From: Streptomyces sp. NBC_01210
Lineage (GTDB): Bacteria; Actinomycetota; Actinomycetes; Streptomycetales; Streptomycetaceae
Direction: 5' to 3'
Assembly: GCF_036010325.1 (NCBI RefSeq)
Contig: NZ_CP108549.1
Span: forward strand, 1,736,001-1,800,000
Length of the DNA stretch: 64,000 nucleotides
Below, one piece after another: positions 1-64,000 of this stretch (its first letter is position 1; the number at the start of each line of letters is the position of its first letter). The translations under genes and the position numbers were made by a program. The notes below the pieces were generated by a model. It was given only the letters and a program-made list of their open reading frames with translations, was not told the DNA's origin and did no database searches.

Positions 1-1614
1 ATCGAGGATCTGCTCGCCGATGAACGGGTAGTTCAGCGCCTCGACATAGCCGGCGCCGGCCAGCGCGCGGCCGACGCGGCGGTGCAGCCGCTGCCGTCCG
101 GTGAGCCCACGGCCGGGCGGCGGGGTGGGCAGCGTCGAAGGCAGGTTCTCGTAGCCCTCGAGCCGGATGACCTCTTCGGCGAGGTCGTTCGGCTCGCTCA
201 GGTCGGGACGCCAGGACGGGACGGTGACGACCAGTTCGTCCTGCCCGTAGACGTCACAGCCGACCTCCTGGAGGCGGCGTACGACGGTCTCGCGGCCGTA
301 GTCGACGCCCGCGACGCGGTCGGGGTGGTCCGCCGGCATCGAGATCGTACGAGGCTCGGACGGCGCGACGATCTCGGTGACGCCGGCCTCGGCGGTACCA
401 CCCGCGAGGAGCACCAGCAGGTCGACGGTCCGCTGCGCGGCTGCGGCCGCGGCATGCGGGTCGACGCCCCGCTCGAAGCGCTTGGACGCCTCGGAGGCCA
501 GCTTGTGGCGGCGCGCGGTACGGGCGATGGTGATCGCGTCGAAGTGCGCGGCCTCGATGACGACCTCGGTGGTGCCCCGGACCTGGCCGGTCTCGGCGTC
601 CGTCTCGGAGTCGGCGATCTCGGTGTTGGCGCCGCCCATGACGCCCGCCAGGCCGATCGGCCCGCGGTTGTCGGTGATGACCAGGTCTTCGGCGTCCAGG
701 ACGCGGTTGACTCCGTCGAGGGTGGTGAGCTTCTCGCCGGGCTCGGCGCGCCGCACCCCGATCGGCCCGTCGAGACGGGAGCGGTCGTAGGCGTGCAGCG
801 GCTGGCCGAGCTCGAGCATCACATAGTTGGTGACGTCGACAGCGAGCGAGATCGGGCGCATCCCGGCCTTCTGCAGCCGGCGCTGCAGCCAGATCGGGGA
901 GCGGGCCTCGGGCTCCAGGCCGACGACCGTACGCGCGGTGAAGCGGTCGCAGCCCATCGGGTCGGAGACCCTCACCACGTAGCCGAAGGAGTTCGGGACG
1001 GGGACGTCGAGCAGCGCCGGGTCGCGCAGCGGCAGGCCGTACGCGATGGCGGTCTCGCGGGCGACGCCGCGCATCGAGAGGCAGTAGCCGCGGTCGGGTG
1101 TGACGGCGATGTCGAGTACCTCGTCGACGAGCTCCAGGAGCTCGAGCGCGTCGGTGCCGACCTCGTACTCCGGCGGCAGCACGATGATGCCGCCGCTGCC
1201 GTCGTCGCCCATGCCCAGCTCGTCGCCGGAGCAGATCATGCCGTGGGAGGTCTTGCCGTACGTATTACGCGCGGCGATCGCGAAGTCACCGGGCAGGACG
1301 GCGCCCGGCAGGACCACGACGACCTTGTCGCCGACGGAGAAGTTGCGCGCACCGCAGACGATCTCCTGCGGCGCACCGGTGCCGTTGGCCATGCCGACGT
1401 CGACGGTGCAGAAGCGGATGGGCTTCTTGAACTCCGTCAGCTCCTCGATGGTCAGCACCTGGCCGACGACGAGGGGGCCCTTGAGCCCGGCGCCGAGCTG
1501 CTCGACGGTCTCGACCTCGAGGCCGGCGGAAACGAGCTTGGCCTGGACGTCACGGCCGGTCTCCGTCGCCGGCAGGTCGACGTACTCCCGCAGCCAGGAA
1601 AGCGGGACCCGCAT
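1..1614 (-). CDS. pheT: Phenylalanyl-tRNA synthetase beta subunit, C-terminus missing (window edge)
   Basis: Beta chain of the cytoplasmic (alpha-beta)2 phenylalanyl-tRNA synthetase, which charges tRNA-Phe. About 538 N-terminal residues are present; the family is usually 800-850 residues long, so the catalytic-like core end and anticodon-binding tail lie outside the window. The N-terminus ([15 protein letters not shown]) is typical, and the tRNA-binding EMAP-like fold follows at about residues 40-150 ([18 protein letters not shown]). A B3/4 editing domain and B5 domain follow. The ATG overlaps the pheS stop codon by one base (TGATG), so the two subunits are translationally coupled. Certain assignment. 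Confidence 0.97.
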
Positions 1615-2741
1615 CAGATCTCCATCCCGAACGGCCGAGTGAACCGGACGTCACCCTCGACCATGTCTCGCATGTCTTCGACGTTGTGGCGGAACATCAG
1701 CATCCGCTCGATGCCGAACCCGAAGGCGAATCCGCTGTACTTGTTGGGGTCGACGCCGCAGGCGATGAGCACCTTCGGGTTGACCATGCCGCAGCCGCCG
1801 AGCTCGATCCAGCCCTCGCTGCCGCAGGTGCGGCAGGGCCGGTCCGGGTTGCCCACGGACTCGCCGCGGCACACGTAGCAGACCATGTCCATCTCGGCGG
1901 ACGGCTCGGTGAACGGGAAGAAGTTCGGGCGAAGCCGGGTCTTCATGTCCGGGCCGAAGAGCGCCTGGACCATATGGTCCAGCGTGCCCTTGAGGTCGGC
2001 CATGGTCAGGCCCTCGTCGACAGCGAGCAGCTCGATCTGGTGGAAGACCGGGGTGTGCGTCGCGTCCAGCTCGTCGGTGCGGTACACGCGGCCGGGGACG
2101 ACGACATAGACGGGCGGCTCGCGGTCGAGCAGGGTGCGGGCCTGGACCGGCGAGGTGTGCGTACGCAGCACGATGCCGGACTCGTCGTCCGTGGTGCCCT
2201 GGGGGCCCTGGACGAAGAAGGTGTCTTGCATCTGGCGCGCCGGGTGGTCGGGCACGAAGTTCAGGGCGTCGAAGTTGAACCACTCCGCCTCGACCTCGGG
2301 GCCCTCGGCGACCTCGTACCCCATGGATACGAAGACGTCCTCGAGCCGCTCCATGAGCGTGGTGAGCGGGTGGCGGGCGCCGGCCGGGATCCGGTCGTGG
2401 GGCAGCGTGACATCCACTGCCTCCTCGACGAGCACCCGGGCGTCGCGCTCGGCCTCCAGCTCGGCCTGGCGGGCGGCGAGGGCCTTGCTCACGGCGCCGC
2501 GGGCCTGGCCCACGCGCTTGCCGGCCTCGGCCTTGGCCTGTGGCGGCAGCGCGCCGATCTCCCGGTTGGCGAGCGCGAGCGGTGAGGCACCGCCGGTGTG
2601 CGCGACCTTCGCGTGGGCGAGAGCGTCGAGGTCGCCGACGGCGGCGAAGGCGGCAAGCGCCTCGTCCCGCATGCGCTCGATCTCTTCCGGTTTCAGTGCC
2701 TCGACCTCAACAGGGTCGTACGACTTATTGGGTGCGGACAT
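1614..2741 (-). CDS. pheS: Phenylalanyl-tRNA synthetase alpha subunit
   Basis: Catalytic alpha chain of PheRS, 375 aa. The N-terminal coiled-coil arm (about residues 10-95) is followed by the class II aminoacyl-tRNA synthetase core. Motif 2 ([19 protein letters not shown]) and motif 3 ([19 protein letters not shown]) are visible, with the Phe-pocket region [12 protein letters not shown]. The start at 2741 is chosen because a GGGAAGAG ribosome site lies directly before it and the usual [18 protein letters not shown]-terminus begins there, although the frame stays open far upstream. The 115 bp before it contain a possible -10 (TAGACT, complement of 2815-2820) but no leader peptide with Phe codons behind a start codon and no T-box. 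Coupled to pheT. Confidence 0.97.
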
Positions 2742-2856
2742 CTCTTCCCGTACTTCCGATGGGCTGGCTGGGGCCCCCGCTCGTCGACCGAGGACGCAAA
2801 GGTGCCAAAGAACGAGTCTAACGGGGTGTGGAGAGGCGAATGAGCCCGCGGGCTGC

Positions 2857-3978
2857 TCAGGCCAGATAGGCCGGGGCGCCGACGGGCAGAATAAATCGGA
2901 ACTCGGCGCCGCCGCCGGGTCCACGGCCGACGGTGATCGTCCCGCCGTGCGCCTCGACGATGCCCTTGACGATGTAGAGACCCAGGCCCGTACCGCCGCG
3001 CTTGCTTCCCCGCCAGAAGCGGGTGAAGACACGGCCCATCGACTCCTCGGGGATGCCGGGGCCTTCGTCGCTCACGGTGACGGCCGTTCCCTTCTCGTCG
3101 TCCTTCGCGGATGCCGGTGCCACCTCGATGGTGACGGTTCCCTCGCCGTGGCGCACCGCATTTTCCAGCAGATTGCCGAGTACCTGGTCGATCTTGTCCG
3201 GATCGGCCCACATCTCGGGCAGCTCCCGCTGGATGCGTACGAAGAACCGGTCCGGCCGCTGGCCGCTGGCTATGTGGGCCTGGATGTGCCGACCGACGGC
3301 CGCCGCGATATCGACGGGCTGGCGGCGCACTTCGAGCCGTCCGGAGTCGATACGGGAGATGTCGAGCAGCTCCGCGATCAGCCGGGTGACACGGTTCGCG
3401 TCGGCGTCGACGGTCTCGAGCATCAGCCGCTTCTGGTCGTCGGTGAAGCGTTCCCACTTGGCGAGCAGCGTCGCTGTGAACCCCTTGACGGAGGTGAGCG
3501 GGGAGCGCAGTTCATGGGCGACGGTGGCGATCAGCTCGGCATGGCTGCGTTCGGTACGGCGCCGGGCCTCGGTGCCGCGCAGGCTGATGACCAGCCTGCG
3601 CAGGGGGCCGGTGGGGCGCTCGCGCACATAGCGGGCGGAGACGAGGACTTCACGGCCGCCGGGCAGCAGGAGATTGCGCTCGGGCTGACCGACACGAGTG
3701 GCGAGTCCGCCGTACGGATCGGTCAGCGTCCACCAGCGGCAGCCCTTGAGGTCCTCCAGGGGCAGCACACGCTCCAGCGGCAGGCCCAGCGCATCGGCCT
3801 TGGACACGGCCGTGATCCGTACGGCCGCGTCGTTGAAGCAGATCACCCGGCCGGTCTCGTCGGCGACGACCAGTCCGTCGGGAAGGTCGTCGGGGTCGAT
3901 CCCGTACGTGTCGGAGCCGTCGGAATGGCACAGCAACGCCCCGTGTGTCCCCGCGGGCCTGCTTGTCCCGACAGCCAT
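2857..3978 (-). CDS. Soluble PAS-domain sensor histidine kinase
   Basis: 373-aa cytoplasmic histidine kinase without membrane segments. A PAS-like domain occupies about residues 25-120 ([22 protein letters not shown]). The dimerisation/phosphoacceptor helix carries His155 in the H-box [13 protein letters not shown]. The ATPase domain shows the N-box [11 protein letters not shown]1 [10 protein letters not shown]-box FTRFWRG and G2 [11 protein letters not shown]. It autophosphorylates and should pass the phosphate to a response regulator, but no receiver-domain gene is in the window, so it is an orphan. It sits in the same direction between the rRNA methyltransferase and pheST, the conserved Streptomyces arrangement. 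Ligand and partner are unknown. Confidence 0.92.
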
Positions 3979-4076
3979 CCCCGTACCCCACCTCTCCGAC
4001 GGTGCAGTGGGCCCCCGAGCCCGTCACCCTACTAGCTGGAAGTGACGGAGCGGACCCCCTGAGCGAGTACTGCTGG

Positions 4077-4916
4077 TCAGCGAGCACTGCCTGCGCGCTG
4101 GGCACGCGCCGAGGCATAGAGACATACGGCTGCCGCGGTCGCGAGGTTCAGGCTCTCGGCCTTTCCATGGATCGGGACGCGCACCACCGCGTCCGCGAGC
4201 GCGCGGGTCTCCTCCGGCAGGCCCCAGGCCTCGTTGCCGAAGATCCAGGCGGTGGGGCCGCCCATGGTGCCCGCGTCGAGTTCGTCGTCCAGGTCGTCGT
4301 CGCCCGCGCCGTCGGCGGCCAGTACGCGCACTCCGGCGGCGCGCAGCCCCTGGACGGCCTGCTCGACGGGCACGCCCACCGCGACGGGCAGATGGAAGTG
4401 CGAACCGACCGAGGCCCGCACGGACTTGGGGTTGTAGAGGTCCACGGAGGCATCGGTGAGGACGACGGCGTCGGCGCCCGCGGCGTCCGCGCAGCGCAGT
4501 ACGGTGCCGGCGTTGCCGGGGTCGCGTACGTGCGCGAGGACGGCGACGAGTTTGGGTCGCGCCGCGAGGATCTCCGCGAACGGCGAGTCCAGGAAGCGGC
4601 AGACCCCGACCAGGCCCTGCGGAGTGACGGTCTGCGAGACCTCCGCGAGCACCGCGTCGGAGGCGTGGTGCACCCGGGCCCCTGCGGCATGGGCGGCGTC
4701 GACGATGTCCGCGTACCGCTCGGCGGCCTCGACGGTGGTGAAGAGCTCGACCAGGGTGGGCTCGCCGCCGGGGCCGCGGTGGGCGACGGCCTCGCGCACG
4801 GCCTGCGGGCCCTCGGCGATGAACAGCCGTTCCTTGCCGCGGAAGGCGCGCTTGGCAAGCCGCCGGGCGGCGGTGACACGCGGGGATCGCGGGGAGATCA
4901 GCTCGGGGGTGCCCAT
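4077..4916 (-). CDS. TrmH/SpoU-family RNA 2'-O-methyltransferase
   Basis: 279-aa S-adenosylmethionine-dependent SPOUT methyltransferase, probably modifying a ribose 2'-OH in 23S rRNA. An N-terminal substrate-binding domain (about residues 15-110; RLAKRAFRGKERLFIAEGPQAV) precedes the SpoU catalytic domain. Its three motifs are visible: HVRDPGNAGTVLRCADAAGADAV (Arg of motif 1), WIFGNEAWGLP, and the knot IPIHGKAESLNLATAAAVCLY (written here as VPIHGKAESLNLA). The chosen ATG starts MGTPELISPRSPRV; the frame is open further upstream but that part is not family-like. It follows rplT after a strong hairpin, as in other streptomycetes. The exact nucleotide target cannot be read from the sequence. Confidence 0.93.
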   Translation of the reverse strand: MGTPELISPRSPRVTAARRLAKRAFRGKERLFIAEGPQAVREAVAHRGPGGEPTLVELFTTVEAAERYADIVDAAHAAGARVHHASDAVLAEVSQTVTPQGLVGVCRFLDSPFAEILAARPKLVAVLAHVRDPGNAGTVLRCADAAGADAVVLTDASVDLYNPKSVRASVGSHFHLPVAVGVPVEQAVQGLRAAGVRVLAADGAGDDDLDDELDAGTMGGPTAWIFGNEAWGLPEETRALADAVVRVPIHGKAESLNLATAAAVCLYASARAQRAGSAR

Positions 4917-5032
4917 GTCGCCTGCGGCTCTCTGATTCGGGTTCCGGGGTCGGCCCGGACGGACTGCGTGGTGCCCCCGCCCGGAAGCCGACGGGGGTTC
5001 GGGGGCCACCCCCGAAAACAACGCCAAACACA

Positions 5033-5065
5033 CCGGACCCGCAGGCCCAAGGCCTGCGGGTCCGG
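5033..5065 (-). terminator. Hairpin downstream of rplT
   Basis: Perfect 15-bp stem with a 3-nt loop, arms at 5033-5047 and 5051-5065 (left arm CCGGACCCGCAGGCC). It lies 18 bp past the rplT stop and before the methyltransferase start. There is no U-run, as is usual in Streptomyces, so it probably ends or attenuates the infC-rpmI-rplT transcript. Confidence 0.7.
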
Positions 5066-5082
5066 TCGGCTCGACGCGGCCG

Positions 5083-5475
5083 TCAGGCCGCCGACTCGGC
5101 CTTCGGGGCGTTGACGTCGCTCGGAAGCGCCTTCTGGGCGACCTCGACGAGCGCGGCGAACGCGTTGGCGTCGTTGACCGCGAGCTCGGCCAGGATCTTG
5201 CGGTCCACCTCGATGTTGGCGGCCTTCAGACCCTGGATGAGGCGGTTGTACGTCATGCCGTTCTGGCGGGCAGCGGCGTTGATGCGCTGGATCCACAGCT
5301 GACGGAAGTCGCCCTTGCGCTTCTTGCGGTCGTTGTAGTTGTAGACCAGGGAGTGGGTGACCTGCTCCTTGGCCTTGCGGTACAGGCGCGAACGCTGACC
5401 GCGGTAACCGCTGGCGGCCTCGAGAATTGCCCGGCGCTTCTTGTGGGCGTTGACTGCCCGCTTGACGCGTGCCAC
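5083..5475 (-). CDS. rplT: 50S ribosomal protein L20
   Basis: 130-aa L20, which binds 23S rRNA early in 50S assembly and stays in the mature subunit. The basic N-terminal helix ([39 protein letters not shown]) and globular half ([27 protein letters not shown]) are canonical. The C-terminus carries an acidic/Ala tail ([15 protein letters not shown]), normal in actinobacteria. It is the third gene of infC-rpmI-rplT. In other bacteria L20 represses its operon by binding the leader RNA; whether it does so here is not shown. Confidence 0.98.
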
Positions 5476-5584
5476 TTGTTAACTCCTTGTAGCGGGGCTG
5501 GGATTGAGAGTTCGACTCACCCCGGCCCGGAAACGAATTGGTCCCGGTCTCGGCGCGTGTCCCCGGGGACCGGGGACACGAGCG

Positions 5585-5779
5585 TCACTTGCCGAGAAGC
5601 TTCTTGATGGTCTTCGAGTCACCCGGGGCCATCTCGGCGTTGCCGGTGAGGCGACGCGTCAGCTTGGACGGCTTGTGCTCGAGCAGGTGGCGCTTGCCGG
5701 CGCGCTCACGGAGCACCTTGCCGGAGCCGGTGATCTTGAAGCGCTTCTTGGCACCGCTGTGCGTCTTGTTCTTCGGCAT
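5585..5779 (-). CDS. rpmI: 50S ribosomal protein L35
   Basis: 64-aa L35. The whole sequence is canonical: [20 protein letters not shown] at the N-terminus, [14 protein letters not shown] in the middle and a C-terminal KTIKKLLGK. It is a small basic component of the 50S subunit encoded between infC and rplT. The spacing to rplT is about 110 bp and to infC about 120 bp, all in one direction, which fits a single transcript. Confidence 0.98.
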
Positions 5780-5900
5780 CGCGCCGTTATCTCCTCGTCA
5801 GTGGCGCTCCCCGGTGCGGACACCGGACAACAGGAGCGTCAGATCTTGGTATGTGGGTTCCGGGCGGGACCCGGGGCCGCCTGGTTGGCAGCCCCTTGGA

Positions 5901-6587
5901 TCACGCCTCGGAGGACGTCTCGGAGGGCGTCTCGGAGGGTGCTTCGGCCGGAGCCTCCGCGACCTCGTCCGCCGACTCCTCGTGCGTGTAACCCTGGCGC
6001 TCCGCCTTGCGGGCGGCCTGGGCCTCACGCGCCTCGGCCATGGCCTCGGTCTTCTTCTTGTGCGGGCCGAGAACCATGATCATGTTCCGGCCGTCCTGCT
6101 TCGGGTTCGACTCGATGAAGCCGAGGTCCTCGACGTCGGAAGCGAGACGCTGCAGCAGGCGGAAGCCAAGCTCGGGGCGGGACTGCTCACGACCACGGAA
6201 CATGATCGTGATCTTGACCTTGTCGCCCTGCTTGAGGAACCGGACGACGTGACCCTTCTTGGTGTCATAGTCGTGCGGGTCGATCTTCGGCCGGAGCTTC
6301 ATCTCCTTGATGACCGTGTGCGCCTGGTTCTTGCGCGCCTCACGGGCCTTCATGGCCGACTCGTACTTGAACTTCCCGTAGTCCATGAGCTTGCACACGG
6401 GCGGGCGGGCGGTCGCCGCGACCTCGACCAGGTCGAGGTCGTACTCCTGCGCAAGCTCGAGGGCCTTGGCAAGCGGAACAATCCCGACCTGCTCGCCGCT
6501 GGGACCGACAAGTCGCACTTCGGGAACGCGAATCCGGTCGTTGATGCGGGGCTCGGCGCTGATGGATCCTCCTAAGTAGCACCACAC
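5901..6587 (-). CDS. infC: Translation initiation factor IF-3
   Basis: IF-3, which keeps 30S subunits free and proofreads start codons. The N-domain ([20 protein letters not shown]), linker helix and C-domain ([30 protein letters not shown]-type strand as [14 protein letters not shown]) are clear. The tail from about residue 195 is Glu/Ala/Pro-rich and disordered. The coordinates use the outermost conventional start, GTG at 6587, which has no ribosome site. A perfect AGGAGG (complement of 6568-6573) instead lies 4 nt before an ATC codon at 6563, eight codons downstream. Initiation at ATC would give 220 aa and would mirror the AUU start used for infC autoregulation in Escherichia coli. First gene of infC-rpmI-rplT. 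Confidence 0.95.
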
Positions 6588-6647
6588 GGATGTCTGGCAG
6601 GCAGCCGCGTAACGTCTGTTTCGTAAGACCAACCGCACCGGATAATG

Positions 6648-6716
6648 AAAAATGCCCCGGACGGGACACAGGCGGCAGCTCCGTGAATACCGGAGCACCG
6701 CCGCGGTCAACCGCGG
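6648..6716 (-). promoter_or_regulatory. infC leader stem-loops with terminator-like hairpin (putative attenuator)
   Basis: In the roughly 270-nt infC leader three hairpins lie in a row, read on the minus strand. The first is a 6-bp stem CCGCGG/CCGCGG (6701-6716). The second is a long stem of 12 paired bases with one bulge (6671-6702) that overlaps the first by two bases, so they compete. The third is TGTCCC-GTCC-GGGGCA (6653-6668) followed at once by five U (6648-6652), a real intrinsic-terminator shape that is rare in this GC-rich DNA. The arrangement suggests transcription attenuation of infC-rpmI-rplT. The rest of 6588-6940 holds no gene that I can support. Confidence 0.55.
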
Positions 6717-6862
6717 GGCGCACATCGGGCGACTTCCATCGTCCGTACGGAACGATGGGCGCCGCCTGACCGGTGACCCGCCGCCCAGAAGGACGGCCAG
6801 GTGGGAGATCGGAGCCTCCACTTGTGGGCCGAGCACACACGTGTCCGGCCGGTCGTTACACA

Positions 6863-6892
6863 AGGTTAGCAGCTTCGGCTATGCAGGGCTAA
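6863..6892 (-). promoter_or_regulatory. Candidate infC operon promoter
   Basis: Minus-strand TTAGCC (complement of 6887-6892), an 18-bp spacer, then TAACCT (complement of 6863-6868), fitting the Streptomyces TTGACN/TANNNT pattern loosely. It would start the transcript near 6856 and overlaps the promoter region of the divergent DUF1844 gene. Confidence 0.35.
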
Positions 6893-6940
6893 TTGGGGTC
6901 AGCAGCCGGTCGCGGCCCGCCGGGGCCTATCGTGTGCGTC

Positions 6941-7303
6941 ATGAGTGACGCGACCAGCCCCAATGAATCTCCCGGCTTCGACGACATGACCCGCGACATC
7001 GCGGAGGTCCCCGCCGTCGAGGTGATCGTCACGGTCGCGGTGAACCTGATGAGCGCCGCCGCCGTGAAGCTCGGCCTGACCGAGGACGGCGCCGACCACA
7101 AGGACCTGGACGAGGCCCGCAAGCTGGTGCACGCGCTGGCCGGTCTGATGGACGCGAGCGCGACCGAGATCAGCTCCTTCCATGCGGCGCCGCTGCGTGA
7201 CGGACTGAAGTCGCTGCAGCTGGCGTTCCGCGAGGCGTCGCTGGTGCCGGACGAGCCGGGCCAGGGTCCTGGCGAGAAGTACACCGGACCCGTGTACGGC
7301 TAG
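6941..7303 (+). CDS. DUF1844-family small protein
   Basis: 120-aa conserved actinobacterial protein of the DUF1844 family, with no known biochemical activity. The core EVPAVEVIVTVAVNLMSAAAVKLGLTED and KDLDEARKLVHALAGLMD is typical, and the C-terminus is Gly/Pro-rich (GQGPGEKYTGPVYG). No membrane segment or signal peptide is seen. The start MSDATSPNESPGF has no ribosome site. TATCGT at 6929-6934 is followed by 6 nt and then the ATG, so the message is probably leaderless. It is divergent from infC, the usual Streptomyces position, and convergent with the SseB-like gene. Confidence 0.9.
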   Translation: MSDATSPNESPGFDDMTRDIAEVPAVEVIVTVAVNLMSAAAVKLGLTEDGADHKDLDEARKLVHALAGLMDASATEISSFHAAPLRDGLKSLQLAFREASLVPDEPGQGPGEKYTGPVYG

Positions 7304-7320
7304 GGCGCACGGCTCAGCAG

Positions 7321-8052
7321 TTACTCACGTACGAAAAGGGGCTCGCCCGGAGGGGTGGCCTCGGCCGGCAGCAGCGCCAGGTCGAGGCCCCGCACCAGGC
7401 GGGCCCTCAGTGCGTCGTCCGCCGCCAGCGCCTCGGCGACGCGCCGGGCCGCCTCGGCGGGGACCGCGTCCCGCGCCAGGACCAGGGCGAGGGTGCCGTC
7501 CGCGCCGCCCGGGCCCAGATGCGCGCGGAGCACCGCGGGCTCGGCGGCGACCGCGGCCGTCACCGCGGCGATGACCGTGGGGTCGTGGAGCGGGTCGGCG
7601 TTCGTACGGCCCTCGGCGAGGGCGAGCAGCGCCGGGCCGGTCAGCTGGTACGGGACGGGGCCCGCCAGGTCGAGCACCAGCGTGTCGGCCTTTTCGTGGG
7701 CCGCCGCCTGCAGCGCCTGGTGCAGCGGTACGGCGACGGGGCGGGCCTCGGGGTTCCAGCGGGCGAGCGACGCGATCGAGGTGAAGGCGGGCAGCGCGCG
7801 GCGGTCGCCCGCAGTCAGCGTCGGCACCGCCATATCGCTGGTCTTCTCGCGGCGCAGTCCGTTCTCGTCCTCCTCGACCTCGCCGAGCACGGCGACGACG
7901 GGGACCAGCAGTCGGGCGGTGCGGAGGGCCTCGAGGACCGGCCGTACGGCGGTTCTGTCGTCCGCCCAGGCGGCGAGGGCCGCCGTCAGTGCCGGGTCGG
8001 CCGTGCCGTCGTCGTCGGAGAATCCGGGGTCCGGGATGTTCTTGAGCGCCAC
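7321..8052 (-). CDS. SseB-family protein
   Basis: 243-aa cytoplasmic protein with an SseB N-terminal domain (about residues 20-120). The signature region PVVAVLGEVEEDENGLRREKTSDMAVP leads into LPAFTSIASLARWNPEARPVAVP, followed by DTLVLDLAGPVPYQLTG. A second Ala-rich domain (about 150-235) resembles the SseB C-terminal fold. Proteins of this family are named after Escherichia coli SseB, whose molecular role is unclear. It starts MALKNIPDPGFSDDDG, and the divergent serine hydrolase starts 24 bp away, so both promoters overlap. Confidence 0.85.
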   Translation of the reverse strand: MALKNIPDPGFSDDDGTADPALTAALAAWADDRTAVRPVLEALRTARLLVPVVAVLGEVEEDENGLRREKTSDMAVPTLTAGDRRALPAFTSIASLARWNPEARPVAVPLHQALQAAAHEKADTLVLDLAGPVPYQLTGPALLALAEGRTNADPLHDPTVIAAVTAAVAAEPAVLRAHLGPGGADGTLALVLARDAVPAEAARRVAEALAADDALRARLVRGLDLALLPAEATPPGEPLFVRE

Positions 8053-8075
8053 AGGTCGACCCTAACCTCCCTGGT

Positions 8076-8675
8076 ATGAGTGCCAGTGTCTCGGTCGCCG
8101 TCTCGGTCGCCCCGCCCGACCGGTCGTACGGGGCGGAGCGGACGTATCCCTCGGCGAGCATCGTGAAGGTCTCGATCCTGGCCGCGCTGCTGCAGCAGAA
8201 GCGCCCGCTGACCGCAAGGGAGCGGGCGCTCGCCCGCGCCATGATCGTGCGGAGCGACAACGACGCGGCGTCGGTGCTGTGGGAGACGATCGGCGGTGCG
8301 GCCGGGCTGGACGCCGCGCATGGACGGCTCGGGCTCACCGGGAGCCGGGCGGAGTCGGCGTGGGGGCTGACCCGGACCACCGCGCGGGATCAGCTCACCC
8401 TGATGCGGGCTGTGTTCGGCGGCCCCTACCCGTATCTCTGCTCCTTGATGGAGCAGGTGGTCGACGGGCAGAACTGGGGGGTGTCCGCCGCGGGCGGTGA
8501 GTGGGCGCTGAAGAACGGCTGGATGCCGATGCGCGACACCGGCCTGTGGGTCGTCCACTCCGTCGGGCGGGCCGGGGGCCGTCCGATCGCGGTGCTCTCC
8601 GACGGGCATCCGACGAAGGAGGCAGGCATCGCGCGCGTCGAGGAGGCTGTGCGGGCGGCGGTCAGTTCCTGCTGA
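8076..8675 (+). CDS. Small class-A beta-lactamase-fold serine hydrolase
   Basis: 199-aa member of the beta-lactamase/transpeptidase-like superfamily. The three active-site signatures are present in order: SxxK as Ser28-Ile-Val-Lys31, SDN at residues 60-62, and a KTG-equivalent KNG near residue 149 (ALKNGWMP). It is shorter than secreted beta-lactamases and has no signal peptide or lipobox from this start, so it may be cytosolic or the annotated start may be wrong; no better upstream start exists because the divergent SseB-like gene begins 24 bp away. TAACCT (8063-8068) followed by 7 nt and the ATG suggests a leaderless message. The substrate is unknown. Confidence 0.82.
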   Translation: MSASVSVAVSVAPPDRSYGAERTYPSASIVKVSILAALLQQKRPLTARERALARAMIVRSDNDAASVLWETIGGAAGLDAAHGRLGLTGSRAESAWGLTRTTARDQLTLMRAVFGGPYPYLCSLMEQVVDGQNWGVSAAGGEWALKNGWMPMRDTGLWVVHSVGRAGGRPIAVLSDGHPTKEAGIARVEEAVRAAVSSC

Positions 8676-9831
8676 CCCGGCCGCCGCGCCAGAGCACCAC
8701 GGCTCCCGCCAGCAGTAGGGCGCCGACGCCTCCGGCGAGCGGGGCGAGCCAGCCCGCCGGTTCCGCGTCCTCCTTCACGGCGGCGGGACCTGAGCCGAAG
8801 TACCGCTTGCCGTAGTCCGCAGAGGCCGCCTTCAGATCCGTGGGGCGCATTTTCGCCGCCCCCTTGAGCGCGGCGACCGGATCGACCATGCCGTACCCCT
8901 TGGCGTCGTCGCGGCCGCTCTTGCCGCCGCCCCGGGCCGTGTCGGTGAGGAGCTGCTTGATCTGGGCGGGGGCCAGGCCGGGGTGGGCGGCCCGCACCAG
9001 GGCGACCGCGCCGGAGACGAACGCGGACGCGGCGCTGGTGCCCCAGCCCTGGTAGTACTTGCGGTCGGGGTCGGCGATGACGATGTCGACGCCGGGGGCG
9101 CTGACGCTGGCGTACCAGCGTCGGGTGGAGAAGGCGGCGTGGGTGCCGAAGCGGTCGACGGCCGTGACGGCGATCACGCCGGGGTAGGCGGCGGGGTACG
9201 AGATGTGGTCGCCCTTCTCGCCGCTGTTGCCGGCCGAGGCGACGACTACGGAGCCCTTGGCGAGGGCGTATTGCACTGCGGCGTCCTCGCCCGCCTCCGG
9301 GTGCGCGGACTCGCTGTCGTCGCCGAGGGAGAGGTTGATGACGTCGGCGCCCTGGTCGGCGGCCCAGCGGATGCCCTGGGCAAGGGCGTTGCCGCGGGAG
9401 GTGCGGGCCTTGTCGCGGGCCTTGTCGGTGCCTTCGAGGATGACCCGGACCGGGAGGATCTTCGCCTCGGGAGCGATGCCGATGACACCGTCCTCGCGGT
9501 CGGAACCATGGCCGTGAGCGGCGATGATGCCGGCCATCGCGGTGCCGTGGCGGGCCCAGGCGCGTGAGCCGCGCTGCGCGCCGAAGCCGATGAAGTCCTT
9601 GCCGGGCAGGACGGTGCCGGCGAGGTCCGGGTGGCTGTCGTCGACACCTGTGTCGAGGACGGCGACCGTGATGCCGCTGCCCTTGGTGGTGGTCCAGGCC
9701 CGGTCGGTCTTCATGGCGTCGAGCGCCCACTGCTGGGCCCGGATCGCGTCCGCGTGCGCGGGTGTCGCCGGCAGGAGCACGAAGGCGGCGGCCGCGAGGG
9801 CGGCGGCGAAGCGGTGGCGGCGACGTGTCAT
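8662..9831 (-). CDS. Mycosin-like membrane-anchored subtilisin-family serine protease
   Basis: 389-aa S8 peptidase with a Sec signal peptide (MTRRRHRFAAALAAAAFVLLPATPAHA), a catalytic domain and one C-terminal membrane helix (WLAPLAGGVGALLLAGAVVLW) ending in RVSRN. The triad is visible as Asp60 (VAVLDTGVDD), His95 (ARHGTAMAG) and Ser266 (GTSAASAFVSG), with oxyanion Asn202 (SAGNSG). This architecture is that of the type VII secretion mycosins, but no EccB/C/D or WXG100 gene is nearby. The ATG overlaps the stop of the upstream membrane-protein gene (ATGA), implying coupled translation and a functional pair. The natural substrate is unknown. Confidence 0.93.
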   Translation of the reverse strand: MTRRRHRFAAALAAAAFVLLPATPAHADAIRAQQWALDAMKTDRAWTTTKGSGITVAVLDTGVDDSHPDLAGTVLPGKDFIGFGAQRGSRAWARHGTAMAGIIAAHGHGSDREDGVIGIAPEAKILPVRVILEGTDKARDKARTSRGNALAQGIRWAADQGADVINLSLGDDSESAHPEAGEDAAVQYALAKGSVVVASAGNSGEKGDHISYPAAYPGVIAVTAVDRFGTHAAFSTRRWYASVSAPGVDIVIADPDRKYYQGWGTSAASAFVSGAVALVRAAHPGLAPAQIKQLLTDTARGGGKSGRDDAKGYGMVDPVAALKGAAKMRPTDLKAASADYGKRYFGSGPAAVKEDAEPAGWLAPLAGGVGALLLAGAVVLWRGGRVSRN

Positions 9832-11552
9832 TCGGGCTTCTCCGTGGCCGTGCGGACGGTCTTGCGCAGACCGGCCTCGATACGGTCCGCGATTCCCTTG
9901 GCCTCGTGGCCGAGGCCGGCCTGGGCCGGCGCGGAGGTCGCGCCCTCGGCCTTGGCCTCGTCGGCGGGCTGGGGGTCGGTGACGGCGCGCCCGTCGGCGA
10001 AGCCGGACACGGCGTAGACGACGACAGGCGCGTCGGTCAGCACGCTCACGGTCCAGCTCGCGCGCTGTCCGTTGCCGAACCCGTCGGCGACGGTGCTCTT
10101 GGCCGGGAGGGTGCGGGGCATCAGATCGGGGCGCTCGTCGAGCCCCTCCGAGGTGAAGCGGTCGGCCAGCGCGTTCATCGTCTTCACATCGGCCTCGGTG
10201 AAGATCATGCCGACCGTGGTGACGCTGCTGGTGGTGGCGTCGGTGTAGGTGGCGCGCAGTACCCGCGTGCAGCCGACCGGCTGCAGGGTTTTGAGCAGCA
10301 GCGGATCGAGCGCGGTCGCGCAGCCGCCGTCGGGCGCGACGGCGATCCGGGTCCACACCCGGTCCGCGCCGCCGGGACCTGCGCCTTGGCCGTTGAGGGT
10401 GCGCGGGAAGAGTGTGTCCACGGGGACGCTGTGCCAGAGGGTGCGCGCCTCGGTGTAGCCGGTACGGGCGGCGGGGTCCGCGTTCGAGTCGCCGGTCAGC
10501 CAGCTGCCGGTGGCCGCGCCGCCGATCAGCCCGAGCCCGAGTACGACACAGGCGACGGCGCCGAGGGTGCGCCCGGGGTGCCGGGTGCGCACCGGGCGCA
10601 GCCGGGTGGTCATCTCGACCGGCGTCTCCGGCGGCGCCCACGAGCGAGGGCCGGGAACCGTGTGCGCGGCCGGCCGCGCGGCACCGGGCCGCGGCGTGAG
10701 ATCGACGGACCCGACGGGCCTGCGCCGGGGAGGCGGGGCGGTGGGCCGGGGCGGCACCTGGGGCGGCAGGGGCGCGGACGCCGGCGCACGTCGGGGTGCG
10801 GAGATGGGCCGCAGCCGGGTGGTGGTCTCGACGGCGGGCACGCCGGTCTCGTCCGGGGGCGTGTCGGTGCGCGGCGGCACGGGCCGCTCGGCGGAGGTGG
10901 CTGTGCCGGGCGGGGGTGTGTCGGGGCGCGGCGGAAGACCGGGCGGCAGCGGCTCGGCGGCGGGCGCGGTCGGCGTCGACGGGAAGGTGGAGGGCCGACC
11001 CGCCCGGTGGCCGCCGGCAGCGGGCTCGGCGGCAGGTGCGCTCGGCATCGACGGGAAGGTGGAGGGCCGACCCGCCCGGTGGCCGCCGGCAGCGGGCTCG
11101 GCGGCAGGTGCGCTCGGCGTCGACGGGAAGGTGGAGGGCCGACCCGCCCGGTGGCCGCCGGCAGCGGGCTCGGTCGGCGTGGACGGGGAAGCGAACGACC
11201 GGCCGGTTCCAGGTGAGGCAGGACGGCCGGCGTCGGCTCCGCCCGACGGCCTCGGGATGACGACACCCCCGGCAGCGGGCCCGGCGCCGGACCCGCTCGG
11301 CGTCGACGGAAGCCGGTCCGACCCACCGGGGGCACCGTGGCGCTCGGGCTCCACGGCCGGAGAGGCATCAGGACGCGCGGGCGGCGGCGGATCCGTCGGC
11401 AGGAGTTCCGTGATGCCGGAAGCGCGGAGCGCCCTCGGCGCCGTCTCCGGCGGGACGAGGGCATCGGTGATACGCGAGGTGGCGGGCGCCGTCTCCCCGT
11501 TGTCGGGCTGGGACGAGGCCGGGCCGGGAGGGCGCTGCGCCTCCGTGCTCAT
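9828..11552 (-). CDS. Pro-rich single-pass membrane protein coupled to the mycosin
   Basis: 574 aa, not recognised as a named family. The first 330 residues are Pro/Ala/Thr/Arg-rich and probably disordered in the cytoplasm. They contain a 24-residue repeat (AGGHRAGRPSTFPSTPSAPA and variants) present nearly three times. One membrane helix follows (TLGAVACVVLGLGLIGG), then about 220 residues outside with two Cys in GGCATALDPLLLKTLQPVGCT. The stop overlaps the mycosin start, so the two proteins are made together, and the extracytoplasmic domain could be a regulator, adaptor or substrate of the protease. Gene limits are supported by frame and coupling; function is not known. Confidence 0.8.
   Translation of the reverse strand: MSTEAQRPPGPASSQPDNGETAPATSRITDALVPPETAPRALRASGITELLPTDPPPPARPDASPAVEPERHGAPGGSDRLPSTPSGSGAGPAAGGVVIPRPSGGADAGRPASPGTGRSFASPSTPTEPAAGGHRAGRPSTFPSTPSAPAAEPAAGGHRAGRPSTFPSMPSAPAAEPAAGGHRAGRPSTFPSTPTAPAAEPLPPGLPPRPDTPPPGTATSAERPVPPRTDTPPDETGVPAVETTTRLRPISAPRRAPASAPLPPQVPPRPTAPPPRRRPVGSVDLTPRPGAARPAAHTVPGPRSWAPPETPVEMTTRLRPVRTRHPGRTLGAVACVVLGLGLIGGAATGSWLTGDSNADPAARTGYTEARTLWHSVPVDTLFPRTLNGQGAGPGGADRVWTRIAVAPDGGCATALDPLLLKTLQPVGCTRVLRATYTDATTSSVTTVGMIFTEADVKTMNALADRFTSEGLDERPDLMPRTLPAKSTVADGFGNGQRASWTVSVLTDAPVVVYAVSGFADGRAVTDPQPADEAKAEGATSAPAQAGLGHEAKGIADRIEAGLRKTVRTATEKPE
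10969..11173. repeat. 72-bp in-frame tandem repeat
   Basis: Near-perfect tandem copies start at 10969, 11041 and 11113; the third copy breaks off near 11173. Only a few bases differ between copies. The unit is 24 codons, so copy-number change would lengthen or shorten the disordered cytoplasmic part of the membrane protein without a frameshift. Confidence 0.9.
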
Positions 11553-11736
11553 CCCGCCCCCTGTTCTTCGTCCACGGACACCGACGGTTCGCCTTTCCGG
11601 GCAGGCCCGTTCGTCACCGCGTGTCGGTCACTCTACGGGCTGGAACGCACCCCGCGGCAACGTGACCGGGGGTCCGGGAGGATCTGCCCAGAACATCCCC
11701 CTACCCTGCGGTAATCCGGTCTGGCAAGCTCAGGCC

Positions 11737-12939
11737 ATGACTCCCCGTGCAGCTGACCGGGCCCGCTACGACAGGGCCACTGCCCAGCTCGACGCACCGC
11801 TCGCCCTCGTCGATCTCGACGCGTTCGACGCCAACGCGGAAGATCTGGTGCGCAGAGCGGGCGGCAAGCCGATCCGGGTGGCGAGCAAGTCCGTACGCTG
11901 CCGGGCGCTGCTGGAACGGGTGCTGGAGCGGGACGGGTTCGCCGGAATCATGTCCTTCACGCTGGCCGAGTCCCTGTGGCTGGCCAGGTCGGGCTTCGAC
12001 GATGTGCTGCTCGCGTACCCGTCCGCGGACCGGGCCGGTTTCGCCGAGCTGGCCGCCGACCCGAAGCTCGCCGCCGCGGTGACCGTGATGGTCGACGATC
12101 CGGCTCAGCTGGAGCTGATCGACCGCGCTCGCGACGGCGGCACGGAAGAGGTCCGGATCTGTCTGGAGCTGGACACGTCCCTGAAACTGCTCGGCGGGCG
12201 GGTGCGGATCGGCGCGCTGCGCTCCCCCCTGCGCGAGGCGGCCCAACTGGCCGAGCTGGCCCGGACGATCGCGCGTCGCCCCGGCTTCCGGCTGGTGGGG
12301 CTGATGGCGTACGAGGGGCATGTCGCGGGGGTGGGCGACTCCCTCGCCGGGCGCCCGATACGCTCCCGCGCCATCCGGCTGATGCAGGGCGCGGCGCGCA
12401 AGGAGCTGGCGGCCCGGCGGGCGGCGGTGGTGCGTGCCGTACGGGCGGTGACGCCGGACCTGGAGTTCGTCAACGGCGGCGGCACCGGCAGTGTCCAGCA
12501 CACGGCGGCCGAGGACGCGGTCACGGAGATCGCCGCCGGTTCCGGGCTGTATGTACCGCGGCTGTTCGACAACTACACCTCGTTCACTGGGCGTCCGGCC
12601 GCCCTCTTCGCCCAGCCGGTGGTGCGCAGGCCGGGCGTGGGGGTGATCACGGTGCTCGGCGGCGGCTACCCGGCCTCCGGTGCGGCGGGTGCGGACCGGC
12701 TGCCGGTGCCGTATCTCCCGGAAGGGCTGCGCTACGACTCGCAGGAGGGGCCCGGCGAGGTGCAGACCCCGCTGCTCGGCGCACCCGCCGACGATCTGCT
12801 GATCGGCGACAAGGTGTGGTTCCGGCATGCCAAGGCCGGGGAGATGTGCGAGCGGTTCGACACGCTGCACTTGATCGAGGGCGACCGTGTGACCGGTACG
12901 GCGCCGACGTACCGGGGCGAGGGCCGCACGTTCCTCTGA
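11737..12939 (+). CDS. PLP fold-III amino acid deaminase/aldolase
   Basis: 400-aa pyridoxal-phosphate enzyme of the alanine racemase/D-threonine aldolase fold type III. The N-terminal barrel carries the PLP lysine in IRVASKSVRC near residue 55, and LMAYEGHVAG and EFVNGGGTGSV are phosphate-cup-like loops. The C-terminal beta domain ends GDRVTGTAPTYRGEGRTFL. Family members act on D-threonine or D-serine type substrates; the exact substrate cannot be told. The ATG at 11737 is used because the long open frame upstream runs through an antisense gene and is not protein-like for this family. Monocistronic and convergent with the DUF2510 gene. Confidence 0.88.
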   Translation: MTPRAADRARYDRATAQLDAPLALVDLDAFDANAEDLVRRAGGKPIRVASKSVRCRALLERVLERDGFAGIMSFTLAESLWLARSGFDDVLLAYPSADRAGFAELAADPKLAAAVTVMVDDPAQLELIDRARDGGTEEVRICLELDTSLKLLGGRVRIGALRSPLREAAQLAELARTIARRPGFRLVGLMAYEGHVAGVGDSLAGRPIRSRAIRLMQGAARKELAARRAAVVRAVRAVTPDLEFVNGGGTGSVQHTAAEDAVTEIAAGSGLYVPRLFDNYTSFTGRPAALFAQPVVRRPGVGVITVLGGGYPASGAAGADRLPVPYLPEGLRYDSQEGPGEVQTPLLGAPADDLLIGDKVWFRHAKAGEMCERFDTLHLIEGDRVTGTAPTYRGEGRTFL

Positions 12940-12979
12940 GTACGGATTCCTTCTGAGCACGGAGGCAGTCAGCCGGGTC

Positions 12980-13930
12980 CTAGCCCGGGCCGATGCTGCT
13001 GCCGACCCCGCCGCTCGTGGAGTCGCCGATCGGGCGGATGCTCGCGGCGATCTTGTCCATGTCGGTGAGCTCGGGCCCCTGCGGACCCGCGTCGAAGGCG
13101 AAACGGACGACGACCAGTGCCTCGCTGCCCACGGTCGAGGGGAAGGCCAGCGACTGGACATAGCCGCCGGGACCGGCTCCGGTGGTGACCCGCCAGCGCA
13201 CGAGGTAGCCGGCGCGTCCGGCGACCGCGACGGACTGCGACTTGAGCACCGTGTGGGACTTGATGCCGCCGTGGATTCGGTTGCCGACGGCGTCTTCCTC
13301 GTACGCGTCGTCCGCCGCCGTCACGATGTCCTTCCTGGCCAGCGCTGCCACGGAGGAATCGCCGGTCTGTGTCGCCGTGATGGACGACACCCGGCCGTGC
13401 CGACAGAGCGGCGAGCCGCCGACGGGGCACTCGTACGTCTCGTCCGTCACCATCGTCGTGCCCTCGTCGAGGGAGCTTTCGGACTTCTCCCAGCCGGCCG
13501 GGATGGGCATGGAGATACCGTTGAGCTGGTCGGTCAGGAGAGCGGAGCCGTCCGTCGCCGGAGGGGTGGTGGCGGGAGTGTTCTTGGGGTCGGCCGTGGT
13601 GGGGACCGGTTCGCTGACGCTCGGCGCGGACGCGGGCTTCGCGGAACCGTCCTTGCCGAGCAGCACGGCACCGGTGGCGACCGCGGCGACGAGCATGACG
13701 CCCGCGGTCACGAGTGCGACGACATGGCTCTTGCCGCCACTACTGCCGCCGCGTGCGATGGCCGACTGATGCATCGGTACGGTCTGCGGGCCGAAGCCCG
13801 GCACCGGGGCGGCCGGGACCTGCGCCTGGACCGGGCGTGTGTGCGCGGTCCAGGCGGTCCCGTCCCACCAGCGTTCGGTGCCGGGCGCGTTCGAGTCCGG
13901 GTACCAGCCGGCCGGTGTCGTCATGCTCAT
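12980..13930 (-). CDS. DUF2510 membrane protein with extracytoplasmic domain
   Basis: 316 aa. The N-terminal DUF2510 module (PAGWYPDSNAPGTERWWDGTAWTAHTRP, residues 5-33) is a common actinobacterial membrane-protein tag. One membrane helix (VVALVTAGVMLVAAVATGAVLL) follows near residue 72, then a Thr/Pro linker and an exported domain of about 190 residues with a Cys pair in TYECPVGGSPLCRHG. The alternative start two codons downstream (MTTPAGW) is equally likely. The molecular role is not known. It is convergent with the aldolase gene and lies just downstream of the secreted phosphatase gene. Confidence 0.85.
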   Translation of the reverse strand: MSMTTPAGWYPDSNAPGTERWWDGTAWTAHTRPVQAQVPAAPVPGFGPQTVPMHQSAIARGGSSGGKSHVVALVTAGVMLVAAVATGAVLLGKDGSAKPASAPSVSEPVPTTADPKNTPATTPPATDGSALLTDQLNGISMPIPAGWEKSESSLDEGTTMVTDETYECPVGGSPLCRHGRVSSITATQTGDSSVAALARKDIVTAADDAYEEDAVGNRIHGGIKSHTVLKSQSVAVAGRAGYLVRWRVTTGAGPGGYVQSLAFPSTVGSEALVVVRFAFDAGPQGPELTDMDKIAASIRPIGDSTSGGVGSSIGPG

Positions 13931-13951
13931 CCGGCCACCTTAGGGGGCCCG

Positions 13952-15229
13952 TCAGGACGGGTACACCGAGTCCCGCTGGTCGGGAACGACGCTGCCGTCC
14001 GCCCTGCGTACGGGCGCGGATGTGCCGTCCTGCTCGGTGAATGCCGAGGTCGCGCAGGGGTATGGGGCGACCTGCCGCTTCTTCGGCTCTATGAACATCG
14101 GGTTGACGATCCAGCGGCCGTCACCGTTGTCGTAGGCGCGGCACATGACTTCCTTCTTGTTGCGGTTGATGACCAGCCGGAGGCCGGTCGCGTCCCGCAG
14201 GAAGGAGATGTCTGTGTCGGAGTCGCCCGCCGCGAACACCTGCCGCCGGTGGACGGGCTGGACCTTCTCGGCGGCCGCGCCTCGCACCCCGAAGATCTCC
14301 TTGTTGATCCAGCAGCGCTTGCCGTCGATGTACGTGATCATCGAGTCGTCGCCGTCCGCGACCGTGCCACAGCCCTTGAGATGCGATGTGAGGCGGCCGT
14401 GCTCGGTGACGCTGCGGATGCCGAGCGAGTGGTCCGCTTCGATGCCGACTCCCCGCGCCCAGACGTCGACGACGGGCTCGGGCGAGGCCGAGGTGATCCA
14501 GACGTCGAAGCCGGCCTTCTGCAGAGTACGGATCAGATCGCGCTGCTGGTCGTAATAGCGCACCCAGCCGGTCGCCCTGCCCGAGCCGACCTGCTGCTCG
14601 GCGCCGATGGGCGCGGCCAGGTTCTCGGCGCGGGCAGCGGCGGCGAAGGTCTGGATCTGCCGGGTCGTCCAGCCGTTCATCAGCTGGGCGAGCCAGGCGT
14701 ACTGCGGCTCGATCCGGCGGTGGTCGAAGCCGGCGAAGGCGGTCCCACCGCTTGTGGTGGTGCCCTCGGAGTAGACGGAGTTGATCTCGTCGGCGCAGCG
14801 TGTGTCGGTGCCCGTGGGGAGCGTCCGCACGCCGGTGGGACAGGCGGTCTTCAACGAGCCGGCGGCCTCGGCGGTCAGATGGCGACTGGTGGTGCGCCAG
14901 TCACCGCCCCTGGGCGGGCGGATCTTGCTGTTTCGCAGCATCCAGAACATGGTCGCGTCGCCGACATCGTTCTTGACGACGGTGTTGTCCCAGTCGAAGA
15001 CGGCGACGGGCTTGTCCCTCCCCTTGCGGTGATCGCCGCAGCGTCCGAAGTCGTCGATCAGCTGCTGGAGCCGCGCCTTGTTCTCCCCGTACCAGCCCTG
15101 CGAGATCTCCAGCGTCGGGCAGCTCCGCGGCTTCGCCTGGGCGGGATGGGCGGGCTGGGCGGCGGCGAGACCGGTTCCGGCGATGGCGAGCGCTGCGGCT
15201 GCCGCGGGCCAGCGGTGCTTGTTTTTCAT
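13952..15229 (-). CDS. Secreted HAD-superfamily phosphatase
   Basis: 425-aa exported haloacid-dehalogenase-type hydrolase. The signal peptide MKNKHRWPAAAAALAIAGTG ends near AQPAHPAQA. HAD motif I is DWDNTVV with the nucleophile Asp79, motif II is ITSASPEPVVD, and motif III is AAGDSDTDISFL. Six or more Cys suggest disulfides outside the cell. Two in-frame ATGs lie six bases apart; the second (15229) is preferred because GGAGG lies 6 nt before it but abuts the first. It probably removes phosphate from an extracellular substrate, which cannot be named. Confidence 0.88.
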   Translation of the reverse strand: MKNKHRWPAAAAALAIAGTGLAAAQPAHPAQAKPRSCPTLEISQGWYGENKARLQQLIDDFGRCGDHRKGRDKPVAVFDWDNTVVKNDVGDATMFWMLRNSKIRPPRGGDWRTTSRHLTAEAAGSLKTACPTGVRTLPTGTDTRCADEINSVYSEGTTTSGGTAFAGFDHRRIEPQYAWLAQLMNGWTTRQIQTFAAAARAENLAAPIGAEQQVGSGRATGWVRYYDQQRDLIRTLQKAGFDVWITSASPEPVVDVWARGVGIEADHSLGIRSVTEHGRLTSHLKGCGTVADGDDSMITYIDGKRCWINKEIFGVRGAAAEKVQPVHRRQVFAAGDSDTDISFLRDATGLRLVINRNKKEVMCRAYDNGDGRWIVNPMFIEPKKRQVAPYPCATSAFTEQDGTSAPVRRADGSVVPDQRDSVYPS

Positions 15230-15254
15230 GAACATCCTCCTCGGTGTACGCAGA

Positions 15255-15284
15255 ACAGCCGGGCGTCGTGCGACGCCCGGCTGT
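15255..15284 (-). terminator. Hairpin ending the glnA4-ALDH-SDR operon
   Basis: Perfect 13-bp stem with GTGC loop (arms 15255-15267 and 15272-15284), about 50 bp after the SDR stop and before the secreted phosphatase. No U-run. Confidence 0.7.
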
Positions 15285-15332
15285 CGGGGTGGTTGCTGCG
15301 GAAAGAACTGCAGAGGCGAAGAAGCGGATGAC

Positions 15333-16115
15333 CTACAGAGGCGTGACGTACGCGCCCGAGATTCCGCCGTCGACCAGGAAGTCGGTGGCGTTGATGAACG
15401 AGGAGTCGTCGCTGGCGAGGAAGGCCACGGCGGCGGCGAGCTCGTCCGCCTCCGCGAACCGTCCGGCCGGGATGTGGACGAGCCGGCGCGCGGCGCGCTC
15501 CGGGTCCTTGGCGAACAGCTCCTGCAGGAGCGGGGTGTTGACCGGCCCCGGGCAGAGCGCGTTCACCCGGATCCCCTCGCGGGCGAACTGCACGCCGAGT
15601 TCGCGCGACATGGCGAGCACGCCGCCCTTGGACGCGGTGTACGAGATCTGGGAGGTTGCCGCGCCCATGATCGCCACGAAGGACGCGGTGTTGATGATGG
15701 AGCCGCGGCCCTGGCGCTGCATATAGGGGATGGCGGCCTTGCAGCAGAGGTAGACGGAGGTGAGGTTGACGTCCTGGACGCGCTTCCACGCCTCCAGTCC
15801 TGTGGTGAGGATGGAGTCGTCGTCGGGCGGCGAGATGCCCGCGTTGTTGAAGGCGATGTCGACGCTGCCGTAGGTGTCGTACGCCGTCTTGAACAGCGCC
15901 TCGACCTGCTCGGGGTTGGTCACGTCGACACGTACGAAGGTGCCGCCGACCTCGTCGGCCGCCGCCTTGCCCGCGGTCTCGTCGATGTCGCCGCAGACGA
16001 CGTTCGCACCCTCGGAGGCGAGGCGGCGCGCGGTGGCCAGGCCGATTCCGCTGCCGGCGCCGGTGATGACTGCGGTACGGCCCACGAGGCGGCGGCACAC
16101 AGGGGTTTCGGTCAT
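15333..16115 (-). CDS. SDR-family NAD(P)-dependent oxidoreductase
   Basis: 260-aa classical short-chain dehydrogenase. The cofactor loop is TGAGSGIG (residues 19-26), with Asp in CGDIDE suggesting NAD preference. NNAG and the catalytic Ser/Tyr/Lys set (INTASF, YTASK) are all present, and the C-terminus has the usual FLVDGGISGAYVTP. It is the third gene of a leftward operon after the GlnA4-like ligase and the aldehyde dehydrogenase, so it probably oxidises or reduces an intermediate of the same amine pathway. The precise substrate is an inference from context only. Confidence 0.9.
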   Translation of the reverse strand: MTETPVCRRLVGRTAVITGAGSGIGLATARRLASEGANVVCGDIDETAGKAAADEVGGTFVRVDVTNPEQVEALFKTAYDTYGSVDIAFNNAGISPPDDDSILTTGLEAWKRVQDVNLTSVYLCCKAAIPYMQRQGRGSIINTASFVAIMGAATSQISYTASKGGVLAMSRELGVQFAREGIRVNALCPGPVNTPLLQELFAKDPERAARRLVHIPAGRFAEADELAAAVAFLASDDSSFINATDFLVDGGISGAYVTPL

Positions 16116-16121
16116 GGTGGT

Positions 16122-17516
16122 TCAGGCCTCCGTGCTGATGAAGACGTTCTTGGTTTCGGTGAAAGCGGTGAGGGCGTCCGGGCCCAGTTCGCGGCCGAGT
16201 CCGGACTGCTTGTAGCCGCCGAACGGGGTCCAGTAGCGGACGCTGCTGTGGGAGTTGACCGAGAGGTTGCCGGCGGCGACGGCACGCGAGACGCGGATCG
16301 CGCGGCCGACGTCGCGGGTCCAGATCGAGCCGGACAGGCCGTACTCGGTGGCGTTGGCGAGCCGGATCGCGTCGGCCTCGTCCTCGAAGGGGAGGACGAC
16401 GGCGACCGGGCCGAAGATCTCCTCGCAGGCAGCCGGGGCGTCCGGTTCGAGGTCGGTGAGGACGGTCGGCGGGAACCAGAAGCCGGGGCCGTCGGGGGCG
16501 GTGCCGCGGATCCCCTTCAGCTCTTCGGGTACGTAACCACGCACCCGCTCCAGCTGCGCCTGCGAAATCAGCGGACCCATCTGGGTCTTCTCGTCGGACG
16601 GGTCGCCGACGACGACGGACTCGATCCCGGGGGCGAGGAGTTCGAGGAAGCGGTCGTACACGGAACGCTGCACCAGCACACGGCTGCGTGCACAGCAGTC
16701 CTGTCCCGAGTTGTCCAGGAACGACATGGGGGTGGCGGCGACCGCGGCCTCGAGGTCGGAGTCGGCGAAGACGATGTTGGGGCTCTTGCCGCCGAGTTCG
16801 AGTGTCACGCGCTTCAGGCGGTCGGCGCTCTTGGCCATGATCTGCTTGCCGACCCGGGTGGAGCCGGTGAACACGATCTTCGCGACGCCGGGGTGTTCGA
16901 CCAGCGCGTTGCCCGTGACGTCGCCCGCGCCCGGGAGCACCTGGAGGAGATGCTCGGGAAGACCTGCCTCCAGGGCGAGTTCGGCGAGCCGCAGCGCGGT
17001 CAGCGGGGTCGTCTCGGCCGGCTTGAGGAGTACGGCGTTTCCTGCGGCGAGGGCCGGGGCCGTACCCCAGGCGGCGATCGGCATGGGGAAGTTCCAGGGC
17101 GCGATCACGCCGATGACGCCGAGCGGTTCGAGGATCGTGATGTCGAGTCCGCCGGCGACCGGGATCTGACGGCCGTTGAGCCGTTCCACTCCCCCGGCCG
17201 CGAAGTCGAGGAGATCGCGGACGTTGCCGGCCTCCCAGCGGGCGTTGCCGATCGTGTGACCGGCCTCGCGGACCTCCAACAGGGCCAGTTCTTCGAGGTG
17301 CTCGTCGACGACCGCGGCGAACCGGCGCAGCAGTCTGGCCCGGTCTGCGGGGGCCGCGGCTGCCCAACCCCGCTGCGCCTTCGCGGCCCGCGCGACGGCG
17401 GCGTCCACTTCGGCGGCCGTCGTCGCCGGGACGGTCTCGACGACCTGCCCGGTGGCGGGGTTGAGTACCTCGTGGTGCGTGACCTCGTGGTGCGTGTACG
17501 ACAAAGCGTCCCTCAC
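16122..17516 (-). CDS. Aldehyde dehydrogenase of the gamma-glutamyl amine pathway
   Basis: 464-aa NAD(P)-dependent aldehyde dehydrogenase. Landmarks are PWNFPMP, FTGSTRVGKQI, the general-base region LELGGKSPNIVF, the catalytic Cys in NSGQDCCARSRVLV, EEIFGPVAVVLPF, and the C-terminal PFGGYKQSGLGRELG. The start is the GTG that overlaps the stop of the ligase gene (GTGA), implying coupling. It probably oxidises the aldehyde formed from a gamma-glutamylated amine or ethanolamide. A perfect 15-bp duplication (17467-17496) lies just inside the start and encodes a repeated Thr-His-His-Glu-Val. The frame is open upstream but only as the antisense of the ligase. Confidence 0.93.
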   Translation of the reverse strand: MRDALSYTHHEVTHHEVLNPATGQVVETVPATTAAEVDAAVARAAKAQRGWAAAAPADRARLLRRFAAVVDEHLEELALLEVREAGHTIGNARWEAGNVRDLLDFAAGGVERLNGRQIPVAGGLDITILEPLGVIGVIAPWNFPMPIAAWGTAPALAAGNAVLLKPAETTPLTALRLAELALEAGLPEHLLQVLPGAGDVTGNALVEHPGVAKIVFTGSTRVGKQIMAKSADRLKRVTLELGGKSPNIVFADSDLEAAVAATPMSFLDNSGQDCCARSRVLVQRSVYDRFLELLAPGIESVVVGDPSDEKTQMGPLISQAQLERVRGYVPEELKGIRGTAPDGPGFWFPPTVLTDLEPDAPAACEEIFGPVAVVLPFEDEADAIRLANATEYGLSGSIWTRDVGRAIRVSRAVAAGNLSVNSHSSVRYWTPFGGYKQSGLGRELGPDALTAFTETKNVFISTEA

Positions 17517-18877
17517 AGACGTTCGAAGGAGCGGCGGAGCTCCCAGTCGGTCACCGCGGCGTCGAACGCTTCCAGCTCGACCCGCGCCATGTTGCGGTAG
17601 TGCGCGACGACTTCGTCGCCGAAGGCAGCCTTGGCGATGGGGCTGTTCTCCCAGAGCTCGGCGGCTTCGCGCAGCGTGGTGGGGACCTGCGCGTATCCGG
17701 CGGTGTACGCGTTGCCCGTGCACTCCTCGGGCAGTTCCAGCTTCTGCTCGATTCCGTACAGACCGGCGGCGACCAGGCCCGCGACGGCCAGGTGCGGGTT
17801 GACGTCGCCGCCCGGCAGCCGGTTCTCGAAGCGCATCGAGCGGCCGTGGCCGACGACGCGGAGCGCGCAGGTGCGGTTGTCGTAACCCCAGGCGACGGCG
17901 GTCGGCGCGAAGGAGCCGGGCTGGAAGCGCTTGTACGAGTTGATGTTGGGCGCGTACAGCAGCGAGAAGTCACGCAGCGCGGCCAGCTGCCCGGCCAGGA
18001 AGTGCCGCATGACCTGCGACATTCCGCCGGGTCCGTCGCCGGCCATGACGTTTGTGCCGTGCTCGTCCTGGAGCGAGAGGTGGATATGACAGGAGTTGCC
18101 CTCGCGCTCGTTGTACTTGGCCATGAAGGTGAGCGAGACACCTTCCTGGGAGGCGATCTCCTTCGCGCCGGTCTTGTAGACGGCGTGCTGGTCGCAGGTG
18201 ACCACCGCCTCGTCGTACTTGAAGGCGATCTCGTGCTGGCCGGGGTTGCACTCGCCCTTGGCGGACTCGACGGTCAGGCCGGCCGCGGCCATCTCGTTGC
18301 GGATCCTGCGCAGCAGCGGTTCGATACGGCCGGTGCCGAGAACCGAGTAGTCGATGTTGTACTGGTTGGCCGGAATGAGGTCGCGGTAGTTGCGGTCCCA
18401 GGCCTCCTCGTACGTGTCCCTGAAGACGATGAACTCGAGCTCGGTGCCGACGTGTGCGGTGAAGCCGTGCTCGGCGAGGCGGTCCAGCTGGCGGCGCAGC
18501 ACCTGGCGGGGTGCGGCAACGACGGGTGAGCCGTCGTTCCAGGCGAGGTCGGCGACAAGCAGTGCCGTGCCCTCGTTCCAGGGGATGCGGCGCAGTGTGG
18601 TGAGGTCGGGGTGCATGGCGAAGTCGCCGTAGCCGCGCTCCCAGGAGGACATCTCGTATCCGTCGACGGTGTTCATCTCGGTGTCGACGGCGAGAAGGTA
18701 GTTGCAGCCCTCGGTGCCGTGTTCCAGGACCTCGTCGAGGAAGAAAGGTGCGGCGAACCGCTTGCCCTGGAGCCGCCCTTGCATATCGGGGAAGGCCAGG
18801 ACGACTGTGTCGATCTCACCGCTCGCGACGAGGGCACGAAGCTCCTCGACCCCGAGCGGGGCTTTGCGGTCTGCCAC
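17513..18877 (-). CDS. glnA4: Glutamine synthetase-like gamma-glutamylamide ligase (GlnA4 type)
   Basis: 454-aa member of the glutamine synthetase superfamily, ATP-dependent, joining glutamate to an amine. Visible GS elements: ELEFIVF metal ligands, GECNPGQHEIAFKYDEA, SCHIHLSL, NSYKRFQPGSFAPTAVAWG, and GHGRSMRFENRLPGGDVNPHLA. The sequence and neighbourhood match S. coelicolor GlnA4 (SCO1613), described as a gamma-glutamylethanolamide synthetase and not a true glutamine synthetase. It is first in a leftward operon with the aldehyde dehydrogenase and SDR, and divergent from a FadR/GntR regulator matching EpuRII. Substrate assignment rests on that orthology. Confidence 0.9.
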   Translation of the reverse strand: MADRKAPLGVEELRALVASGEIDTVVLAFPDMQGRLQGKRFAAPFFLDEVLEHGTEGCNYLLAVDTEMNTVDGYEMSSWERGYGDFAMHPDLTTLRRIPWNEGTALLVADLAWNDGSPVVAAPRQVLRRQLDRLAEHGFTAHVGTELEFIVFRDTYEEAWDRNYRDLIPANQYNIDYSVLGTGRIEPLLRRIRNEMAAAGLTVESAKGECNPGQHEIAFKYDEAVVTCDQHAVYKTGAKEIASQEGVSLTFMAKYNEREGNSCHIHLSLQDEHGTNVMAGDGPGGMSQVMRHFLAGQLAALRDFSLLYAPNINSYKRFQPGSFAPTAVAWGYDNRTCALRVVGHGRSMRFENRLPGGDVNPHLAVAGLVAAGLYGIEQKLELPEECTGNAYTAGYAQVPTTLREAAELWENSPIAKAAFGDEVVAHYRNMARVELEAFDAAVTDWELRRSFERL

Positions 18878-18912
18878 GGGATACGCCTCCTTGGGTCAGC
18901 CGGAAGCCTTAA

Positions 18913-18921
18913 GGTATTACC
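18913..18921. promoter_or_regulatory. Candidate FadR/GntR operator between glnA4 and its regulator
   Basis: GGTATTACC is a perfect GGT-N3-ACC palindrome in the 77-bp divergent intergenic region, matching the general FadR-subfamily pattern (GT-N-AC). It is the best binding candidate for the divergent regulator and could control both directions. Confidence 0.45.
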
Positions 18922-18954
18922 GAAGACCATTGTCTGGGAAGAGGAAACGGCGAC

Positions 18955-19683
18955 GTGGTGAAGATGAATGAACCGGCCGACCGGCTGACACCCGTACTGC
19001 GCCCCGTGCGCGCGGGCAACGGCTTCGAAGAAGCGCTGGAACAGATTCTTCAGCTGCTGCGGCTCGGCCTGGTCCCCGGCGGGGAGCGGCTGCCCGCGGA
19101 GCGCGAGCTCTCGGAACGGATGGGGATCAGCCGGGTCACGCTGCGCGAAGTGCTGAAGGTCCTCACCGACCAGGGCCTGGTGGAGAGCCGGCGCGGCCGG
19201 TACGGCGGAACGTTCGTGCTGCAGCGCCCCGACAGCCACGGCGAGGACGAGCTGCGGCGGCGCGTGGCGGGGGTGGACGTCGAGGACACGCTGCGTTTCC
19301 GGGAGGTTCTCGAGGTAGGAGCGGCCGGTCTCTGCGCCGCGCACGGCCTGACCGAGGAGGGCGCGGACCAGCTGCGTACGGCACTGGCCGCGACGCACGA
19401 CGCACCGCTCGCCGAGTACCGCAGGCAGGACACACTGCTGCATCTCACCCTCGCCGAGCTCTCCGGCTCCCCCACGCTGACCGCGCAGTACGCCGCGGTG
19501 CGGGCGACGCTGAACGAGCTGCTGGACTGCATTCCACTGCTCGTACGGAACCTCGAGCACTCGCAGCATCAGCACACCGCACTGGTCGAGGCGGTGCTGG
19601 ACGCGGATGCGGACGCGGCCCGCGAGGTGATGCGGGAGCACTGCGAGGGGACGGCGGCGCTGCTGCGCGGCTTCCTTCCCTGA
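18955..19683 (+). CDS. FadR-subfamily GntR transcriptional regulator (EpuRII-like)
   Basis: 242 aa. The winged helix at about residues 25-85 contains LPAERELSERMGISRVTLREVLKVLTDQGLVESRRGRYGGTFV, the GntR hallmark. An all-alpha FCD effector domain follows (FREVLEVGAAGLCAAHGLTEEGADQL), with HLTLAELSGSP and HTALVEAVLDADADAAREVMREH, whose His residues usually bind a metal. It faces the GlnA4-like ligase and precedes the permease in the same direction, so it probably controls both. Two in-frame GTGs and a nearby ATG could start it; the first has a GAGGA site 9 nt before it. In S. coelicolor the counterpart is EpuRII (SCO1614). Confidence 0.9.
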   Translation: MVKMNEPADRLTPVLRPVRAGNGFEEALEQILQLLRLGLVPGGERLPAERELSERMGISRVTLREVLKVLTDQGLVESRRGRYGGTFVLQRPDSHGEDELRRRVAGVDVEDTLRFREVLEVGAAGLCAAHGLTEEGADQLRTALAATHDAPLAEYRRQDTLLHLTLAELSGSPTLTAQYAAVRATLNELLDCIPLLVRNLEHSQHQHTALVEAVLDADADAAREVMREHCEGTAALLRGFLP

Positions 19684-19782
19684 CCTTCCTGACCTTCGCT
19701 GCCCCTTCCCATGACCCTGCGCGTCAACCGATCCGTAACCTCGGCTTTACGCGCGGGGCTTGCGCATCCGCGATGGCTAGCG

Positions 19783-19806
19783 CAAAGGTGTGCCCACAAA
19801 CCTTTG
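19783..19806. promoter_or_regulatory. Inverted repeat upstream of the permease
   Basis: CAAAGGT (19783-19789), 10-bp spacer, ACCTTTG (19800-19806), ending 20 bp before the permease start. It could be an operator for the adjacent GntR regulator, but differs from the GGT-N3-ACC site. Confidence 0.35.
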
Positions 19807-19826
19807 ACCTCAGCCAGGAGCGACTC

Positions 19827-21272
19827 ATGGCCGAAGACACCACCACGCGCGCGCCATCACCGGCCGACGACGCCTACCTCAACCGCCGCACGCTGCGCAG
19901 GGGCAGCGCCGGCTGGCTTCTGCTCACCGGCCTCGGCGTCGCCTACGTCGTCTCCGGCGACTTCTCCGGCTGGAACATCGGCCTGTCCAAGGGCGGCTTC
20001 GGCGGACTCGCGATAGCCACGCTGCTGATGGGCGTAATGTACGCCTGCCTGGTCTTCGCGCTCGCCGAACTCTCCGCGATCCTGCCGACAGCGGGCGGCG
20101 GCTACGGCTTCGCCCGACGCGCGCTCGGGACCTGGGGCGGGTTCCTGACCGGTACCGCGATCCTCATCGAGTACATCCTCGCGCCCGCCGCGATCTCCAT
20201 CTTCATCGGCGACTACGTCGAATCGCTCGACCTCTTCGGCCTGGAGTCCGGCTGGCCGGTCTATCTCGCCTGCTTCGCGATCTTCATCGGCATCCATCTG
20301 TGGGGTGTCGGCGAGGCGCTGCGCTTCAGCCTGGTGGTGACGGCGATCGCGGTCGCGGCACTGCTGATCTTCGCGGTCGGCGCGTTCACCGACTTCAGCG
20401 CGGGCGGGCTCGACGACATCCCCGTGGACAAGAACGCGCTCGGCTCGGGCTCCTGGCTGCCGTTCGGGCTGCTGGGCATCTGGTCGGCGTTCCCGTTCGG
20501 CATGTGGTTCTTCCTCGGCGTCGAGGGCGTACCGCTGGCGGCGGAGGAGGCGAAGGACCCGGTGCGCTCCATGCCGCGGGCGCTCTCGATCTCCATGGGC
20601 ATCCTGGTGCTGCTGGCTGTGCTGACCTTCTTCGCCTCGACCGGCGCACGCGGCTCGAACGCCATCCAGGAGGCCGGAAACCCGCTGGTGGTGGCGTTGC
20701 AGGGAGACGGCGACCCGACCGCGCTGAGCCGCTTCGTCAACTACGCGGGCCTGGCGGGCCTGGTCGCGTCCTTCTTCTCCCTCATCTACGCGGGCTCGCG
20801 CCAGCTCTTCGCGCTCTCGCGGGCCGGCTATCTGCCGCGCTTCCTCTCACTGACCAGCCGCCGGAAGTCGCCGTATCTCGGACTGCTGATCCCGGGAGCG
20901 ATCGGCTTCGCGCTGGCGGCGGGTACGGGCAACGGGGCGCGGATGCTGAACATCGCGGTCTTCGGCGCGACGATCTCGTACGCGCTCATGGCTCTCTCGC
21001 ACATTGTGCTGCGGCGCCGCGAGCCCGGACTCAACCGCCCGTACCGCACGCCCGGCGGCATTCTCACCTCGTCCGTCGCCTTCGTCCTTGCGCTGTCCGC
21101 GCTGGTGGCGACGTTCCTGGTGGACAAGGACGCGGCGTTCATCGCGCTGGGCGTCTACGCCGTCGCTCTCGCCTACTTCGCGATCTACAGTCGGCACCAT
21201 CTGGTCGCGCGGGCGCCGGAGGAGGAGTTCGCGGCGCTGGCGGCGGCCGAGGCGGAACTCGAACGGGACTGA
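19827..21272 (+). CDS. APC-superfamily ethanolamine/amino acid permease
   Basis: 481-aa polytopic transporter with about 12 membrane helices, resembling bacterial ethanolamine permeases. The first helix region GWLLLTGLGVAYVVSGDFSGWNIGL carries the APC substrate loop. Also visible are FALAELSAILPTAGGGYGFARRALG and the conserved GVEGVPLAAEEAKDPVRSMPRAL after helix 6. The start is the ATG with CAGGAG 6 nt upstream, rather than an earlier in-frame ATG without a ribosome site. It is followed after about 47 bp by a gamma-glutamyl hydrolase gene. Uptake of ethanolamine or a related amine for the GlnA4 pathway is the likely role. Confidence 0.88.
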   Translation: MAEDTTTRAPSPADDAYLNRRTLRRGSAGWLLLTGLGVAYVVSGDFSGWNIGLSKGGFGGLAIATLLMGVMYACLVFALAELSAILPTAGGGYGFARRALGTWGGFLTGTAILIEYILAPAAISIFIGDYVESLDLFGLESGWPVYLACFAIFIGIHLWGVGEALRFSLVVTAIAVAALLIFAVGAFTDFSAGGLDDIPVDKNALGSGSWLPFGLLGIWSAFPFGMWFFLGVEGVPLAAEEAKDPVRSMPRALSISMGILVLLAVLTFFASTGARGSNAIQEAGNPLVVALQGDGDPTALSRFVNYAGLAGLVASFFSLIYAGSRQLFALSRAGYLPRFLSLTSRRKSPYLGLLIPGAIGFALAAGTGNGARMLNIAVFGATISYALMALSHIVLRRREPGLNRPYRTPGGILTSSVAFVLALSALVATFLVDKDAAFIALGVYAVALAYFAIYSRHHLVARAPEEEFAALAAAEAELERD

Positions 21273-21319
21273 GCCGAACTCGAACGAGCGACATTCGAAC
21301 GAAGCTGAACGGAGTCACT

Positions 21320-22003
21320 GTGTCCAAGCCGCTGATCGGCGTCACGACCTATCTGGAACCGGCCAAATGGGGCGTGTGGGAGATGCCCGCGGCGTTGCTG
21401 CCCGCCGGGTATCCGCGCCTCGTCCAGGCGGCAGGCGGCCTCGCCGCACTGCTCCCACCGGACGATCCGGCCCTGGCCGAGTCGGTCGTGTCGCGGCTGG
21501 ACGGGCTCGTCATCGCGGGCGGTGCGGATGTCGAGCCCGTACGGTACGGGGCCGAGCCCGATGCCCGCAGCGGCCCACCGGCGCGGGACCGGGACGCGTG
21601 GGAACTCGCCCTGATCCGGGCGGCGTTGGAGTCCCGCACACCGCTGCTGGGGATCTGCCGGGGCCTGCAGCTGCTGAACGTGGCGCTCGGCGGGACGCTG
21701 GTCCAGCACCTGGACGGGCATGTCGGGGGTGTGGGCGTCTTCGGCCGGCACACGGTGAAACCTGTGCCCGGGACGCGGTATGCGGAGATCGTGCCGGAGG
21801 AGTCGTCGGTCCCTACGTACCATCACCAGTCGGTGGGCCGCCTGGCGGACGCGCTGGTGGCGAGCGCGTACGCGGAGGACGGCACGGTGGAGGCGGTGGA
21901 ACTGCCGGCTGCGGGGTGGGCGTTGGGGGTGCAGTGGCATCCGGAGGCGGGCGAGGACGACCGAGTGATGTCTGCGCTGGTCGCGGCGGCGGCCGCCAAT
22001 TGA
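21320..22003 (+). CDS. Class I glutamine-amidotransferase-like gamma-glutamyl hydrolase (PuuD type)
   Basis: 227-aa hydrolase of the gamma-glutamyl-GABA hydrolase family, expected to release glutamate from a gamma-glutamylated intermediate. The nucleophile elbow GICRGLQLLN holds Cys113; the His-Glu partners are in GVQWHPEA. HHQSV is the usual second conserved loop and IAGGADVEP the oxyanion strand. It starts at GTG with GGAG 5 nt upstream. The frame is open far upstream through the permease gene, which is a shadow. It closes the cycle: ligase, oxidation, hydrolysis. Confidence 0.92.
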   Translation: MSKPLIGVTTYLEPAKWGVWEMPAALLPAGYPRLVQAAGGLAALLPPDDPALAESVVSRLDGLVIAGGADVEPVRYGAEPDARSGPPARDRDAWELALIRAALESRTPLLGICRGLQLLNVALGGTLVQHLDGHVGGVGVFGRHTVKPVPGTRYAEIVPEESSVPTYHHQSVGRLADALVASAYAEDGTVEAVELPAAGWALGVQWHPEAGEDDRVMSALVAAAAAN

Positions 22004-22040
22004 GCCCCTCCGGCGACTGAAACGCAGGGCCCGGAAACCA

Positions 22041-22107
22041 GCCCCGCCGGCGTTTGAGGCGCGGGGCCCGGGGACGGAGCCCCGGTTACGGGAAGGGGCG
22101 GGGTGGG
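22041..22107. repeat. Streptomyces intergenic repeat, copy 1
   Basis: GC-rich element with a palindromic core around CCGGGGACGGAGCCCCGG and the tail TTACGGGAAGGGGCGGGG. The same sequence recurs at 46990-47060 and, degenerate, at 41122-41165. Such elements are found dispersed between genes in streptomycetes and can fold as terminators. Confidence 0.8.
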
Positions 22108-22173
22108 GCTGTATCCGATCTGCGGCTCCGCCGCGTGGGCCCGTCGCAGGCGATCGACGCGCGGGAATCCGGC

Positions 22174-23112
22174 TCAGCCCGACGTCGGGCGTCCCCTCGT
22201 CAGCGTGAGCAGATCCCGCGCCGGCCCCGTCGGCCGATGCGACGTCGGCCAGACGGCACGCAGGTCCCGGTGAAGGTCCACATCCTCCACCGGGACGGCC
22301 GTCAGGCGGCGGGCCGTCAGTTCCTCCGTGACCGCCAGTTCGCTCAGGACCGCCGGGCCCGCACCGCTCACCGCAGCCGCTTTGACCGCCGTCGTCGACG
22401 CGAGCTCCAGGAGCGGGTCCGCGAGGCCCCCGTACTCGCTGAGCGCCGAGTCGAGGACCTGGCGGGTGCCCGAACCCCGTTCGCGGAGGATCAGCGGGGT
22501 TGCCGCCAGTTCCGCCGGCGTCAGCGGTGCCCGGCGGCGGGCCCACGGGTGGCTCGGCGCGGCCACCACGACGAGCCTGTCGTGGCCGATGGGCGTCCCG
22601 TCCAGGCCCTCCGGCACGGACAGGCCCTCCACGAAGCCCAGATCCGCCTCGCCCGCGAGCAGGCGCCGGGCCACCATCGCCGAGTTTCCGGCCATCAGCG
22701 AGACCGCAGTGCCGGGGCGCTCGGCACGGAGCGCGATCAGCCAGCCCGGCAGCAGGTACTCCGCGATGGTCATCGAAGCCGCCACCCGCAGCCGCGAATC
22801 GCGCCGCCCCCGCAGCGCCTGCGCCCCCGCGTCGAACGCTTCCGCCGCCTCCACCACCCGCCGCGCCCAGTCCGTGACGAGCGCACCGGCGTCCGTGAGC
22901 CGGGAGCCGCGCGGCGACCGGTCGACCAGGGCCACGCCCAACTGCCGTTCCATCGAGCGGATCCGGCTGCTCGCGGCCGGCTGGGTGATCCCGAGCTCGC
23001 GCGCCGCACGCCCCAGACTGCCGTGCCGGGCAACAGCGAGCAGTAGCTCCAGCGCGCCCAGATCCGGCACCCGGTGTGCGAGCGGTACCCGTCCGTCATC
23101 CTCGTCGCTCAT
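22174..23112 (-). CDS. LysR-family transcriptional regulator
   Basis: 312 aa. The N-terminal winged helix-turn-helix (LGALELLLAVARHGSLGRAARELGITQPAASSRIRSMERQLGVALVDR) is unmistakable. The co-inducer domain starts near residue 105 (SRLRVAASMTIAEYLLPGWL) and includes ADLGFVEGL and LILRERGSGTR. It is divergent from a TDT-family transporter with only 37 bp between the two starts. A palindrome CATAA-N7-TTATG overlaps its own start codon, arguing for autorepression and control of the transporter. The effector is unknown. Confidence 0.93.
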   Translation of the reverse strand: MSDEDDGRVPLAHRVPDLGALELLLAVARHGSLGRAARELGITQPAASSRIRSMERQLGVALVDRSPRGSRLTDAGALVTDWARRVVEAAEAFDAGAQALRGRRDSRLRVAASMTIAEYLLPGWLIALRAERPGTAVSLMAGNSAMVARRLLAGEADLGFVEGLSVPEGLDGTPIGHDRLVVVAAPSHPWARRRAPLTPAELAATPLILRERGSGTRQVLDSALSEYGGLADPLLELASTTAVKAAAVSGAGPAVLSELAVTEELTARRLTAVPVEDVDLHRDLRAVWPTSHRPTGPARDLLTLTRGRPTSG

Positions 23113-23134
23113 AAATCCAGCTTATGGGGCCATA
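23110..23134. promoter_or_regulatory. Two palindromes in the lysR/TDT intergenic region
   Basis: CATAA-N7-TTATG (23110-23126) covers the LysR start codon. TATGG-GG-CCATA (23123-23134) overlaps it and lies just before the ribosome site of the transporter. Both fit LysR-type binding sites of AT-rich inverted arms. Confidence 0.5.
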
Positions 23135-23149
23135 GAGGAGTGATCCCTG

Positions 23150-24310
23150 GTGGGGCCCCTCACCCCGCGTGACAGTGGAGACATGGTCACCGCCGTGCAG
23201 CCCCGCCCACGCACCGCCGTCGCACTCGCGGACGTACGGCTGCCCTCGTTCCGCCACTTCGGCCCCAACTGGTACGCGACCGTCATGGGCACCGCCATCG
23301 TCGCGAACGCCGGCGTCGCCCTCCCCGTCGATGTCCCGGGGCTGCGGACGGCCTGCGCCGCGGTCTGGGTGCTCTCCGCCGTGCTGCTGGCCCTCGTCCT
23401 GGCAGCGCGCGCCACGCACTGGATCCACCACCGCGACCAGGCCCGCGCCCACCTCGTCGACCCGGCGATCGCACCCTTCTACGGTTGCCTGTCCATGGCA
23501 CTGCTGGCCGTCGGCATCGGCACGCTGACCGTGGGCCAGGACATCATCGGCGAGCGCGCGGCCGTGGCGGCCGCAGCCGTGCTCTTCGGCGTCGGCACCC
23601 TCATCGGACTCTCCGCCGCCGCCGTCGTCCCGTACCTGATGGTCGTACGCCACCTGGTGACGCCCGGCACCGCCTCGCCCGTCTGGCTGCTCCCCGTCGT
23701 CTCCCCCATGGTCTCCGCGTCGCTCGGTCCCCTGCTGGTACCTCATCTGCCGGCCGGCCAGTGGCGGGAGGCGATGCTGCTCGGGAGCTGTGCGATGTTC
23801 GGAATCAGCCTGCTGGCCACCCTCGTCATCCTGCCGATGGTCTTCGCCCGCCTCGTGCACCACGGCCCGCTGCCGCTCGCGCTCACCCCCGCCCTCTTCC
23901 TGGTCCTCGGACCGCTCGGCCAGTCGACCACCGCCGTCAACAGGCTCGCGGACGTGGCTCCGGTCGCGATCTCGGCTCCGTACGCCACCGGTCTCGGCAC
24001 CTTCGCGGTGATCTACGGCGTCCCGGTGATGGGTTTCGCGCTGATGTGGCTGGCGCTCGCGGGCGCGACGGTGGTGCGGGCCGCGCGTGAAGGCATGCCG
24101 TTCACGATGACCTGGTGGGCCTTCACCTTCCCGGTCGGTACGTGTGTGACCGGCGCGGAGGCTCTGGCGGCCCACACCGGGCGGGCCCCGTTCGAGTGGC
24201 TCGCGGTCGGCCTGTTCGCCCTGCTCGTCACGGCGTGGGCCGTGACCGGGGTGCGTACCCTGCGCGGACTGTTCAGCGGAGCACTGCTCGCAGCACCTGG
24301 ACGGCGGTAA
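23150..24310 (+). CDS. TDT/SLAC1-family transporter (TehA/C4-dicarboxylate or sulfite-exporter type)
   Basis: 386-aa protein with about ten membrane helices. FRHFGPNWYATVMGTAIVANAG is the typical N-terminal TDT signature, and GPLGQSTTAVNRLADVA and WWAFTFPVGTCVTGAEALA match the later pore helices. The family moves small anions or acids (malate, sulfite, tellurite). The GTG at 23150 has GAGGAG 9 nt upstream; an ATG at 23183 with GGAG only 2 nt upstream is the alternative, and the first conserved residue lies after both. Controlled most likely by the divergent LysR protein. Confidence 0.88.
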   Translation: MGPLTPRDSGDMVTAVQPRPRTAVALADVRLPSFRHFGPNWYATVMGTAIVANAGVALPVDVPGLRTACAAVWVLSAVLLALVLAARATHWIHHRDQARAHLVDPAIAPFYGCLSMALLAVGIGTLTVGQDIIGERAAVAAAAVLFGVGTLIGLSAAAVVPYLMVVRHLVTPGTASPVWLLPVVSPMVSASLGPLLVPHLPAGQWREAMLLGSCAMFGISLLATLVILPMVFARLVHHGPLPLALTPALFLVLGPLGQSTTAVNRLADVAPVAISAPYATGLGTFAVIYGVPVMGFALMWLALAGATVVRAAREGMPFTMTWWAFTFPVGTCVTGAEALAAHTGRAPFEWLAVGLFALLVTAWAVTGVRTLRGLFSGALLAAPGRR

Positions 24311-24399
24311 CACCGCCGCTGATCCTCTGTGCTGGGCAGAGTCCGGCGGTGTGCAGCCGACGACATCTGACGCGCGGAGTCGTCGGCCGTACAACGCAG

Positions 24400-25122
24400 T
24401 CACATCTGCTGGGTTGCTCGTCGCAGCGACGCGCTGAGCACCGCGGGCGCCTCGGCCAGTGAGGGCCCGTACCAGGTCAGATGACGGCCGCTGACAGGCG
24501 CGGCGGGCAGCCCGGGAAAGGCCTCGGGTCCGTCGCCGGCCGCGAAGCGGTACGGCTCGTCGGGCAGGACCACCAGCTGGGCGCCGCGGTTCCGCAGTTC
24601 CTCCAACGGGATGCGCGGATAGCGCTCGGTGTGCCCCGCGTACACATTTCTGACGCCGAGCCGGGCCAGCAGATCACCGGCGAAGGTGTCGCGGCCGAGC
24701 ACCATCCACGGTCGCCGCCAGATCGGCACGACCGCCCGCCACTCCCCCAACGACGCGACCGCGGCCCACGCCGCCTCCGCCTCGTCGAGCCAGCGCGGCC
24801 GCGCCACCCCGCACCCGGCCACCAGCACCCGCTGCAGCTCGCGGAACGCCTGCTCCAGATCGCGTACCTCGGTGACGAGGACCTCGAGGCCCGCCGCCCG
24901 CAGTGTGGCCAGATCGGGCTCCCGGTTCTCCTCCTCGTTCGCGATCACGAGATCCGGGCGGAGCCGGACCACGGCCGCCACGTCCGGGTTCTTGGTGCCC
25001 CCGATCCGTACGACATCGAGGTCCGCGGGATGGCTGCACCAGTCCGTGGCCCCGACCAGCAGCCCGGGTGCGCTGACGGCCACGGCCTCGGTCAGCGAAG
25101 GCACCAGCGAGACGACACGCAC
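24400..25122 (-). CDS. BtuF-like helical-backbone metal-receptor protein
   Basis: 240-aa protein of the cobalamin/siderophore periplasmic-binding fold (class III). The starting MRVVSLVPSLTEAVAVSAPGLLVGATDWCSHPADL and RLRPDLVIANEEENREPDLATLRAAGLEV match BtuF/HutB-type proteins. It has no signal peptide or lipobox, so it is probably cytoplasmic, and there is no permease or ATPase partner adjacent and no B12 riboswitch upstream. A role in handling cobalamin or a similar ligand is an inference. It lies 11 bp downstream of the XRE-cupin gene in the same direction. Confidence 0.82.
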   Translation of the reverse strand: MRVVSLVPSLTEAVAVSAPGLLVGATDWCSHPADLDVVRIGGTKNPDVAAVVRLRPDLVIANEEENREPDLATLRAAGLEVLVTEVRDLEQAFRELQRVLVAGCGVARPRWLDEAEAAWAAVASLGEWRAVVPIWRRPWMVLGRDTFAGDLLARLGVRNVYAGHTERYPRIPLEELRNRGAQLVVLPDEPYRFAAGDGPEAFPGLPAAPVSGRHLTWYGPSLAEAPAVLSASLRRATQQM

Positions 25123-25133
25123 CGGAGCCGCCC

Positions 25134-25739
25134 TCAGCGCCGCTGGTCCGCGGACGCGTCGATGTGGTCGGAGACGGTGACGACCAGGATCCGGGTGTCG
25201 GGCGTGGTGGCGCGCCAGCGGTGCCGGACGCCGCCGGAGAGGAAGAGGGTGTCGCCGCGCGCGAGCCGGTAGGCGCGTCCTTCCGCCTCGACCTCCGCCG
25301 TACCTTCGGCGACGTACATCAGCTCGTCGTTGCGGTGCTGGAACTCGCGTCCCGCATCCTGCTCACCGGTGAATTCGAGGGCTTGCAGCTGATGCTGTCC
25401 GCGCACGAGGCGGCGGGTCGTGGCGGCGGGCGGAGTCCCGGTGTCGTCCGGGGCGCGTACGACATTGATGGTGCGGGCGGCGTCGGATGCGGCGATCAAC
25501 CGGCCGGCCGTGGTCTCCAGCGCGTCGGCGACTCGCTGGAGCGAACGCATGCTGGGGCGGGCCCGCTCGTTCTCGATCTGGCTGAGGAAGGGCACGGAGA
25601 GACCGCTGCGTTCCGCCACGGCGGCCAGCGTGAGGTCAAGGGCCCGGCGGCGCCTGCGGACGGCCGCGCCCACCCGAAGGGGTTCGGTCTCCTTCGGGTC
25701 CTTCGCGTCCTTCGCGTCCATCGCGTCCATCGCGTCCAT
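25134..25739 (-). CDS. XRE-family regulator with C-terminal cupin
   Basis: 201 aa. The helix-turn-helix spans about residues 22-80 (LDLTLAAVAERSGLSVPFLSQIENERARPSMRSLQRVADALE). The cupin barrel follows (EFQHRNDELMYVAEGTAEVEAEGRAYRLARGDTLFLSGGVRHRWRA), expected to bind a small ligand or metal. The N-terminus is built from 9-bp repeats reading Met-Asp-Ala, giving three in-frame ATGs. The first is preferred since GGGGAG lies 8 nt before it. It sits downstream of the betaine-transporter operon after a terminator and directly upstream of the BtuF-like gene. Its regulon is unknown. Confidence 0.88.
   Translation of the reverse strand: MDAMDAMDAKDAKDPKETEPLRVGAAVRRRRRALDLTLAAVAERSGLSVPFLSQIENERARPSMRSLQRVADALETTAGRLIAASDAARTINVVRAPDDTGTPPAATTRRLVRGQHQLQALEFTGEQDAGREFQHRNDELMYVAEGTAEVEAEGRAYRLARGDTLFLSGGVRHRWRATTPDTRILVVTVSDHIDASADQRR
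25689..25739. repeat. 9-bp tandem repeat at the start of the XRE-cupin gene
   Basis: About five copies of a 9-bp unit (ATGGACGCG and variants on the minus strand) form the first 15 or so codons. Units differ by one or two bases. Slippage would add or remove three residues and a start codon without changing the frame. Confidence 0.8.
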
Positions 25740-25841
25740 CAGCCGGGCTCCCCTCCCTGGTCCTGTCTCACCTTACGCAGCTTCCGACCGCCGGTGCTCA
25801 GGGAGCGGGCCGGTACCGCGGCCGACCCGGCCCGGAAAGCC

Positions 25842-25882
25842 CGAAGGGGTGGGCATCGCCGGCAGCGGGGCCCACCCCTTCG
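25842..25882 (-). terminator. Hairpin ending the betaine-transporter operon
   Basis: Perfect 13-bp arms (25842-25854 and 25870-25882, CGAAGGGGTGGGC and its complement) with a 15-nt loop, 16 bp after the stop codon. Confidence 0.75.
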
Positions 25883-25897
25883 TACAACGCTCAACCG

Positions 25898-27733
25898 CTA
25901 CTGCGGAGCCATGGTGTTCGCGGCCTTGCCCGCCTTGGCGACCGGCGTCCACTTCTCGGCGAGGTCCGGGTTCTCCTTGAGCCAGGCGCGTACCGCGTCC
26001 TGCTCCTTGCCCTTGCCCGTCGTCTGGATCTTGGCTTCAAGGTCCGTGAGCTGCTTCTCGGTCATCTTGAAGTTCTTGAGCCACTTGCCGACCTGCGGGT
26101 TGTCGGCGGCGAAGCCCTTGCGGGCCAGCGTGTGCACACCGTCACCCTTGCCCCAGGAGCCCTTGGGGTCCTTGAGCTTCTTCAGGTCGTAGCTGCTGTA
26201 CGCCCAGTGCGGCGACCACAGCGTGGTGACGATGGGTTCCTTCTTGTCGTACGCGCGCTTCAGCTCTGCGAGCATGCCGGGCGTCGAGCCGTCGACGACC
26301 TTGTACTCGCCCTCCAGGCCGTAGTCCTTCAGGACCTTGTCCTTGAGGATGCCCATCATCCCGGCGCTGGGCTCGATGCCGACGATCCGGCCCTTGAACT
26401 GACTCGACTTGCCCTTGAGGTCCTCGAGGGAGTCGATGCCCTTCATGTACGAGGGGACGGAGAGCTCAAGCGAGGTGGGGCCGTACCAGGGGCCCAGGTC
26501 CTCGAGCTTGTTCTGGTACTGCTTCCAGTACTGGGCGTGGGTGACCGGGAGCCAGGAGTCGGTCTGGAAGTCGACCTGGCCTCCGGCCAGACCGGTGTAG
26601 AGCGCGCCGGCCTCCAGCTGCTTGGTCTCGACCTCGAAGCCGCGCTTCTCCAGCATCTCCTTCCAGAGGAACGTGGAGGCGATGCCCTCGTCCCACGGGA
26701 TGTATCCGATGGAGACCTTCTTGCCCTGGCCGACGTTGCCGGCGGCCGAGGCGTCGGCGGTCTTGGCTCCGCCGAACATGCTCATGCCGCCCGCGACGAG
26801 CGCGAGGACGACGACGCCCGCGACGGCGACGGCCGGCTGCGGACGGTAGTTCCAGATCTTCACCCCGCCGGTCAGCGACTTCGCCTTGGCGAGGGCGCGA
26901 CGGCCGAGCGGTGAGACCTGACGGCCCAGCGCGCCGGTCATCCGGTCGAGGTACATCGCCAGGATGACGATGGAGATGCCCGCTTCGAAGCCGAGGCCGA
27001 TGTCCACATTGCCGATGGCGCGGTAGACCGCGCCGCCGAGACCGCCGCCGCCGACCATGCCGGCGATGACGACCATGGACAGGCCCAGCATGATCACCTG
27101 GTTGATTCCGGCCATGATCGTGGGCAGGGCGAGCGGGAGCTGGACGCGGAGCAGGGTGTTGCGCGGCGTGGTGCCGAAGGCCTCGGCGGCCTCGACGAGC
27201 TCCTCGTCGACCTGCCGGATGCCGAGCTCGGTCATCCGTACACCGGGCGGCAGGGCGAAGACGATGGTGGCGATGATGCCGGGGACCACGCCGACGCCGA
27301 AGAAGATGATGCCGGGGATCAGATAGACCATCGCCGGCATGGTCTGCATGAAGTCCAGGACCGGCCGGGTGACGGCGCTGACGGTCTTGGAGCGCGAGGC
27401 CCGGATACCGAGCGGTACGGCGATCACCAGGGTGACGATCGTGGCGACGAGCACCAGGGAGAGGGTCGACATCGCGTCGTCCCACAGCTCGATGGAGTCG
27501 ATCAGCGCGAAGCCGGCGAAGGCCAGCAGGCCGCCGAGCAGCCCGCGCAGCCACCAGGCGACGACCGCGAGGATGCCCGCGAAGAGCAGCGGCTGGGGCG
27601 CGGAGAGCGCCGCGTCGATGCCGTCGTACATACCGGTGACGACCGAGGTGATGGCGTCGAAGAGCCAGGAGAGATGGGACTGGAGCCAGTTGACACCGGC
27701 GTCGACCCAGTCGCCGAGATGGAGCCTAGGCAC
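25898..27733 (-). CDS. Glycine betaine/proline-type ABC transporter: permease fused to substrate-binding domain
   Basis: 611 aa. The N-terminal half is an OpuAB-like permease with six or more helices; the EAA loop is visible as ELVEAAEAFGTTPRNTLLRVQLPLALPTI. A further helix near residue 305 (AVAVAGVVVLALVAGG) anchors a C-terminal OpuAC-like binding domain of about 280 residues (KKVSIGYIPWDEGIASTFLWKEML, DFQTDSWLPVTHAQYWK). Its Trp residues would form the quaternary-amine cage. The fusion places the binding domain on the outer face, as in Lactococcus OpuA. The start overlaps the ATPase gene end by 8 bp. Osmoprotectant uptake is the expected role. Confidence 0.93.
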   Translation of the reverse strand: MPRLHLGDWVDAGVNWLQSHLSWLFDAITSVVTGMYDGIDAALSAPQPLLFAGILAVVAWWLRGLLGGLLAFAGFALIDSIELWDDAMSTLSLVLVATIVTLVIAVPLGIRASRSKTVSAVTRPVLDFMQTMPAMVYLIPGIIFFGVGVVPGIIATIVFALPPGVRMTELGIRQVDEELVEAAEAFGTTPRNTLLRVQLPLALPTIMAGINQVIMLGLSMVVIAGMVGGGGLGGAVYRAIGNVDIGLGFEAGISIVILAMYLDRMTGALGRQVSPLGRRALAKAKSLTGGVKIWNYRPQPAVAVAGVVVLALVAGGMSMFGGAKTADASAAGNVGQGKKVSIGYIPWDEGIASTFLWKEMLEKRGFEVETKQLEAGALYTGLAGGQVDFQTDSWLPVTHAQYWKQYQNKLEDLGPWYGPTSLELSVPSYMKGIDSLEDLKGKSSQFKGRIVGIEPSAGMMGILKDKVLKDYGLEGEYKVVDGSTPGMLAELKRAYDKKEPIVTTLWSPHWAYSSYDLKKLKDPKGSWGKGDGVHTLARKGFAADNPQVGKWLKNFKMTEKQLTDLEAKIQTTGKGKEQDAVRAWLKENPDLAEKWTPVAKAGKAANTMAPQ

Positions 27734-28880
27734 TGGCCACCTCCTTGGTCACGCCCTGCTGCGGGACCGCAGCCTGCCGCGATTCCGCGTCCTGCGGCGG
27801 AATCGCTGCCGGGGTCATCGGCTCGCCGAGGACCGCGAGCAACCGGGCGCGCGGTACGACGCCGATCAGCTCCCCCTCGTCGTCGATGACGGCTACGGCG
27901 ACGCCGCTGGTGGAGCAGGCGGTGAACAGCTCGATGATCGGCGTGTCGGCGGAGACGGTGGCGGGCGCCGCGGCGAGCACGTCCTTGGCGTTGCGCAGTT
28001 CCTTGCCGCTGTCCGTCTTCCTGCCGAACGACGTCTGCGGATCGGCCATGATCGCGCCGGCGGTCAGCACCCGCGAGCGGTCGACGTCCTGGGTGAAGGA
28101 GGCGACATAGTCGTTGGCCGGGGCGACCAGGATGTCCTCGGCAGTGCCGAGCTGGACGATCCTGCCGTCCCGCATCACCGCGATCCGGTCGCCGAGGCGC
28201 ATGGCCTCGTTGAGGTCGTGGGTGATGAAGACGATGGTCTTCTTGAGCCGTTTCTGCAGCTCGAGCAGCTGGTCCTGCATATCGCGGCGGATCAGCGGGT
28301 CGAGCGCGCTGAAGGACTCGTCCATCAGCAGCAGATCGGCGTCGGTGGCGAGCGCGCGGGCCAGGCCGACGCGCTGCTGCATACCGCCGGAGAGCTCGTC
28401 GGGCCAGGAGTTCTCCCAGCCGGCGAGGCCGGCCAGCTCCAGGGCCTCGGCGGCGCGCTTGTCGCGCTCGGCGCGCGGGACACCCTGCACCTCGAGGCCG
28501 TAGCCGGCGTTCTCCAGCACGCTGCGGTGCGGGAAGAGCGCGAAGTGCTGGAACACCATGCTGATCTTGGTCGAGCGCACGGAGCGCAGCTCGCGGGGGC
28601 TCAGGGCGGTCAGGTCCTGACCGTCGAAGAGCACGCGTCCGGCGGTGGGCTCGAGCAGTCCGTTCAGCATGCGCAGCAGCGTGGACTTACCGGACCCGGA
28701 CAGACCCATGACGACGAATATCTGCCCCGGCTCGACGGCGAACGATGCGTCGATCACCGCTGCGGTCGTTCCGTCGGCGCGCAGCTCGTCGCGGTCACTG
28801 CCGCTCTCGAGCTTGCGCACCGCTTCGTCGGGTCGTCTGCCGAACACTTTGTACAAGTGCTCGGCTTGCAGCCTGGACAC
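27726..28880 (-). CDS. Glycine betaine/proline-type ABC transporter ATP-binding protein with CBS domains
   Basis: 384 aa, the motor subunit for the adjacent permease-binding protein. Walker A is GLSGSGKST, Q-loop FQHFALFPH, signature LSGGMQQR, Walker B LLLMDESFSALD, switch His in FITHDLNEA. After about residue 265 a tandem CBS region (ASFTQDVDRSRVLTAGAIM, DEGELIGVVPRARLLAVL) would sense ionic strength or a nucleotide. The GTG at 28880 is chosen because GAGG lies 5 nt upstream and MSRLQAEHLYKVFG is the usual N-terminus. First gene of the operon. Confidence 0.93.
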   Translation of the reverse strand: MSRLQAEHLYKVFGRRPDEAVRKLESGSDRDELRADGTTAAVIDASFAVEPGQIFVVMGLSGSGKSTLLRMLNGLLEPTAGRVLFDGQDLTALSPRELRSVRSTKISMVFQHFALFPHRSVLENAGYGLEVQGVPRAERDKRAAEALELAGLAGWENSWPDELSGGMQQRVGLARALATDADLLLMDESFSALDPLIRRDMQDQLLELQKRLKKTIVFITHDLNEAMRLGDRIAVMRDGRIVQLGTAEDILVAPANDYVASFTQDVDRSRVLTAGAIMADPQTSFGRKTDSGKELRNAKDVLAAAPATVSADTPIIELFTACSTSGVAVAVIDDEGELIGVVPRARLLAVLGEPMTPAAIPPQDAESRQAAVPQQGVTKEVASA

Positions 28881-28901
28881 ATACACCTCACGCGTTGAAC
28901 C

Positions 28902-28935
28902 GAAAACGGCTCGCCAACCCCCGCAGGCGAGCCGT
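28902..28935 (-). promoter_or_regulatory. Terminator-like hairpin in the betaine-transporter leader
   Basis: Perfect 10-bp arms (28906-28915 and 28926-28935) with a 10-nt loop. Read on the minus strand the stem ends CGT and runs directly into UUUUCGG, i.e. a terminator shape, 22 nt before the GTG start. It may attenuate the operon, or shape the leader. No known riboswitch consensus is apparent in 28936-29143. Confidence 0.5.
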
Positions 28936-29143
28936 GGAGCAGGACGGGTTCCGCCCGCTTGCCCGTGGCATGTGCCGACCGTCTTGATCCAAAGCCGTGC
29001 CGTGGGGTCCGCTCCGGGGCCGCGCCTGCCCTCGCCCCTTTCGGGCCAAACCCGACAGTGACCCACCTCACGAGGGCGGTGCGAGGGGGCCGCTGTGGGT
29101 GGAGAGCGGGTGGCTGTCGGTGGGGTGCGGCATCATCAAGGTT

Positions 29144-30064
29144 GTGACGCGACGCCTGATGCTCCTCGACACCGCTTCCCTGTACTTCCGGGCCTATTTC
29201 GGGGTCCCCAACTCGGTACGGGCCCCCGACGGCACTCCGGTCAACGCCGTGCGCGGACTGCTCGACTTCATCGCCCGGCTGGTCCAGGACCACCGCCCCG
29301 ACGACCTCGTGGCCTGCTGGGACAACGACTGGCGGCCGCACTGGCGGGTCGAGCTGATCCCTTCGTACAAGGCACACCGCGTCGCCGTCGAGACGGAGAC
29401 GGGGCCGGACGAGGAAGAAACCCCGGACACCCTCTCGCCCCAGGTTCCGGTGATCATGGACGTGCTCGACGCCCTCGGCATCGCCCGTGTCGGCGTGGAC
29501 GGGTACGAGGCGGACGACATCATCGGCACGCTCACGGGGCGCGCCACCGGGCCCGTCGACATCGTCACCGGCGACCGCGACCTCTTCCAGCTGGTCGACG
29601 ACGCCCGCGGCCGGCGCGTGCTGTATCCGCTGAAGGGCGTCGGGACACTGCAGGTCACGGACGAGGCGTGGCTGCGCGAGAAGTACGGCGTCGACGGACC
29701 GGGCTATGTCGATCTGGCGCTGCTGCGCGGCGACCCGAGCGATGGGCTGCCGGGTGTGCCCGGGATCGGTGAGAAGACCGCGGCCAAGCTGCTGGACTCG
29801 TTCGGCGACCTGGCCGGGATCATGGCCGCCGTCGACGATCCGCTCGCCAAGCTGACACCGTCGCAGCGCAAGCGGCTCGACGAGGCGCGGGACTATGTCG
29901 CGGTCGCGCCCAAGGTCGTACGGGTGGCTTCGGACGTATCACTGCCCGACTTCGACCCCGCGCTGCCCTCCGAGCCGCGGGATCCGGCGTCGCTCGACGA
30001 GCTCGCGGCCCAGTGGGGGCTCGGTGGCGCGCTCAAGCGTCTGCTGTCCACACTCCAGGGCTGA
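29144..30064 (+). CDS. 5'-3' exonuclease (Pol I N-domain-like/ExoIX family)
   Basis: 306-aa FEN-type nuclease. The PIN-like N-domain begins MTRRLMLLDTASLYFRAYFGVPNS, with the metal-binding acidic residues in LLDTAS, CWDNDWR, DGYEADDIIGTL and VTGDRDLFQLVDD. The helix-hairpin-helix region is GDPSDGLPGVPGIGEKTAAKLLDSFG. It acts on flap or branched DNA in replication and repair. The GTG start has no ribosome site; CATCAT 7 nt upstream may act as the -10 of a leaderless message. Followed by the iron box of the siderophore gene. Confidence 0.9.
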   Translation: MTRRLMLLDTASLYFRAYFGVPNSVRAPDGTPVNAVRGLLDFIARLVQDHRPDDLVACWDNDWRPHWRVELIPSYKAHRVAVETETGPDEEETPDTLSPQVPVIMDVLDALGIARVGVDGYEADDIIGTLTGRATGPVDIVTGDRDLFQLVDDARGRRVLYPLKGVGTLQVTDEAWLREKYGVDGPGYVDLALLRGDPSDGLPGVPGIGEKTAAKLLDSFGDLAGIMAAVDDPLAKLTPSQRKRLDEARDYVAVAPKVVRVASDVSLPDFDPALPSEPRDPASLDELAAQWGLGGALKRLLSTLQG

Positions 30065-30068
30065 GGTG

Positions 30069-30087
30069 TTAGCTTAGGCAAGCCTAA
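30069..30087. promoter_or_regulatory. Iron box (DmdR/IdeR operator)
   Basis: TTAGCTTAGGCAAGCCTAA matches the actinobacterial iron-box pattern TTAGGTTAGGCTAACCTAA closely; within it an 18-bp perfect palindrome (30072-30089) is centred on AA. It lies 28 bp before the siderophore-interacting protein gene, predicting repression under iron sufficiency. Confidence 0.92.
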
Positions 30088-30114
30088 GCACTGCACGAGT
30101 TCAGGGGAGACGCC

Positions 30115-30963
30115 GTGGCAGAACGACCGACCCGCAAGGCAAGGAAGGCCCACGAGGCGCAGGTGGTGCGCGTGGAGCGGATCACGCCTCACATGGTGCG
30201 CGTCGTGCTGGGCGGTGAAAGCCTTGCCGGGTTCGCCATCGACGAGTTCACCGACCACTACATCAAGCTGCTGTTCGCGCCCGATGGAGTGACATATCCG
30301 GAGCCGTTCGACATCGACCGGATCCGCGAGGAGTTCCCGCGCGAGCAGTGGCCGGCCAACCGCACATACACGGTACGGAGCTGGGATCCGTCGCAGCGTG
30401 AGCTGACGGTCGACTTCGTGGTTCACGGCGACGAAGGCCTGGCCGGGCCGTGGGCGGCCCGGGCGCGGGTGGGCGAGACGGTGCGCTTCCTGGGGCCCGG
30501 CGGCGGCTATGCCCCGGCTGCGACGGCGGACTGGCATCTGCTGGTGGGCGACGAGAGCGCACTGCCGGCGATCGCCGCGTCACTGGAGGCGATGCCGGCG
30601 GGCGCTCGTGTCCACGCCTTCGTCGAGGTCGACGGCCCCGAGGACGAGCAGAAGGTCGACACGCCCGAGGGAGTCGAGATCAACTGGCTGCACCGCGGGG
30701 CCCGGCCGGCCGGTGAGGCACTGGTCGCGGCGGTCACCGCGCTGGAGTTCCCGGCGGGCGACGTCTGCGCGTTCGTACACGGCGAGGCGGCGTTCGTACG
30801 GGAGCTGCGGCGCCATCTGCGGCTGGACCGGCAGATTCCGCGCGAGCATCTGTCGATCTCGGGGTACTGGCGACTGGGCCAGAACGACGAGGCGTGGCGC
30901 GCGGTGAAGCGCGAATGGAACGATCAGGTGGAACGGGAACAGGAACAGGAGAAGGCGGCCTGA
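30115..30963 (+). CDS. Siderophore-interacting protein (ferric-siderophore reductase, ViuB/SIP family)
   Basis: 282-aa FAD-dependent cytoplasmic reductase that releases iron from imported ferric siderophores. The FAD-binding barrel has NRTYTVRSWDPSQRELTVDFVVHGDEGLAGPWAARARVGE, including the R-x-Y-T/S flavin motif. The NAD(P)H domain has LLVGDESALPAIAASLEAMP and VCAFVHGEAAFVRELRRHL, ending near SGYWRLGQNDEAW. The GTG start has an AGGGGAG site. Single gene under an iron box, with its own terminator 16 bp downstream. Confidence 0.95.
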   Translation: MAERPTRKARKAHEAQVVRVERITPHMVRVVLGGESLAGFAIDEFTDHYIKLLFAPDGVTYPEPFDIDRIREEFPREQWPANRTYTVRSWDPSQRELTVDFVVHGDEGLAGPWAARARVGETVRFLGPGGGYAPAATADWHLLVGDESALPAIAASLEAMPAGARVHAFVEVDGPEDEQKVDTPEGVEINWLHRGARPAGEALVAAVTALEFPAGDVCAFVHGEAAFVRELRRHLRLDRQIPREHLSISGYWRLGQNDEAWRAVKREWNDQVEREQEQEKAA

Positions 30964-30978
30964 CGCAGGCGTCTCCTG

Positions 30979-31011
30979 GCCCTCGGCTGCGGTTGCGGCC
31001 GGGGGCGTTTT
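30979..31011 (+). terminator. Intrinsic terminator after the siderophore-interacting protein gene
   Basis: 9-bp stem GCCCTCGGC/GCCGGGGGC (one G-U pair), 10-nt loop, followed by GTTTT. One of the few U-tailed terminators in the window. Confidence 0.75.
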
Positions 31012-31236
31012 CGTTCCTGGGGCAGGGGGCTCGGCCGGGACCTGTCCCGAGCGCGGCCGAGCGATGCCGTTCTCCGCGTGGAGCCGTCGGCAGTTCTCCA
31101 CGTAGCGGGCAGAGCCGTCGGCCGTTCTCTTCGTGACGGGCAAAGTCGGCCGCGCGAAGGGGGAACGGCATCGGACACCGACCCCTCGTCCCTTCAGCCC
31201 GACCCCCTCGTCCCTCAATCCGGCCCCCTCGTCCCT
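31012..31236. repeat. Short direct repeats between SIP and MerR genes
   Basis: Two imperfect 31-bp copies start at 31081 and 31112 (GAGCCGTCGGCNGTTCTC core). Three imperfect 21-22-bp copies start at 31182, 31204 and 31225 (CCCCTCGTCCCTTCAG core). No gene or spacer structure is seen; they are not a CRISPR array. Confidence 0.65.
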
Positions 31237-31881
31237 TCAGTCCGGCGGCCTGTCGTCCCCGTACCTGCGTGCCGAGACGTCCACGTGGGCAAGCCGGCGC
31301 AGTGCGACCAGCACCGCGTCACCCAGCACCGTGCCGATCACCACGCTCTCCACCAGGTCGTCAAGGCCCGCCCGGCGTCCGACATACGCGATGTCCGCCC
31401 GTGCCACCTGTTCCGCGGCGGACGCGTAGTCGTCCAGCACTTCGATGAAGGCTCCGTGCCCCACGCGGTCCAGCGCGGCCAGCGCGGCCGCGAGCGCCTC
31501 GGCGGCCGGGGTGTCGTCGTCCACCCGCCAGCCACGCCGTGCGATCAGTTCCCGGACCTCCTCGCGCGCCCCTTCCAGCTCCGCGTCCGGCTCACCTTCG
31601 GCGTACCGCGGGACGATGGGGTCCGTGGCCGCGCCCAGCACCTTGTGCACGGACTGGCCGGGGTCGTCGACCGCCGCGAGGACCTCCGCGATCGCCGCCA
31701 CCTTCAGCCCGCCCACATCGAGCAGCGCGCGGATCAGCCGCAGCCTGCGCTCGTGCGCGTCGTCGTAGCTCGCCTGGTTCGGGCTCGTCAGCTGCCCGGC
31801 GGGGAGCAGGCCTTCACGGACGTAGTACTTGATCGTCGGCACCGGGACCCCGGTTCTGCGACTCAACTCTCCGATGCGCAC
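31237..31881 (-). CDS. MerR-family transcriptional regulator
   Basis: 214 aa. The N-terminal winged helix is MRIGELSRRTGVPVPTIKYYVREGLLPAGQLTSPNQASYDDAHERRLRLIRALLDVGGL. The remaining 140 residues are helical, ending in a domain with no Cys cluster and no B12-binding motif, so it is neither a metal sensor of the MerR type nor a LitR-type photoreceptor. It starts at GTG. Two identical inverted repeats lie between it and two divergent membrane-protein genes, which are its evident targets. The inducer is unknown. Confidence 0.9.
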   Translation of the reverse strand: MRIGELSRRTGVPVPTIKYYVREGLLPAGQLTSPNQASYDDAHERRLRLIRALLDVGGLKVAAIAEVLAAVDDPGQSVHKVLGAATDPIVPRYAEGEPDAELEGAREEVRELIARRGWRVDDDTPAAEALAAALAALDRVGHGAFIEVLDDYASAAEQVARADIAYVGRRAGLDDLVESVVIGTVLGDAVLVALRRLAHVDVSARRYGDDRPPD

Positions 31882-31926
31882 CGCGTGTTCACCTCTTCGC
31901 TCTTGCCAGCCACAGCACTCATCATA

Positions 31927-31964
31927 GATAGTTCCACTATCGGATAGCAGATAGTTCCGCTATC
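31927..31964. promoter_or_regulatory. Twin MerR operators
   Basis: Two copies of GATAG-TTCCR-CTATC at 31927-31941 and 31950-31964, 23 bp apart start to start, identical except for one base in the spacer. They sit centrally in the 113-bp divergent region, an arrangement expected for autoregulation plus control of the membrane-protein operon. Confidence 0.8.
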
Positions 31965-31994
31965 TATTCGAGGAATCCGACGGAGGGGATACCT

Positions 31995-32972
31995 ATGTCT
32001 TCATGGCGTTCTTGGCACCGGCCGCTCATGGTCTTCGCCGCCTCGATGGCGGTCGTATTCGTCGTTTCGGGCGTGGGCATGGTCGTCGACGACCGGGTTT
32101 TGGTGGGCTCGCCGATCTGGTTCAAGCCCCTCAAGTTCTCGGCCTCACTGATGATCTACGCGCTGACGCTGGCCTGGATGCTCTCGCTGGCCGGCCGCGG
32201 CCGCCGGGTGGGCTGGTGGGCCGGCACCGTCGTCGCGCTGACCGGCGCGATCGAGATTGTGATCATCACCGGGCAGGTGATCCGCGGCAAGCGCAGTCAC
32301 TTCAACTTCGAAACCGCCTTCGACGGGATGCTGTTCAACATCATGGGGGCGACCATCGTCACCCTCTGGATCAGCTCTCTGATCATCGTCATCCTGTTGT
32401 TCCGCTCGCCGATGGCCGACCGCGCCGCCGCCTGGGCGATGCGGCTCGGCGCGGCCATCGCACTGGTGGGCGTCGCCCTCGGAAACCTGATGACACGGGC
32501 GACTCCGGAGCAGGAGGCGGCCGGTGGCCGCAGCGTCTCCCAGGTGGTCGGCGCCCACAGCGTCGGCGTACCCGAAGGCGGTCCCGCCATGCCGCTCACC
32601 GGCTGGTCGACCACCGGCGGCGATCTCCGCATCCCGCACTTCGTCGGTATGCACGCCCTTCAACTGATCCCGCTCTTCCTGCTCGCGCTCATCGTCCTGG
32701 CTCCGCGCTTCACCCGGCTGCGGGACGAGCGCGTACGGCTGCGGCTCGTGCTGGTCGCCTCGGGCACGTACGCCGCCGTGCTCGCCCTCGTTACCTGGCA
32801 GGCGCTGCGCGGCCAGCCGCTGATCCACCCGGACGGTGCGACGCTCGGCGCCGCGGCTCTGATCCTCGTCGCCGCCGCAGCCGGAGCGCTCGTATCGCTC
32901 CTGAGCACAACTCCCGCACCAACTCCCGCACAGGGCAGCGCAGATGACACCGAGAAGGAGCTTGTGGCATGA
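31995..32972 (+). CDS. Multipass membrane protein of unknown function
   Basis: 325 aa with about eight predicted membrane helices and no recognised family. Helices include PLMVFAASMAVVFVVSGVGMVV, GWWAGTVVALTGAIEIVIITGQVI and LIPLFLLALIVLAP. A conserved-looking loop is WFKPLKFSASLMIYALTLAW, with charged KRSHFNFETAFDGM between helices. The ATG has GGAGGGG 6 nt upstream. It overlaps the next gene by 4 bp (ATGA), so the two are co-translated under MerR control. Function is not known. Confidence 0.82.
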   Translation: MSSWRSWHRPLMVFAASMAVVFVVSGVGMVVDDRVLVGSPIWFKPLKFSASLMIYALTLAWMLSLAGRGRRVGWWAGTVVALTGAIEIVIITGQVIRGKRSHFNFETAFDGMLFNIMGATIVTLWISSLIIVILLFRSPMADRAAAWAMRLGAAIALVGVALGNLMTRATPEQEAAGGRSVSQVVGAHSVGVPEGGPAMPLTGWSTTGGDLRIPHFVGMHALQLIPLFLLALIVLAPRFTRLRDERVRLRLVLVASGTYAAVLALVTWQALRGQPLIHPDGATLGAAALILVAAAAGALVSLLSTTPAPTPAQGSADDTEKELVA

Positions 32973-33430
32973 CCGGAACGCTCTTTGAAATCACCTTCTG
33001 GCTGGCCGCCCCGTTCTGGCTGCTGATGATCTTCGCGCCGGCCTGGCCGCCGACCGCGCGGCTGGCCGCGTCGCCCTGGACCATCTCGGGTGTCCTCGTC
33101 ATCTATGTCGTCATGGCGGTACCGGTCTTCCCGGAGCTCTGGACCGCGGTGAGCAGCCCGGACATCGACACCTTCCGCGAGCTGGCGGTACGGGCCAACG
33201 GCGCCGGCGCACTCTGGGCACAGGTCATCGCCTGGGATCTGCTCATCGGCCAGTGGATGTTCCTCGAGGCGCGACGACTGGGTATCCATCCCCTGGTGAT
33301 GGGCCCCCTGCTGGTGCTGACCATCCTGCTGTCGCCGTTCGCCCTGCCCGTCTTCCTGGTGCTGCGCGCGGTGAAGGCCCGGTCCGCGACCCGAGCCACG
33401 GACCGGGCCGTACACCCGCTCTCGTACTAG
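32969..33430 (+). CDS. ABA4-like (DUF4281) membrane protein
   Basis: 153 aa with four membrane helices. LFEITFWLAAPFWLLMIFAPAWPPTARLAASPW matches the ABA4/DUF4281 family, named after the plant protein needed for neoxanthin synthesis; bacterial members have no assigned reaction. WAQVIAWDLLIGQWMFLEARRLGIHPLVMGPLL is the second conserved block. Coupled to the preceding membrane-protein gene. A link to carotenoids or light is only suggested by family and by the neighbouring photolyase operon. Confidence 0.8.
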   Translation: MTGTLFEITFWLAAPFWLLMIFAPAWPPTARLAASPWTISGVLVIYVVMAVPVFPELWTAVSSPDIDTFRELAVRANGAGALWAQVIAWDLLIGQWMFLEARRLGIHPLVMGPLLVLTILLSPFALPVFLVLRAVKARSATRATDRAVHPLSY

Positions 33431-33481
33431 AAAGCTCAACGGACTTCCGGTCAGGAAGCGGTTCGGCGTGCCGCACCCGAA

Positions 33482-33542
33482 CCGATCCGCCTGGAATCAG
33501 CTGCGAACCCTGTACCAATCCACCTGGCCATCGGCTCCGAAT
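33482..33542 (+). promoter_or_regulatory. ECF sigma autoregulatory promoter, with a degenerate upstream copy
   Basis: CAATCC (33516-33521), 15-bp spacer, CCGAAT (33537-33542). The same bipartite element with the same spacer precedes the divergent cfa operon. It resembles the SigK promoter pattern of mycobacteria (CCATCC and CCGAAT). A similar but weaker copy (CGATCC ... GCGAAC) starts at 33483 with shared flanks ATCCRCCTGG, as if the promoter had been duplicated. Confidence 0.7.
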
Positions 33543-33593
33543 GCCTGATGAAATCTGTCCGTCCACTCATCCACACCGTGGAGGAAAGTGCGC

Positions 33594-34178
33594 GTGAAAG
33601 AAGCCGTACACATCGGCGGCCCGACCTCGGCGGGTCCCGATCTGCAGCAACTGCTCGGCCTGGTGGCCAGAGGCGACCAGGAGGCCTTCTCCCGGGTCTA
33701 CGACAGTGTCTGCGGACCTGTCCTCGGGCTGGTGCGCGCCGTGCTGCGCGACCCCGCCCAGTCGGAGGAGGTGACCCAGGAGGTGCTGATCGAGGTCTGG
33801 CGTACGGCAGCCCGCTTCCAGCCGTCCCGCGGTTCGGCGATGACCTGGATTCTCACGCTCGCGCACCGGCGAGCCGTGGACCGGGTCCGGTCGGCACAGT
33901 CCGCGAGCGACCGCGAGCGGCGAGCGGCGCTGCTCGAACGGACGCCGGCCTATGACGACGTCACCGAGCAGGTCGAGGCCCGCCTCGAACGTGAGCAGGT
34001 ACGGCGGTGTCTGCGCAGCCTGACCGAGTTGCAGCGGCAGTCGGTGACGCTCGCGTACTACCGGGGGCTGGCCTACCGGGAAGTGGCCGAACTGCTCTCC
34101 GTGCCGCTCGGCACGGTCAAGACACGACTGCGCGACGGGCTCATCCGGCTGCGCGACTGCCTGGGGGTGAGCGCATGA
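33594..34178 (+). CDS. ECF sigma factor (SigK-like)
   Basis: 194-aa RNA polymerase sigma factor of the extracytoplasmic-function type. Region 2 is AFSRVYDSVCGPVLGLVRAVLRDPAQSEEVTQEVLIEVWRTAARF, with AMTWILTLAHRRAVDRVRS; region 4 is LRSLTELQRQSVTLAYYRGLAYREVAELLSVPLGTVKTRLRDGLIRLRDCL. GGAGG lies 9 nt before the GTG at 33594 and only 3 nt before another in-frame GTG at 33588, so the downstream one is chosen. It overlaps the anti-sigma gene by 4 bp. Its own promoter and that of the cfa operon share one motif, defining a small regulon. Confidence 0.93.
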   Translation: MKEAVHIGGPTSAGPDLQQLLGLVARGDQEAFSRVYDSVCGPVLGLVRAVLRDPAQSEEVTQEVLIEVWRTAARFQPSRGSAMTWILTLAHRRAVDRVRSAQSASDRERRAALLERTPAYDDVTEQVEARLEREQVRRCLRSLTELQRQSVTLAYYRGLAYREVAELLSVPLGTVKTRLRDGLIRLRDCLGVSA

Positions 34179-34921
34179 CCATCGCTGATCTGCACACGCT
34201 GACCGGCGCCTATGTGCTGCACGCGCTGGCGCCCGACGAGCGTGCCGAGTTCGAGCGGCATCTGGAGGTGTGTCCGGCCTGCGCACAGGAAGTACGCGAA
34301 CTGGCCGCCACGGTCGGGAAATTGGGGCTCGCTGTGGCCGTGACGCCGCCGCCCGCGCTCAAGCAGCGGGTGATGCGGCAGGTCTCCGCGGAGCGCCAGG
34401 TTCCGCCGCGGGTCTCACGCCGGGCACGCCCCGGCGGCAACCGCGGCCGGGCTCTGTCGCGCTTCGCGCTGGCGGCCTGCCTCGCCGCTGCCGCCACCTT
34501 CGGTGGGGTGGCCGTCTGGCAGCACCAGGCGGCGCAGGACGCACGCGACCTGGCGCAGCGCTCTCAGCAGCAGGCCGAGGAACTGGCCTCGGTGCTCGCC
34601 GCCCCGGACGCGAGGGTCAGCGCCGTGAAGCTCAAGGACGGGGCGACCGGCACAGTGGTCGTCTCACGCGACAGGAACAAGGCGGCCTTCCTCGCCTCCG
34701 ACCTGCCGAAGCCGCCGCAGGGCAAGGTCTACCAACTCTGGTTCAGCGACAGCGGAAAGATGCGTTCGGCGGGGCTGATGGACCCCGCGACCACCACCAA
34801 CGCCGTCCTGATGGACGGACCGGTGAACACCGCCTCGGGCATGGGCATCACCGTCGAACCGGCGGGCGGCTCCCCCCAGCCGACCTCCGCCCCCCTTGCC
34901 CTGACGAGCTTCCCCGCCTGA
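34175..34921 (+). CDS. RskA-type membrane anti-sigma factor
   Basis: 248 aa. The zinc anti-sigma domain has His29-x3-Cys33-x2-Cys36 (ERHLEVCPACAQEV). One membrane helix near residue 100 (FALAACLAAAATFGGVAVW) is followed by a coiled stretch (QDARDLAQRSQQQAEELASVL) and an extracytoplasmic RskA C-terminal domain (KVYQLWFSDSGKMRSAGLM). It should hold the preceding sigma factor inactive until the outer domain is proteolysed. Coupled to the sigma gene; photolyase follows after 13 bp. Confidence 0.93.
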   Translation: MTIADLHTLTGAYVLHALAPDERAEFERHLEVCPACAQEVRELAATVGKLGLAVAVTPPPALKQRVMRQVSAERQVPPRVSRRARPGGNRGRALSRFALAACLAAAATFGGVAVWQHQAAQDARDLAQRSQQQAEELASVLAAPDARVSAVKLKDGATGTVVVSRDRNKAAFLASDLPKPPQGKVYQLWFSDSGKMRSAGLMDPATTTNAVLMDGPVNTASGMGITVEPAGGSPQPTSAPLALTSFPA

Positions 34922-34934
34922 GGAAGGACGGCGC

Positions 34935-36305
34935 ATGAGTGTTGCGGTCATGCTCTTCACCTCCGATCTACGGCTGCACGACCAGCCGGCACTGCGTGCG
35001 GCACTGCGCGGCGCCGACGAGGTCGTGCCGCTGTTCGTGCTGGATCCGGGCATCCGGAAAGCGGGCTTCGACGCACCCAACCGCCGCGCCTTCCTCGCCG
35101 ACTGCCTGGCCTCGCTCGATGCCGGGCTGCATGAACGCGGCGGTCGGCTGGTGATCCGTACCGGCCATGTCGCCGAGCAGGTCTGCCGGATCGTCGCCGA
35201 GACCGGGGCCCGCGCTGTGCATGTCGCCGCCGGGGTCAGCGCCTACGCCGTACGCAGGGAGGAGCAGCTGCGCAGTGCGCTGGCGGCGGTGCGCTGTGCC
35301 CTGCACGTCCATGACGCGGTGGTCACCGCGCTGCCGCCGGGGCGGGTCACGCCTGCCGACCGCGACCATTTCGCGGTGTTCTCGGCGTACTTCCGCAGGT
35401 GGGAGGCGGCCGGGCTGCGCGAGACCATGGCGGCTCCGCGGTCGGTGCCGGTCCCCGAGCTCGCCGGCCATCCGCTGCCGCGCCGCACCGCGGTGACCGG
35501 CGTGTCACCCGGTCTCGCCAAGGGCGGGGAGCCGGCGGGCCGACGGCGGCTGACCGCCTGGCTCGCCGACACAGACGCGGGCATCGCGGCGTACGCGGAG
35601 CGGCACGACGATCTGCCGGGCGATGCCACCTCCCGGCTCTCGCCGCATCTGCACTTCGGCACGCTCTCCGCCACCGAACTCGTCCACCGGGCGCGGCGCA
35701 AGGGCGGTCCTGGCGCGGACGCCTTCGTACGGCAGCTCGCCTGGCGGGACTTCCATCACCAGGTCCTGGCGGCCCGGCCCGGGGCGGCCCACGCCGACTA
35801 CCGTGCACGCGGCGACCACTGGCGCAGTGACGAGAAGGCGATCGCCGCCTGGAAGGCGGGCCGCACCGGCTGCCCGATCGTGGACGCGGCGATGCGTCAG
35901 CTGCTGCACGAGGGCTGGATGCACAACCGCGGGCGGCTGCTGGCGGCGAGCTACTTCACCAAGACTCTGTACCTGGACTGGCGCATCGGCGCCCGCCACT
36001 TCCTGGATCTGCTGGTGGACGGGGACATCGCCAACAACCAGCTCAACTGGCAGTGGGTGGCGGGCACCGGGACCGACACCCGCCCCAACCGTGTCCTCAA
36101 TCCGCTCGCTCAGGCGAAGCGATTCGACCCGCAGGGCGACTACGTACGCCGCTGGGTCCCTGAGCTCGCACAGCTGGCCGGGCCCGCCGTGCACCAGCCG
36201 TGGAATCTCGACGGGCTGGACCGGGCCCGGCTCGACTATCCCGATCCGCTGGTGGAACCGGCGGAAGGGCGGGCGCGGTTCGAGCGGGCCCGCGGCCTGC
36301 ACTGA
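34935..36305 (+). CDS. phr: Deoxyribodipyrimidine photolyase
   Basis: 456-aa cryptochrome/photolyase family enzyme that repairs UV-induced pyrimidine dimers with light. The antenna Rossmann domain begins MSVAVMLFTSDLRLHDQPALRAAL. The FAD domain shows SRLSPHLHFGTLSATEL, QLAWRDFHHQVLA, and CPIVDAAMRQLLHEGWMHNRGRLLAASYFTKTLYLDWR. The Trp relay residues lie around NNQLNWQWVAGTGTDTRPNRVLNP. Third gene of the sigma/anti-sigma operon, so its expression should follow the ECF sigma. Convergent with the cfa-like gene. Confidence 0.96.
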   Translation: MSVAVMLFTSDLRLHDQPALRAALRGADEVVPLFVLDPGIRKAGFDAPNRRAFLADCLASLDAGLHERGGRLVIRTGHVAEQVCRIVAETGARAVHVAAGVSAYAVRREEQLRSALAAVRCALHVHDAVVTALPPGRVTPADRDHFAVFSAYFRRWEAAGLRETMAAPRSVPVPELAGHPLPRRTAVTGVSPGLAKGGEPAGRRRLTAWLADTDAGIAAYAERHDDLPGDATSRLSPHLHFGTLSATELVHRARRKGGPGADAFVRQLAWRDFHHQVLAARPGAAHADYRARGDHWRSDEKAIAAWKAGRTGCPIVDAAMRQLLHEGWMHNRGRLLAASYFTKTLYLDWRIGARHFLDLLVDGDIANNQLNWQWVAGTGTDTRPNRVLNPLAQAKRFDPQGDYVRRWVPELAQLAGPAVHQPWNLDGLDRARLDYPDPLVEPAEGRARFERARGLH

Positions 36306-36314
36306 TCGGAGATC

Positions 36315-36336
36315 CCCCGGGTCCGGGCACCCGGGG
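36315..36336. terminator. Bidirectional hairpin between photolyase and cfa
   Basis: 8-bp stem CCCCGGGT/ACCCGGGG with a 6-nt loop in the 42-bp convergent gap. Confidence 0.6.
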
Positions 36337-36347
36337 CAGGGCGGTCC

Positions 36348-37610
36348 TCACACCGTCTCCTCCTTCGTCAGCAGCAGTTGCTGCACATCCAGCCGGCCGG
36401 AGCGGAAGCCCGCTTCGGAGTAGGCGAGATAGAAGGTCCACATCCGGCGGAAGGTCTCGTCGAAACCGAGGGCGCCGACCGCGGCGGCTCGGTGGGCGAA
36501 GCGCTCACTCCACAGCCGCAGCGTCTCGGCGTAGTGCGGGCCGAAGCCGTACCGCTCGGCCACCCGCAGTCCGGTGCAGCCGGTGACGACCTGCTCGATC
36601 GCCTCGGTCGAGGGCAGCAGCCCGCCCGGGAAGATGTACTTCTGGATCCAGGTGCAGTTGGTTCGGGAGGCCGGCAGCCTCTCCTGCGTCGTAGTGATCG
36701 ACTGAAGCGCGATCCGCCCGCCCGGCGCGAGCAGCCGGTCCAGCATCCTGAAGTACTCCGGCCACAGCTCCTCGCCGACGGCCTCGATCGTCTCCACGCT
36801 GACGATCGCGTCGTAGCGGCCGAGCACCTTGCGGTAGTCGCGCAGCAGGACGGTCACCCGGTCCGCCAGTCCCGCCTCGTGGACGCGTCGCCGCGCAAGC
36901 GCATGCTGCTCACTCGAGAGGGTCACGGTCAGCACGCGGGCGCCGCGCTGTGCCGCACGGATCGCCAACTCGCCCCAGCCTGTGCCGATTTCGAGCAGCT
37001 GAGTGCCGGATCCGACCTGCGCCAGGTCGAGCAGCCGGTCGATCTTGCGGTGCTGGGCGGCGGGCAGCAGATTCTGTTCGGCCGGGAAACCGCGGAAGAG
37101 GGCGGAGGAGTACGACAGGGTCTCGTCGAGAAAGAGCGCGAAGAGCTCGTTCGACAGGTCGTAGTGGTGGCCGATGCCGGCGCGGGGGCCGTCGGACGTT
37201 TTGCGGTGCCGGGCCTGCCGCGTGGGCGCCCAGGCTCCGCGCAGCCGGCGGAGGGGCTCGGGGGCGAGGGTCGCGGGGTTCTCGGCGAGTACGGCCAGTA
37301 CGCCCACGAGGTCACGGGCCTCCCATTCGCCCGCCATGTACGACTCGCCGAAGCCGATGAGTCCGCTCGCGCCGATACGGCGGAAGAATGGCTGCGGATT
37401 GTGCACCTCCATGAGGGGCCCGCCCCGGCCGATCGGCGCGCCGCCCGCGAAGCGGACCCGTAGCGGCAGCCTGCCCAGCGCGCGCAGGACGAGCCGTTCG
37501 GCGGCGGCGGTCCGCAGCCGGGAGGTCCGGGGCAGCCGGGCCACGTCGGGCCAGCTCCGCGCGTCGACGGACGCGGCTCTCGATGGTGCCGAGGACACGG
37601 TCACGCTCAC
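36348..37610 (-). CDS. cfa: Cyclopropane-fatty-acid synthase family methyltransferase
   Basis: 420-aa SAM-dependent methyltransferase acting on unsaturated membrane-lipid chains. The N-terminal lipid-binding part (GLIGFGESYMAGEWEARDLVGVLAVL) leads to GHHYDLSNELFALFLDETLSYSSALF. The SAM motif I is LLEIGTGWGELAIRAAQRGARV, followed by VSVETIEAVGEELWPEYF and NCTWIQKYIFPGGLLPS. The GTG at 37610 has AGGAGG 7 nt upstream. It overlaps the stop of a decayed upstream reading frame (GTGA), the scar of coupling to a DUF1365 gene. It is in the same sigma regulon as the photolyase operon. Confidence 0.93.
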   Translation of the reverse strand: MSVTVSSAPSRAASVDARSWPDVARLPRTSRLRTAAAERLVLRALGRLPLRVRFAGGAPIGRGGPLMEVHNPQPFFRRIGASGLIGFGESYMAGEWEARDLVGVLAVLAENPATLAPEPLRRLRGAWAPTRQARHRKTSDGPRAGIGHHYDLSNELFALFLDETLSYSSALFRGFPAEQNLLPAAQHRKIDRLLDLAQVGSGTQLLEIGTGWGELAIRAAQRGARVLTVTLSSEQHALARRRVHEAGLADRVTVLLRDYRKVLGRYDAIVSVETIEAVGEELWPEYFRMLDRLLAPGGRIALQSITTTQERLPASRTNCTWIQKYIFPGGLLPSTEAIEQVVTGCTGLRVAERYGFGPHYAETLRLWSERFAHRAAAVGALGFDETFRRMWTFYLAYSEAGFRSGRLDVQQLLLTKEETV

Positions 37611-37885
37611 TTCACACCCTCCTGGGGGCACATGGCGGGAACGAGGTTGTACGGGCGGTCCGCGCAGATGGAGGCGGATGCCGTGGAACCGGATACCGGC
37701 GGATACGGCCAGGTTGGAGAGGGGCTGCGCAGGGCCGCATGGAGCAGGGGGGTGTGCGAATGCCCGCGGGGCCGGCCGTCCGCCTCGTACAGCGACACCT
37801 GGTGCGAGCGCTGCCGCACATACGCGGCGCTCAGCCCTGCGACTCCACCGCCGACCACGGCCGTACGCCGCAGTTCCGCTGTCAT
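37607..37885 (-). pseudogene. Fused remnants of a FAD-dependent oxidoreductase and a DUF1365 gene
   Basis: From the ATG at 37885 the frame encodes TAVVGGGVAGLSAAYVRQRSH and SLYEADGRPRGHSHT, the FAD-binding N-terminus of the amine-oxidase-like protein that usually precedes cfa in light-inducible actinobacterial clusters. After about 45 residues homology stops. A second piece near 37612-37720, in another frame, reads SAGIRFHGIRLHLRGPPVQP, resembling a DUF1365 C-terminus, and a one-base shift in a C-run would restore its end PQEGVK. A large internal deletion joined the two. The ORF-like frame is therefore not a functional protein. Confidence 0.65.
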
Positions 37886-37929
37886 TCCCGCTCCCTCCCG
37901 GCCGGCTCCGGCACCGCCGTCCACCATTC

Positions 37930-37956
37930 ATTCGGCGCGGTGGGGGCGTTGGATTG
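37930..37956 (-). promoter_or_regulatory. ECF sigma promoter of the cfa operon
   Basis: On the minus strand CAATCC (complement of 37951-37956), 15-bp spacer, CCGAAT (complement of 37930-37935), identical in both hexamers and spacing to the promoter of the sigma gene. It lies 45 bp before the remnant's ATG. Confidence 0.75.
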
Positions 37957-38061
37957 GTCGACGGGGAGATCTTTCGGCGGACGGCGCACAAGGAGTACGG
38001 GCGTGAGGACTTGGGCCCCGCGCGGACATGGACGTGTGACACCGGTGAAACAGCCCGTCCC

Positions 38062-38085
38062 TAATTTCTGTCACCCGACCGGAAT
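38062..38085 (+). promoter_or_regulatory. Diverged TetR operator over the permease -10
   Basis: The 22-bp stretch 38064-38085 matches 18 of 22 positions of the perfect TetR palindrome at 41930-41951. In both places CTAATTTCTGTC occurs, so a TAATTT -10 (38062-38067) overlaps the operator. The end lies about 30 bp before the permease start, the same spacing as in the carboxylase operon. Confidence 0.7.
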
Positions 38086-38115
38086 CAACAACCGGAATCA
38101 GCGACAGGGGCTGCC

Positions 38116-39714
38116 ATGACCGCCACCGCACCCACCGACGTACGACCCGATCCCCCGGAGAACGACCGCGGCGGCGACGCGACCGCGCTGGCCGGCTTCG
38201 GCTACCGGCAGGAGCTGCACCGCAGCATGGGGCGCTACGCCTCCTTCGCCGCCGGGTTCTCCTTCATCTCCGTCCTCACCACGGTCTTCCAGTTCTTCGC
38301 GTTCGGCTTCTCCTTCGGTGGCGCGGCCTTCTTCTGGACCTGGCCTGCCGTGCTGGCCGGGCAGTTGCTGGTCGCGGCCTGCTTCGCCGAACTCGCCGCC
38401 CGCTACCCGCTGTCGGGCGCGATCTACCAGTGGTCGACACGGCTCAGCACACCGTCCTTCGGCTGGTTCGCGGGCTGGATCATGGTGATCGGCCAGATCG
38501 TGGTGGTCGCCGCGGCAGCCCTGGCACTCCAGGTCGTACTCCCCGCGATCTGGCCGGGCTTCCAGCTGTTCGGCGGCGACCCGTCGCCCGTGACGCCGTC
38601 GGGCGCCGCGAACGCCGCGCTGCTCGCGGTCGTACTCCTCGTCCTGACCACCGCCGTCAACCTCCTCGACAACCGCGTCATGTCCGCCGTCAACCGCATC
38701 GGTGTGACCGCGGAGATCATCGGCGCGGTGCTGATCGTGGTGCTGCTCCTGACCCACTCCGAGCGTGGCGCGGGCGTCACCCTGCACACCGGCGGCCAGG
38801 GCGGAGCGATCGGCGCGCTGCTCGTCGGCTCCTTCACTGCGGCGTACGTCCTCATCGGCTTCGACAGCGCCGGCGAACTCAGCGAGGAGACCCGCAGCCC
38901 TCGCCGTACCGCCCCGCGCACGATCCTTCTCGCGCTGGTCTCGGCCGGTGTACTCGGCGGACTGCTGCTGCTCGGCGGGGTGCTGGCCGCGCCGAGTCTG
39001 ACCGACGGGCGGCTCGCGACCGAGGGTCTGTCGTACGTCCTCACCAGCAGCCTCGGCGACGGTGTCGGCAAGGCGCTGCTCATCGATGTGGTGATCGCCA
39101 TCGCGGTGGCCACGCTGGCCATCCAGACGGCGGGCGCCCGGATGCTCTTCTCGATGGCGCGCGACGGCGTCCTGCCCTTCTCGGCCCGCCTCGCAAAAGT
39201 CTCCCCGCGCACCGGAATGCCGGCCGGCCCCGCCCTGGCCGTCGGCGCGGCGGCCGCGGCGCTGGGCCTGCTCAACCTCGCCTCGCCGGAGGCCTTCCTC
39301 GCCATCGGCACGACCTGCATCGCCATGCTGTATCTGGCCTACGCGATGGTGACGGGCCCGATGCTGGTACGCAGACTGCGCGGCGAATGGGCCCGCGGCC
39401 CCGGCGCCGACGAGGTGGACGAGTCGGGCCGCCCACTGTTCTCGCTCGGCCGCTGGGGCCTGCCGGTCAACATCGTGGCACTGGCGTACGGCCTGTTCAT
39501 GACGGTGAACCTGGCCTGGCCGCGGGCGGCGGTGTACGACCCGTCGGGCGGGCACTGGTACTTCCAGTGGTTCACGGTGCTGTTCCTGCTGGGCACGGTG
39601 GGAATCGGAGCGATTGCGCGCGCGTGGAGGGCGCGCCGGGCGATCCCGGCACCGGAGGCCGGGCCGGCGCCGGAGGCCGGTCCCGCCGGAGGGCTGCCGG
39701 AAGGTGCGGCGTAG
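38116..39714 (+). CDS. APC-superfamily permease, probable guanidine/urea-pathway importer
   Basis: 532-aa transporter with 12-13 helices of the amino acid/polyamine/organocation superfamily. FAAGFSFISVLTTVFQFFAFGFSFGGAAFFWTWPAV and ELAARYPLSGAIYQWSTRLS are typical, as is the later SAGELSEETRSPRRTAPRTI. Such permeases commonly accompany urea/guanidine carboxylase genes. Here it is 3.4 kb upstream of that operon, but shares a matching operator sequence, which points to common TetR control. AGGGG lies 5 nt before the ATG. The C-terminal tail carries short Glu-Ala-Gly-Pro-Ala-Pro repeats. Substrate is inferred from regulation. Confidence 0.88.
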   Translation: MTATAPTDVRPDPPENDRGGDATALAGFGYRQELHRSMGRYASFAAGFSFISVLTTVFQFFAFGFSFGGAAFFWTWPAVLAGQLLVAACFAELAARYPLSGAIYQWSTRLSTPSFGWFAGWIMVIGQIVVVAAAALALQVVLPAIWPGFQLFGGDPSPVTPSGAANAALLAVVLLVLTTAVNLLDNRVMSAVNRIGVTAEIIGAVLIVVLLLTHSERGAGVTLHTGGQGGAIGALLVGSFTAAYVLIGFDSAGELSEETRSPRRTAPRTILLALVSAGVLGGLLLLGGVLAAPSLTDGRLATEGLSYVLTSSLGDGVGKALLIDVVIAIAVATLAIQTAGARMLFSMARDGVLPFSARLAKVSPRTGMPAGPALAVGAAAAALGLLNLASPEAFLAIGTTCIAMLYLAYAMVTGPMLVRRLRGEWARGPGADEVDESGRPLFSLGRWGLPVNIVALAYGLFMTVNLAWPRAAVYDPSGGHWYFQWFTVLFLLGTVGIGAIARAWRARRAIPAPEAGPAPEAGPAGGLPEGAA

Positions 39715-39753
39715 CCACCGCCGTGGCCGCGCTGTGCCGCCCCGTCGCGCGCC

Positions 39754-39990
39754 TCAGGCTTTGCCGGCCCTGGCCCTCCTGCGCGGAAAATCGGCGTCGT
39801 CCTCGGCCAGCGGAAGCGGCCGGTGGCCTTCCGTGTGGTCGTTGACCCAGCCGCACACTCCGCATGCGTAGCGCCCGTCAAGACCGGATACGCGGGTACC
39901 GCACTGCCTGCACTCGGTCTCGGTGATCTCGGGGGCGATGAGGGCCTCGGGATCGGGGAGGGGCTCGAAGTCCGGCAGCCAGTTGTTCAT
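39754..39990 (-). CDS. Small zinc-ribbon protein
   Basis: 78-aa acidic protein with two CxxC knuckles, CRQCG and CGVCG, spaced about 13 residues apart, a rubredoxin-like zinc ribbon (ETECRQCGTRVSGLDGRYACGVCGWVNDH). The C-terminus is Arg-rich (RRRARAGKA). No other domain is seen and no function is known. TAGCCT (complement of 39997-40002) lies 6 nt before the ATG at 39990, so the message is probably leaderless from ATG; a GTG one codon upstream is the alternative. Convergent with the permease. Confidence 0.78.
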   Translation of the reverse strand: MNNWLPDFEPLPDPEALIAPEITETECRQCGTRVSGLDGRYACGVCGWVNDHTEGHRPLPLAEDDADFPRRRARAGKA

Positions 39991-40068
39991 CACCGCAGGC
40001 TACCGTCGGCCCCGCGCGGGTGCCGATGCGGTGTACTGCTCGCCGCTGAGCCTCTCTACGCTGGCGGA

Positions 40069-41010
40069 ATGAACCGCGTGAACCGCGTCAACCGCATGGA
40101 CCGAGTGATCGGCACAGTCGTAGGCTCGGCGGTCGGCGACGCGCTGGGTGCGCCCTTCGAGTTCCGTGAGCCGGGCGTCTACACCACGCAATTCCCGGAC
40201 GGCGTGGGCGAGATGAGCGGGGGCGGCGGCTGGGACCCCGGCGAAGCGACGGACGACACACAGATGGCGGTGCTGGTCGGCGAATCACTGCTGGAACGGA
40301 ACGGACTGGATCTGCCGGACATCTTCGGCCGGTTCCAGCGCTGGGCGGCGGACGATCCGAAGGACATCGGCCTCCAGACCGAGGACGTGCTGACGAACGG
40401 CTCGCCGTGGGACCTCGCGGCACCGCTGCACTTCCACATCACGGGCCGGGCGGCCGGGAACGGCTCCGTGATGAGGGCCTCGACATCGGCGGTGTACTTC
40501 GCGGGTGCAGGAACCAGGGCCACGATGGCGGCCGCCCGCCGGATCGCGGCGCTGACCCACGGTGACCGCGCGGCCTGGGAGGGCACGGCGATCCTCCACG
40601 AACTGGTCCGCGCGGCCCTGGACGGCGCGGATCCGCTCACCGCCGTGCCGCCGACGCTGCAGCTGGTCGACGCGGACTACCGCGCCGGATGGGCGAAGGT
40701 ACTCGCAGCTGACTGGCACCCGGACGAGGCGACGGAGTTCAACGGCGCGGTATGGCCGTGTCTGGGCTCGGCGCTCTGGGCACTGCGCACAACGGCGTCG
40801 TACGAGGAGTCCGTGGCCGCGGCGATCGACCTGGGCGGCGACACGGACACGGTGGCGGCGGTGACGGGCATGCTGGCGGGGGCGGTGTACGGGATCGGGG
40901 CCATCCCGACGAGATGGCTGGAGCCGCTGCACGTACCGCTGCCGGGGTACGGGGGCCGGGTGCTGCGACTGGCTGAACTGACGTGGCTGGCCGAGGCGTT
41001 GGAGTCGTGA
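40069..41010 (+). CDS. ADP-ribosylglycohydrolase family protein
   Basis: 313 aa, DraG/ARH-like fold. Metal-binding residues are visible in GEATDDTQMAVLV and DLGGDTDTVAAVTGMLAGAVYG, and GSAVGDALGAPFEF opens the domain. It should cleave ADP-ribose from protein or other acceptors; the substrate is unknown. The N-terminus is a 9-bp repeat encoding Asn-Arg-Val three times, absent from the family, so translation might start at the Met of MDRVIGTVVG instead. TACGCT (40057-40062) 6 nt before the first ATG suggests a leaderless start there. It stands alone, without an ADP-ribosyltransferase neighbour. Confidence 0.88.
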   Translation: MNRVNRVNRMDRVIGTVVGSAVGDALGAPFEFREPGVYTTQFPDGVGEMSGGGGWDPGEATDDTQMAVLVGESLLERNGLDLPDIFGRFQRWAADDPKDIGLQTEDVLTNGSPWDLAAPLHFHITGRAAGNGSVMRASTSAVYFAGAGTRATMAAARRIAALTHGDRAAWEGTAILHELVRAALDGADPLTAVPPTLQLVDADYRAGWAKVLAADWHPDEATEFNGAVWPCLGSALWALRTTASYEESVAAAIDLGGDTDTVAAVTGMLAGAVYGIGAIPTRWLEPLHVPLPGYGGRVLRLAELTWLAEALES

Positions 41011-41121
41011 CGGCCGCCGGAGGGCCGGGCCTGTGCGGGGCGGCCGGTGGGTCTCCGACGGCGCGAGGCCGCCGCGCGGCGGCGGTATGGGGTGTCAGCC
41101 CCTGTGCAGCCCTCCCGCCAG

Positions 41122-41165
41122 GGGCCCGGGGGGAGTCTTCGGTTTCGGGAAGGGGCGGGGTGAGG
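41122..41165. repeat. Streptomyces intergenic repeat, degenerate copy
   Basis: Shares the tail TTTCGGGAAGGGGCGGGGTG with the copies at 22041 and 46990; the palindromic core is disrupted. Confidence 0.55.
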
Positions 41166-41181
41166 AAAACCGCGCCCTACC

Positions 41182-41808
41182 TCACGCCCCGGCGATCCGC
41201 AGCGCCGCATCCGCCGTCGCCCGCGCGAACACCCCCACCGCCCGCTCCGGATCCGACCTGTGCACCAGGATCACGCCCTCGATCAGCCCGAACACCAGGT
41301 CCGTACGGAGCTGGAGCTCGCCCTTGTCCAGCTCGGCCCCCGCCGCCGTCGCCCCCAGCAGCTGCCCGTACGCGTCCTTCAAATCCGCCCGCACCCGGTG
41401 GAAGCCGGCGAAGCGTTCGCCCCGCACCTCCGGCAGCAGATACAGCGCGCCCAGGTTGTGCGGCCCGCCGCACAGCAGCTCCACGTCCGAGCGGCACAGC
41501 TCCCACAGGAGCGTCTCCGCCGGACGCGTATCGTCCGCGAGCAGGTCGCGCGCCAGGGTCAGGGAGGGCGTGACCGTCGACTCGAGGAGCTCCGCGAGCA
41601 GGTCCTCCTTGCCCCCGAAGTAGTGGTACATCGTCGCCTGGCGCATCCCCGCGCTCTCCGCGACCACCCGCGTCGTGGTCGCCGCGTAGCCGTGCGTCGT
41701 GAACAACTCGGCCGCCGCGGCCAGCAGTTCGTCGCGCGCGGACAGCCCGCTGTCCGGCCGCTGCTCCGCGCGCGGCCGCCCGACCCGTCGTCCTGTGGTG
41801 GTGCCCAT
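41182..41808 (-). CDS. TetR-family repressor of the carboxylase operon
   Basis: 208 aa. The helix-turn-helix is SARDELLAAAAELFTTHGYAATTTRVVAESAGMRQATMYHYFGGKEDLLAELLE. The ligand domain follows and is Leu/Ala-rich. The ATG at 41808 (MGTTTGRRVGRPRAEQRP) is chosen since the upstream open frame reads through the operator. It is divergent from the DUF1989-carboxylase operon. The perfect palindrome in between and its copy before the permease at 38 kb are the probable binding sites. Guanidine or a derivative may be the inducer; this is inference. Confidence 0.9.
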   Translation of the reverse strand: MGTTTGRRVGRPRAEQRPDSGLSARDELLAAAAELFTTHGYAATTTRVVAESAGMRQATMYHYFGGKEDLLAELLESTVTPSLTLARDLLADDTRPAETLLWELCRSDVELLCGGPHNLGALYLLPEVRGERFAGFHRVRADLKDAYGQLLGATAAGAELDKGELQLRTDLVFGLIEGVILVHRSDPERAVGVFARATADAALRIAGA

Positions 41809-41927
41809 GCAGCCGATCGTCGCACACCCTCGGAGCGCCAACCGCACACCCCTTCGACCTGGGTCCCGGTGAGCGTTCCGTAACCGGCCGGCAACGGACG
41901 GGCAACGGCCCCGACTCCCCCTCCGCC

Positions 41928-41951
41928 TAATTTCTGTCGCGCGACAGAAAT
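41928..41951 (+). promoter_or_regulatory. TetR operator over the carboxylase-operon -10
   Basis: TTTCTGTCGCGCGACAGAAA (41931-41950) is a perfect 20-bp palindrome, extended by A and T to 22 bp. The -10 TAATTT (41928-41933) overlaps its left end, and the first gene starts 30 bp downstream. Confidence 0.88.
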
Positions 41952-41980
41952 GACCACCGAGCCGGAGGAGGAACGCCGCA

Positions 41981-42805
41981 ATGGCGACCGCGACGACATA
42001 CGGGGCCCGCGACCACGCCCGTGCGCAGGACGGCGCCCGCGCCGAGGCCATGCCGGTCGTGCCCGCGACCGACTGGCCCGCGCCGCCCTGCGGGGCCGGA
42101 CATCTGGTGTGGGCCGAGACCGTCGCGGGCGGCAACTACACCCACCGCGTGCTCGCCCGCGGCACTGAGCTGCGGCTCACGGACCTGCACGGAGACGCCT
42201 GCGCGCATGTGCTGCTGTACGTGGACGGGCGACCGTGGGAACGCCTCAACGCCGCCGACACGGTCAAGGTCCAGTGGAACGCCTACCTCCGCGCCGGGCA
42301 ATTGCTCCTCTCCGACCAGGGCCGCGTACTCGCCACTCTCGTCGCGGACACCGGAGGCCGGCACGACGCCCTGTGCGGCACCTCCACGCTCGTACGCAAC
42401 ACACAGCGGTACGGGGACGGTTCACCCCAGTCCGCCTCCCCGGCCGGCCGCGAGCTCCTCAAGCTCGCCGCGCTCAAGAACGGACTGGAGCCGCGCGATC
42501 TCCCGCCCTCCCTCTCCTTCTTCCAGGGCGTGGAGGTACGGGACGACGGCGCACTGGACTTCACCGGATCGGCCGGCCCCGGAGCCTCCGTGACGCTCCG
42601 CGCCGAGCAGGATCTGACGGTGCTGATCGCGAACGTCCCGCATCCTCTGGACCCGCGCGCCGAGTACACCAGCACGGCGCTGGAGGTGCTGGCCTGGCGC
42701 GCCGCGCCCACCGCGCCCGGCGATCCGCTCCGGGAGGCCTCACCCGAGGGACGCCGCGCCTACGCCAACACCATTGATTTCCTTGCCTCGAGGGGACTCG
42801 CATGA
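41981..42805 (+). CDS. DUF1989 protein, urea-amidolyase-associated protein 1 (carboxyguanidine deiminase subunit)
   Basis: 274-aa DUF1989 protein. CGAGHLVWAETVAGGNYTHRVLARGTELRLTDLHGDACAHVLLYV and HDALCGTSTLVRNTQRYGDGSP contain the conserved Cys and His residues that bind metal in this family. In bacteria these proteins form a heteromer with the second DUF1989 protein and have been described as carboxyguanidine deiminase (CgdAB), turning carboxyguanidine into allophanate. The C-terminus overlaps the next gene by 4 bp. First gene of the TetR-controlled operon. Confidence 0.88.
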   Translation: MATATTYGARDHARAQDGARAEAMPVVPATDWPAPPCGAGHLVWAETVAGGNYTHRVLARGTELRLTDLHGDACAHVLLYVDGRPWERLNAADTVKVQWNAYLRAGQLLLSDQGRVLATLVADTGGRHDALCGTSTLVRNTQRYGDGSPQSASPAGRELLKLAALKNGLEPRDLPPSLSFFQGVEVRDDGALDFTGSAGPGASVTLRAEQDLTVLIANVPHPLDPRAEYTSTALEVLAWRAAPTAPGDPLREASPEGRRAYANTIDFLASRGLA

Positions 42806-43407
42806 GCGCGACCACCGTCGTACCCGCCTGCGCCGCCTGGTCCGCCGTCGTCCGCGTCGGTGAGCAGCTGACCATCACCGATCTGCACGGCAATCAGGCC
42901 GTGGACTTCCTGGTGTACGACGCCCACGACACCGCCGTCCGCTACAGCGCAGCCGACACCGTCCACGCCCAGGGGAACATCTTCCTCACCACCGGGAGCG
43001 TGCTGATGTCGAACGAGCACACCCCGCTGATGACCGTCACCGAGGACACCTGCGGACGGCACGACACGGTCGGCGGCGCCTGCTCCAAGGAGTCCAACAC
43101 CCTGCGCTACGGACACCACACCTGGTCGCAGCACGCCTGCGTCGACAACTTCCTCGCGGAGGGCGCGCGTTACGGCCTCGGCAAGCGCGATCTGGTCTCC
43201 AACATCAACTGGTACATGAACGTCCCGGTCGAGAAGGACGGCACGCTCGGCATCATCGACGGCATCTCCGCGCCGGGCCTGCGCGTCACCCTGCACGCCG
43301 AGACCGATGTCCTGGTCCTCGTCTCCAACTGCCCTCAGATCAACAACCCGTGCAACGGATTCGAACCGACCGCCGTCAAGATGACGATCAGCGAGGCCGC
43401 CGTATGA
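42802..43407 (+). CDS. DUF1989 protein, urea-amidolyase-associated protein 2 (carboxyguanidine deiminase subunit)
   Basis: 201-aa partner of the preceding protein. Visible conserved blocks: LTITDLHGNQAVDFLVYDAHDTAVRYSAADTV, TCGRHDTVGGACSKESNTLRYGHH and NINWYMNVPVEKDGTLGIIDGISAPG, ending NCPQINNPCNGFEPTAVKM. Cys and His residues in RHD..GGACSKE and NCPQ are family metal ligands. It overlaps both neighbours by 4 bp (ATGA junctions), so three proteins are tightly coupled. Confidence 0.88.
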   Translation: MSATTVVPACAAWSAVVRVGEQLTITDLHGNQAVDFLVYDAHDTAVRYSAADTVHAQGNIFLTTGSVLMSNEHTPLMTVTEDTCGRHDTVGGACSKESNTLRYGHHTWSQHACVDNFLAEGARYGLGKRDLVSNINWYMNVPVEKDGTLGIIDGISAPGLRVTLHAETDVLVLVSNCPQINNPCNGFEPTAVKMTISEAAV

Positions 43408-46400
43408 CCGCGTTCGACACGCTGCTGGTCGCCAACCGGGGCGAGATCGCCGTCCGTATCATCCGCACCGCCCGCCGCCTCGGGCTGCGTACGGTCGCCG
43501 TCTACTCCGACCCCGACCGCGCCGCACCTCATGTCCGGCTCGCCGACGAGGCGGTACGGCTCGGCCCCGCGCCCGCCAAGGAGTCGTATCTCGACGCCGA
43601 TCTCATACTCAGGGCCGCGAAGGACACGGGCGCGGGCGCCATCCACCCCGGTTACGGCTTCCTCTCCGAGGACGCGGACTTCGCGCGCCGCTGCGAGGAC
43701 GCCGGGCTCGTCTTCGTCGGGCCGACCGCCGGGCAGCTGGAACTCTTCGGCGCGAAGCACACCGCGCGGGCCGCCGCCGAGGCCGCGGGCGTACCGCTCG
43801 CCCCCGGCACCGGGCTGCTGCCCGACCTGGCCGCCGCGCTGGCGGCGGCGGACGGCATCGGCTACCCGGTGATGCTCAAGGCGACGGGCGGCGGTGGCGG
43901 CATAGGCATGCGGGCCGTGCACGACGCCGAGGGCCTGGCCGACGCATGGGAGCGGGTGCACCGGGTCGCCGCGGCCTCCTTCTCCTCGGCCGGCGTCTTC
44001 CTGGAGCGCCTGGTCGAGCGCGCCCGCCATGTCGAGGTGCAGATCTTCGGTGACGGCGAGGGCCGGGTGGTCACCTTCGGCGACCGCGACTGCTCGCTCC
44101 AGCGCCGCAACCAGAAGGTGCTGGAGGAGGCCCCGGCGCCAGGTCTGCCCGATTCCGTACGCACACAACTGACGTCCTCCGCACGGGAGTTGTGCGCCAG
44201 TGTCGGTTACCGCTCGGCCGGCACGGTCGAGTTCGTGTATGACGCGGCCCGGGAGGAGGCGTACTTCCTGGAGGTCAACACCCGCCTCCAGGTGGAGCAT
44301 CCGGTGACCGAGGAGATCTATGGCGTCGATCTCGTCGAGTGGATGCTGCGGCTCGCGCAGGGCGAGACGGCTGTCGTACGCGAGCCGGGCGCACCGCGCG
44401 GACACGCCGTCGAGGCCCGCGTCTACGCCGAGGACCCGAGCCGCGACCACCGCCCCGGCGCCGGCCTGCTGACCCGGGTGTCCTTCCCCACCGACGTACG
44501 TGTCGACTCCTGGGTCGAGACGGGGACAGAGGTGACGACGGCGTACGACCCGATGCTGGCGAAGGTCGTGGCGTACGGCGCCGATCGTGCCGAGGCCATC
44601 GAGCGGCTGGACTCCGCGCTGGCCGCGACCCGCGTCGACGGCATCGAGACGAATCTGGGCCTGGTGCGGGCCGCGCTCGCCGACGCGTCCGTACGGGCCG
44701 CCGCACACAACACCGCGACGCTGGCGACGATCAGCGACCCGACGCCGCGGATCGAGGTCATGGCGTCGGGAACCCTCACCACCGTCCAGGACTGGCCGGG
44801 CCGCACCGGCTACTGGCAGGTCGGCGTGCCGCCGTCGGGGCCGATGGACGATCGCTCGTTCCGCCTCGGCAACCGCGCGCTCGGCAACGACGAGGGCACG
44901 CCAGGACTGGAGTGCACGCTGCAGGGTCCGACGCTGCGGTTCACGCACGCGGCGACGGTCTGCGTTGCGGGCGCGCCCGCGCCGGTGACGGTCGACGGTG
45001 AACCGGTCAGCCAGTGGGAGCCGTTCACCGTCCCCGCGGGTTCCTCACTGGCCATCGGCACCCCCGGCGGCCAGGGCCTGCGCACCTACATCCTGTTCGC
45101 GGGCGGTCTGGACGTCCCGGACTTCCTGGGCAGCGCGGCCACGTTCACGCTGGGCCGGTTCGGCGGCCACGGCGGCCGGGCGCTGCGTACGGGCGATGTC
45201 CTGCACGGCGGCACGGCGGCGGTGACCGGCCCGGGCGTTGCCGGCGCGCCCGTCCCGCACGCCGAGCGCCCCCTCTTCCCGAACTTCTGGCACATCGCGG
45301 TGACAGAAGGCCCGCACGCCGCACCGGAGTTCTTCACCGAGGAGGACATCCACGACTTCTATGCCGCCGAGTGGAAGATCCACTTCAACTCCGCGCGCAC
45401 GGGCGTGCGGCTGATCGGCCCGAAGCCGCGGTGGGCGCGGACGGACGGCGGGGAGGCGGGACTGCACCCGTCCAACATCCACGACACTCCGTACTCGGTC
45501 GGCGCGGTCGACTACACCGGAGACATGCCCGTGCTGCTGGGCCCGGACGGCCCGTCGCTCGGCGGCTTCGTCTGCCCGGCGACGATTCTGAAGGCGGAGC
45601 GCTGGAAACTCGGCCAGCTACGGCCGGGGGACACGGTCAGGTTCGTCCCGGTGACGGTCGAGGGCGAGGAGCGCCGGATCATCGTCGACGGCGGGATCCT
45701 CGGGCGGGGCGAGTCGGTCACGTACCGCCGCAGCGGGGACGACAATCTGCTGGTCGAGTACGGGGAGATGCAGCTGGATCTCGCTCTGCGGATGCGGGTG
45801 CACGCACTGGCCGAGGCGGTGGCGGCAGAGGAACTGCCGGGCGTCGTGGATCTGACGCCGGGCATCCGCTCGCTCCAGATCCAGATCGACCCGGAGACCC
45901 TCTCCCAGTCGGCCCTCCTCTCCGTCCTGACCCGCCTCGAGTCCGAACTCCCGCCCTCGAACGCCCTGGTGGTGTCGTCACGGACGGTCCACCTCCCCCT
46001 GTCCTGGGACGACCCGGCGACGCGGGAGGCGATCGCCCGCTATATGGCCGGGGTTCGGGACGACGCGCCGTGGTGTCCGTGGAACATCGAGTTCATCCGC
46101 CGCGTCAACGGCCTCGATTCGGTGGACGACGTCTACCGCACGGTCTTCGACGCGGAATATCTCGTACTCGGGCTGGGCGACGTCTACTTGGGCGCACCGG
46201 TCGCCACGCCGCTGGACCCGCGGCACCGGCTGGTCACGACGAAGTACAACCCGGCCCGGACATGGACGGCGGAGAACTCGGTCGGGATCGGCGGCGCGTA
46301 CTTGTGCGTCTACGGCATGGAAGGGCCCGGCGGTTATCAGTTCGTGGGCCGTACGACTCAGGTGTGGTCACGCTGGCAGGAACGGCCGTGGCTGCTGCGC

Positions 46401-46910
46401 TTCTTCGACCGGATCAAGTGGTACGCGGTCGAGGCGGACGAACTTCTGGAACTTCGCGCGGACATGGCGGCGGGCCGCTTCACGCCCCGTATCGAGGAGG
46501 GAACGTTCTCGCTGGCGGACCACCAGCGCTTCCTCGTCGAGAACGCGGAGTCGATCGCGTCCTTCCGCGCCCGCCAGTCGAGGGCCTTCGGGGCGGAACG
46601 CGACGCATGGGAGGCGGCGGGCGAGTTCACCCGCGCGGAGTCGACTGGCGCGCCCGCGGTCCCCGAACTGGACGTTCCGCCGGGCGGGCAGGTCGTGGAG
46701 GCCGAATTCGCCGCCTCGGTCTGGCAGTTGAACGTGGAGCCGGGGGCTGTTGTCACGCCCGGTCAGCCGCTGCTGACGCTGGAAGCGATGAAGATGGAAT
46801 CCCGCGTGCACGCGCCGTACGCGGCGCGGGTCGCGCGATTCCTGGTCACGCCCGGCACCCAGGTGGAAGCGGGCACCCCGCTGGCCATCCTGACCCCCAC
46901 GAACCCCTGA
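43404..46910 (+). CDS. Biotin-dependent urea/guanidine carboxylase
   Basis: 1168-aa multidomain carboxylase. The biotin carboxylase domain spans about 1-450 (LLVANRGEIAVRIIRTARRLG, GGGGGIGMRAVHD, RHVEVQIFGDGEG, FLEVNTRLQVEHPVTE). The carboxyltransferase KipI/KipA-like part follows (TTVQDWPGRTGYWQVGVPPSGPMDDRSF, HPSNIHDTPYSVGAVDYTGDMPVLLG). The biotinyl domain at the C-terminus has Lys near 1130 in EAMKMES. No allophanate hydrolase is fused, unlike fungal urea amidolyase. Because two DUF1989 proteins precede it, the physiological substrate is more likely guanidine than urea, a distinction sequence reading alone does not prove. Confidence 0.93.
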   Translation: MTAFDTLLVANRGEIAVRIIRTARRLGLRTVAVYSDPDRAAPHVRLADEAVRLGPAPAKESYLDADLILRAAKDTGAGAIHPGYGFLSEDADFARRCEDAGLVFVGPTAGQLELFGAKHTARAAAEAAGVPLAPGTGLLPDLAAALAAADGIGYPVMLKATGGGGGIGMRAVHDAEGLADAWERVHRVAAASFSSAGVFLERLVERARHVEVQIFGDGEGRVVTFGDRDCSLQRRNQKVLEEAPAPGLPDSVRTQLTSSARELCASVGYRSAGTVEFVYDAAREEAYFLEVNTRLQVEHPVTEEIYGVDLVEWMLRLAQGETAVVREPGAPRGHAVEARVYAEDPSRDHRPGAGLLTRVSFPTDVRVDSWVETGTEVTTAYDPMLAKVVAYGADRAEAIERLDSALAATRVDGIETNLGLVRAALADASVRAAAHNTATLATISDPTPRIEVMASGTLTTVQDWPGRTGYWQVGVPPSGPMDDRSFRLGNRALGNDEGTPGLECTLQGPTLRFTHAATVCVAGAPAPVTVDGEPVSQWEPFTVPAGSSLAIGTPGGQGLRTYILFAGGLDVPDFLGSAATFTLGRFGGHGGRALRTGDVLHGGTAAVTGPGVAGAPVPHAERPLFPNFWHIAVTEGPHAAPEFFTEEDIHDFYAAEWKIHFNSARTGVRLIGPKPRWARTDGGEAGLHPSNIHDTPYSVGAVDYTGDMPVLLGPDGPSLGGFVCPATILKAERWKLGQLRPGDTVRFVPVTVEGEERRIIVDGGILGRGESVTYRRSGDDNLLVEYGEMQLDLALRMRVHALAEAVAAEELPGVVDLTPGIRSLQIQIDPETLSQSALLSVLTRLESELPPSNALVVSSRTVHLPLSWDDPATREAIARYMAGVRDDAPWCPWNIEFIRRVNGLDSVDDVYRTVFDAEYLVLGLGDVYLGAPVATPLDPRHRLVTTKYNPARTWTAENSVGIGGAYLCVYGMEGPGGYQFVGRTTQVWSRWQERPWLLRFFDRIKWYAVEADELLELRADMAAGRFTPRIEEGTFSLADHQRFLVENAESIASFRARQSRAFGAERDAWEAAGEFTRAESTGAPAVPELDVPPGGQVVEAEFAASVWQLNVEPGAVVTPGQPLLTLEAMKMESRVHAPYAARVARFLVTPGTQVEAGTPLAILTPTNP

Positions 46911-46989
46911 CCGGGGCGGAGTCCTCCCCCACCCCGCGCCTTCCCGGGCTTCGCCGCCAGACCCCCAGTCCTCAATCTCCGGACGATCA

Positions 46990-47060
46990 AGCCTCGCCGG
47001 CGATTGAGGCGCGGGGTCCGGGGCGGAGAGCCCCGGTTACGGGAAGGGGCGGGTAGGGGA
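46990..47060. repeat. Streptomyces intergenic repeat, copy 2
   Basis: Nearly identical to the element at 22041-22107 (CCGGCGATTGAGGCGCGGGG core, then CCGGGGCGGAGAGCCCCGG and TTACGGGAAGGGGCGGG). It fills most of the gap between the carboxylase and allophanate hydrolase genes and may fold into a hairpin that lowers expression of the latter. Confidence 0.8.
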
Positions 47061-47112
47061 CAAGATCCCCAGCCCGTACCTCGACCACCCCCCACCCCAA
47101 GGAGCCGCCCCC

Positions 47113-48747
47113 ATGCCCACCACCGCCCTCGCCCGCGTCCGGGACGCATACGACCGCATCGACCGCGCCCGTCGGCCCGACATCTGGATCACCCTCCGCC
47201 CCCGCGCCGACGCCGAATCGGACGCCCGCGCCGTCGACGCGCGCGTCGCCGCCGGTGAGCAACTCCCCCTCGCCGGCCGCGCCGTCGCCGTCAAGGGCAA
47301 CATCGACATCGGCGGCCTCCCCACTACCGCCGGCTGCCCCTCCTACGCCTATACCCCGTCCGCCGACGCCCCCTCCGTCGCCAGGCTCAGAGCCGCCGGT
47401 GCCATCGTGCTCGGCAGTACCAACATGGATCAGTTCGCCACCGGCCTCGTCGGCACCCGCTCGCCGTACGGCGCGGTACGCAGCGCCCACGACCCGGCAA
47501 GGATCGCCGGAGGATCCAGCTCCGGATCCGCCGTCGCCGTCGCCCTCGGCATCGCGGACCTCGCGCTCGGCACGGACACCGCCGGCTCCGGCCGTGTCCC
47601 CGCCGCCTTCAACGGCATCGTCGGCATCAAGCCCACCCGAGGCATCGTCCCCACCGACGGCGTCGTCCCCGCCTGCGCGAGCCTCGACTGCGTCAGCGTC
47701 TTCGCCCGCACACTCCCCGAGGCCGAACTCGCCCTCGCCCTCATCGCCACGCCACCCGGCCGCGCGGCCCCGCACCGCACCCCCGGCCCCTGGCGGGTCG
47801 CTGTGCCGCCGACGGAGCAGCTCGGGGCCATGGACGAGGGCTGGGTCGAGGCATACGAAGCGGCAGCAGGCCGTCTCGCGCACGCCGGCGCCCTCCTCAG
47901 CCCCATCGACCTCACCCCCTTCACCGAGGCGGCCGCGCTCCTCTACGACGGCGCATTCGTCGCCGAGCGCTACACCGCCACAGGCGCCTTTGTCGACAAG
48001 GAAACGAACGACCTCGATCCCACCGTCGCCGCCATCATCCGCCGCGCCCGCGACATCCCCGCCCATCGGCTCTTCGCCGACCAGGCCCGGCTCAGCGCCC
48101 TCCGCGCCCGCGCCATGACCGCCCTCGCGGAAGCGGACGCGCTCCTCCTGCCCACCACTCCAGGCCACCCCACCCTCGACGACGTCGCCGCCGACCCGTT
48201 CGGCGCCAATGCCCGGCTCGGCCGGTTCACCAACTCCACCAATCTCTTCGACCTCGCCGCGGTCGCCGTCCCCGCAGGTGAAGTGGACGCCCGCCCCTTC
48301 GGCGTCATGCTGATCGGCCCGGCCGGCACGGACGACCGACTCGCCCGGATCGCCGCACTGCTCACTCCGCCCGTTCGCCTCGCCGTCGTCGGAGCCCACC
48401 TCACCGGCCAGCCCCTCAACCCCCAACTCCTCGCCCTCGGCGCCCGGTTGATCCGTACCACCACCACAGCCCCCGCCTACCGGCTCTTCGCCCTGCGTAC
48501 CGACCCGCCCAAGCCGGGCCTTGTCCATGTGGACAGCGACGGTCGGCATATCGAGGCCGAGATCTGGGAGCTGCCTCCGGAGGGCCTCGGCACGCTCACC
48601 GCCACCCTCCCCCGCCCCATGGCGATCGGCCGCCTGGAACTGGCCGACGGCACCACCGCCCCCGGTTTCCTCTGCGAACCCGCCGCCCTCGACGGCGCCG
48701 TCGACATCACGGCGTACGGCGGCTGGCGAGCGTACAGAAACAGTTGA
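47113..48747 (+). CDS. atzF: Allophanate hydrolase
   Basis: 544-aa amidase-signature enzyme that splits allophanate into ammonia and CO2, the last step after carboxylation and deimination. Catalytic Lys61 (AVKGNID), the cis-Ser in GGSSSGSA (135-141) and Ser159 in GTDTAGSGR form the triad. The C-terminal domain after residue 430 (TTTAPAYRLFALRTDPPKPGLVHVDSDG) is typical of the full-length AtzF type. It follows the carboxylase after 200 bp including the repeat, so it may share the operon promoter or use an internal one. Confidence 0.94.
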   Translation: MPTTALARVRDAYDRIDRARRPDIWITLRPRADAESDARAVDARVAAGEQLPLAGRAVAVKGNIDIGGLPTTAGCPSYAYTPSADAPSVARLRAAGAIVLGSTNMDQFATGLVGTRSPYGAVRSAHDPARIAGGSSSGSAVAVALGIADLALGTDTAGSGRVPAAFNGIVGIKPTRGIVPTDGVVPACASLDCVSVFARTLPEAELALALIATPPGRAAPHRTPGPWRVAVPPTEQLGAMDEGWVEAYEAAAGRLAHAGALLSPIDLTPFTEAAALLYDGAFVAERYTATGAFVDKETNDLDPTVAAIIRRARDIPAHRLFADQARLSALRARAMTALAEADALLLPTTPGHPTLDDVAADPFGANARLGRFTNSTNLFDLAAVAVPAGEVDARPFGVMLIGPAGTDDRLARIAALLTPPVRLAVVGAHLTGQPLNPQLLALGARLIRTTTTAPAYRLFALRTDPPKPGLVHVDSDGRHIEAEIWELPPEGLGTLTATLPRPMAIGRLELADGTTAPGFLCEPAALDGAVDITAYGGWRAYRNS

Positions 48748-48920
48748 CTCGGCCCCAACACGCCTGTTCCACTGGGCAGATGCGCCCTCGGCTGCGGTTG
48801 GTCACCCGCGACCACATCGACTTCGGTCGTGTGTGGTCCGCCTCGTGTTGCCTCTGACGGTTCCACACCGGCTCCACGCCACTGACCACGTCACCGCATC
48901 ACGAGACATGAGGCCGCACC

Positions 48921-50030
48921 ATGCCCGTCGAGTTTCTCGGCATCGCCGCAACCAATGAAGGCTCCGAAGTCACGCCCCGTTCCGGGCCGTCCTTCGACAA
49001 GGAGTACACGCTCAAGCTCGCCCGCGCCCACGAGGACCACGGCTGGGACCGCGTCCTGTTCGCGTACGGCTCCGGCTCGCCCGACCCCTCCCCGGCCGCC
49101 GCGTACATCGCGGCCCGCACCGAGAAGCTCCAGATCCTCGTCGCGCACCGCCCCAACGTCGCGTACCCGACCTTCGCCGCGAAGACCTTCGCCACGCTGG
49201 ACCGGATCAGCGACGGCCGGCTCGCCGTCCACTTCATCACCGGCGGCAACGACCACGAGCAGCAACGCGAGGGCGACTTCCTCACCAAGGACGAGCGCTA
49301 CGCCCGTACCCGCGAAGCCATCCAGATCATCAAGAAGGCCTGGACGAGCCATGAGCCCTTCGACCACGAGGGCACGCACTACCGCTTCAGCGACTTCGTG
49401 AGCGACACCTTCCCCGTACAACAGCCGCATCCGCGCGTCTCGTTCGGCGGTTCCTCGCCCGCGGCCTACGAGGCCGGTGGTGCCGAGGCCGATATCTACT
49501 GCCTCTGGGGCGAGCCCCTCGCCGAGACCGCTCAGCAGATCGAGTCGGTGAAGGCGGCCGCGAAGGCGGCGAGCCGCACCGATGTCCCCAAGATCCAGGT
49601 GGCGTTCCGGCCGATCATCGCGCCCACCGAGGAACTCGCCTGGGAGAAGGCGTACCGGACCCTCGACCGGATCAAGGCACGCAAGGCGGGCGCGCCGCCC
49701 AGCCGCCGCCACCCGCTCAAGGACCCGGAGAACACGGGCTCACAGCGCCTTCTGACCGTCGCCGCGCGGAGCGAGCGGCACGACCGCGCGCTGTGGACGC
49801 CGACCGCGGCCGAAACGGGCGGCGCGGGCAACTCCACCGCGCTCGTCGGCACGCCCGAGACCGTCGCCCGGGCACTGCTCGACTACTACGACCTCGGCGT
49901 GGAGATTCTCTCCGCCCGTGGCTACGACCTGCTGGACGACGCGATCGACTTCGGCCGCCAGGTGATCCCGATCGTGCGTGAGGAAGTCGCCAAGCGCGAC
50001 GCCGCGAAGGCGATTGACGCCGCCGCGTGA
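48921..50030 (+). CDS. LLM-class flavin-dependent oxidoreductase (SsuD-like)
   Basis: 369-aa reduced-flavin monooxygenase of the bacterial luciferase-like family. MPVEFLGIAATNEGSEVTPRSG, YTLKLARAHEDHGWDRVLFAYGSGSPDPSPAAAYIAARTEKLQILVAHRPN and the loop FGGSSPAAYEAGGAEADIYCLWGEPLAE match alkanesulfonate/dimethylsulfone monooxygenases. It needs FMNH2 from a reductase encoded elsewhere. GAGG lies 7 nt before the ATG. Monocistronic; sulfonate desulfurisation is the likely role, the exact substrate is not readable. Confidence 0.88.
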   Translation: MPVEFLGIAATNEGSEVTPRSGPSFDKEYTLKLARAHEDHGWDRVLFAYGSGSPDPSPAAAYIAARTEKLQILVAHRPNVAYPTFAAKTFATLDRISDGRLAVHFITGGNDHEQQREGDFLTKDERYARTREAIQIIKKAWTSHEPFDHEGTHYRFSDFVSDTFPVQQPHPRVSFGGSSPAAYEAGGAEADIYCLWGEPLAETAQQIESVKAAAKAASRTDVPKIQVAFRPIIAPTEELAWEKAYRTLDRIKARKAGAPPSRRHPLKDPENTGSQRLLTVAARSERHDRALWTPTAAETGGAGNSTALVGTPETVARALLDYYDLGVEILSARGYDLLDDAIDFGRQVIPIVREEVAKRDAAKAIDAAA

Positions 50031-50125
50031 CGACGGCCGGCCCCGGCACCTTGCGTGGACAGCCCTGTGGACCCGGCGGATGATGGGAAAAGAGGGATCC
50101 ATAGGGACGGAAGGTGGGAATCGCT

Positions 50126-50521
50126 ATGGCTGAACACCCGGACTGTGCCCTGATACGCCGGGGTTACGCAGCGTTCGGATCAGGTGACATGGAGACGCTG
50201 GGCTCCTTGATGACGGCGGATGTCGTCCACCACGTACCCGGAAGCAGCCCGATATCCGGGCACCACAAGGGCCGGGACGCCGTTCTCCAGCTCTACCGCA
50301 GGTTCGGCGAGGAGACCAACGGCACCATGCTGATCGAGCTCGAAGCCGTGCTCGCCGACGGGCGCGGCCATGTGATGTCCTTCCACACATCCCGGGCCGA
50401 CCGGGGTGACCACGGCCTCGAAATGCGCGAAGGACTGTTCTTCACGATCGTCGGCGGAAAGATCTCCGACATCGACGAGTGCCTCGAAGACATCGACGAG
50501 TCCGACAGGTTCTGGAACTGA
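50126..50521 (+). CDS. SnoaL-like/NTF2-fold protein
   Basis: 131-aa small cytosolic protein of the NTF2-like fold: LIRRGYAAFGSGDMETLGSLMTADVVHHVPGSSPISGHHKGRDAVLQLYRRF, then EMREGLFFTIVGGKISDIDECLEDIDESDRFW. The pocket could hold a small hydrophobic ligand; members range from polyketide cyclases to isomerases and binding proteins. The ATG at 50126 (MAEHPDC) has GGTGGGA 7 nt upstream and is preferred over a GTG four codons earlier. Function not assigned. Confidence 0.8.
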   Translation: MAEHPDCALIRRGYAAFGSGDMETLGSLMTADVVHHVPGSSPISGHHKGRDAVLQLYRRFGEETNGTMLIELEAVLADGRGHVMSFHTSRADRGDHGLEMREGLFFTIVGGKISDIDECLEDIDESDRFWN

Positions 50522-50534
50522 CCGGAAACGCTGT

Positions 50535-50570
50535 GGCCCCGTTCACCAGCGGCCGGTGGTGAACGGGGCC
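50535..50570. terminator. Bidirectional hairpin between SnoaL-like and helY genes
   Basis: Perfect 14-bp stem (arms 50535-50548 and 50557-50570, GGCCCCGTTCACCA and its complement) with an 8-nt loop, in the 65-bp convergent gap. Confidence 0.8.
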
Positions 50571-50586
50571 GTTATGCGTCGCTCGC

Positions 50587-53415
50587 TCAGCCCACCGAGC
50601 TGTACGCCACCACACCCCGCAGCAGCGCGTCGACCGCCCTGCGCGCGTTCTTGGCGACCGTGCTGCCCTCGCGCGGCGCGGCTGCCGCGATCTGGCCGAG
50701 GACGTCGATGACCTGCTTGCTCCAGCGGACGAAGTCGCCGGCAGGCATCTCCGCCTCGCGCAGCACCTCGTCCAGGCTCCGGTCGGAGGCCCACTGGTAC
50801 GCGGCCCAGGCGAAGCCGAGATCGGGTTCGCGCTGTCCGACACCCTCCGCCTGGTTGATCTTGAACTCTTCCTCCAGGGCGTCGAGCCGGCCCCAGATGT
50901 GCACCATCTCGCCGAGTGCGACCTTCGCCTTGCCCGCCGGGACCTTGGGCGCCACCGCGTCGTCCGACTGCCGCGCCTCGTACACCAACGCCGAGGCGCA
51001 GGCGGCCAGTTCGGCCGGACTGAGTCCCTCCCACACACCGTCACGCAGGCATTCGCTCGCCAGCAGATCCAGCTCGCCGTACAGCCGGGCGAGCCGCCTG
51101 CCGTGCTCGGTGACCTCGTCCGCGCGCAGATAGTCCAGCTCGGTCAGCAGCGCCACGATCCGGTCGAAGGTACGGGCGATGGTGTTCGTACGCCCCTCGA
51201 TGCGCCGCTCCAGCTGCTGGGTGTCGCGCTGCAGCCGGTGGTACCGCTCCGCCCACCGCGCATGATCCTCGCGCTCGTCGCAACCGTGGCAGGGGTGCGC
51301 GCGCAGCTCCGCACGGAGCCGGCTGATCTCACGGTCGTCGGCGGCCGCGGCCCGCTGCTTGCGGTGCCGCTCGGGAACGATGTGGCCGGCCTTCGTCCGC
51401 AGCGCGGACGCCAGATCGCGCCGCGACTGGGGCGAGCGTGGATTGAAGGACTTCGGGATCCGCATCCGCTCCAGCGCCTCGACCGGCACCGGGAAGTCCA
51501 TCGACGCCAGCCGCTTGACCTGCCGCTCGGCGGTCAGGACCAGCGGCCGCGGGCCGTCGTGCTGCTCGAAGCCGCGGTGGCCGTTACTACGTCCGGCCGG
51601 GAAGCCCGGGTCGAGCACCAGCGCGAGGCCCGCGAACTTGCCCGTCGGGACATGGATGACATCACCGGGCTTCAGCTTCTCCAGCGAGGAGGCCGCGGCG
51701 GCCCGCCGCTGTGCGACGCCCTGCTTGGCCAGCTCCGTCTCGCGGTCCTTGAGCTCACGGCGCAGCCGTGCGTACTCCTCGAAGTCCCCCAAGTGGCAGG
51801 TCATGCCCTCGCGGTAACCCTCGAGCCCCTCTTCGTTCTTCTGCACCTGGCGACTTATGCCGACGACCGACTTGTCCGCCTGGAACTGCGCGAACGACGT
51901 CTCGAGCAGCTCGCGCGAGCGGTGGCGCCCGAACTGCTGCACCAGATTGACGGCCATGTTGTACGAGGGCCTGAAGCTGGAGCGCAGGGGATATGTGCGG
52001 GTGCCCGCGAGACCGGCGAGTGCGGCCGGGTCCATGCCCCGCTGCCACAGCACCACCGCATGGCCCTCGACATCGATGCCGCGCCGTCCGGCCCGGCCGG
52101 TGAGCTGGGTGTACTCACCAGGGGTGATGTCGGCGTGCTGCTCGCCGTTCCACTTGACGAGCTTCTCCAACACCACTGACCGGGCAGGCATGTTGATGCC
52201 GAGCGCCAGTGTCTCGGTGGCGAAGACGGCCTTGACCAGACCGCGTACGAAGAGCTCTTCGACGACCTCCTTGAAGGTCGGCAGCATGCCGGCGTGGTGC
52301 GCGGCGATGCCCCGCTCCAGACCTTCCAACCACTCGTAGTAACCCAGGACATGCAGATCCTCGCCGGGGATGGCGGCGGTCCGCTCCTCGACGATCTCGC
52401 GCACCTTGAGCCGCGCTTCCTCGTCGTTGAGCCGCAGCCCCGCGTACATGCACTGCTGTACGGCAGCTTCGCAGCCCGCCCGGCTGAAGATGAAGGTGAT
52501 CGCGGGCAGCAGCCCTTCCGCGTCGAGCCGCTCGATGACCTCGGGCCGTCCCGGTGTCCAGATCCGGGTGCGCTGGCGCCGCTCACGCTCACGGTCCGCC
52601 TCACGGACCATCTTGCCGCGGCGGCGGTCGCGAGGGTTGTACGTGCGCTGGTTCTCCATCCGTGCCATGCGTACGAGATCGGGGTTGACCTCGCGCCGGG
52701 TCACACCGCGGCCGCCGTGGTCGGTCTCCTCCTCGAAGAGGTCGTACATCCGGCGGCCGGCCATGACGTGCTGCCACAGCGGCACGGGCCGGTGCTCGGA
52801 GACGATCACCTCGGTGTCGCCACGGACGGTGTCCAGCCAGTCGCCGAACTCCTCGGCGTTCGAAACGGTGGCCGACAGGGACACCAGGGTCACCGACTCA
52901 GGGAGGTGAATGATCACTTCCTCCCAGACGGCACCGCGGAAGCGGTCGGAGAGGTAGTGGACCTCGTCCATGACCACATGGCCGAGCCCGAACAGGGACT
53001 GCGAGCCCGCGTACAGCATGTTGCGCAGTACCTCGGTGGTCATCACGACCACCGGTGCCTCGGAGTTGACGCTGTTGTCGCCGGTGAGCAGGCCGACCTT
53101 GTCCGCGCCATAGCGCCTGGCGAGGTCGGTGTACTTCTGGTTGGACAGTGCCTTGATGGGTGTGGTGTAGAAGCATTTGCGGCCCTGCTGAAGAGCCAGG
53201 TGGACGGCGAACTCGCCGACGATGGTCTTGCCGGAGCCGGTGGGCGCCGCGACGAGCACGCCCTTGCCCGCTTCCAGGGCCTGACAGGCTTCGATCTGGA
53301 AGGGGTCCAGGTCGAATTCGTACAGCGCTCGGAAGGGGGCCAGCGCAGTGGCCTCCTCAGCGGCGCGGATACGGGCAGCGGCGTAGCGCTCAGCGGGAGA
53401 GAGGTCCTCGGTCAT
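50587..53415 (-). CDS. helY: DExH-box RNA helicase (HelY/Mtr4-like)
   Basis: 942-aa superfamily 2 helicase. Motifs in order: Walker A APTGSGKT, TTPIKALSNQKY, DEVH box VMDEVHYLSDRFRG, motif III LSATVSN, and motif VI QLTGRAGRRGID. A long DSHCT-like C-terminal domain follows (YNMAVNLVQQFGRHRSRELLETSFAQFQADKS). It likely remodels RNA in turnover with exonucleases. The ATG at 53415 (MTEDLSPAERY) is the common actinobacterial N-terminus; GTG 53424 and ATG 53439 are possible. The downstream tatC gene begins an adjoining leftward group. Confidence 0.93.
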   Translation of the reverse strand: MTEDLSPAERYAAARIRAAEEATALAPFRALYEFDLDPFQIEACQALEAGKGVLVAAPTGSGKTIVGEFAVHLALQQGRKCFYTTPIKALSNQKYTDLARRYGADKVGLLTGDNSVNSEAPVVVMTTEVLRNMLYAGSQSLFGLGHVVMDEVHYLSDRFRGAVWEEVIIHLPESVTLVSLSATVSNAEEFGDWLDTVRGDTEVIVSEHRPVPLWQHVMAGRRMYDLFEEETDHGGRGVTRREVNPDLVRMARMENQRTYNPRDRRRGKMVREADRERERRQRTRIWTPGRPEVIERLDAEGLLPAITFIFSRAGCEAAVQQCMYAGLRLNDEEARLKVREIVEERTAAIPGEDLHVLGYYEWLEGLERGIAAHHAGMLPTFKEVVEELFVRGLVKAVFATETLALGINMPARSVVLEKLVKWNGEQHADITPGEYTQLTGRAGRRGIDVEGHAVVLWQRGMDPAALAGLAGTRTYPLRSSFRPSYNMAVNLVQQFGRHRSRELLETSFAQFQADKSVVGISRQVQKNEEGLEGYREGMTCHLGDFEEYARLRRELKDRETELAKQGVAQRRAAAASSLEKLKPGDVIHVPTGKFAGLALVLDPGFPAGRSNGHRGFEQHDGPRPLVLTAERQVKRLASMDFPVPVEALERMRIPKSFNPRSPQSRRDLASALRTKAGHIVPERHRKQRAAAADDREISRLRAELRAHPCHGCDEREDHARWAERYHRLQRDTQQLERRIEGRTNTIARTFDRIVALLTELDYLRADEVTEHGRRLARLYGELDLLASECLRDGVWEGLSPAELAACASALVYEARQSDDAVAPKVPAGKAKVALGEMVHIWGRLDALEEEFKINQAEGVGQREPDLGFAWAAYQWASDRSLDEVLREAEMPAGDFVRWSKQVIDVLGQIAAAAPREGSTVAKNARRAVDALLRGVVAYSSVG

Positions 53416-53571
53416 CTTGCTCACGAGCCTACCCGTCACCTCTGACAGTGAGCGCGATCTTTAATTGACCGGGGCAAGTACCGGTACGGGCACCCGCACG
53501 GCGCCCGGAACGCACAAGCGGCCGGTTGCGCGGCGTGCGCGCCCCGGCCGCGTCCCGCGGTGGTACTGGCG

Positions 53572-53601
53572 AAAAAGGTGATCCCGCCGGTCATCCGGCG
53601 G
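53572..53601 (-). terminator. Hairpin and U-run after tatC
   Basis: 7-bp stem CCGCCGG/CCGGCGG with TCAT loop (53584-53601 as read on +), followed on the minus strand after 7 nt by five U (53572-53576). Downstream of the tatC stop. Confidence 0.5.
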
Positions 53602-53612
53602 ACCCGGCAAGG

Positions 53613-54560
53613 TCAGGTGATGTCGTCGTAACCGTTGATCCGGTTCGAACGCCCACCGTCCGCTTCGCCGCCGGTCTGTTCCGGTACGGAGCGCGCGGCC
53701 AGGACGGGCTCGACGTCACTGACGGCCTCGGGGGTCAGATCGAGGTCGGAGGCCTCATCGTCGTCCAGCTCGGCGTCCGGGTCGTGGCGGCGTCGCCGCT
53801 TGTCGTTCAGCAGCGAGAAGCCGACGGCCATGAAGTAGAGGATGCTGATCGGGCCGGCCAGCGCGATCATGCCGATCGGGTCCGTCGTCGGGGTGATCAC
53901 GGCACCGAAGACGAAGACACCCATGATGACGCCGCGCCACCACCGGGCCATGCGCCGACCGCTGAGGATGCCCGTGAGGTTGAGCATCACCAGCACGAGC
54001 GGCAGCTCGAAGGCGAGCCCGAAGACGAGCACCATCCGCAGCGTGAAATCGAGGACGTCGCCCAGCGACAGGATGTTCGCCGAGCCGTCCGGCGTAAGGC
54101 TGATCAGGACCTTCACGCTGACGGGGAGGATGAGGTACGCGAGGTAGGCACCGGCGGCGAACAGCGGTACCGCCGCGCCGACGAAGGCGTACGTGTACCT
54201 CTTCTCGCTCTTGTGCAGTCCAGGTGCCACGAAAGTCCAGAGCTGGTAGAGCCAGACCGGGCTCGCGACAACAAGGCCGGTGGTCAAGCTCAGCTGGATC
54301 GTCGTGCTGAAAGGCGCAATCAACGTGTTGAAGGAGACGATCGCGCAGTTTCCGCCGTTACTCGTCACGCCCGGCGGACATTTGGGCACCGACTTCGTCA
54401 GGAACTGCATGAGCTGCTCGCTGTACATCAGGGCCACAATCGTGACCGCCATGATGGCGAGCATTCCCTTCGCGAGCCGGTTGCGAAGCTCTCGCAGGTG
54501 CTCCACGAGAGGCATCCGCCCCTCGGGGTCCTTCTCCTGCTTGCGGGCAGACTTGAGCAA
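53613..54560 (-). CDS. tatC: Sec-independent (Tat) protein translocase TatC
   Basis: 315-aa membrane receptor of the twin-arginine pathway, which moves folded proteins across the membrane. Signature blocks: MPLVEHLRELRNRLAKGMLAIM, SPVWLYQLWTFVAPGLHKSEKRY, FGLAFELPLVLVMLNLTGIL and AVITPTTDPIGMIALAGPISILYFM. Six helices are followed by a 60-residue acidic actinobacterial tail. The start is a TTG codon (complement of 54558-54560) with GAGGA 6 nt upstream. TatA follows upstream at 63 bp, so the two form one group. Confidence 0.96.
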   Translation of the reverse strand: MLKSARKQEKDPEGRMPLVEHLRELRNRLAKGMLAIMAVTIVALMYSEQLMQFLTKSVPKCPPGVTSNGGNCAIVSFNTLIAPFSTTIQLSLTTGLVVASPVWLYQLWTFVAPGLHKSEKRYTYAFVGAAVPLFAAGAYLAYLILPVSVKVLISLTPDGSANILSLGDVLDFTLRMVLVFGLAFELPLVLVMLNLTGILSGRRMARWWRGVIMGVFVFGAVITPTTDPIGMIALAGPISILYFMAVGFSLLNDKRRRRHDPDAELDDDEASDLDLTPEAVSDVEPVLAARSVPEQTGGEADGGRSNRINGYDDIT

Positions 54561-54623
54561 CCCACGTCCTCATCTCGTGCGGCAGGCCATCACCGTTGTT
54601 TCGGTGCGTGCGGCGGCCCAGGG

Positions 54624-54911
54624 TCAGCGCTTGGTGGTGTCGGTCGGCTCGGTCACGGGCCGTGAGCTGGTCACATCACCGGGCGCGGCCTGGATGGTGC
54701 GCGACGGGGGCTGGTCCTGGGCGGCGCCTGGCTGCGGCGGGTCGGCCGGGGCGCTCTGCGTGTCGTCCGACTTCATGGCCTTGGCCTCACTCTTGAGGAT
54801 TCGGGCCGACTTGCCCAGCGAACGGGCCATGTCCGGAAGCTTCTTGGCGCCGAACAGCAGGACGATGACGACGAGGATGAGAATAATCTCGGTGGGGCCG
54901 AGCCTACCCAT
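54624..54911 (-). CDS. tatA: Sec-independent (Tat) protein translocase TatA
   Basis: 95 aa. One N-terminal helix (TEIILILVVIVLLFGAKKLPDMARSLGKSARILK) with the FGxKKLP hinge, then an amphipathic helix and a Pro/Ala-rich tail. It polymerises to form the Tat pore with TatC. AAGG lies 9 nt before the ATG. The Ser/Pro tail is normal for Streptomyces TatA. Confidence 0.95.
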   Translation of the reverse strand: MGRLGPTEIILILVVIVLLFGAKKLPDMARSLGKSARILKSEAKAMKSDDTQSAPADPPQPGAAQDQPPSRTIQAAPGDVTSSRPVTEPTDTTKR

Positions 54912-55125
54912 AGCTGTTTACCTTCTTCACCGAGGCGACAGGGAGTCTGATTGCCCGACTGCCGGACAAATGTCTGGCCACCGCGCTGCCAGCGATCGTA
55001 ACCCGCAGAAGTAAACAAATGGCAATGCCTGCGCATACGCACGATTTGCAACCCGTGCCCCCACTGTCCGGGCCGCCACCAGCAGCGTACCGCTCGCGGT
55101 TCCGGCGCAGCAGAGTGCACCCGGG

Positions 55126-55323
55126 CTATCGCAAGGCGTCACCGGTGCGGGCCAGACCGGTCGCCGCGTTCTCCAGATCCTCCGCGGCACGGTTGATCCG
55201 CTCCGTGGTGCGGGCCACTTCGATACCCAGCCGCTGGGCCTCGAGAAAGACGCGGATACCGAGAATGCCGAGTACAGCGATCCCGAGGAAGCCAAGGGCG
55301 ATGGCGAGCATGGGCCGGAGCAT
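55126..55323 (-). CDS. Small single-pass membrane protein
   Basis: 65 aa: one N-terminal membrane helix (MLRPMLAIALGFLGIAVLGILGIRVFL) and a helical, charged tail (EAQRLGIEVARTTERINRAAEDLENAATGLA) likely forming a coiled coil in the cytoplasm. No known function; it is seen next to tatA in other streptomycetes. TAGGTT lies 6 nt before the ATG, i.e. a probable leaderless start, overlapping the end of the upstream zinc-ribbon gene region. Confidence 0.75.
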   Translation of the reverse strand: MLRPMLAIALGFLGIAVLGILGIRVFLEAQRLGIEVARTTERINRAAEDLENAATGLARTGDALR

Positions 55324-55342
55324 GGGCAGAACCTAGACCATT

Positions 55343-55597
55343 CTAGACGGTGGAGTAGAGGCGCAGAGTCCGTACGCCGCCGCCGGTGAGGAGCTCGACG
55401 ATGCGCTCCCCGGCCGGCTTGCGGACGGCCATGTCGCACTCGGGGCAGGTGAAGGAGTAGAAGGTGGTGCGGCGGCTGGCTCCGATGGCGAGCCGCAGCG
55501 CCCCTGCGGAGAGCTCGAAACGAGCGCGGCACTCGGGGCACGCGGCCTTGTAGAGGACCGGCCCCACCGTCGCCGGAATTCCAGACATCACAGACAT
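55343..55597 (-). CDS. Zinc-ribbon protein
   Basis: 84 aa with two CPEC knuckles (AACPECRARFEL and FTCPECDMAV) about 25 residues apart, forming one zinc ribbon. The start region MSVMSGIPATVGP is followed by the ribbon at residue 20; the C-terminal half is a beta-rich segment (ERIVELLTGGGVRTLRLYSTV). Function unknown. GGGGA lies 10 nt upstream of the ATG. Placed between the PafC gene and the small membrane-protein gene, all leftward. Confidence 0.8.
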   Translation of the reverse strand: MSVMSGIPATVGPVLYKAACPECRARFELSAGALRLAIGASRRTTFYSFTCPECDMAVRKPAGERIVELLTGGGVRTLRLYSTV

Positions 55598-55639
55598 ACC
55601 GCGCGAATCCCCTTATTTCTGAGCGTCATGGGCAGCGAG

Positions 55640-56608
55640 TTATTCCTGGGCGTCATAGGCAGCGAGCGCCTCACGCGCCGCCAGCCGGGCACTGTCCGTC
55701 AGGTCCTGCGGCGAGACGATCCGCCCGTCCCGCCCCAGCCGCAGCGCCAGCCGCCGCAGCGAAGCGGGAGCAGGCGTACGCAAAGTGATGCGCAGACCAC
55801 CCTCCGGCAGCTCCTCCGCGCTGTCGTGCGGGTAGTACTCGGCGACCCAGCGACCGCCGGGGCCGACCTCGACCACGACCTCCGGATCGTCCGCGGACGG
55901 CTGCACCAGCCCTTCGGACAGATCCCGCAGCTCGATCTCGGGCGGTGCGGCCGGGGCGTCGAGCAGCTTGATCTCGGCCACCCGGTCGAGACGGAAGGTC
56001 CTGCGCGCCTCGGAGAGACGGCACCATGCCTCCATATACGTATGACCCACCGCGAAGAGCCGGATCGGGTCCACCTCGCGCTCGGTGAGCTCGTCGCGCG
56101 CGGGCGAGTAGTACTTCAGCCACAGCCGCCGCCGCTCCGAGATCGCCCGGTCCACATCGGCGAAGACACCACCCTCGGACTGGAAGGTGACGGAGAGCCG
56201 GGAGCTCGCGCCGGCCGCCTCGCCCGCCGCGGTCTCCAGTTTGGCGGTGGCCCGCAGCAGCGCCTCGCGGTCGCCCTCGCGCAGCCCGGGCAGGGTGGCG
56301 ACGGCGCGCGCGGCCACCAGCAGGGCGGTCGCCTCGTCGGCAGCGAGCCGCAGCGGCTCAGCTGTACTCGTGCCGGACGCATCCGGATTGCGCCACCAGA
56401 TGCGGTCACCGTCAGTGTCGATGTCGAGCAGATCGCCGCCGCGGAAGCTGGTCCCGCACATCGGCAGTACGTCGAGGTCGGAGATCAGCTCGTCCTCGGT
56501 GATCCCGAAGGCGCGGGCGACGTCCCCCACGCGCGCGCCGGGGCGCTCGCGCAGATAGGTCACCAGCGAGAGCATTCGCCGGGTCTGGTCAATGGCGTTG
56601 GCGGCCAT
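55640..56608 (-). CDS. pafC: PafC, WYL-domain transcriptional activator subunit
   Basis: 322 aa. The N-terminal winged helix (RRMLSLVTYLRERPGARVGDVARAFGITEDELISDLDVLPMCG) is followed by a WYL domain (SERRRLWLKYYSPARDELTEREVDPIRLFAVGHTYMEAWCRLSEARRTFRLDRVAEI) and a C-terminal WCX extension. With PafB it activates DNA-damage genes in actinobacteria, sensing single-stranded DNA. It lies 17 bp after pafB in the same leftward operon. Confidence 0.92.
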   Translation of the reverse strand: MAANAIDQTRRMLSLVTYLRERPGARVGDVARAFGITEDELISDLDVLPMCGTSFRGGDLLDIDTDGDRIWWRNPDASGTSTAEPLRLAADEATALLVAARAVATLPGLREGDREALLRATAKLETAAGEAAGASSRLSVTFQSEGGVFADVDRAISERRRLWLKYYSPARDELTEREVDPIRLFAVGHTYMEAWCRLSEARRTFRLDRVAEIKLLDAPAAPPEIELRDLSEGLVQPSADDPEVVVEVGPGGRWVAEYYPHDSAEELPEGGLRITLRTPAPASLRRLALRLGRDGRIVSPQDLTDSARLAAREALAAYDAQE

Positions 56609-56625
56609 GGTTGTACGAGTCCCCC

Positions 56626-57582
56626 TCAGCCCTTGGCCACGGCACGGAGCCGGTCGACCACATCGGCCCGCAGATCCGCGGGCTCCAGTACGACGACGTC
56701 CGGGCCGAATTCCACGAGCCAGGCATCGAGCCCGTGCCCGTACGGAATCTCCAACTCGTCCCAGCCCTCGCCCAGTTCCCGGATGGACTGTGCTCTTGAG
56801 CGCAGCGGATAGCCGCAGCCGGCGCGCAGCCGGATCACCGCGGAGCGGGTCGCGGTCTCACCCGCCCAGCTCTCGACGGTCTCACGGACGGTCACGACGT
56901 CGGGCACGGGCGCGGTGAACGAGCCGACGCGGGAGCGGACCCGGCCGGTGATACGGGAGAGCCGGAAGACCCGCTCGGCGCCCCGGTCCCGGTCCCAGCC
57001 GGCGAGGTACCAGTGACCGCGCCAGAACTCGAGCGTCCATGGTTCGACCTGGCGCTGCTCGGGGCGGGCGGCATTGGCCTTGCGGTAGTCGAAGACGACG
57101 GGCCGGCGGTCGCGGCAGGCGAGCATCAGCGGTTCGAAGGCGGCCTCATGGACCGGGATGCGGGGCTCGAGCGCGCTGTGATGGGCCTCGTACGAATCCC
57201 CGGCCTCGGGCATACCGGCCGCGCGCAGCTTCTGCAGGGCGCCGCTGGCGGCTCCGGCCAGCCGCGCCTGCTGCCAGACCTTGGCCGCGAGGCCGAGGGC
57301 AGCGGCCTCCTCGGCGTCCAGTGTGATGGCGGGCAGCCGGTTGGAGTCGCGGCGGGCGAGATAGCCGGTGTCGCCGTCGAGGTTCTCCACCGTCTCGATG
57401 ACCAGGCCGAGTTCGCGCAGATCGTCCTTGTCGCGCTCGAACATCCGGTTGAAGGAGTCGTCGGAGCCGGCCTCCAGATAGGCCTCGATGGACCCGCGCA
57501 GCTCGCGCTTGCTGAGCGGACGCCGGGTCCCCAGCAGGCACAGCGCCAGATTCATCAGCCGCTCGGCCTTGGCAATGGCCAT
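56626..57582 (-). CDS. pafB: PafB, WYL-domain transcriptional activator subunit
   Basis: 318 aa. N-terminal HTH (AERLMNLALCLLGTRRPLSKRELRGSIEAYLEAGSDDSFNRMFERDKDDLRELG), then the WYL domain (DRRPVVFDYRKANAARPEQRQVEPWTLEFWRGHWYLAGWDRDRGAERVFRLSRI). Partner of PafC. The ATG at 57582 has GAAGGG 6 nt upstream and starts the usual MAIAKAERLMN. Despite its name it is not part of the proteasome ligase but neighbours it on the chromosome. Confidence 0.93.
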   Translation of the reverse strand: MAIAKAERLMNLALCLLGTRRPLSKRELRGSIEAYLEAGSDDSFNRMFERDKDDLRELGLVIETVENLDGDTGYLARRDSNRLPAITLDAEEAAALGLAAKVWQQARLAGAASGALQKLRAAGMPEAGDSYEAHHSALEPRIPVHEAAFEPLMLACRDRRPVVFDYRKANAARPEQRQVEPWTLEFWRGHWYLAGWDRDRGAERVFRLSRITGRVRSRVGSFTAPVPDVVTVRETVESWAGETATRSAVIRLRAGCGYPLRSRAQSIRELGEGWDELEIPYGHGLDAWLVEFGPDVVVLEPADLRADVVDRLRAVAKG

Positions 57583-57650
57583 CGACGCCCTTCGCCCCCA
57601 TCTACGTAGCACTTCTGAGCGTTGACCGTACCGCTCCGGGCTGTCGGGGC

Positions 57651-57688
57651 AAAAGCCGAGGGCCCATGCCAGACGGCATGGGCCCTCG
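57651..57688 (-). terminator. Intrinsic terminator after the FKBP gene
   Basis: Perfect 14-bp stem with AGAC loop (57657-57688; CGAGGGCCCATGCC and complement), followed on the minus strand by GCUUUUG. It separates the FKBP gene from pafB. Confidence 0.85.
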
Positions 57689-57710
57689 TTACGCTACGAA
57701 GCGATCGGAC

Positions 57711-58085
57711 TCAGACAGCAACCAGATCGCAGACGAAGATCAGCGTCTCGCCGGGAGCGATAGCGCCGCCACCGGCGCCGCGCTCGCCGTAGGCAAGGTG
57801 CGCGGGGATGATCAGCTGGCGACGGCCGCCGACCTTCATACCCTGCACGCCCTGGTCCCAGCCGGAGATGACCTGGCCGACACCGAGCTGGAACTGCAGC
57901 GGGGTGCCGCGGTTCCAGGACGCGTCGAACTCCTCGCCGGTGGAGAAGGCCACGCCCACGTAGTGGACGGAGACGGTGTCGCCGGCCTTGGCCACCGGTC
58001 CGTCACCCTCCCAGATGTCCTTGATCTCCAGGTCGGCCGGCGGCTCGCCACCCGGGAAATCGATCTCGGGCTTCTCGATGCTCAC
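57711..58085 (-). CDS. FKBP-type peptidyl-prolyl cis-trans isomerase
   Basis: 124-aa cytoplasmic single-domain FKBP: VSVHYVGVAFSTGEEFDASWNRGTPLQFQLGVGQVISGWDQGVQGMKVGGRRQLIIPAHLAYGERGAGG. The active-site Tyr/Asp/Phe/Trp set is visible. Cis-trans isomerisation of prolyl bonds during folding. GTG start with GAGGAG 7 nt upstream. A second FKBP gene, a lipoprotein, precedes it after 43 bp. Confidence 0.95.
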   Translation of the reverse strand: MSIEKPEIDFPGGEPPADLEIKDIWEGDGPVAKAGDTVSVHYVGVAFSTGEEFDASWNRGTPLQFQLGVGQVISGWDQGVQGMKVGGRRQLIIPAHLAYGERGAGGGAIAPGETLIFVCDLVAV

Positions 58086-58128
58086 TGAACTGCTCCTCTA
58101 AATGATGAACGGGGCAACCTGGACAGTC

Positions 58129-59073
58129 TTACACCTTTGTCAGAAGGTCCACGGCGAAGACGAGCGTCGAGTTCTTCGGGACGCCCTGCTTCTCCTCGGC
58201 CCCGAATGCCTGGTCCGGCGGGATGACCAGCAGCAGGCGGCTGCCGACCTTCTTGCCGACGAGACCGTCCTTGAGGCCCTTGAGCGTCACCTGCGCCAGC
58301 GGGAAGGTCTGGGGCTTGCCCCGCTGGTACGTGCTGTCGAACTTCTTGGCGCCGTTCCAGAGATAGGCCTCGTAGTTCACGATGACGGTGTCCTTCGCCG
58401 TGACCACCGGGCCCGTGCCCTCGAGCACGTAGTTGGAGACGAGCTTCTTCGGCGGGCCGGACTCCTTGGGGAAGGTGACCGAAGGGGCCTTGCCGTCGGT
58501 GTTGATGCCCACCTTCGGCAGGTCGATGTTGTCCTGTGCGACCTCGGTGCCCTTGGCGGACACCGGAATGGTGGTCGCCTTCAGAATATCGACGACGAAG
58601 ACCAGAGTGGAGTTGGCCGGGATCTGGTCGCCCTTGGCCTGATCCCCGTAACCGAGCGCCGGCGGGATCGACATCTCGACACGGCTGCCGACCTTCTGGC
58701 CCTCGAGGCCCTTCTCCCAGCCGGGGATGACATCGCCGGCACCGAGCGTGAGGTCGAGCGGTTCCTTGCGGTCGAAGCTGTTGTCGAACGGCTTGTCAGA
58801 AACCCAGGTCTGCCCGAGGTAATTGACCTGAAGGGCATCGCCCTTCTTGGTCGTCGCGCCGTTACCCTTGCTGATGACCTCGACCTTCAGCTCCTTGGGC
58901 GGATCACCTTCGCCCTTCGCCAGGGTCGGCTTCTGACCGAACTTGGCGCCGGCGGTGATCGCAGGCAGTCCGTTTTTGGACGAGGTGGAGTCGGAGCCCT
59001 TGTCGTCACTGCCGCACGCCACTGTCGACAACAGCAGCAAGGGGACGACGAGAAGGCCGGCAAGTCGGCGCAC
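58129..59073 (-). CDS. Lipoprotein with two FKBP isomerase domains
   Basis: 314 aa. Lipoprotein signal MRRLAGLLVVPLLLLSTVAC with the modified Cys20. Two FKBP domains follow, at about residues 62-167 (VNYLGQTWVSDKPFDNSF, GAGDVIPGWEKGL) and 210-314 (VNYEAYLWNGAKKFDSTYQ, KVGSRLLLVIPPDQAFG). It probably helps fold exported proteins outside the membrane. GTG start with GAGGA 4 nt upstream. The doubled FKBP arrangement next to pafA is common in Streptomyces. Confidence 0.93.
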   Translation of the reverse strand: MRRLAGLLVVPLLLLSTVACGSDDKGSDSTSSKNGLPAITAGAKFGQKPTLAKGEGDPPKELKVEVISKGNGATTKKGDALQVNYLGQTWVSDKPFDNSFDRKEPLDLTLGAGDVIPGWEKGLEGQKVGSRVEMSIPPALGYGDQAKGDQIPANSTLVFVVDILKATTIPVSAKGTEVAQDNIDLPKVGINTDGKAPSVTFPKESGPPKKLVSNYVLEGTGPVVTAKDTVIVNYEAYLWNGAKKFDSTYQRGKPQTFPLAQVTLKGLKDGLVGKKVGSRLLLVIPPDQAFGAEEKQGVPKNSTLVFAVDLLTKV

Positions 59074-59129
59074 GTGTTCCTCAGATCTCAGACGGCACAG
59101 TAGTTGCCCGACACTCTAGGGCGTGCCAA

Positions 59130-59157
59130 GGGCCCCGTACGAGGACGTACGGGGCCC
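59130..59157 (-). terminator. Hairpin after pafA
   Basis: Perfect 12-bp stem GGGCCCCGTACG/CGTACGGGGCCC with AGGA loop, 25 bp past the pafA stop and before the FKBP lipoprotein start. Confidence 0.8.
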
Positions 59158-59181
59158 GAGTCGCGTTCCACCGGGTGGCGG

Positions 59182-60543
59182 CTACATACCGGCGATGAGC
59201 TTCTCCACCCGGTCATCGACCGACCGGAACGGGTCCTTGCACAACACGGTGCGCTGAGCCTGGTCGTTGAGCTTGAGGTGCACCCAGTCGACGGTGAAGT
59301 CCCGCCGCTGCTCCTGAGCCCGGCGGATGAAGTCGCCGCGCAGCCGCGCCCTGGTGGTCTGCGGGGGCACCGACTTGCCCTCGAAGATCTTCAGGTCGTT
59401 GCAGATCCGGGCGGCCTGACCCTTCCGCTCGAGGAGGTAGTACAGCCCCCGGCGGCGGTGGATGTCGTGGTACGCGAGGTCTATCTGGGCGACTCGCGGA
59501 TGCGACATGGTCATATTGTGCTTGGCCCGGTACCGCTCGATGAGCTTGTACTTCATCACCCAGTCGATCTCGGTGCCGATCCGGTCGAGGTCCTCCGAAT
59601 CGATCGCGTCCAGCGTGCGGCCCCAGAGTTCCAGGACCTGCTCGACGGTGCCGGTGCGGATCCCGCGCCGCTCGACGAAGTCCACGGCCTTCTCGTAGTA
59701 CTCGCGCTGCACTTCGAGGGCCGAGGCCTCGCGGCCGCTGGCCAGGCGTACCTTGCGCTGTCCGGTGATGTCATGGCTGACCTCGCGGATCGCCCTGATC
59801 GGGTTCTCCAGGGTCAGATCGCGCATGACCGTGCCCGCCTCGATCATGCGCAGTACGAGGTCGGTCGCGCCGACCTTGAGCAGCATGGTCGTCTCGGACA
59901 TGTTCGAGTCGCCGACGATGACATGCAGACGGCGGTAGCGCTCCGCGTCGGCGTGCGGTTCGTCGCGGGTGTTGATGATCGGGCGCGAGCGGGTGGTGGC
60001 GGAGCTGACGCCCTCCCAGATGTGCTCGGCGCGCTGGCTGACGCAGTAGACCGCGCCACGCGGGGTCTGCAGTACCTTGCCCGCGCCGCACAGCAGCTGA
60101 CGGGTGACCAGGAACGGAATGAGGATGTCCGCGAGCCGGGAGAACTCTCCGTGGCGGGCGACGAGATAGTTCTCGTGGCAGCCGTAGGAGTTTCCCGCCG
60201 AGTCGGTGTTGTTCTTGAAGAGATAGACGTCGCCCGCGATTCCCTCCTCGTGCAGGCGGCGTTCGGCGTCGACGAGCAGGCCTTCGAGAATGCGCTCGCC
60301 CGCCTTGTCGTGCGTGACCAGTTCGGTCACGTTGTCGCATTCGGGAGTTGCGTATTCCGGATGCGAACCCACGTCGAGGTAGAGGCGGGCGCCGTTCCGC
60401 AGGAAGACATTGCTGCTGCGGCCCCATGAGACAACACGGCGGAAGAGGTAGCGCGCCACTTCGTCAGGTGACAGTCGGCGCTGTCCCCTGAACGTGCACG
60501 TGACGCCGTACTCGTTCTCCAGCCCGAAAATGCGGCGGTCCAT
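59182..60543 (-). CDS. pafA: Pup--protein ligase PafA
   Basis: 453-aa enzyme that joins the C-terminal Glu of the small protein Pup to substrate lysines, marking them for the actinobacterial proteasome. The ATP/Mg site is GLENEYGVT (Glu9) and catalytic Asp57 lies in [39 protein letters not shown] and [14 protein letters not shown] are other conserved blocks. Pup, Dop and proteasome genes are not in this window but normally lie further right. Start ATG 60543. Confidence 0.97.
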
Positions 60544-60552
60544 GTCTGAACA

Positions 60553-61821
60553 TTACGCCTCAAGGCCTGTGCTGAAACCGGGTTCGGCAGCACCGTTTCG
60601 ATCATTTTCCGATGAGCTCGCGATGTCCTTGGTACGGCCGGGAACTGCGAGTACCCGCTGAGTGGCCATCAGAACCATGAGTGCGGCGATCCCTCCGGCT
60701 CCGGCGACGGCGAAGCTCCAGCTCGTCCCGCCCAGCTCGACCGCCGGGCCCGCGACAGCCGTTCCGACCGCCGCGCCGACGCCGAAGGTCGTGACGAGCC
60801 AGGAGAAGGCCTCGGTCACCGTGCCGCTCGGAGCGTGCCGGTCGACGACGATGAAGGCGCAGGCGATCGCGGGCGCCAGGAAGACTCCGGCGATGGCGGA
60901 GAGCGCGGTCATGGCGACCACGCCGGGGGTGAGCGCGAGCGGCAGATAGCCGAGCGCGAGCAGGGCGACGATGACGCGCAGGCGGCGCTCGGGTGCTCCG
61001 GCCCACTGCCGGGCGCCGTAGACCACACCGCCGAGGAGTGCGCCGAGGCCGAGGGCGGCCATCAGCCAGCCGTACACCGCCTGGCGGCCGTGGTCGTCGG
61101 CGTACGCGACGCCGGCGACGGTGATGGAGCCGAGCGCGAGGCCGACGAAGAAGAAGGCGCCGAGGAGAGCTAGCAGCCCGGGTGAGCGCAGTGCGCCGAG
61201 CCAATGGGCCTCGCGGGGTGCGGAACGCCAGGTGCGGGACGGTTCTGCGAGGACGACGGAGAGCGCACCGAGCACGCCCACGGCGTTGATGACGAGCAGG
61301 GCGGCGGCGGGCGACCAGAGCGAGACGAGCAGGGTGACCAGCAGTGGGCCGACGGTGAACATGACTTCCTGGGCCACGGCGTCCATGGCGTAGGCCCGGT
61401 GCACCTGGTCCTCACGGCCGAGGACGCTGGGCCACAGGGCCCGCAGTCCGCCTTCGAGGGGCGGGGTGAAGAGGCCTGCGACAACCACGGCGGCGTACGC
61501 GGCGGGCAGTGAGCCGGTGCCGACGGCGGCGAGGAGGGTCATGCCGAGGGCGGAGAGAACGGCGGCGGGCAGCTGGACCCGGGGCTGTCCGTACAGGTCC
61601 ACGGCGCGGCCGAGCAGCGGCTGGCCCATCGCGGTCGCCAGTCCGTACACGGCGGCGAGCGCCCCGGCGAGGGTGTAGCTGCCGCCTTCGGCGCGGGTGA
61701 ACAGGACGATGGCGATGTGAGCGGTGGCGTTGGGCAGCCTGCCGACGAGCGTGCCGGCGAGCAGCCGTGCCGCGTGCGGCGCCTTGAGGATGTCTGCGTA
61801 GCCGGTGGCTCCCAGGGCCAT
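60553..61821 (-). CDS. Major facilitator superfamily permease
   Basis: 422-aa transporter with 12 membrane helices and no large soluble domain. ILKAPHAARLLAGTLVGRLPNATAHIAIVLFTRAEGGSYTLAGALAAVYGLATAMGQPLLGRAVDLYG holds the A-loop-like motif between helices 2 and 3. Drug or metabolite export is typical of the family, but nothing identifies the substrate. It ends 9 bp before pafA. The LacI regulator gene is divergent and two TACGTA sites lie between. Confidence 0.9.
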   Translation of the reverse strand: MALGATGYADILKAPHAARLLAGTLVGRLPNATAHIAIVLFTRAEGGSYTLAGALAAVYGLATAMGQPLLGRAVDLYGQPRVQLPAAVLSALGMTLLAAVGTGSLPAAYAAVVVAGLFTPPLEGGLRALWPSVLGREDQVHRAYAMDAVAQEVMFTVGPLLVTLLVSLWSPAAALLVINAVGVLGALSVVLAEPSRTWRSAPREAHWLGALRSPGLLALLGAFFFVGLALGSITVAGVAYADDHGRQAVYGWLMAALGLGALLGGVVYGARQWAGAPERRLRVIVALLALGYLPLALTPGVVAMTALSAIAGVFLAPAIACAFIVVDRHAPSGTVTEAFSWLVTTFGVGAAVGTAVAGPAVELGGTSWSFAVAGAGGIAALMVLMATQRVLAVPGRTKDIASSSENDRNGAAEPGFSTGLEA

Positions 61822-61856
61822 GTTCCGCCCCTCTCTCCCGGCTCAACCCGAGGTTT

Positions 61857-61883
61857 TACGTATAACGTGGTCGGCCATACGTA
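61857..61883. promoter_or_regulatory. Candidate LacI operator pair
   Basis: TACGTAT at 61857-61863 and its inverted copy ATACGTA at 61877-61883, 13-bp spacer. Around the left one GTTTTACGTATAAC is itself almost symmetric. Position between the MFS and lacI genes fits autoregulation and control of the permease. Confidence 0.6.
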
Positions 61884-61962
61884 CCATGTCGGCAGTCCGC
61901 GGGTCCACCGCGGGCGTATAACGGAACGAGCGCCGAGCGGCGAGCGGCGGAGGACGGCACCG

Positions 61963-63447
61963 ATGGCACACGGGTCCCAGGACGAGCCCGCGGCACCCGC
62001 CCCCGGGACGGACGGCCTCGTGGCAGGCGGGCGGCAGCCTGCCGGACCGGGCGAAAGGGGGCCGGGCGGCGCCCTCGCGGCCGAGAGGCCCGGCTCACCC
62101 CAGCCGGCGGACCGCCCCGCCCGCGGCACGTCGGACCACGTGCCGCCCACCGGCACCGAGGCGGACCGGGCGCCCTCCGCCGGACCCCGCGCCTCCGACG
62201 CGCCCGCAGGCGGAACGGCCCCGGCCGCCGCCCCCGCCGCCGCGGAAGCCCGACCAGGCCTGTCGGGCGACCGCCCCACTCCCGGCACGGTGGATGAGGA
62301 ACCGCCCACCACCGGCGGAGCGACGCGCCGAGCCGGACCGGCCGCCGCCCACACGGCCGCGGGTCCTGGCCCCGCCCGGCCGGGCGAACCGCCCACCCAC
62401 GCCACGGCGGAACGCGAGCCGCCCACCGGCCACCGCAGCGAGAGCAGCCCCCGGCCCACCAGCCGGGATGTCGCCAGGGCCGCCGGGGTTTCGCAGGCCA
62501 CCGTGTCGCTCGTCCTCGGTGACAAGTGGCGCGGCAGAGTGTCCGAGCGGACCGCCGGGCTGGTGCGGGATGCCGCGCGCGAGCTCGGGTACCGGCCGAA
62601 TCTCGCCGCCCGCAATCTGCGGCTCGGACGGACCAGGACCGCGCTGCTCGTCGTCCCGGCCCTCACTAATGAGTTCTTCGCCCGCGTCTACACGGGCGCG
62701 GCCACCGTCGCCGCCGAGCACGGCTTCGGTGTGGTGCTCTACCCCTCCCCCGAAGGCATCGGCCCCGCCAAGGACCCCTTCGCCTCCGCCCGTGCCGCTC
62801 TCGACGGGGTGATCGCCTCCTCCATGGCCGCCGAGGCGCTGACCGCCATCCGCGGCACGCACCTCCCGCTGGTGATGCTCGACAGCAACCCGGCCGACCC
62901 CGGCGCCGTGGCCCATGTCAACCTCGATATCGCCGACGGCATGCGGCAGATGACGGACCATCTCCTCGCACTCGGCCACCGTCGCTTCGTCCATCTCGCC
63001 TCGGCCGTGGCCTCCTGGACCTTCGACGTACGGGCCCGGGCTCTCCACGAGCATCTGCGTGACGTCCCCGACGCCGTCGTACGGACTGTCCCCGCGCCGC
63101 TCGACGTGGGCAGCGCACGCGCGGCCGTGGAGCGGGCGCTCATCGGCCCGGGACCGCGGCCCACCGCCATCCTCTGCGACGACGACATCCTGGCCGCCGG
63201 AGCCTGCAAGGCGGTACGGCGGCTGGGCCTGCGGGTGCCCGAGGACATCTCCGTCACCGGCTTCGACGATCTCGCGCTCGCCACGGCCGTGGAGCCCGAG
63301 CTCACCACGGTGCGCCTGCCCGCGGAACGGGTCGGCGAGCGTGGCATGTCCGCGCTGCTCGCGGTCCTCGACGGCCGCCCGCCCGAGGAGGGCGATCTCC
63401 CGGTGAATCTGGTCATCCGGGACTCGTCGGCCGCCCCCTCCTCTTGA
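61963..63447 (+). CDS. LacI-family regulator with a long disordered N-terminal extension
   Basis: 494 aa, longer than the usual 330-350. The DNA-binding helix-turn-helix (TSRDVARAAGVSQATVSLVLGDKWRGRVSERTAGLVRDAARELGYRPNLAARNLRLGRTRT) starts only near residue 167. The part before it is Pro/Ala/Gly/Glu-rich and probably disordered. The periplasmic-binding-like domain includes ALLVVPALTNEFFARVYTGAA and LPLVMLDSNP, ending with DISVTGFDDLALATAVEPELTTVRLPAERVGERGM. GGAGG lies 9 nt before the ATG at 61963. Likely represses the divergent MFS permease and itself; effector unknown. Confidence 0.88.
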   Translation: MAHGSQDEPAAPAPGTDGLVAGGRQPAGPGERGPGGALAAERPGSPQPADRPARGTSDHVPPTGTEADRAPSAGPRASDAPAGGTAPAAAPAAAEARPGLSGDRPTPGTVDEEPPTTGGATRRAGPAAAHTAAGPGPARPGEPPTHATAEREPPTGHRSESSPRPTSRDVARAAGVSQATVSLVLGDKWRGRVSERTAGLVRDAARELGYRPNLAARNLRLGRTRTALLVVPALTNEFFARVYTGAATVAAEHGFGVVLYPSPEGIGPAKDPFASARAALDGVIASSMAAEALTAIRGTHLPLVMLDSNPADPGAVAHVNLDIADGMRQMTDHLLALGHRRFVHLASAVASWTFDVRARALHEHLRDVPDAVVRTVPAPLDVGSARAAVERALIGPGPRPTAILCDDDILAAGACKAVRRLGLRVPEDISVTGFDDLALATAVEPELTTVRLPAERVGERGMSALLAVLDGRPPEEGDLPVNLVIRDSSAAPSS

Positions 63448-63499
63448 TCCCGTCCGTGCGGACCGGTCTTGAGCCCACGAGACCCGCCATGGAACCATC

Positions 63500-64000
63500 A
63501 TGATCATGATGAGTACGGCGGCGAATCCGATCGACGCGACGCTGATCGGAACGGCTCCCGCGACAGGCTGGATCGAGCCGCTCTCCGAGGGACGTCTTTC
63601 CGTCAGGACCGACGACCGGCTCGAGATACACGACCGGGAGGCGTTCCTCGCCGGCACGCCGTCCCCCACACAGTCGCTGCGCCTCCCGGCGCACTCCGCG
63701 GCGACCCCGTTGCCCGACGGCGGCGTCGTCGTCGCCGAGGGCACCCGAATCCGCGCCCTGGACCCCGACGGCAGCACCCGCTGGGAACTGCCCCACGCGC
63801 CCTGGCACGGCGGCCGGTGGAACCCCAGGCCACCGGGCGCCCCGGCCGCGAGCCCGGACGGCGGGCTCGTCAGTGTCGTGGTTCCGACGCTCGCCGACAG
63901 CGACACCCCGGCGGCGCTGGTCTACGACGATCCGCCCCGGCACCGGTACGCCCGCGACGCCCTGCTCCTCATCGACACCGCGTCCGGCCGGGTCAGAGCG
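63500..64000 (+). CDS. Unfinished protein at the right edge, possible beta-propeller
   Basis: An open frame without stop to the window end. Three in-frame ATGs (63500, 63506, 63509) precede STAANPIDATLIGTAPATGW. Content such as RTDDRLEIHDREAFLAG, GTRIRALDPDGSTRWELP and ALLLIDTASGRVRA has the rhythm of PQQ/WD-type beta-propeller blades, usually binding or scaffold proteins. No signal peptide. Codon usage is like the neighbours. The family cannot be fixed from this fragment. Confidence 0.7.
   Translation, partial: MIMMSTAANPIDATLIGTAPATGWIEPLSEGRLSVRTDDRLEIHDREAFLAGTPSPTQSLRLPAHSAATPLPDGGVVVAEGTRIRALDPDGSTRWELPHAPWHGGRWNPRPPGAPAASPDGGLVSVVVPTLADSDTPAALVYDDPPRHRYARDALLLIDTASGRVRA

Follow-up and report, generated by a model that had tools for sequence, protein, structure and literature searches.

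The locus raises the question of whether one TetR-family repressor joins an APC permease to a carboxylase operon 3.9 kb away through a shared operator and, if so, which compound the two transcription units serve and which signals act on them. An earlier, sequence-only reading had answered with a single TetR operator for both loci, a guanidine pathway and a repressor standing in place of the guanidine riboswitch; this interpretation is upheld in part by the analysis of the 64-kb window (the whole stretch of DNA studied, in which all positions are given), of the 9.2-Mb genome and of related genomes.

The Two Operators and Their Conservation

A perfect 22-bp palindrome, ATTTCTGTCGCGCGACAGAAAT (site 1; 41930..41951, no strand assigned), lies between amtR and cgdA and is the predicted AmtR operator of the carboxylase operon, while the predicted operator of the permease promoter, ATTTCTGTCACCCGACCGGAAT (site 2; 38064..38085, no strand assigned), equals the palindrome at 18 of 22 positions. 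The former had been described as perfect, which holds, and as 20 bp long, which falls short of the 22 bp measured; its overlap with a -10 element is a sequence-based suggestion. Namely, we infer that TAATTT may act as the -10 at both promoters, overlapping the cgdA operator at 41928..41933 and the permease operator at 38062..38067 (both on the + strand), with its beginning, CCTAA, being kept ahead of the site in 34 cgdA and 29 permease sequences. The centre of site 1 is 40.5 bp from the cgdA ATG (41981) and that of site 2 is 41.5 bp from the permease ATG (38116), in agreement with the equal spacing noticed earlier. Site 1 is the sole match to the palindrome with at most 3 mismatches both in the window (0.00 expected from 100 shuffles) and across the whole genome. 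The pattern TTTCTGTCNNNNGACAGAAA, at the same tolerance, has 7 sites in the genome against 1 for the reversed control pattern, with 0 mismatches in site 1, 2 in site 2 and 3 in each of the five others; sites 1 and 2 are the top two operator matches genome-wide, and the palindrome shared by two loci is thus real.

In the same genus, a site with at most 1 mismatch was found upstream of cgdA in 34 of 40 genomes and, with at most 2 mismatches, upstream of the permease gene in 29 of 35, while up to 300 scrambled palindromes gave 0 each time at these promoters; the counts exclude genes below 50% identity to those of the window, aligned starts past residue 30 and upstream regions shorter than 200 bases, and they are not independent, because the compared genomes are related. 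No site with at most 4 mismatches occurred in these genomes upstream of cgdB (n = 45), gca (n = 40) or atzF (n = 39). The window's own permease site, with its 2 mismatches, is among the three weakest of 29. Outside the genus, CTGTCN4GACAG with at most 1 mismatch was present near the permease, cgdA or amtR starts at 65 of 84 loci and absent at 19, whereas scrambled half-sites at the same loci reached a maximum of 9 (mean 1.5). A merely chance resemblance of site 2, to which its being the weaker copy (18/22) might point, is refuted in practice and has a negligible probability, the site being the second-best in the genome and both promoters carrying a site in 29/29 same-genus genomes where both were readable, as is also consistent with one TetR-family operator serving two promoters.

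The distribution of sites with at most 2 mismatches follows the gene content: the genomes with AmtR and the operon (n = 29) contain two sites in 16 cases, three in 11, five in one and one in one; the ten with AmtR and without the operon contain one site in four and none in six; the eleven without AmtR contain one in two and none in nine. A larger AmtR regulon was considered and rejected, as the 12 extra sites examined adjoin unrelated genes, and no further target recurs among them. Likewise, a pair of sites seemingly common to some operon-less AmtR genomes was rejected, since it adjoins different genes.

Substrate of the Carboxylase Operon

The operon comprises, all on the + strand, cgdA (UAAP1; 41981..42805; TIGR03425, 309.7 bits with a cut-off of 205.95) and cgdB (UAAP2; 42802..43407; TIGR03424, 328.4 bits with a cut-off of 284.7) for the carboxyguanidine deiminase subunits, gca for a biotin carboxylase (43404..46910) and atzF for an allophanate hydrolase (47113..48747; TIGR02713, over the cut-off). 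CgdA and CgdB are two DUF1989 subunits, of the UAAP1 and UAAP2 types, respectively. As the mark of guanidine carboxylase, the accessible text of PMC11410670 gives an aspartate at K. lactis position 1330 (asparagine in urea carboxylase) and another at 1584; in the alignment, D703 of the carboxylase stands opposite K. lactis N1330, and D926, counted on the alignment, opposite D1584. Because the carboxylase has both signature residues, guanidine appears likelier than urea as the pathway substrate, in support of the earlier reading. The older annotation, by which the system degrades urea, is favoured by the family names in NCBIfam (TIGR02712 urea carboxylase, UAAP1/2) and by the interpretation of the AmtR regulon as urea metabolism, made in 2013 in the available part of PMC4222082; it is opposed by D703 and D926, by the assignment of CgdA/CgdB as carboxyguanidine deiminase subunits in the literature, and by the failure of M. 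smegmatis to grow on urea and of urea to act on its AmtR, as stated in the same part of PMC4222082, and is to be regarded as highly improbable.

Identity of the Regulator and Its Effector Domain

The gene amtR (41182..41808, stop codon included, - strand) encodes a TetR-family repressor of 208 aa with a TetR_N domain (PF00440, 63.5 bits; cut-off 24). The best matches of its product in a PDB sequence search were the AmtR of M. smegmatis (5e57, E 3.5e-38) and then that of C. glutamicum (E 3e-29), and both were again the top matches in Foldseek; the operator core CTGTC-N4-GACAG of non-Corynebacterium AmtR is also present here. Judged by its sequence, the TetR protein of the locus is AmtR, an identity missing from the earlier reading, which had the family right.

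Among the AmtR rows compared (17 of 87 loci gave none, through no match, a score below 80 bits or insufficient length), those outside Corynebacterium have invariant acidic and aromatic residues in the effector domain, located by the helix positions of the AmtR model alone. AmtRs outside this genus keep D108, E127 and E177, which Corynebacterium AmtR lacks, its effector domain differing at 108, 127, 136, 147 and 177. At one locus left out of the comparison, D replaces E127. Eleven same-genus AmtRs without the operon nearby still keep the acidic residues. Tentatively, and with somewhat less than even confidence, AmtR outside Corynebacterium may be a protein sensor of guanidine, in which guanidinium held by a pocket of D108/E127/E177 and Y123/F136/Y147 would free the operator. 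Equally tentative are two further parts of this proposal, namely that a TetR-type protein would serve guanidine assimilation in actinomycetes where the guanidine-I riboswitch does so elsewhere, and, at the same level of doubt, that the pocket might have been lost in Corynebacterium when AmtR turned into a PII-gated general nitrogen repressor.

Release of AmtR through adenylylated GlnK, a PII protein, on the model put forward for Corynebacterium, would agree with the protein family and fold shared with the Corynebacterium AmtR; the five differing effector-domain positions speak against it, and the M. smegmatis AmtR is said, in the work of Petridis from 2016, to be devoid of PII binding. GlnK is the proposed releaser in C. 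glutamicum in the accessible part of PMC8864220, and for the present locus this route has a slight chance.

The Permease and the Guanidine Riboswitches

The APC permease (38116..39714, + strand; 532 aa), a proposed guanidine importer, scores 633.5 bits with TIGR03428 (urea carboxylase system permease), under the cut-off of 740.45, and is therefore a close relative and not a member of that family. Its gene immediately precedes cgdA in the same orientation at 15/34 and 24/45 loci from other genera. In two AmtR-less actinomycetes, a homologous permease (56-57% identical) is the first gene, together with the pathway genes, downstream of a guanidine-I riboswitch; the aptamer of one of them scored 63.0 bits, over the cut-off, in one search and was unlisted at the gathering score in another. 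The operator common to relatives, the gene linkage and this riboswitch context bear out the earlier assignment of the permease to the pathway, and import of guanidine by it can be inferred. Permease paralogues 46-49% identical occur elsewhere, one of them in the same genome beside a GMC oxidoreductase.

Alternatively, the permease might take up a larger guanidino compound (e.g., methylguanidine, arginine or agmatine derivatives) for the cell to turn into guanidine, or another amino compound. Among solved structures, the sequence relatives of the permease belong to the cationic amino-acid transporters (CAT4, E 4e-16; GeoBacillus-type 5oqt, E 4.5e-11), and the accessible text of PMC12508155 describes another operon of the pathway in which guanidine arises from methylguanidine by demethylation. 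However, homologues directly following the guanidine-I riboswitch, an operon without any amino-acid-degrading gene, and the proposal that an APC permease brings guanidine into comammox and other ammonia oxidizers (PMC11410670, part available) make this alternative improbable, with guanidine remaining the preferred substrate.

No Rfam guanidine aptamer was found at the gathering score in the 64-kb window, the operon and the permease included. Genome-wide, the searches covered guanidine-I and guanidine-III: the former was not found among the candidates scored (61-80 per genome, with stricter filters), and the latter was located far away, ahead of a SugE-like SMR exporter 1.76 Mb from the locus; such absences are not firm, because the genome-wide searches scored a part of the candidates. 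Thus, the idea of a TetR protein replacing the guanidine riboswitch is retained for the operon and fails for the genome as a whole, which keeps guanidine-III before the exporter.

Nitrogen Status and the Mode of Regulation

Upstream of each operator, in equal register at both promoters, there are putative GlnR boxes of the 11-bp-phased gTnAc/GaAAc kind, by comparison with the consensus in the available part of PMC10704036. In the permease promoter, these are a GTGAG element (38003..38007, + strand) at -62 relative to the operator, with which the 11-bp-phased series begins, and the GlnR-like box GTGAC-n6-GAAAC (38036..38051, + strand); in the cgdA promoter, the 11-bp-phased GTGAG-n6-GTAAC-n6-GCAAC-n6-GCAAC (41869..41906, + strand). 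With at most 1 mismatch, GTNACN6GNAAC was present in 34/34 cgdA upstream regions (shuffled mean 0.7, maximum 5) and in 29/34 permease upstream regions (shuffled mean 0.9, maximum 4), five of the latter promoters failing the test. The occurrence of such boxes at both promoters makes nitrogen status a probable second input to both.

A regulon of AmtR for guanidine assimilation, with a GlnR-type activator as the second input, seems on the whole quite probable. In this mechanism, an AmtR dimer would bind the same operator in the two promoters, and its overlap with the -10-like element would lead to repression of both, presumably by steric block. The targets would be the divergent cgdA-cgdB-gca-atzF operon, predicted to convert guanidine to carboxyguanidine, allophanate and ammonia, and the APC permease for the proposed import, so that AmtR most likely switches on the uptake permease and the degradation enzymes jointly. 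A GlnR-type activator would probably bring the nitrogen-starvation signal, as was found with the homologues in M. smegmatis, and AmtR would form a second gate, with guanidine itself as its most likely effector, a conclusion placed a little below even confidence.

The best-surviving alternative is that AmtR has no small-molecule inducer and is a constant brake, with GlnR competing or activating under nitrogen starvation, an antisense RNA perhaps also overriding AmtR, and guanidine being metabolised and unsensed. In the accessible text of PMC4222082, AmtR of M. smegmatis binds the permease promoter in vitro and acts as a repressor, its DNA binding is unchanged by urea or amino acids at 0.5-5 mM, and the GlnR-dependent nitrogen control remains intact without AmtR and is lost without GlnR. 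AmtR is perhaps a minor input here, since nitrogen control in M. smegmatis outlives its loss and not that of GlnR. The position of the GlnR-like boxes directly upstream of both operators and later M. smegmatis work, which reportedly proposes AmtR/GlnR competition and an antisense RNA, are of the same tendency. However, guanidine is not among the effectors listed as tested in that accessible text of PMC4222082, a guanidine riboswitch governs the equivalent operons elsewhere, and the effector-domain residues described above are invariant outside Corynebacterium; the brake without an inducer is, accordingly, unlikely, though it deserves serious weight beside guanidine as the effector.

Significance

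In mycobacteria and streptomycetes, the AmtR regulon has hitherto been classed with urea metabolism, and its repressor has lacked a known effector. If the regulon serves guanidine, the puzzle of 2013 (urea gave no release, and M. smegmatis failed to grow on it) is simply explained, and many actinomycete "urea carboxylase system" annotations need correcting. If AmtR senses guanidine, the effector sought in 2013 without success is named, and the riboswitches have a protein counterpart as guanidine sensor; this genome would then offer a clear case of a single small molecule being sensed in two ways, by RNA for export and by protein for use.

Comparison with Known Systems

AmtR control of a permease (msmeg_2184), urf1/2, the urea carboxylase msmeg_2187 and the amidase msmeg_2189 in M. 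smegmatis, with the Streptomyces avermitilis counterparts sav6709, sav6698, sav6697 and sav6701, was published in 2013 (PMC4222082, accessible part), and the wiring is therefore known, which the earlier reading does not mention. PMC4222082 also lists Corynebacterium efficiens as having the operon. What is new is the evidence that this wiring serves, and may sense, guanidine; a tie of AmtR to guanidine was not found in the open-licence literature, the two main AmtR papers being outside its reach. The present locus resembles the M. smegmatis regulon in the regulator family, the target genes, the small regulon, the TetR-type repressor and GlnR as the activator, and S. avermitilis in the divergent amtR and the permease set apart. 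It departs from the account in the available text of PMC4222082, in which urea was the substrate and no effector was found, since guanidine is indicated here both by the signature of the carboxylase and by the riboswitch-controlled counterpart. On AmtRsav (S. avermitilis; Chen et al. 2013), the accessible part of PMC8864220 gives the 22-bp AmtR consensus TAtCTGTCa-n2-cGACAGATAT for strains having both GlnR and AmtR, and its core, CTGTC...GACAG, is the core here; the C. glutamicum AmtR, similar in family, fold and DNA-binding half, is in contrast a global nitrogen repressor with the motif CTAT-N6-ATAG and without acidic residues at 127 and 177. As in the riboswitch-controlled guanidine carboxylase operons and in Nitrospira inopinata with its APC permease and guanidinase (PMC12186494 and PMC11410670, parts available), importer and enzymes appear to be co-regulated, with an APC permease as the likely guanidine importer in N. 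inopinata too. However, guanidine is sensed by RNA in the riboswitch systems, whereas at the present operon a repressor protein holds that place.

Locus organization and AmtR operators

The regulator gene of the locus, amtR (window positions 41182-41808, minus strand), encodes a TetR-like protein of 208 aa. Among solved structures, the AmtR proteins of M. smegmatis (E 3.5e-38) and C. glutamicum (E 3e-29) match it best, and with the confident structure model (pLDDT 88.6) a fold search ranked the same two proteins first. The outline of the sequence-only reading, a TetR operator common to the permease and the guanidine/urea operon, was retained, with the regulator corrected to AmtR. The window (1,736,001-1,800,000 of a 9.08-Mb contig in a 9.2-Mb genome) carries on the plus strand the APC-family permease (38116-39714) and, in that order, cgdA, cgdB, gca and atzF (41981-48747), encoding the carboxyguanidine deiminase subunits, biotin carboxylase and allophanate hydrolase. 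The ADP-ribosylglycohydrolase-like gene between the permease and amtR (40069-41010, plus strand) recurs in L032 only, among 46 other loci, and a luciferase-like, alkanesulfonate monooxygenase-related gene lies directly past atzF (48921-50030). A match to the Streptomyces sRNA Scr1601 of Rfam was also found (6647-6857, minus strand, 180.3 bits).

Both proposed sites are present, before cgdA and before the permease; the palindrome between amtR and cgdA (41930-41951) is perfectly symmetrical as claimed, with a length of 22 bp in place of 20 bp. For the pattern TTTCTGTCN4GACAGAAA these sites rank best in the whole genome (0 and 2 mismatches), followed by five sites with 3 mismatches each. Among the readable same-genus promoters (40 of cgdA, 35 of the permease), the operator was found upstream of cgdA in 34/40 with no more than 1 mismatch and upstream of the permease in 29/35 with no more than 2, both sites occurring in all 29 first-layout genomes with both promoters readable. 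In the genomes of the six cgdA promoters left over, the layout is a co-directional permease-cgdA-cgdB-gca-atzF, with one site only, TACCTGTCN4GACAGGTA, upstream of the permease (found at five of the other six permease promoters read); the sixth permease entry, partial and from genome G094, lacks the site, and G043 has a single site and no permease match at the threshold used. Scrambled palindromes gave zero sites in the same-genus promoters, and the operator was absent upstream of cgdB, gca and atzF in these genomes. The two operators are not due to chance. A tandem pair of operator copies stands upstream of the permease at G013:C90:135960-135999. In four genomes (L193-L196, near 3031-3070) TTTCTGTCTCAGGACGGAAA, with one change in one copy, is flanked by a lipoprotein-like gene on one side and a divergently oriented gene on the other, its centre differing from the usual AmtR-site centre.

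GlnR-like boxes

When aligned on the operator, both promoters show elements at -62, -51, -40, -29 and -18 (11-bp spacing), followed by CCTAA and then the operator: GTGAG, GTAAC, GCAAC and GCAAY at cgdA, and GTGAG, a weaker element, GACAC, GTNAC and GAAAC at the permease. The GlnR pattern is given in PMC10704036 as a repeated gTnAc-n6-GaAAc. Judged by sequence, the 11-bp-phased elements are this pattern, and such boxes would probably provide a second input to both promoters. GTNACN6GNAAC with at most 1 mismatch occurred in 34/34 cgdA and 29/34 permease regions (mean in shuffled sequences 0.7 and 0.9, respectively), counts to which conservation by descent contributes; the two promoters are otherwise unlike.

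Carboxylase signature and guanidine riboswitches

By the rule of PMC11410670, a guanidine carboxylase is marked by aspartates aligned with residues 1330 and 1584 of the K. lactis enzyme, and D703 and D926 of the window carboxylase occupy these places. This favours guanidine over urea and strengthens the guanidine part of the earlier interpretation. The 1330 motif was present in 72/87 loci (D 68, M 3, I 1). All 68 D-type carboxylases are accompanied by an AmtR-like match, 65 in the locus (weak in L153, 77 bits) and 3 elsewhere in the genome (L130, L134, L156), while the genomes of the four non-D carboxylases have no AmtR match at E 1e-12. At the D/N position, three of these four (L151, L152, L144, L154) have M and one has I. 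Two of the four stand under guanidine-I riboswitches, and the D (guanidine)/N (urea) rule may be incomplete. In L143 and L148, cgdA, cgdB and atzF occur together; the 20-kb locus gave no gca match and the genome as a whole gave none to AmtR.

A TetR protein had also been proposed to replace the guanidine riboswitch. No guanidine aptamer was found within the window and no guanidine-I in its genome, which fits that proposal for the operon; however, the proposal needs correcting for the genome as a whole, where an aptamer of the guanidine-III class, scoring 44.8 bits against a gathering value of 36, lies 33 bp before an SMR gene (aptamer and gene at L171 6648-7066, C1:3536647-3537065). The 106-aa product of this gene is nearest to SugE (111.5 bits, below the cut-off of 126) and would be a SugE-like exporter. 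Among the candidates scored in 50 genomes carrying the pathway or AmtR, guanidine-III occurred in 31 (29 over cut-off; gene context read for the window's genome alone) and guanidine-I exceeded the cut-off in two, G466 and G424. There it lies just upstream of the permease homologue (56% and 57% identity to the window permease), about 50 bp from its start, with the pathway genes next. Both genomes lack AmtR and both riboswitch loci lack the CTGTC palindrome, so the same gene set is associated with a guanidine RNA there and with AmtR elsewhere. Against so tidy a division, however, M replaces the signature D in the carboxylases of both loci.

Candidate ligand of AmtR

D108, E127, Y147 and E177 are invariant in 59 operon-linked AmtRs. 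In a comparison of 80 named AmtR loci, all 50 outside Corynebacterium (cgdB or gca present in 45) have D108, Y147, E177 and E (47) or D (3) at 127, whereas the 30 of Corynebacterium have no acid at 127 (V, I, M or T) or 177 (L, Q or T), a contrast counting as one event because Corynebacterium is one clade. Positions 108/127/177 are D/E/E in the solved AmtR of M. smegmatis and E/I/M in that of C. glutamicum. In the model, D108, E127 and E177 are held by helices 97-114, 126-129 and 162-185; in TetR proteins, these helices form the walls of the ligand pocket. Acidic and aromatic side chains of this kind would suit a guanidinium ion, and guanidinium might be the ligand sensed; alternatively, the acidic residues could be structural. 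E127 and E177 are kept in 11/11 AmtRs without a nearby operon. Such loci (L036, L038, L042, L070 and similar) look as if the operon was lost and the regulator retained, and in 4/5 inspected AmtR adjoins a helicase of about 950 aa, like that at 50587-53439 of the window. Beyond the Corynebacterium loci compared, C. efficiens is listed with the operon in PMC4222082.

Comparison with the known AmtR regulon

The same source proposed in 2013, from a set of ten genomes including S. avermitilis, an AmtR regulon that groups an amino acid permease with a urea carboxylase, an amidase and two unknown reading frames (PMC4222082). In M. smegmatis it describes binding of AmtR to the permease promoter, unaffected by urea or amino acids at 0.5-5 mM, a rise of transcripts without AmtR, and nitrogen control requiring GlnR (PMC4222082). 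The central idea of a single TetR operator for permease and carboxylase therefore stands as already known biology, and the wiring of both under AmtR is known, not new.
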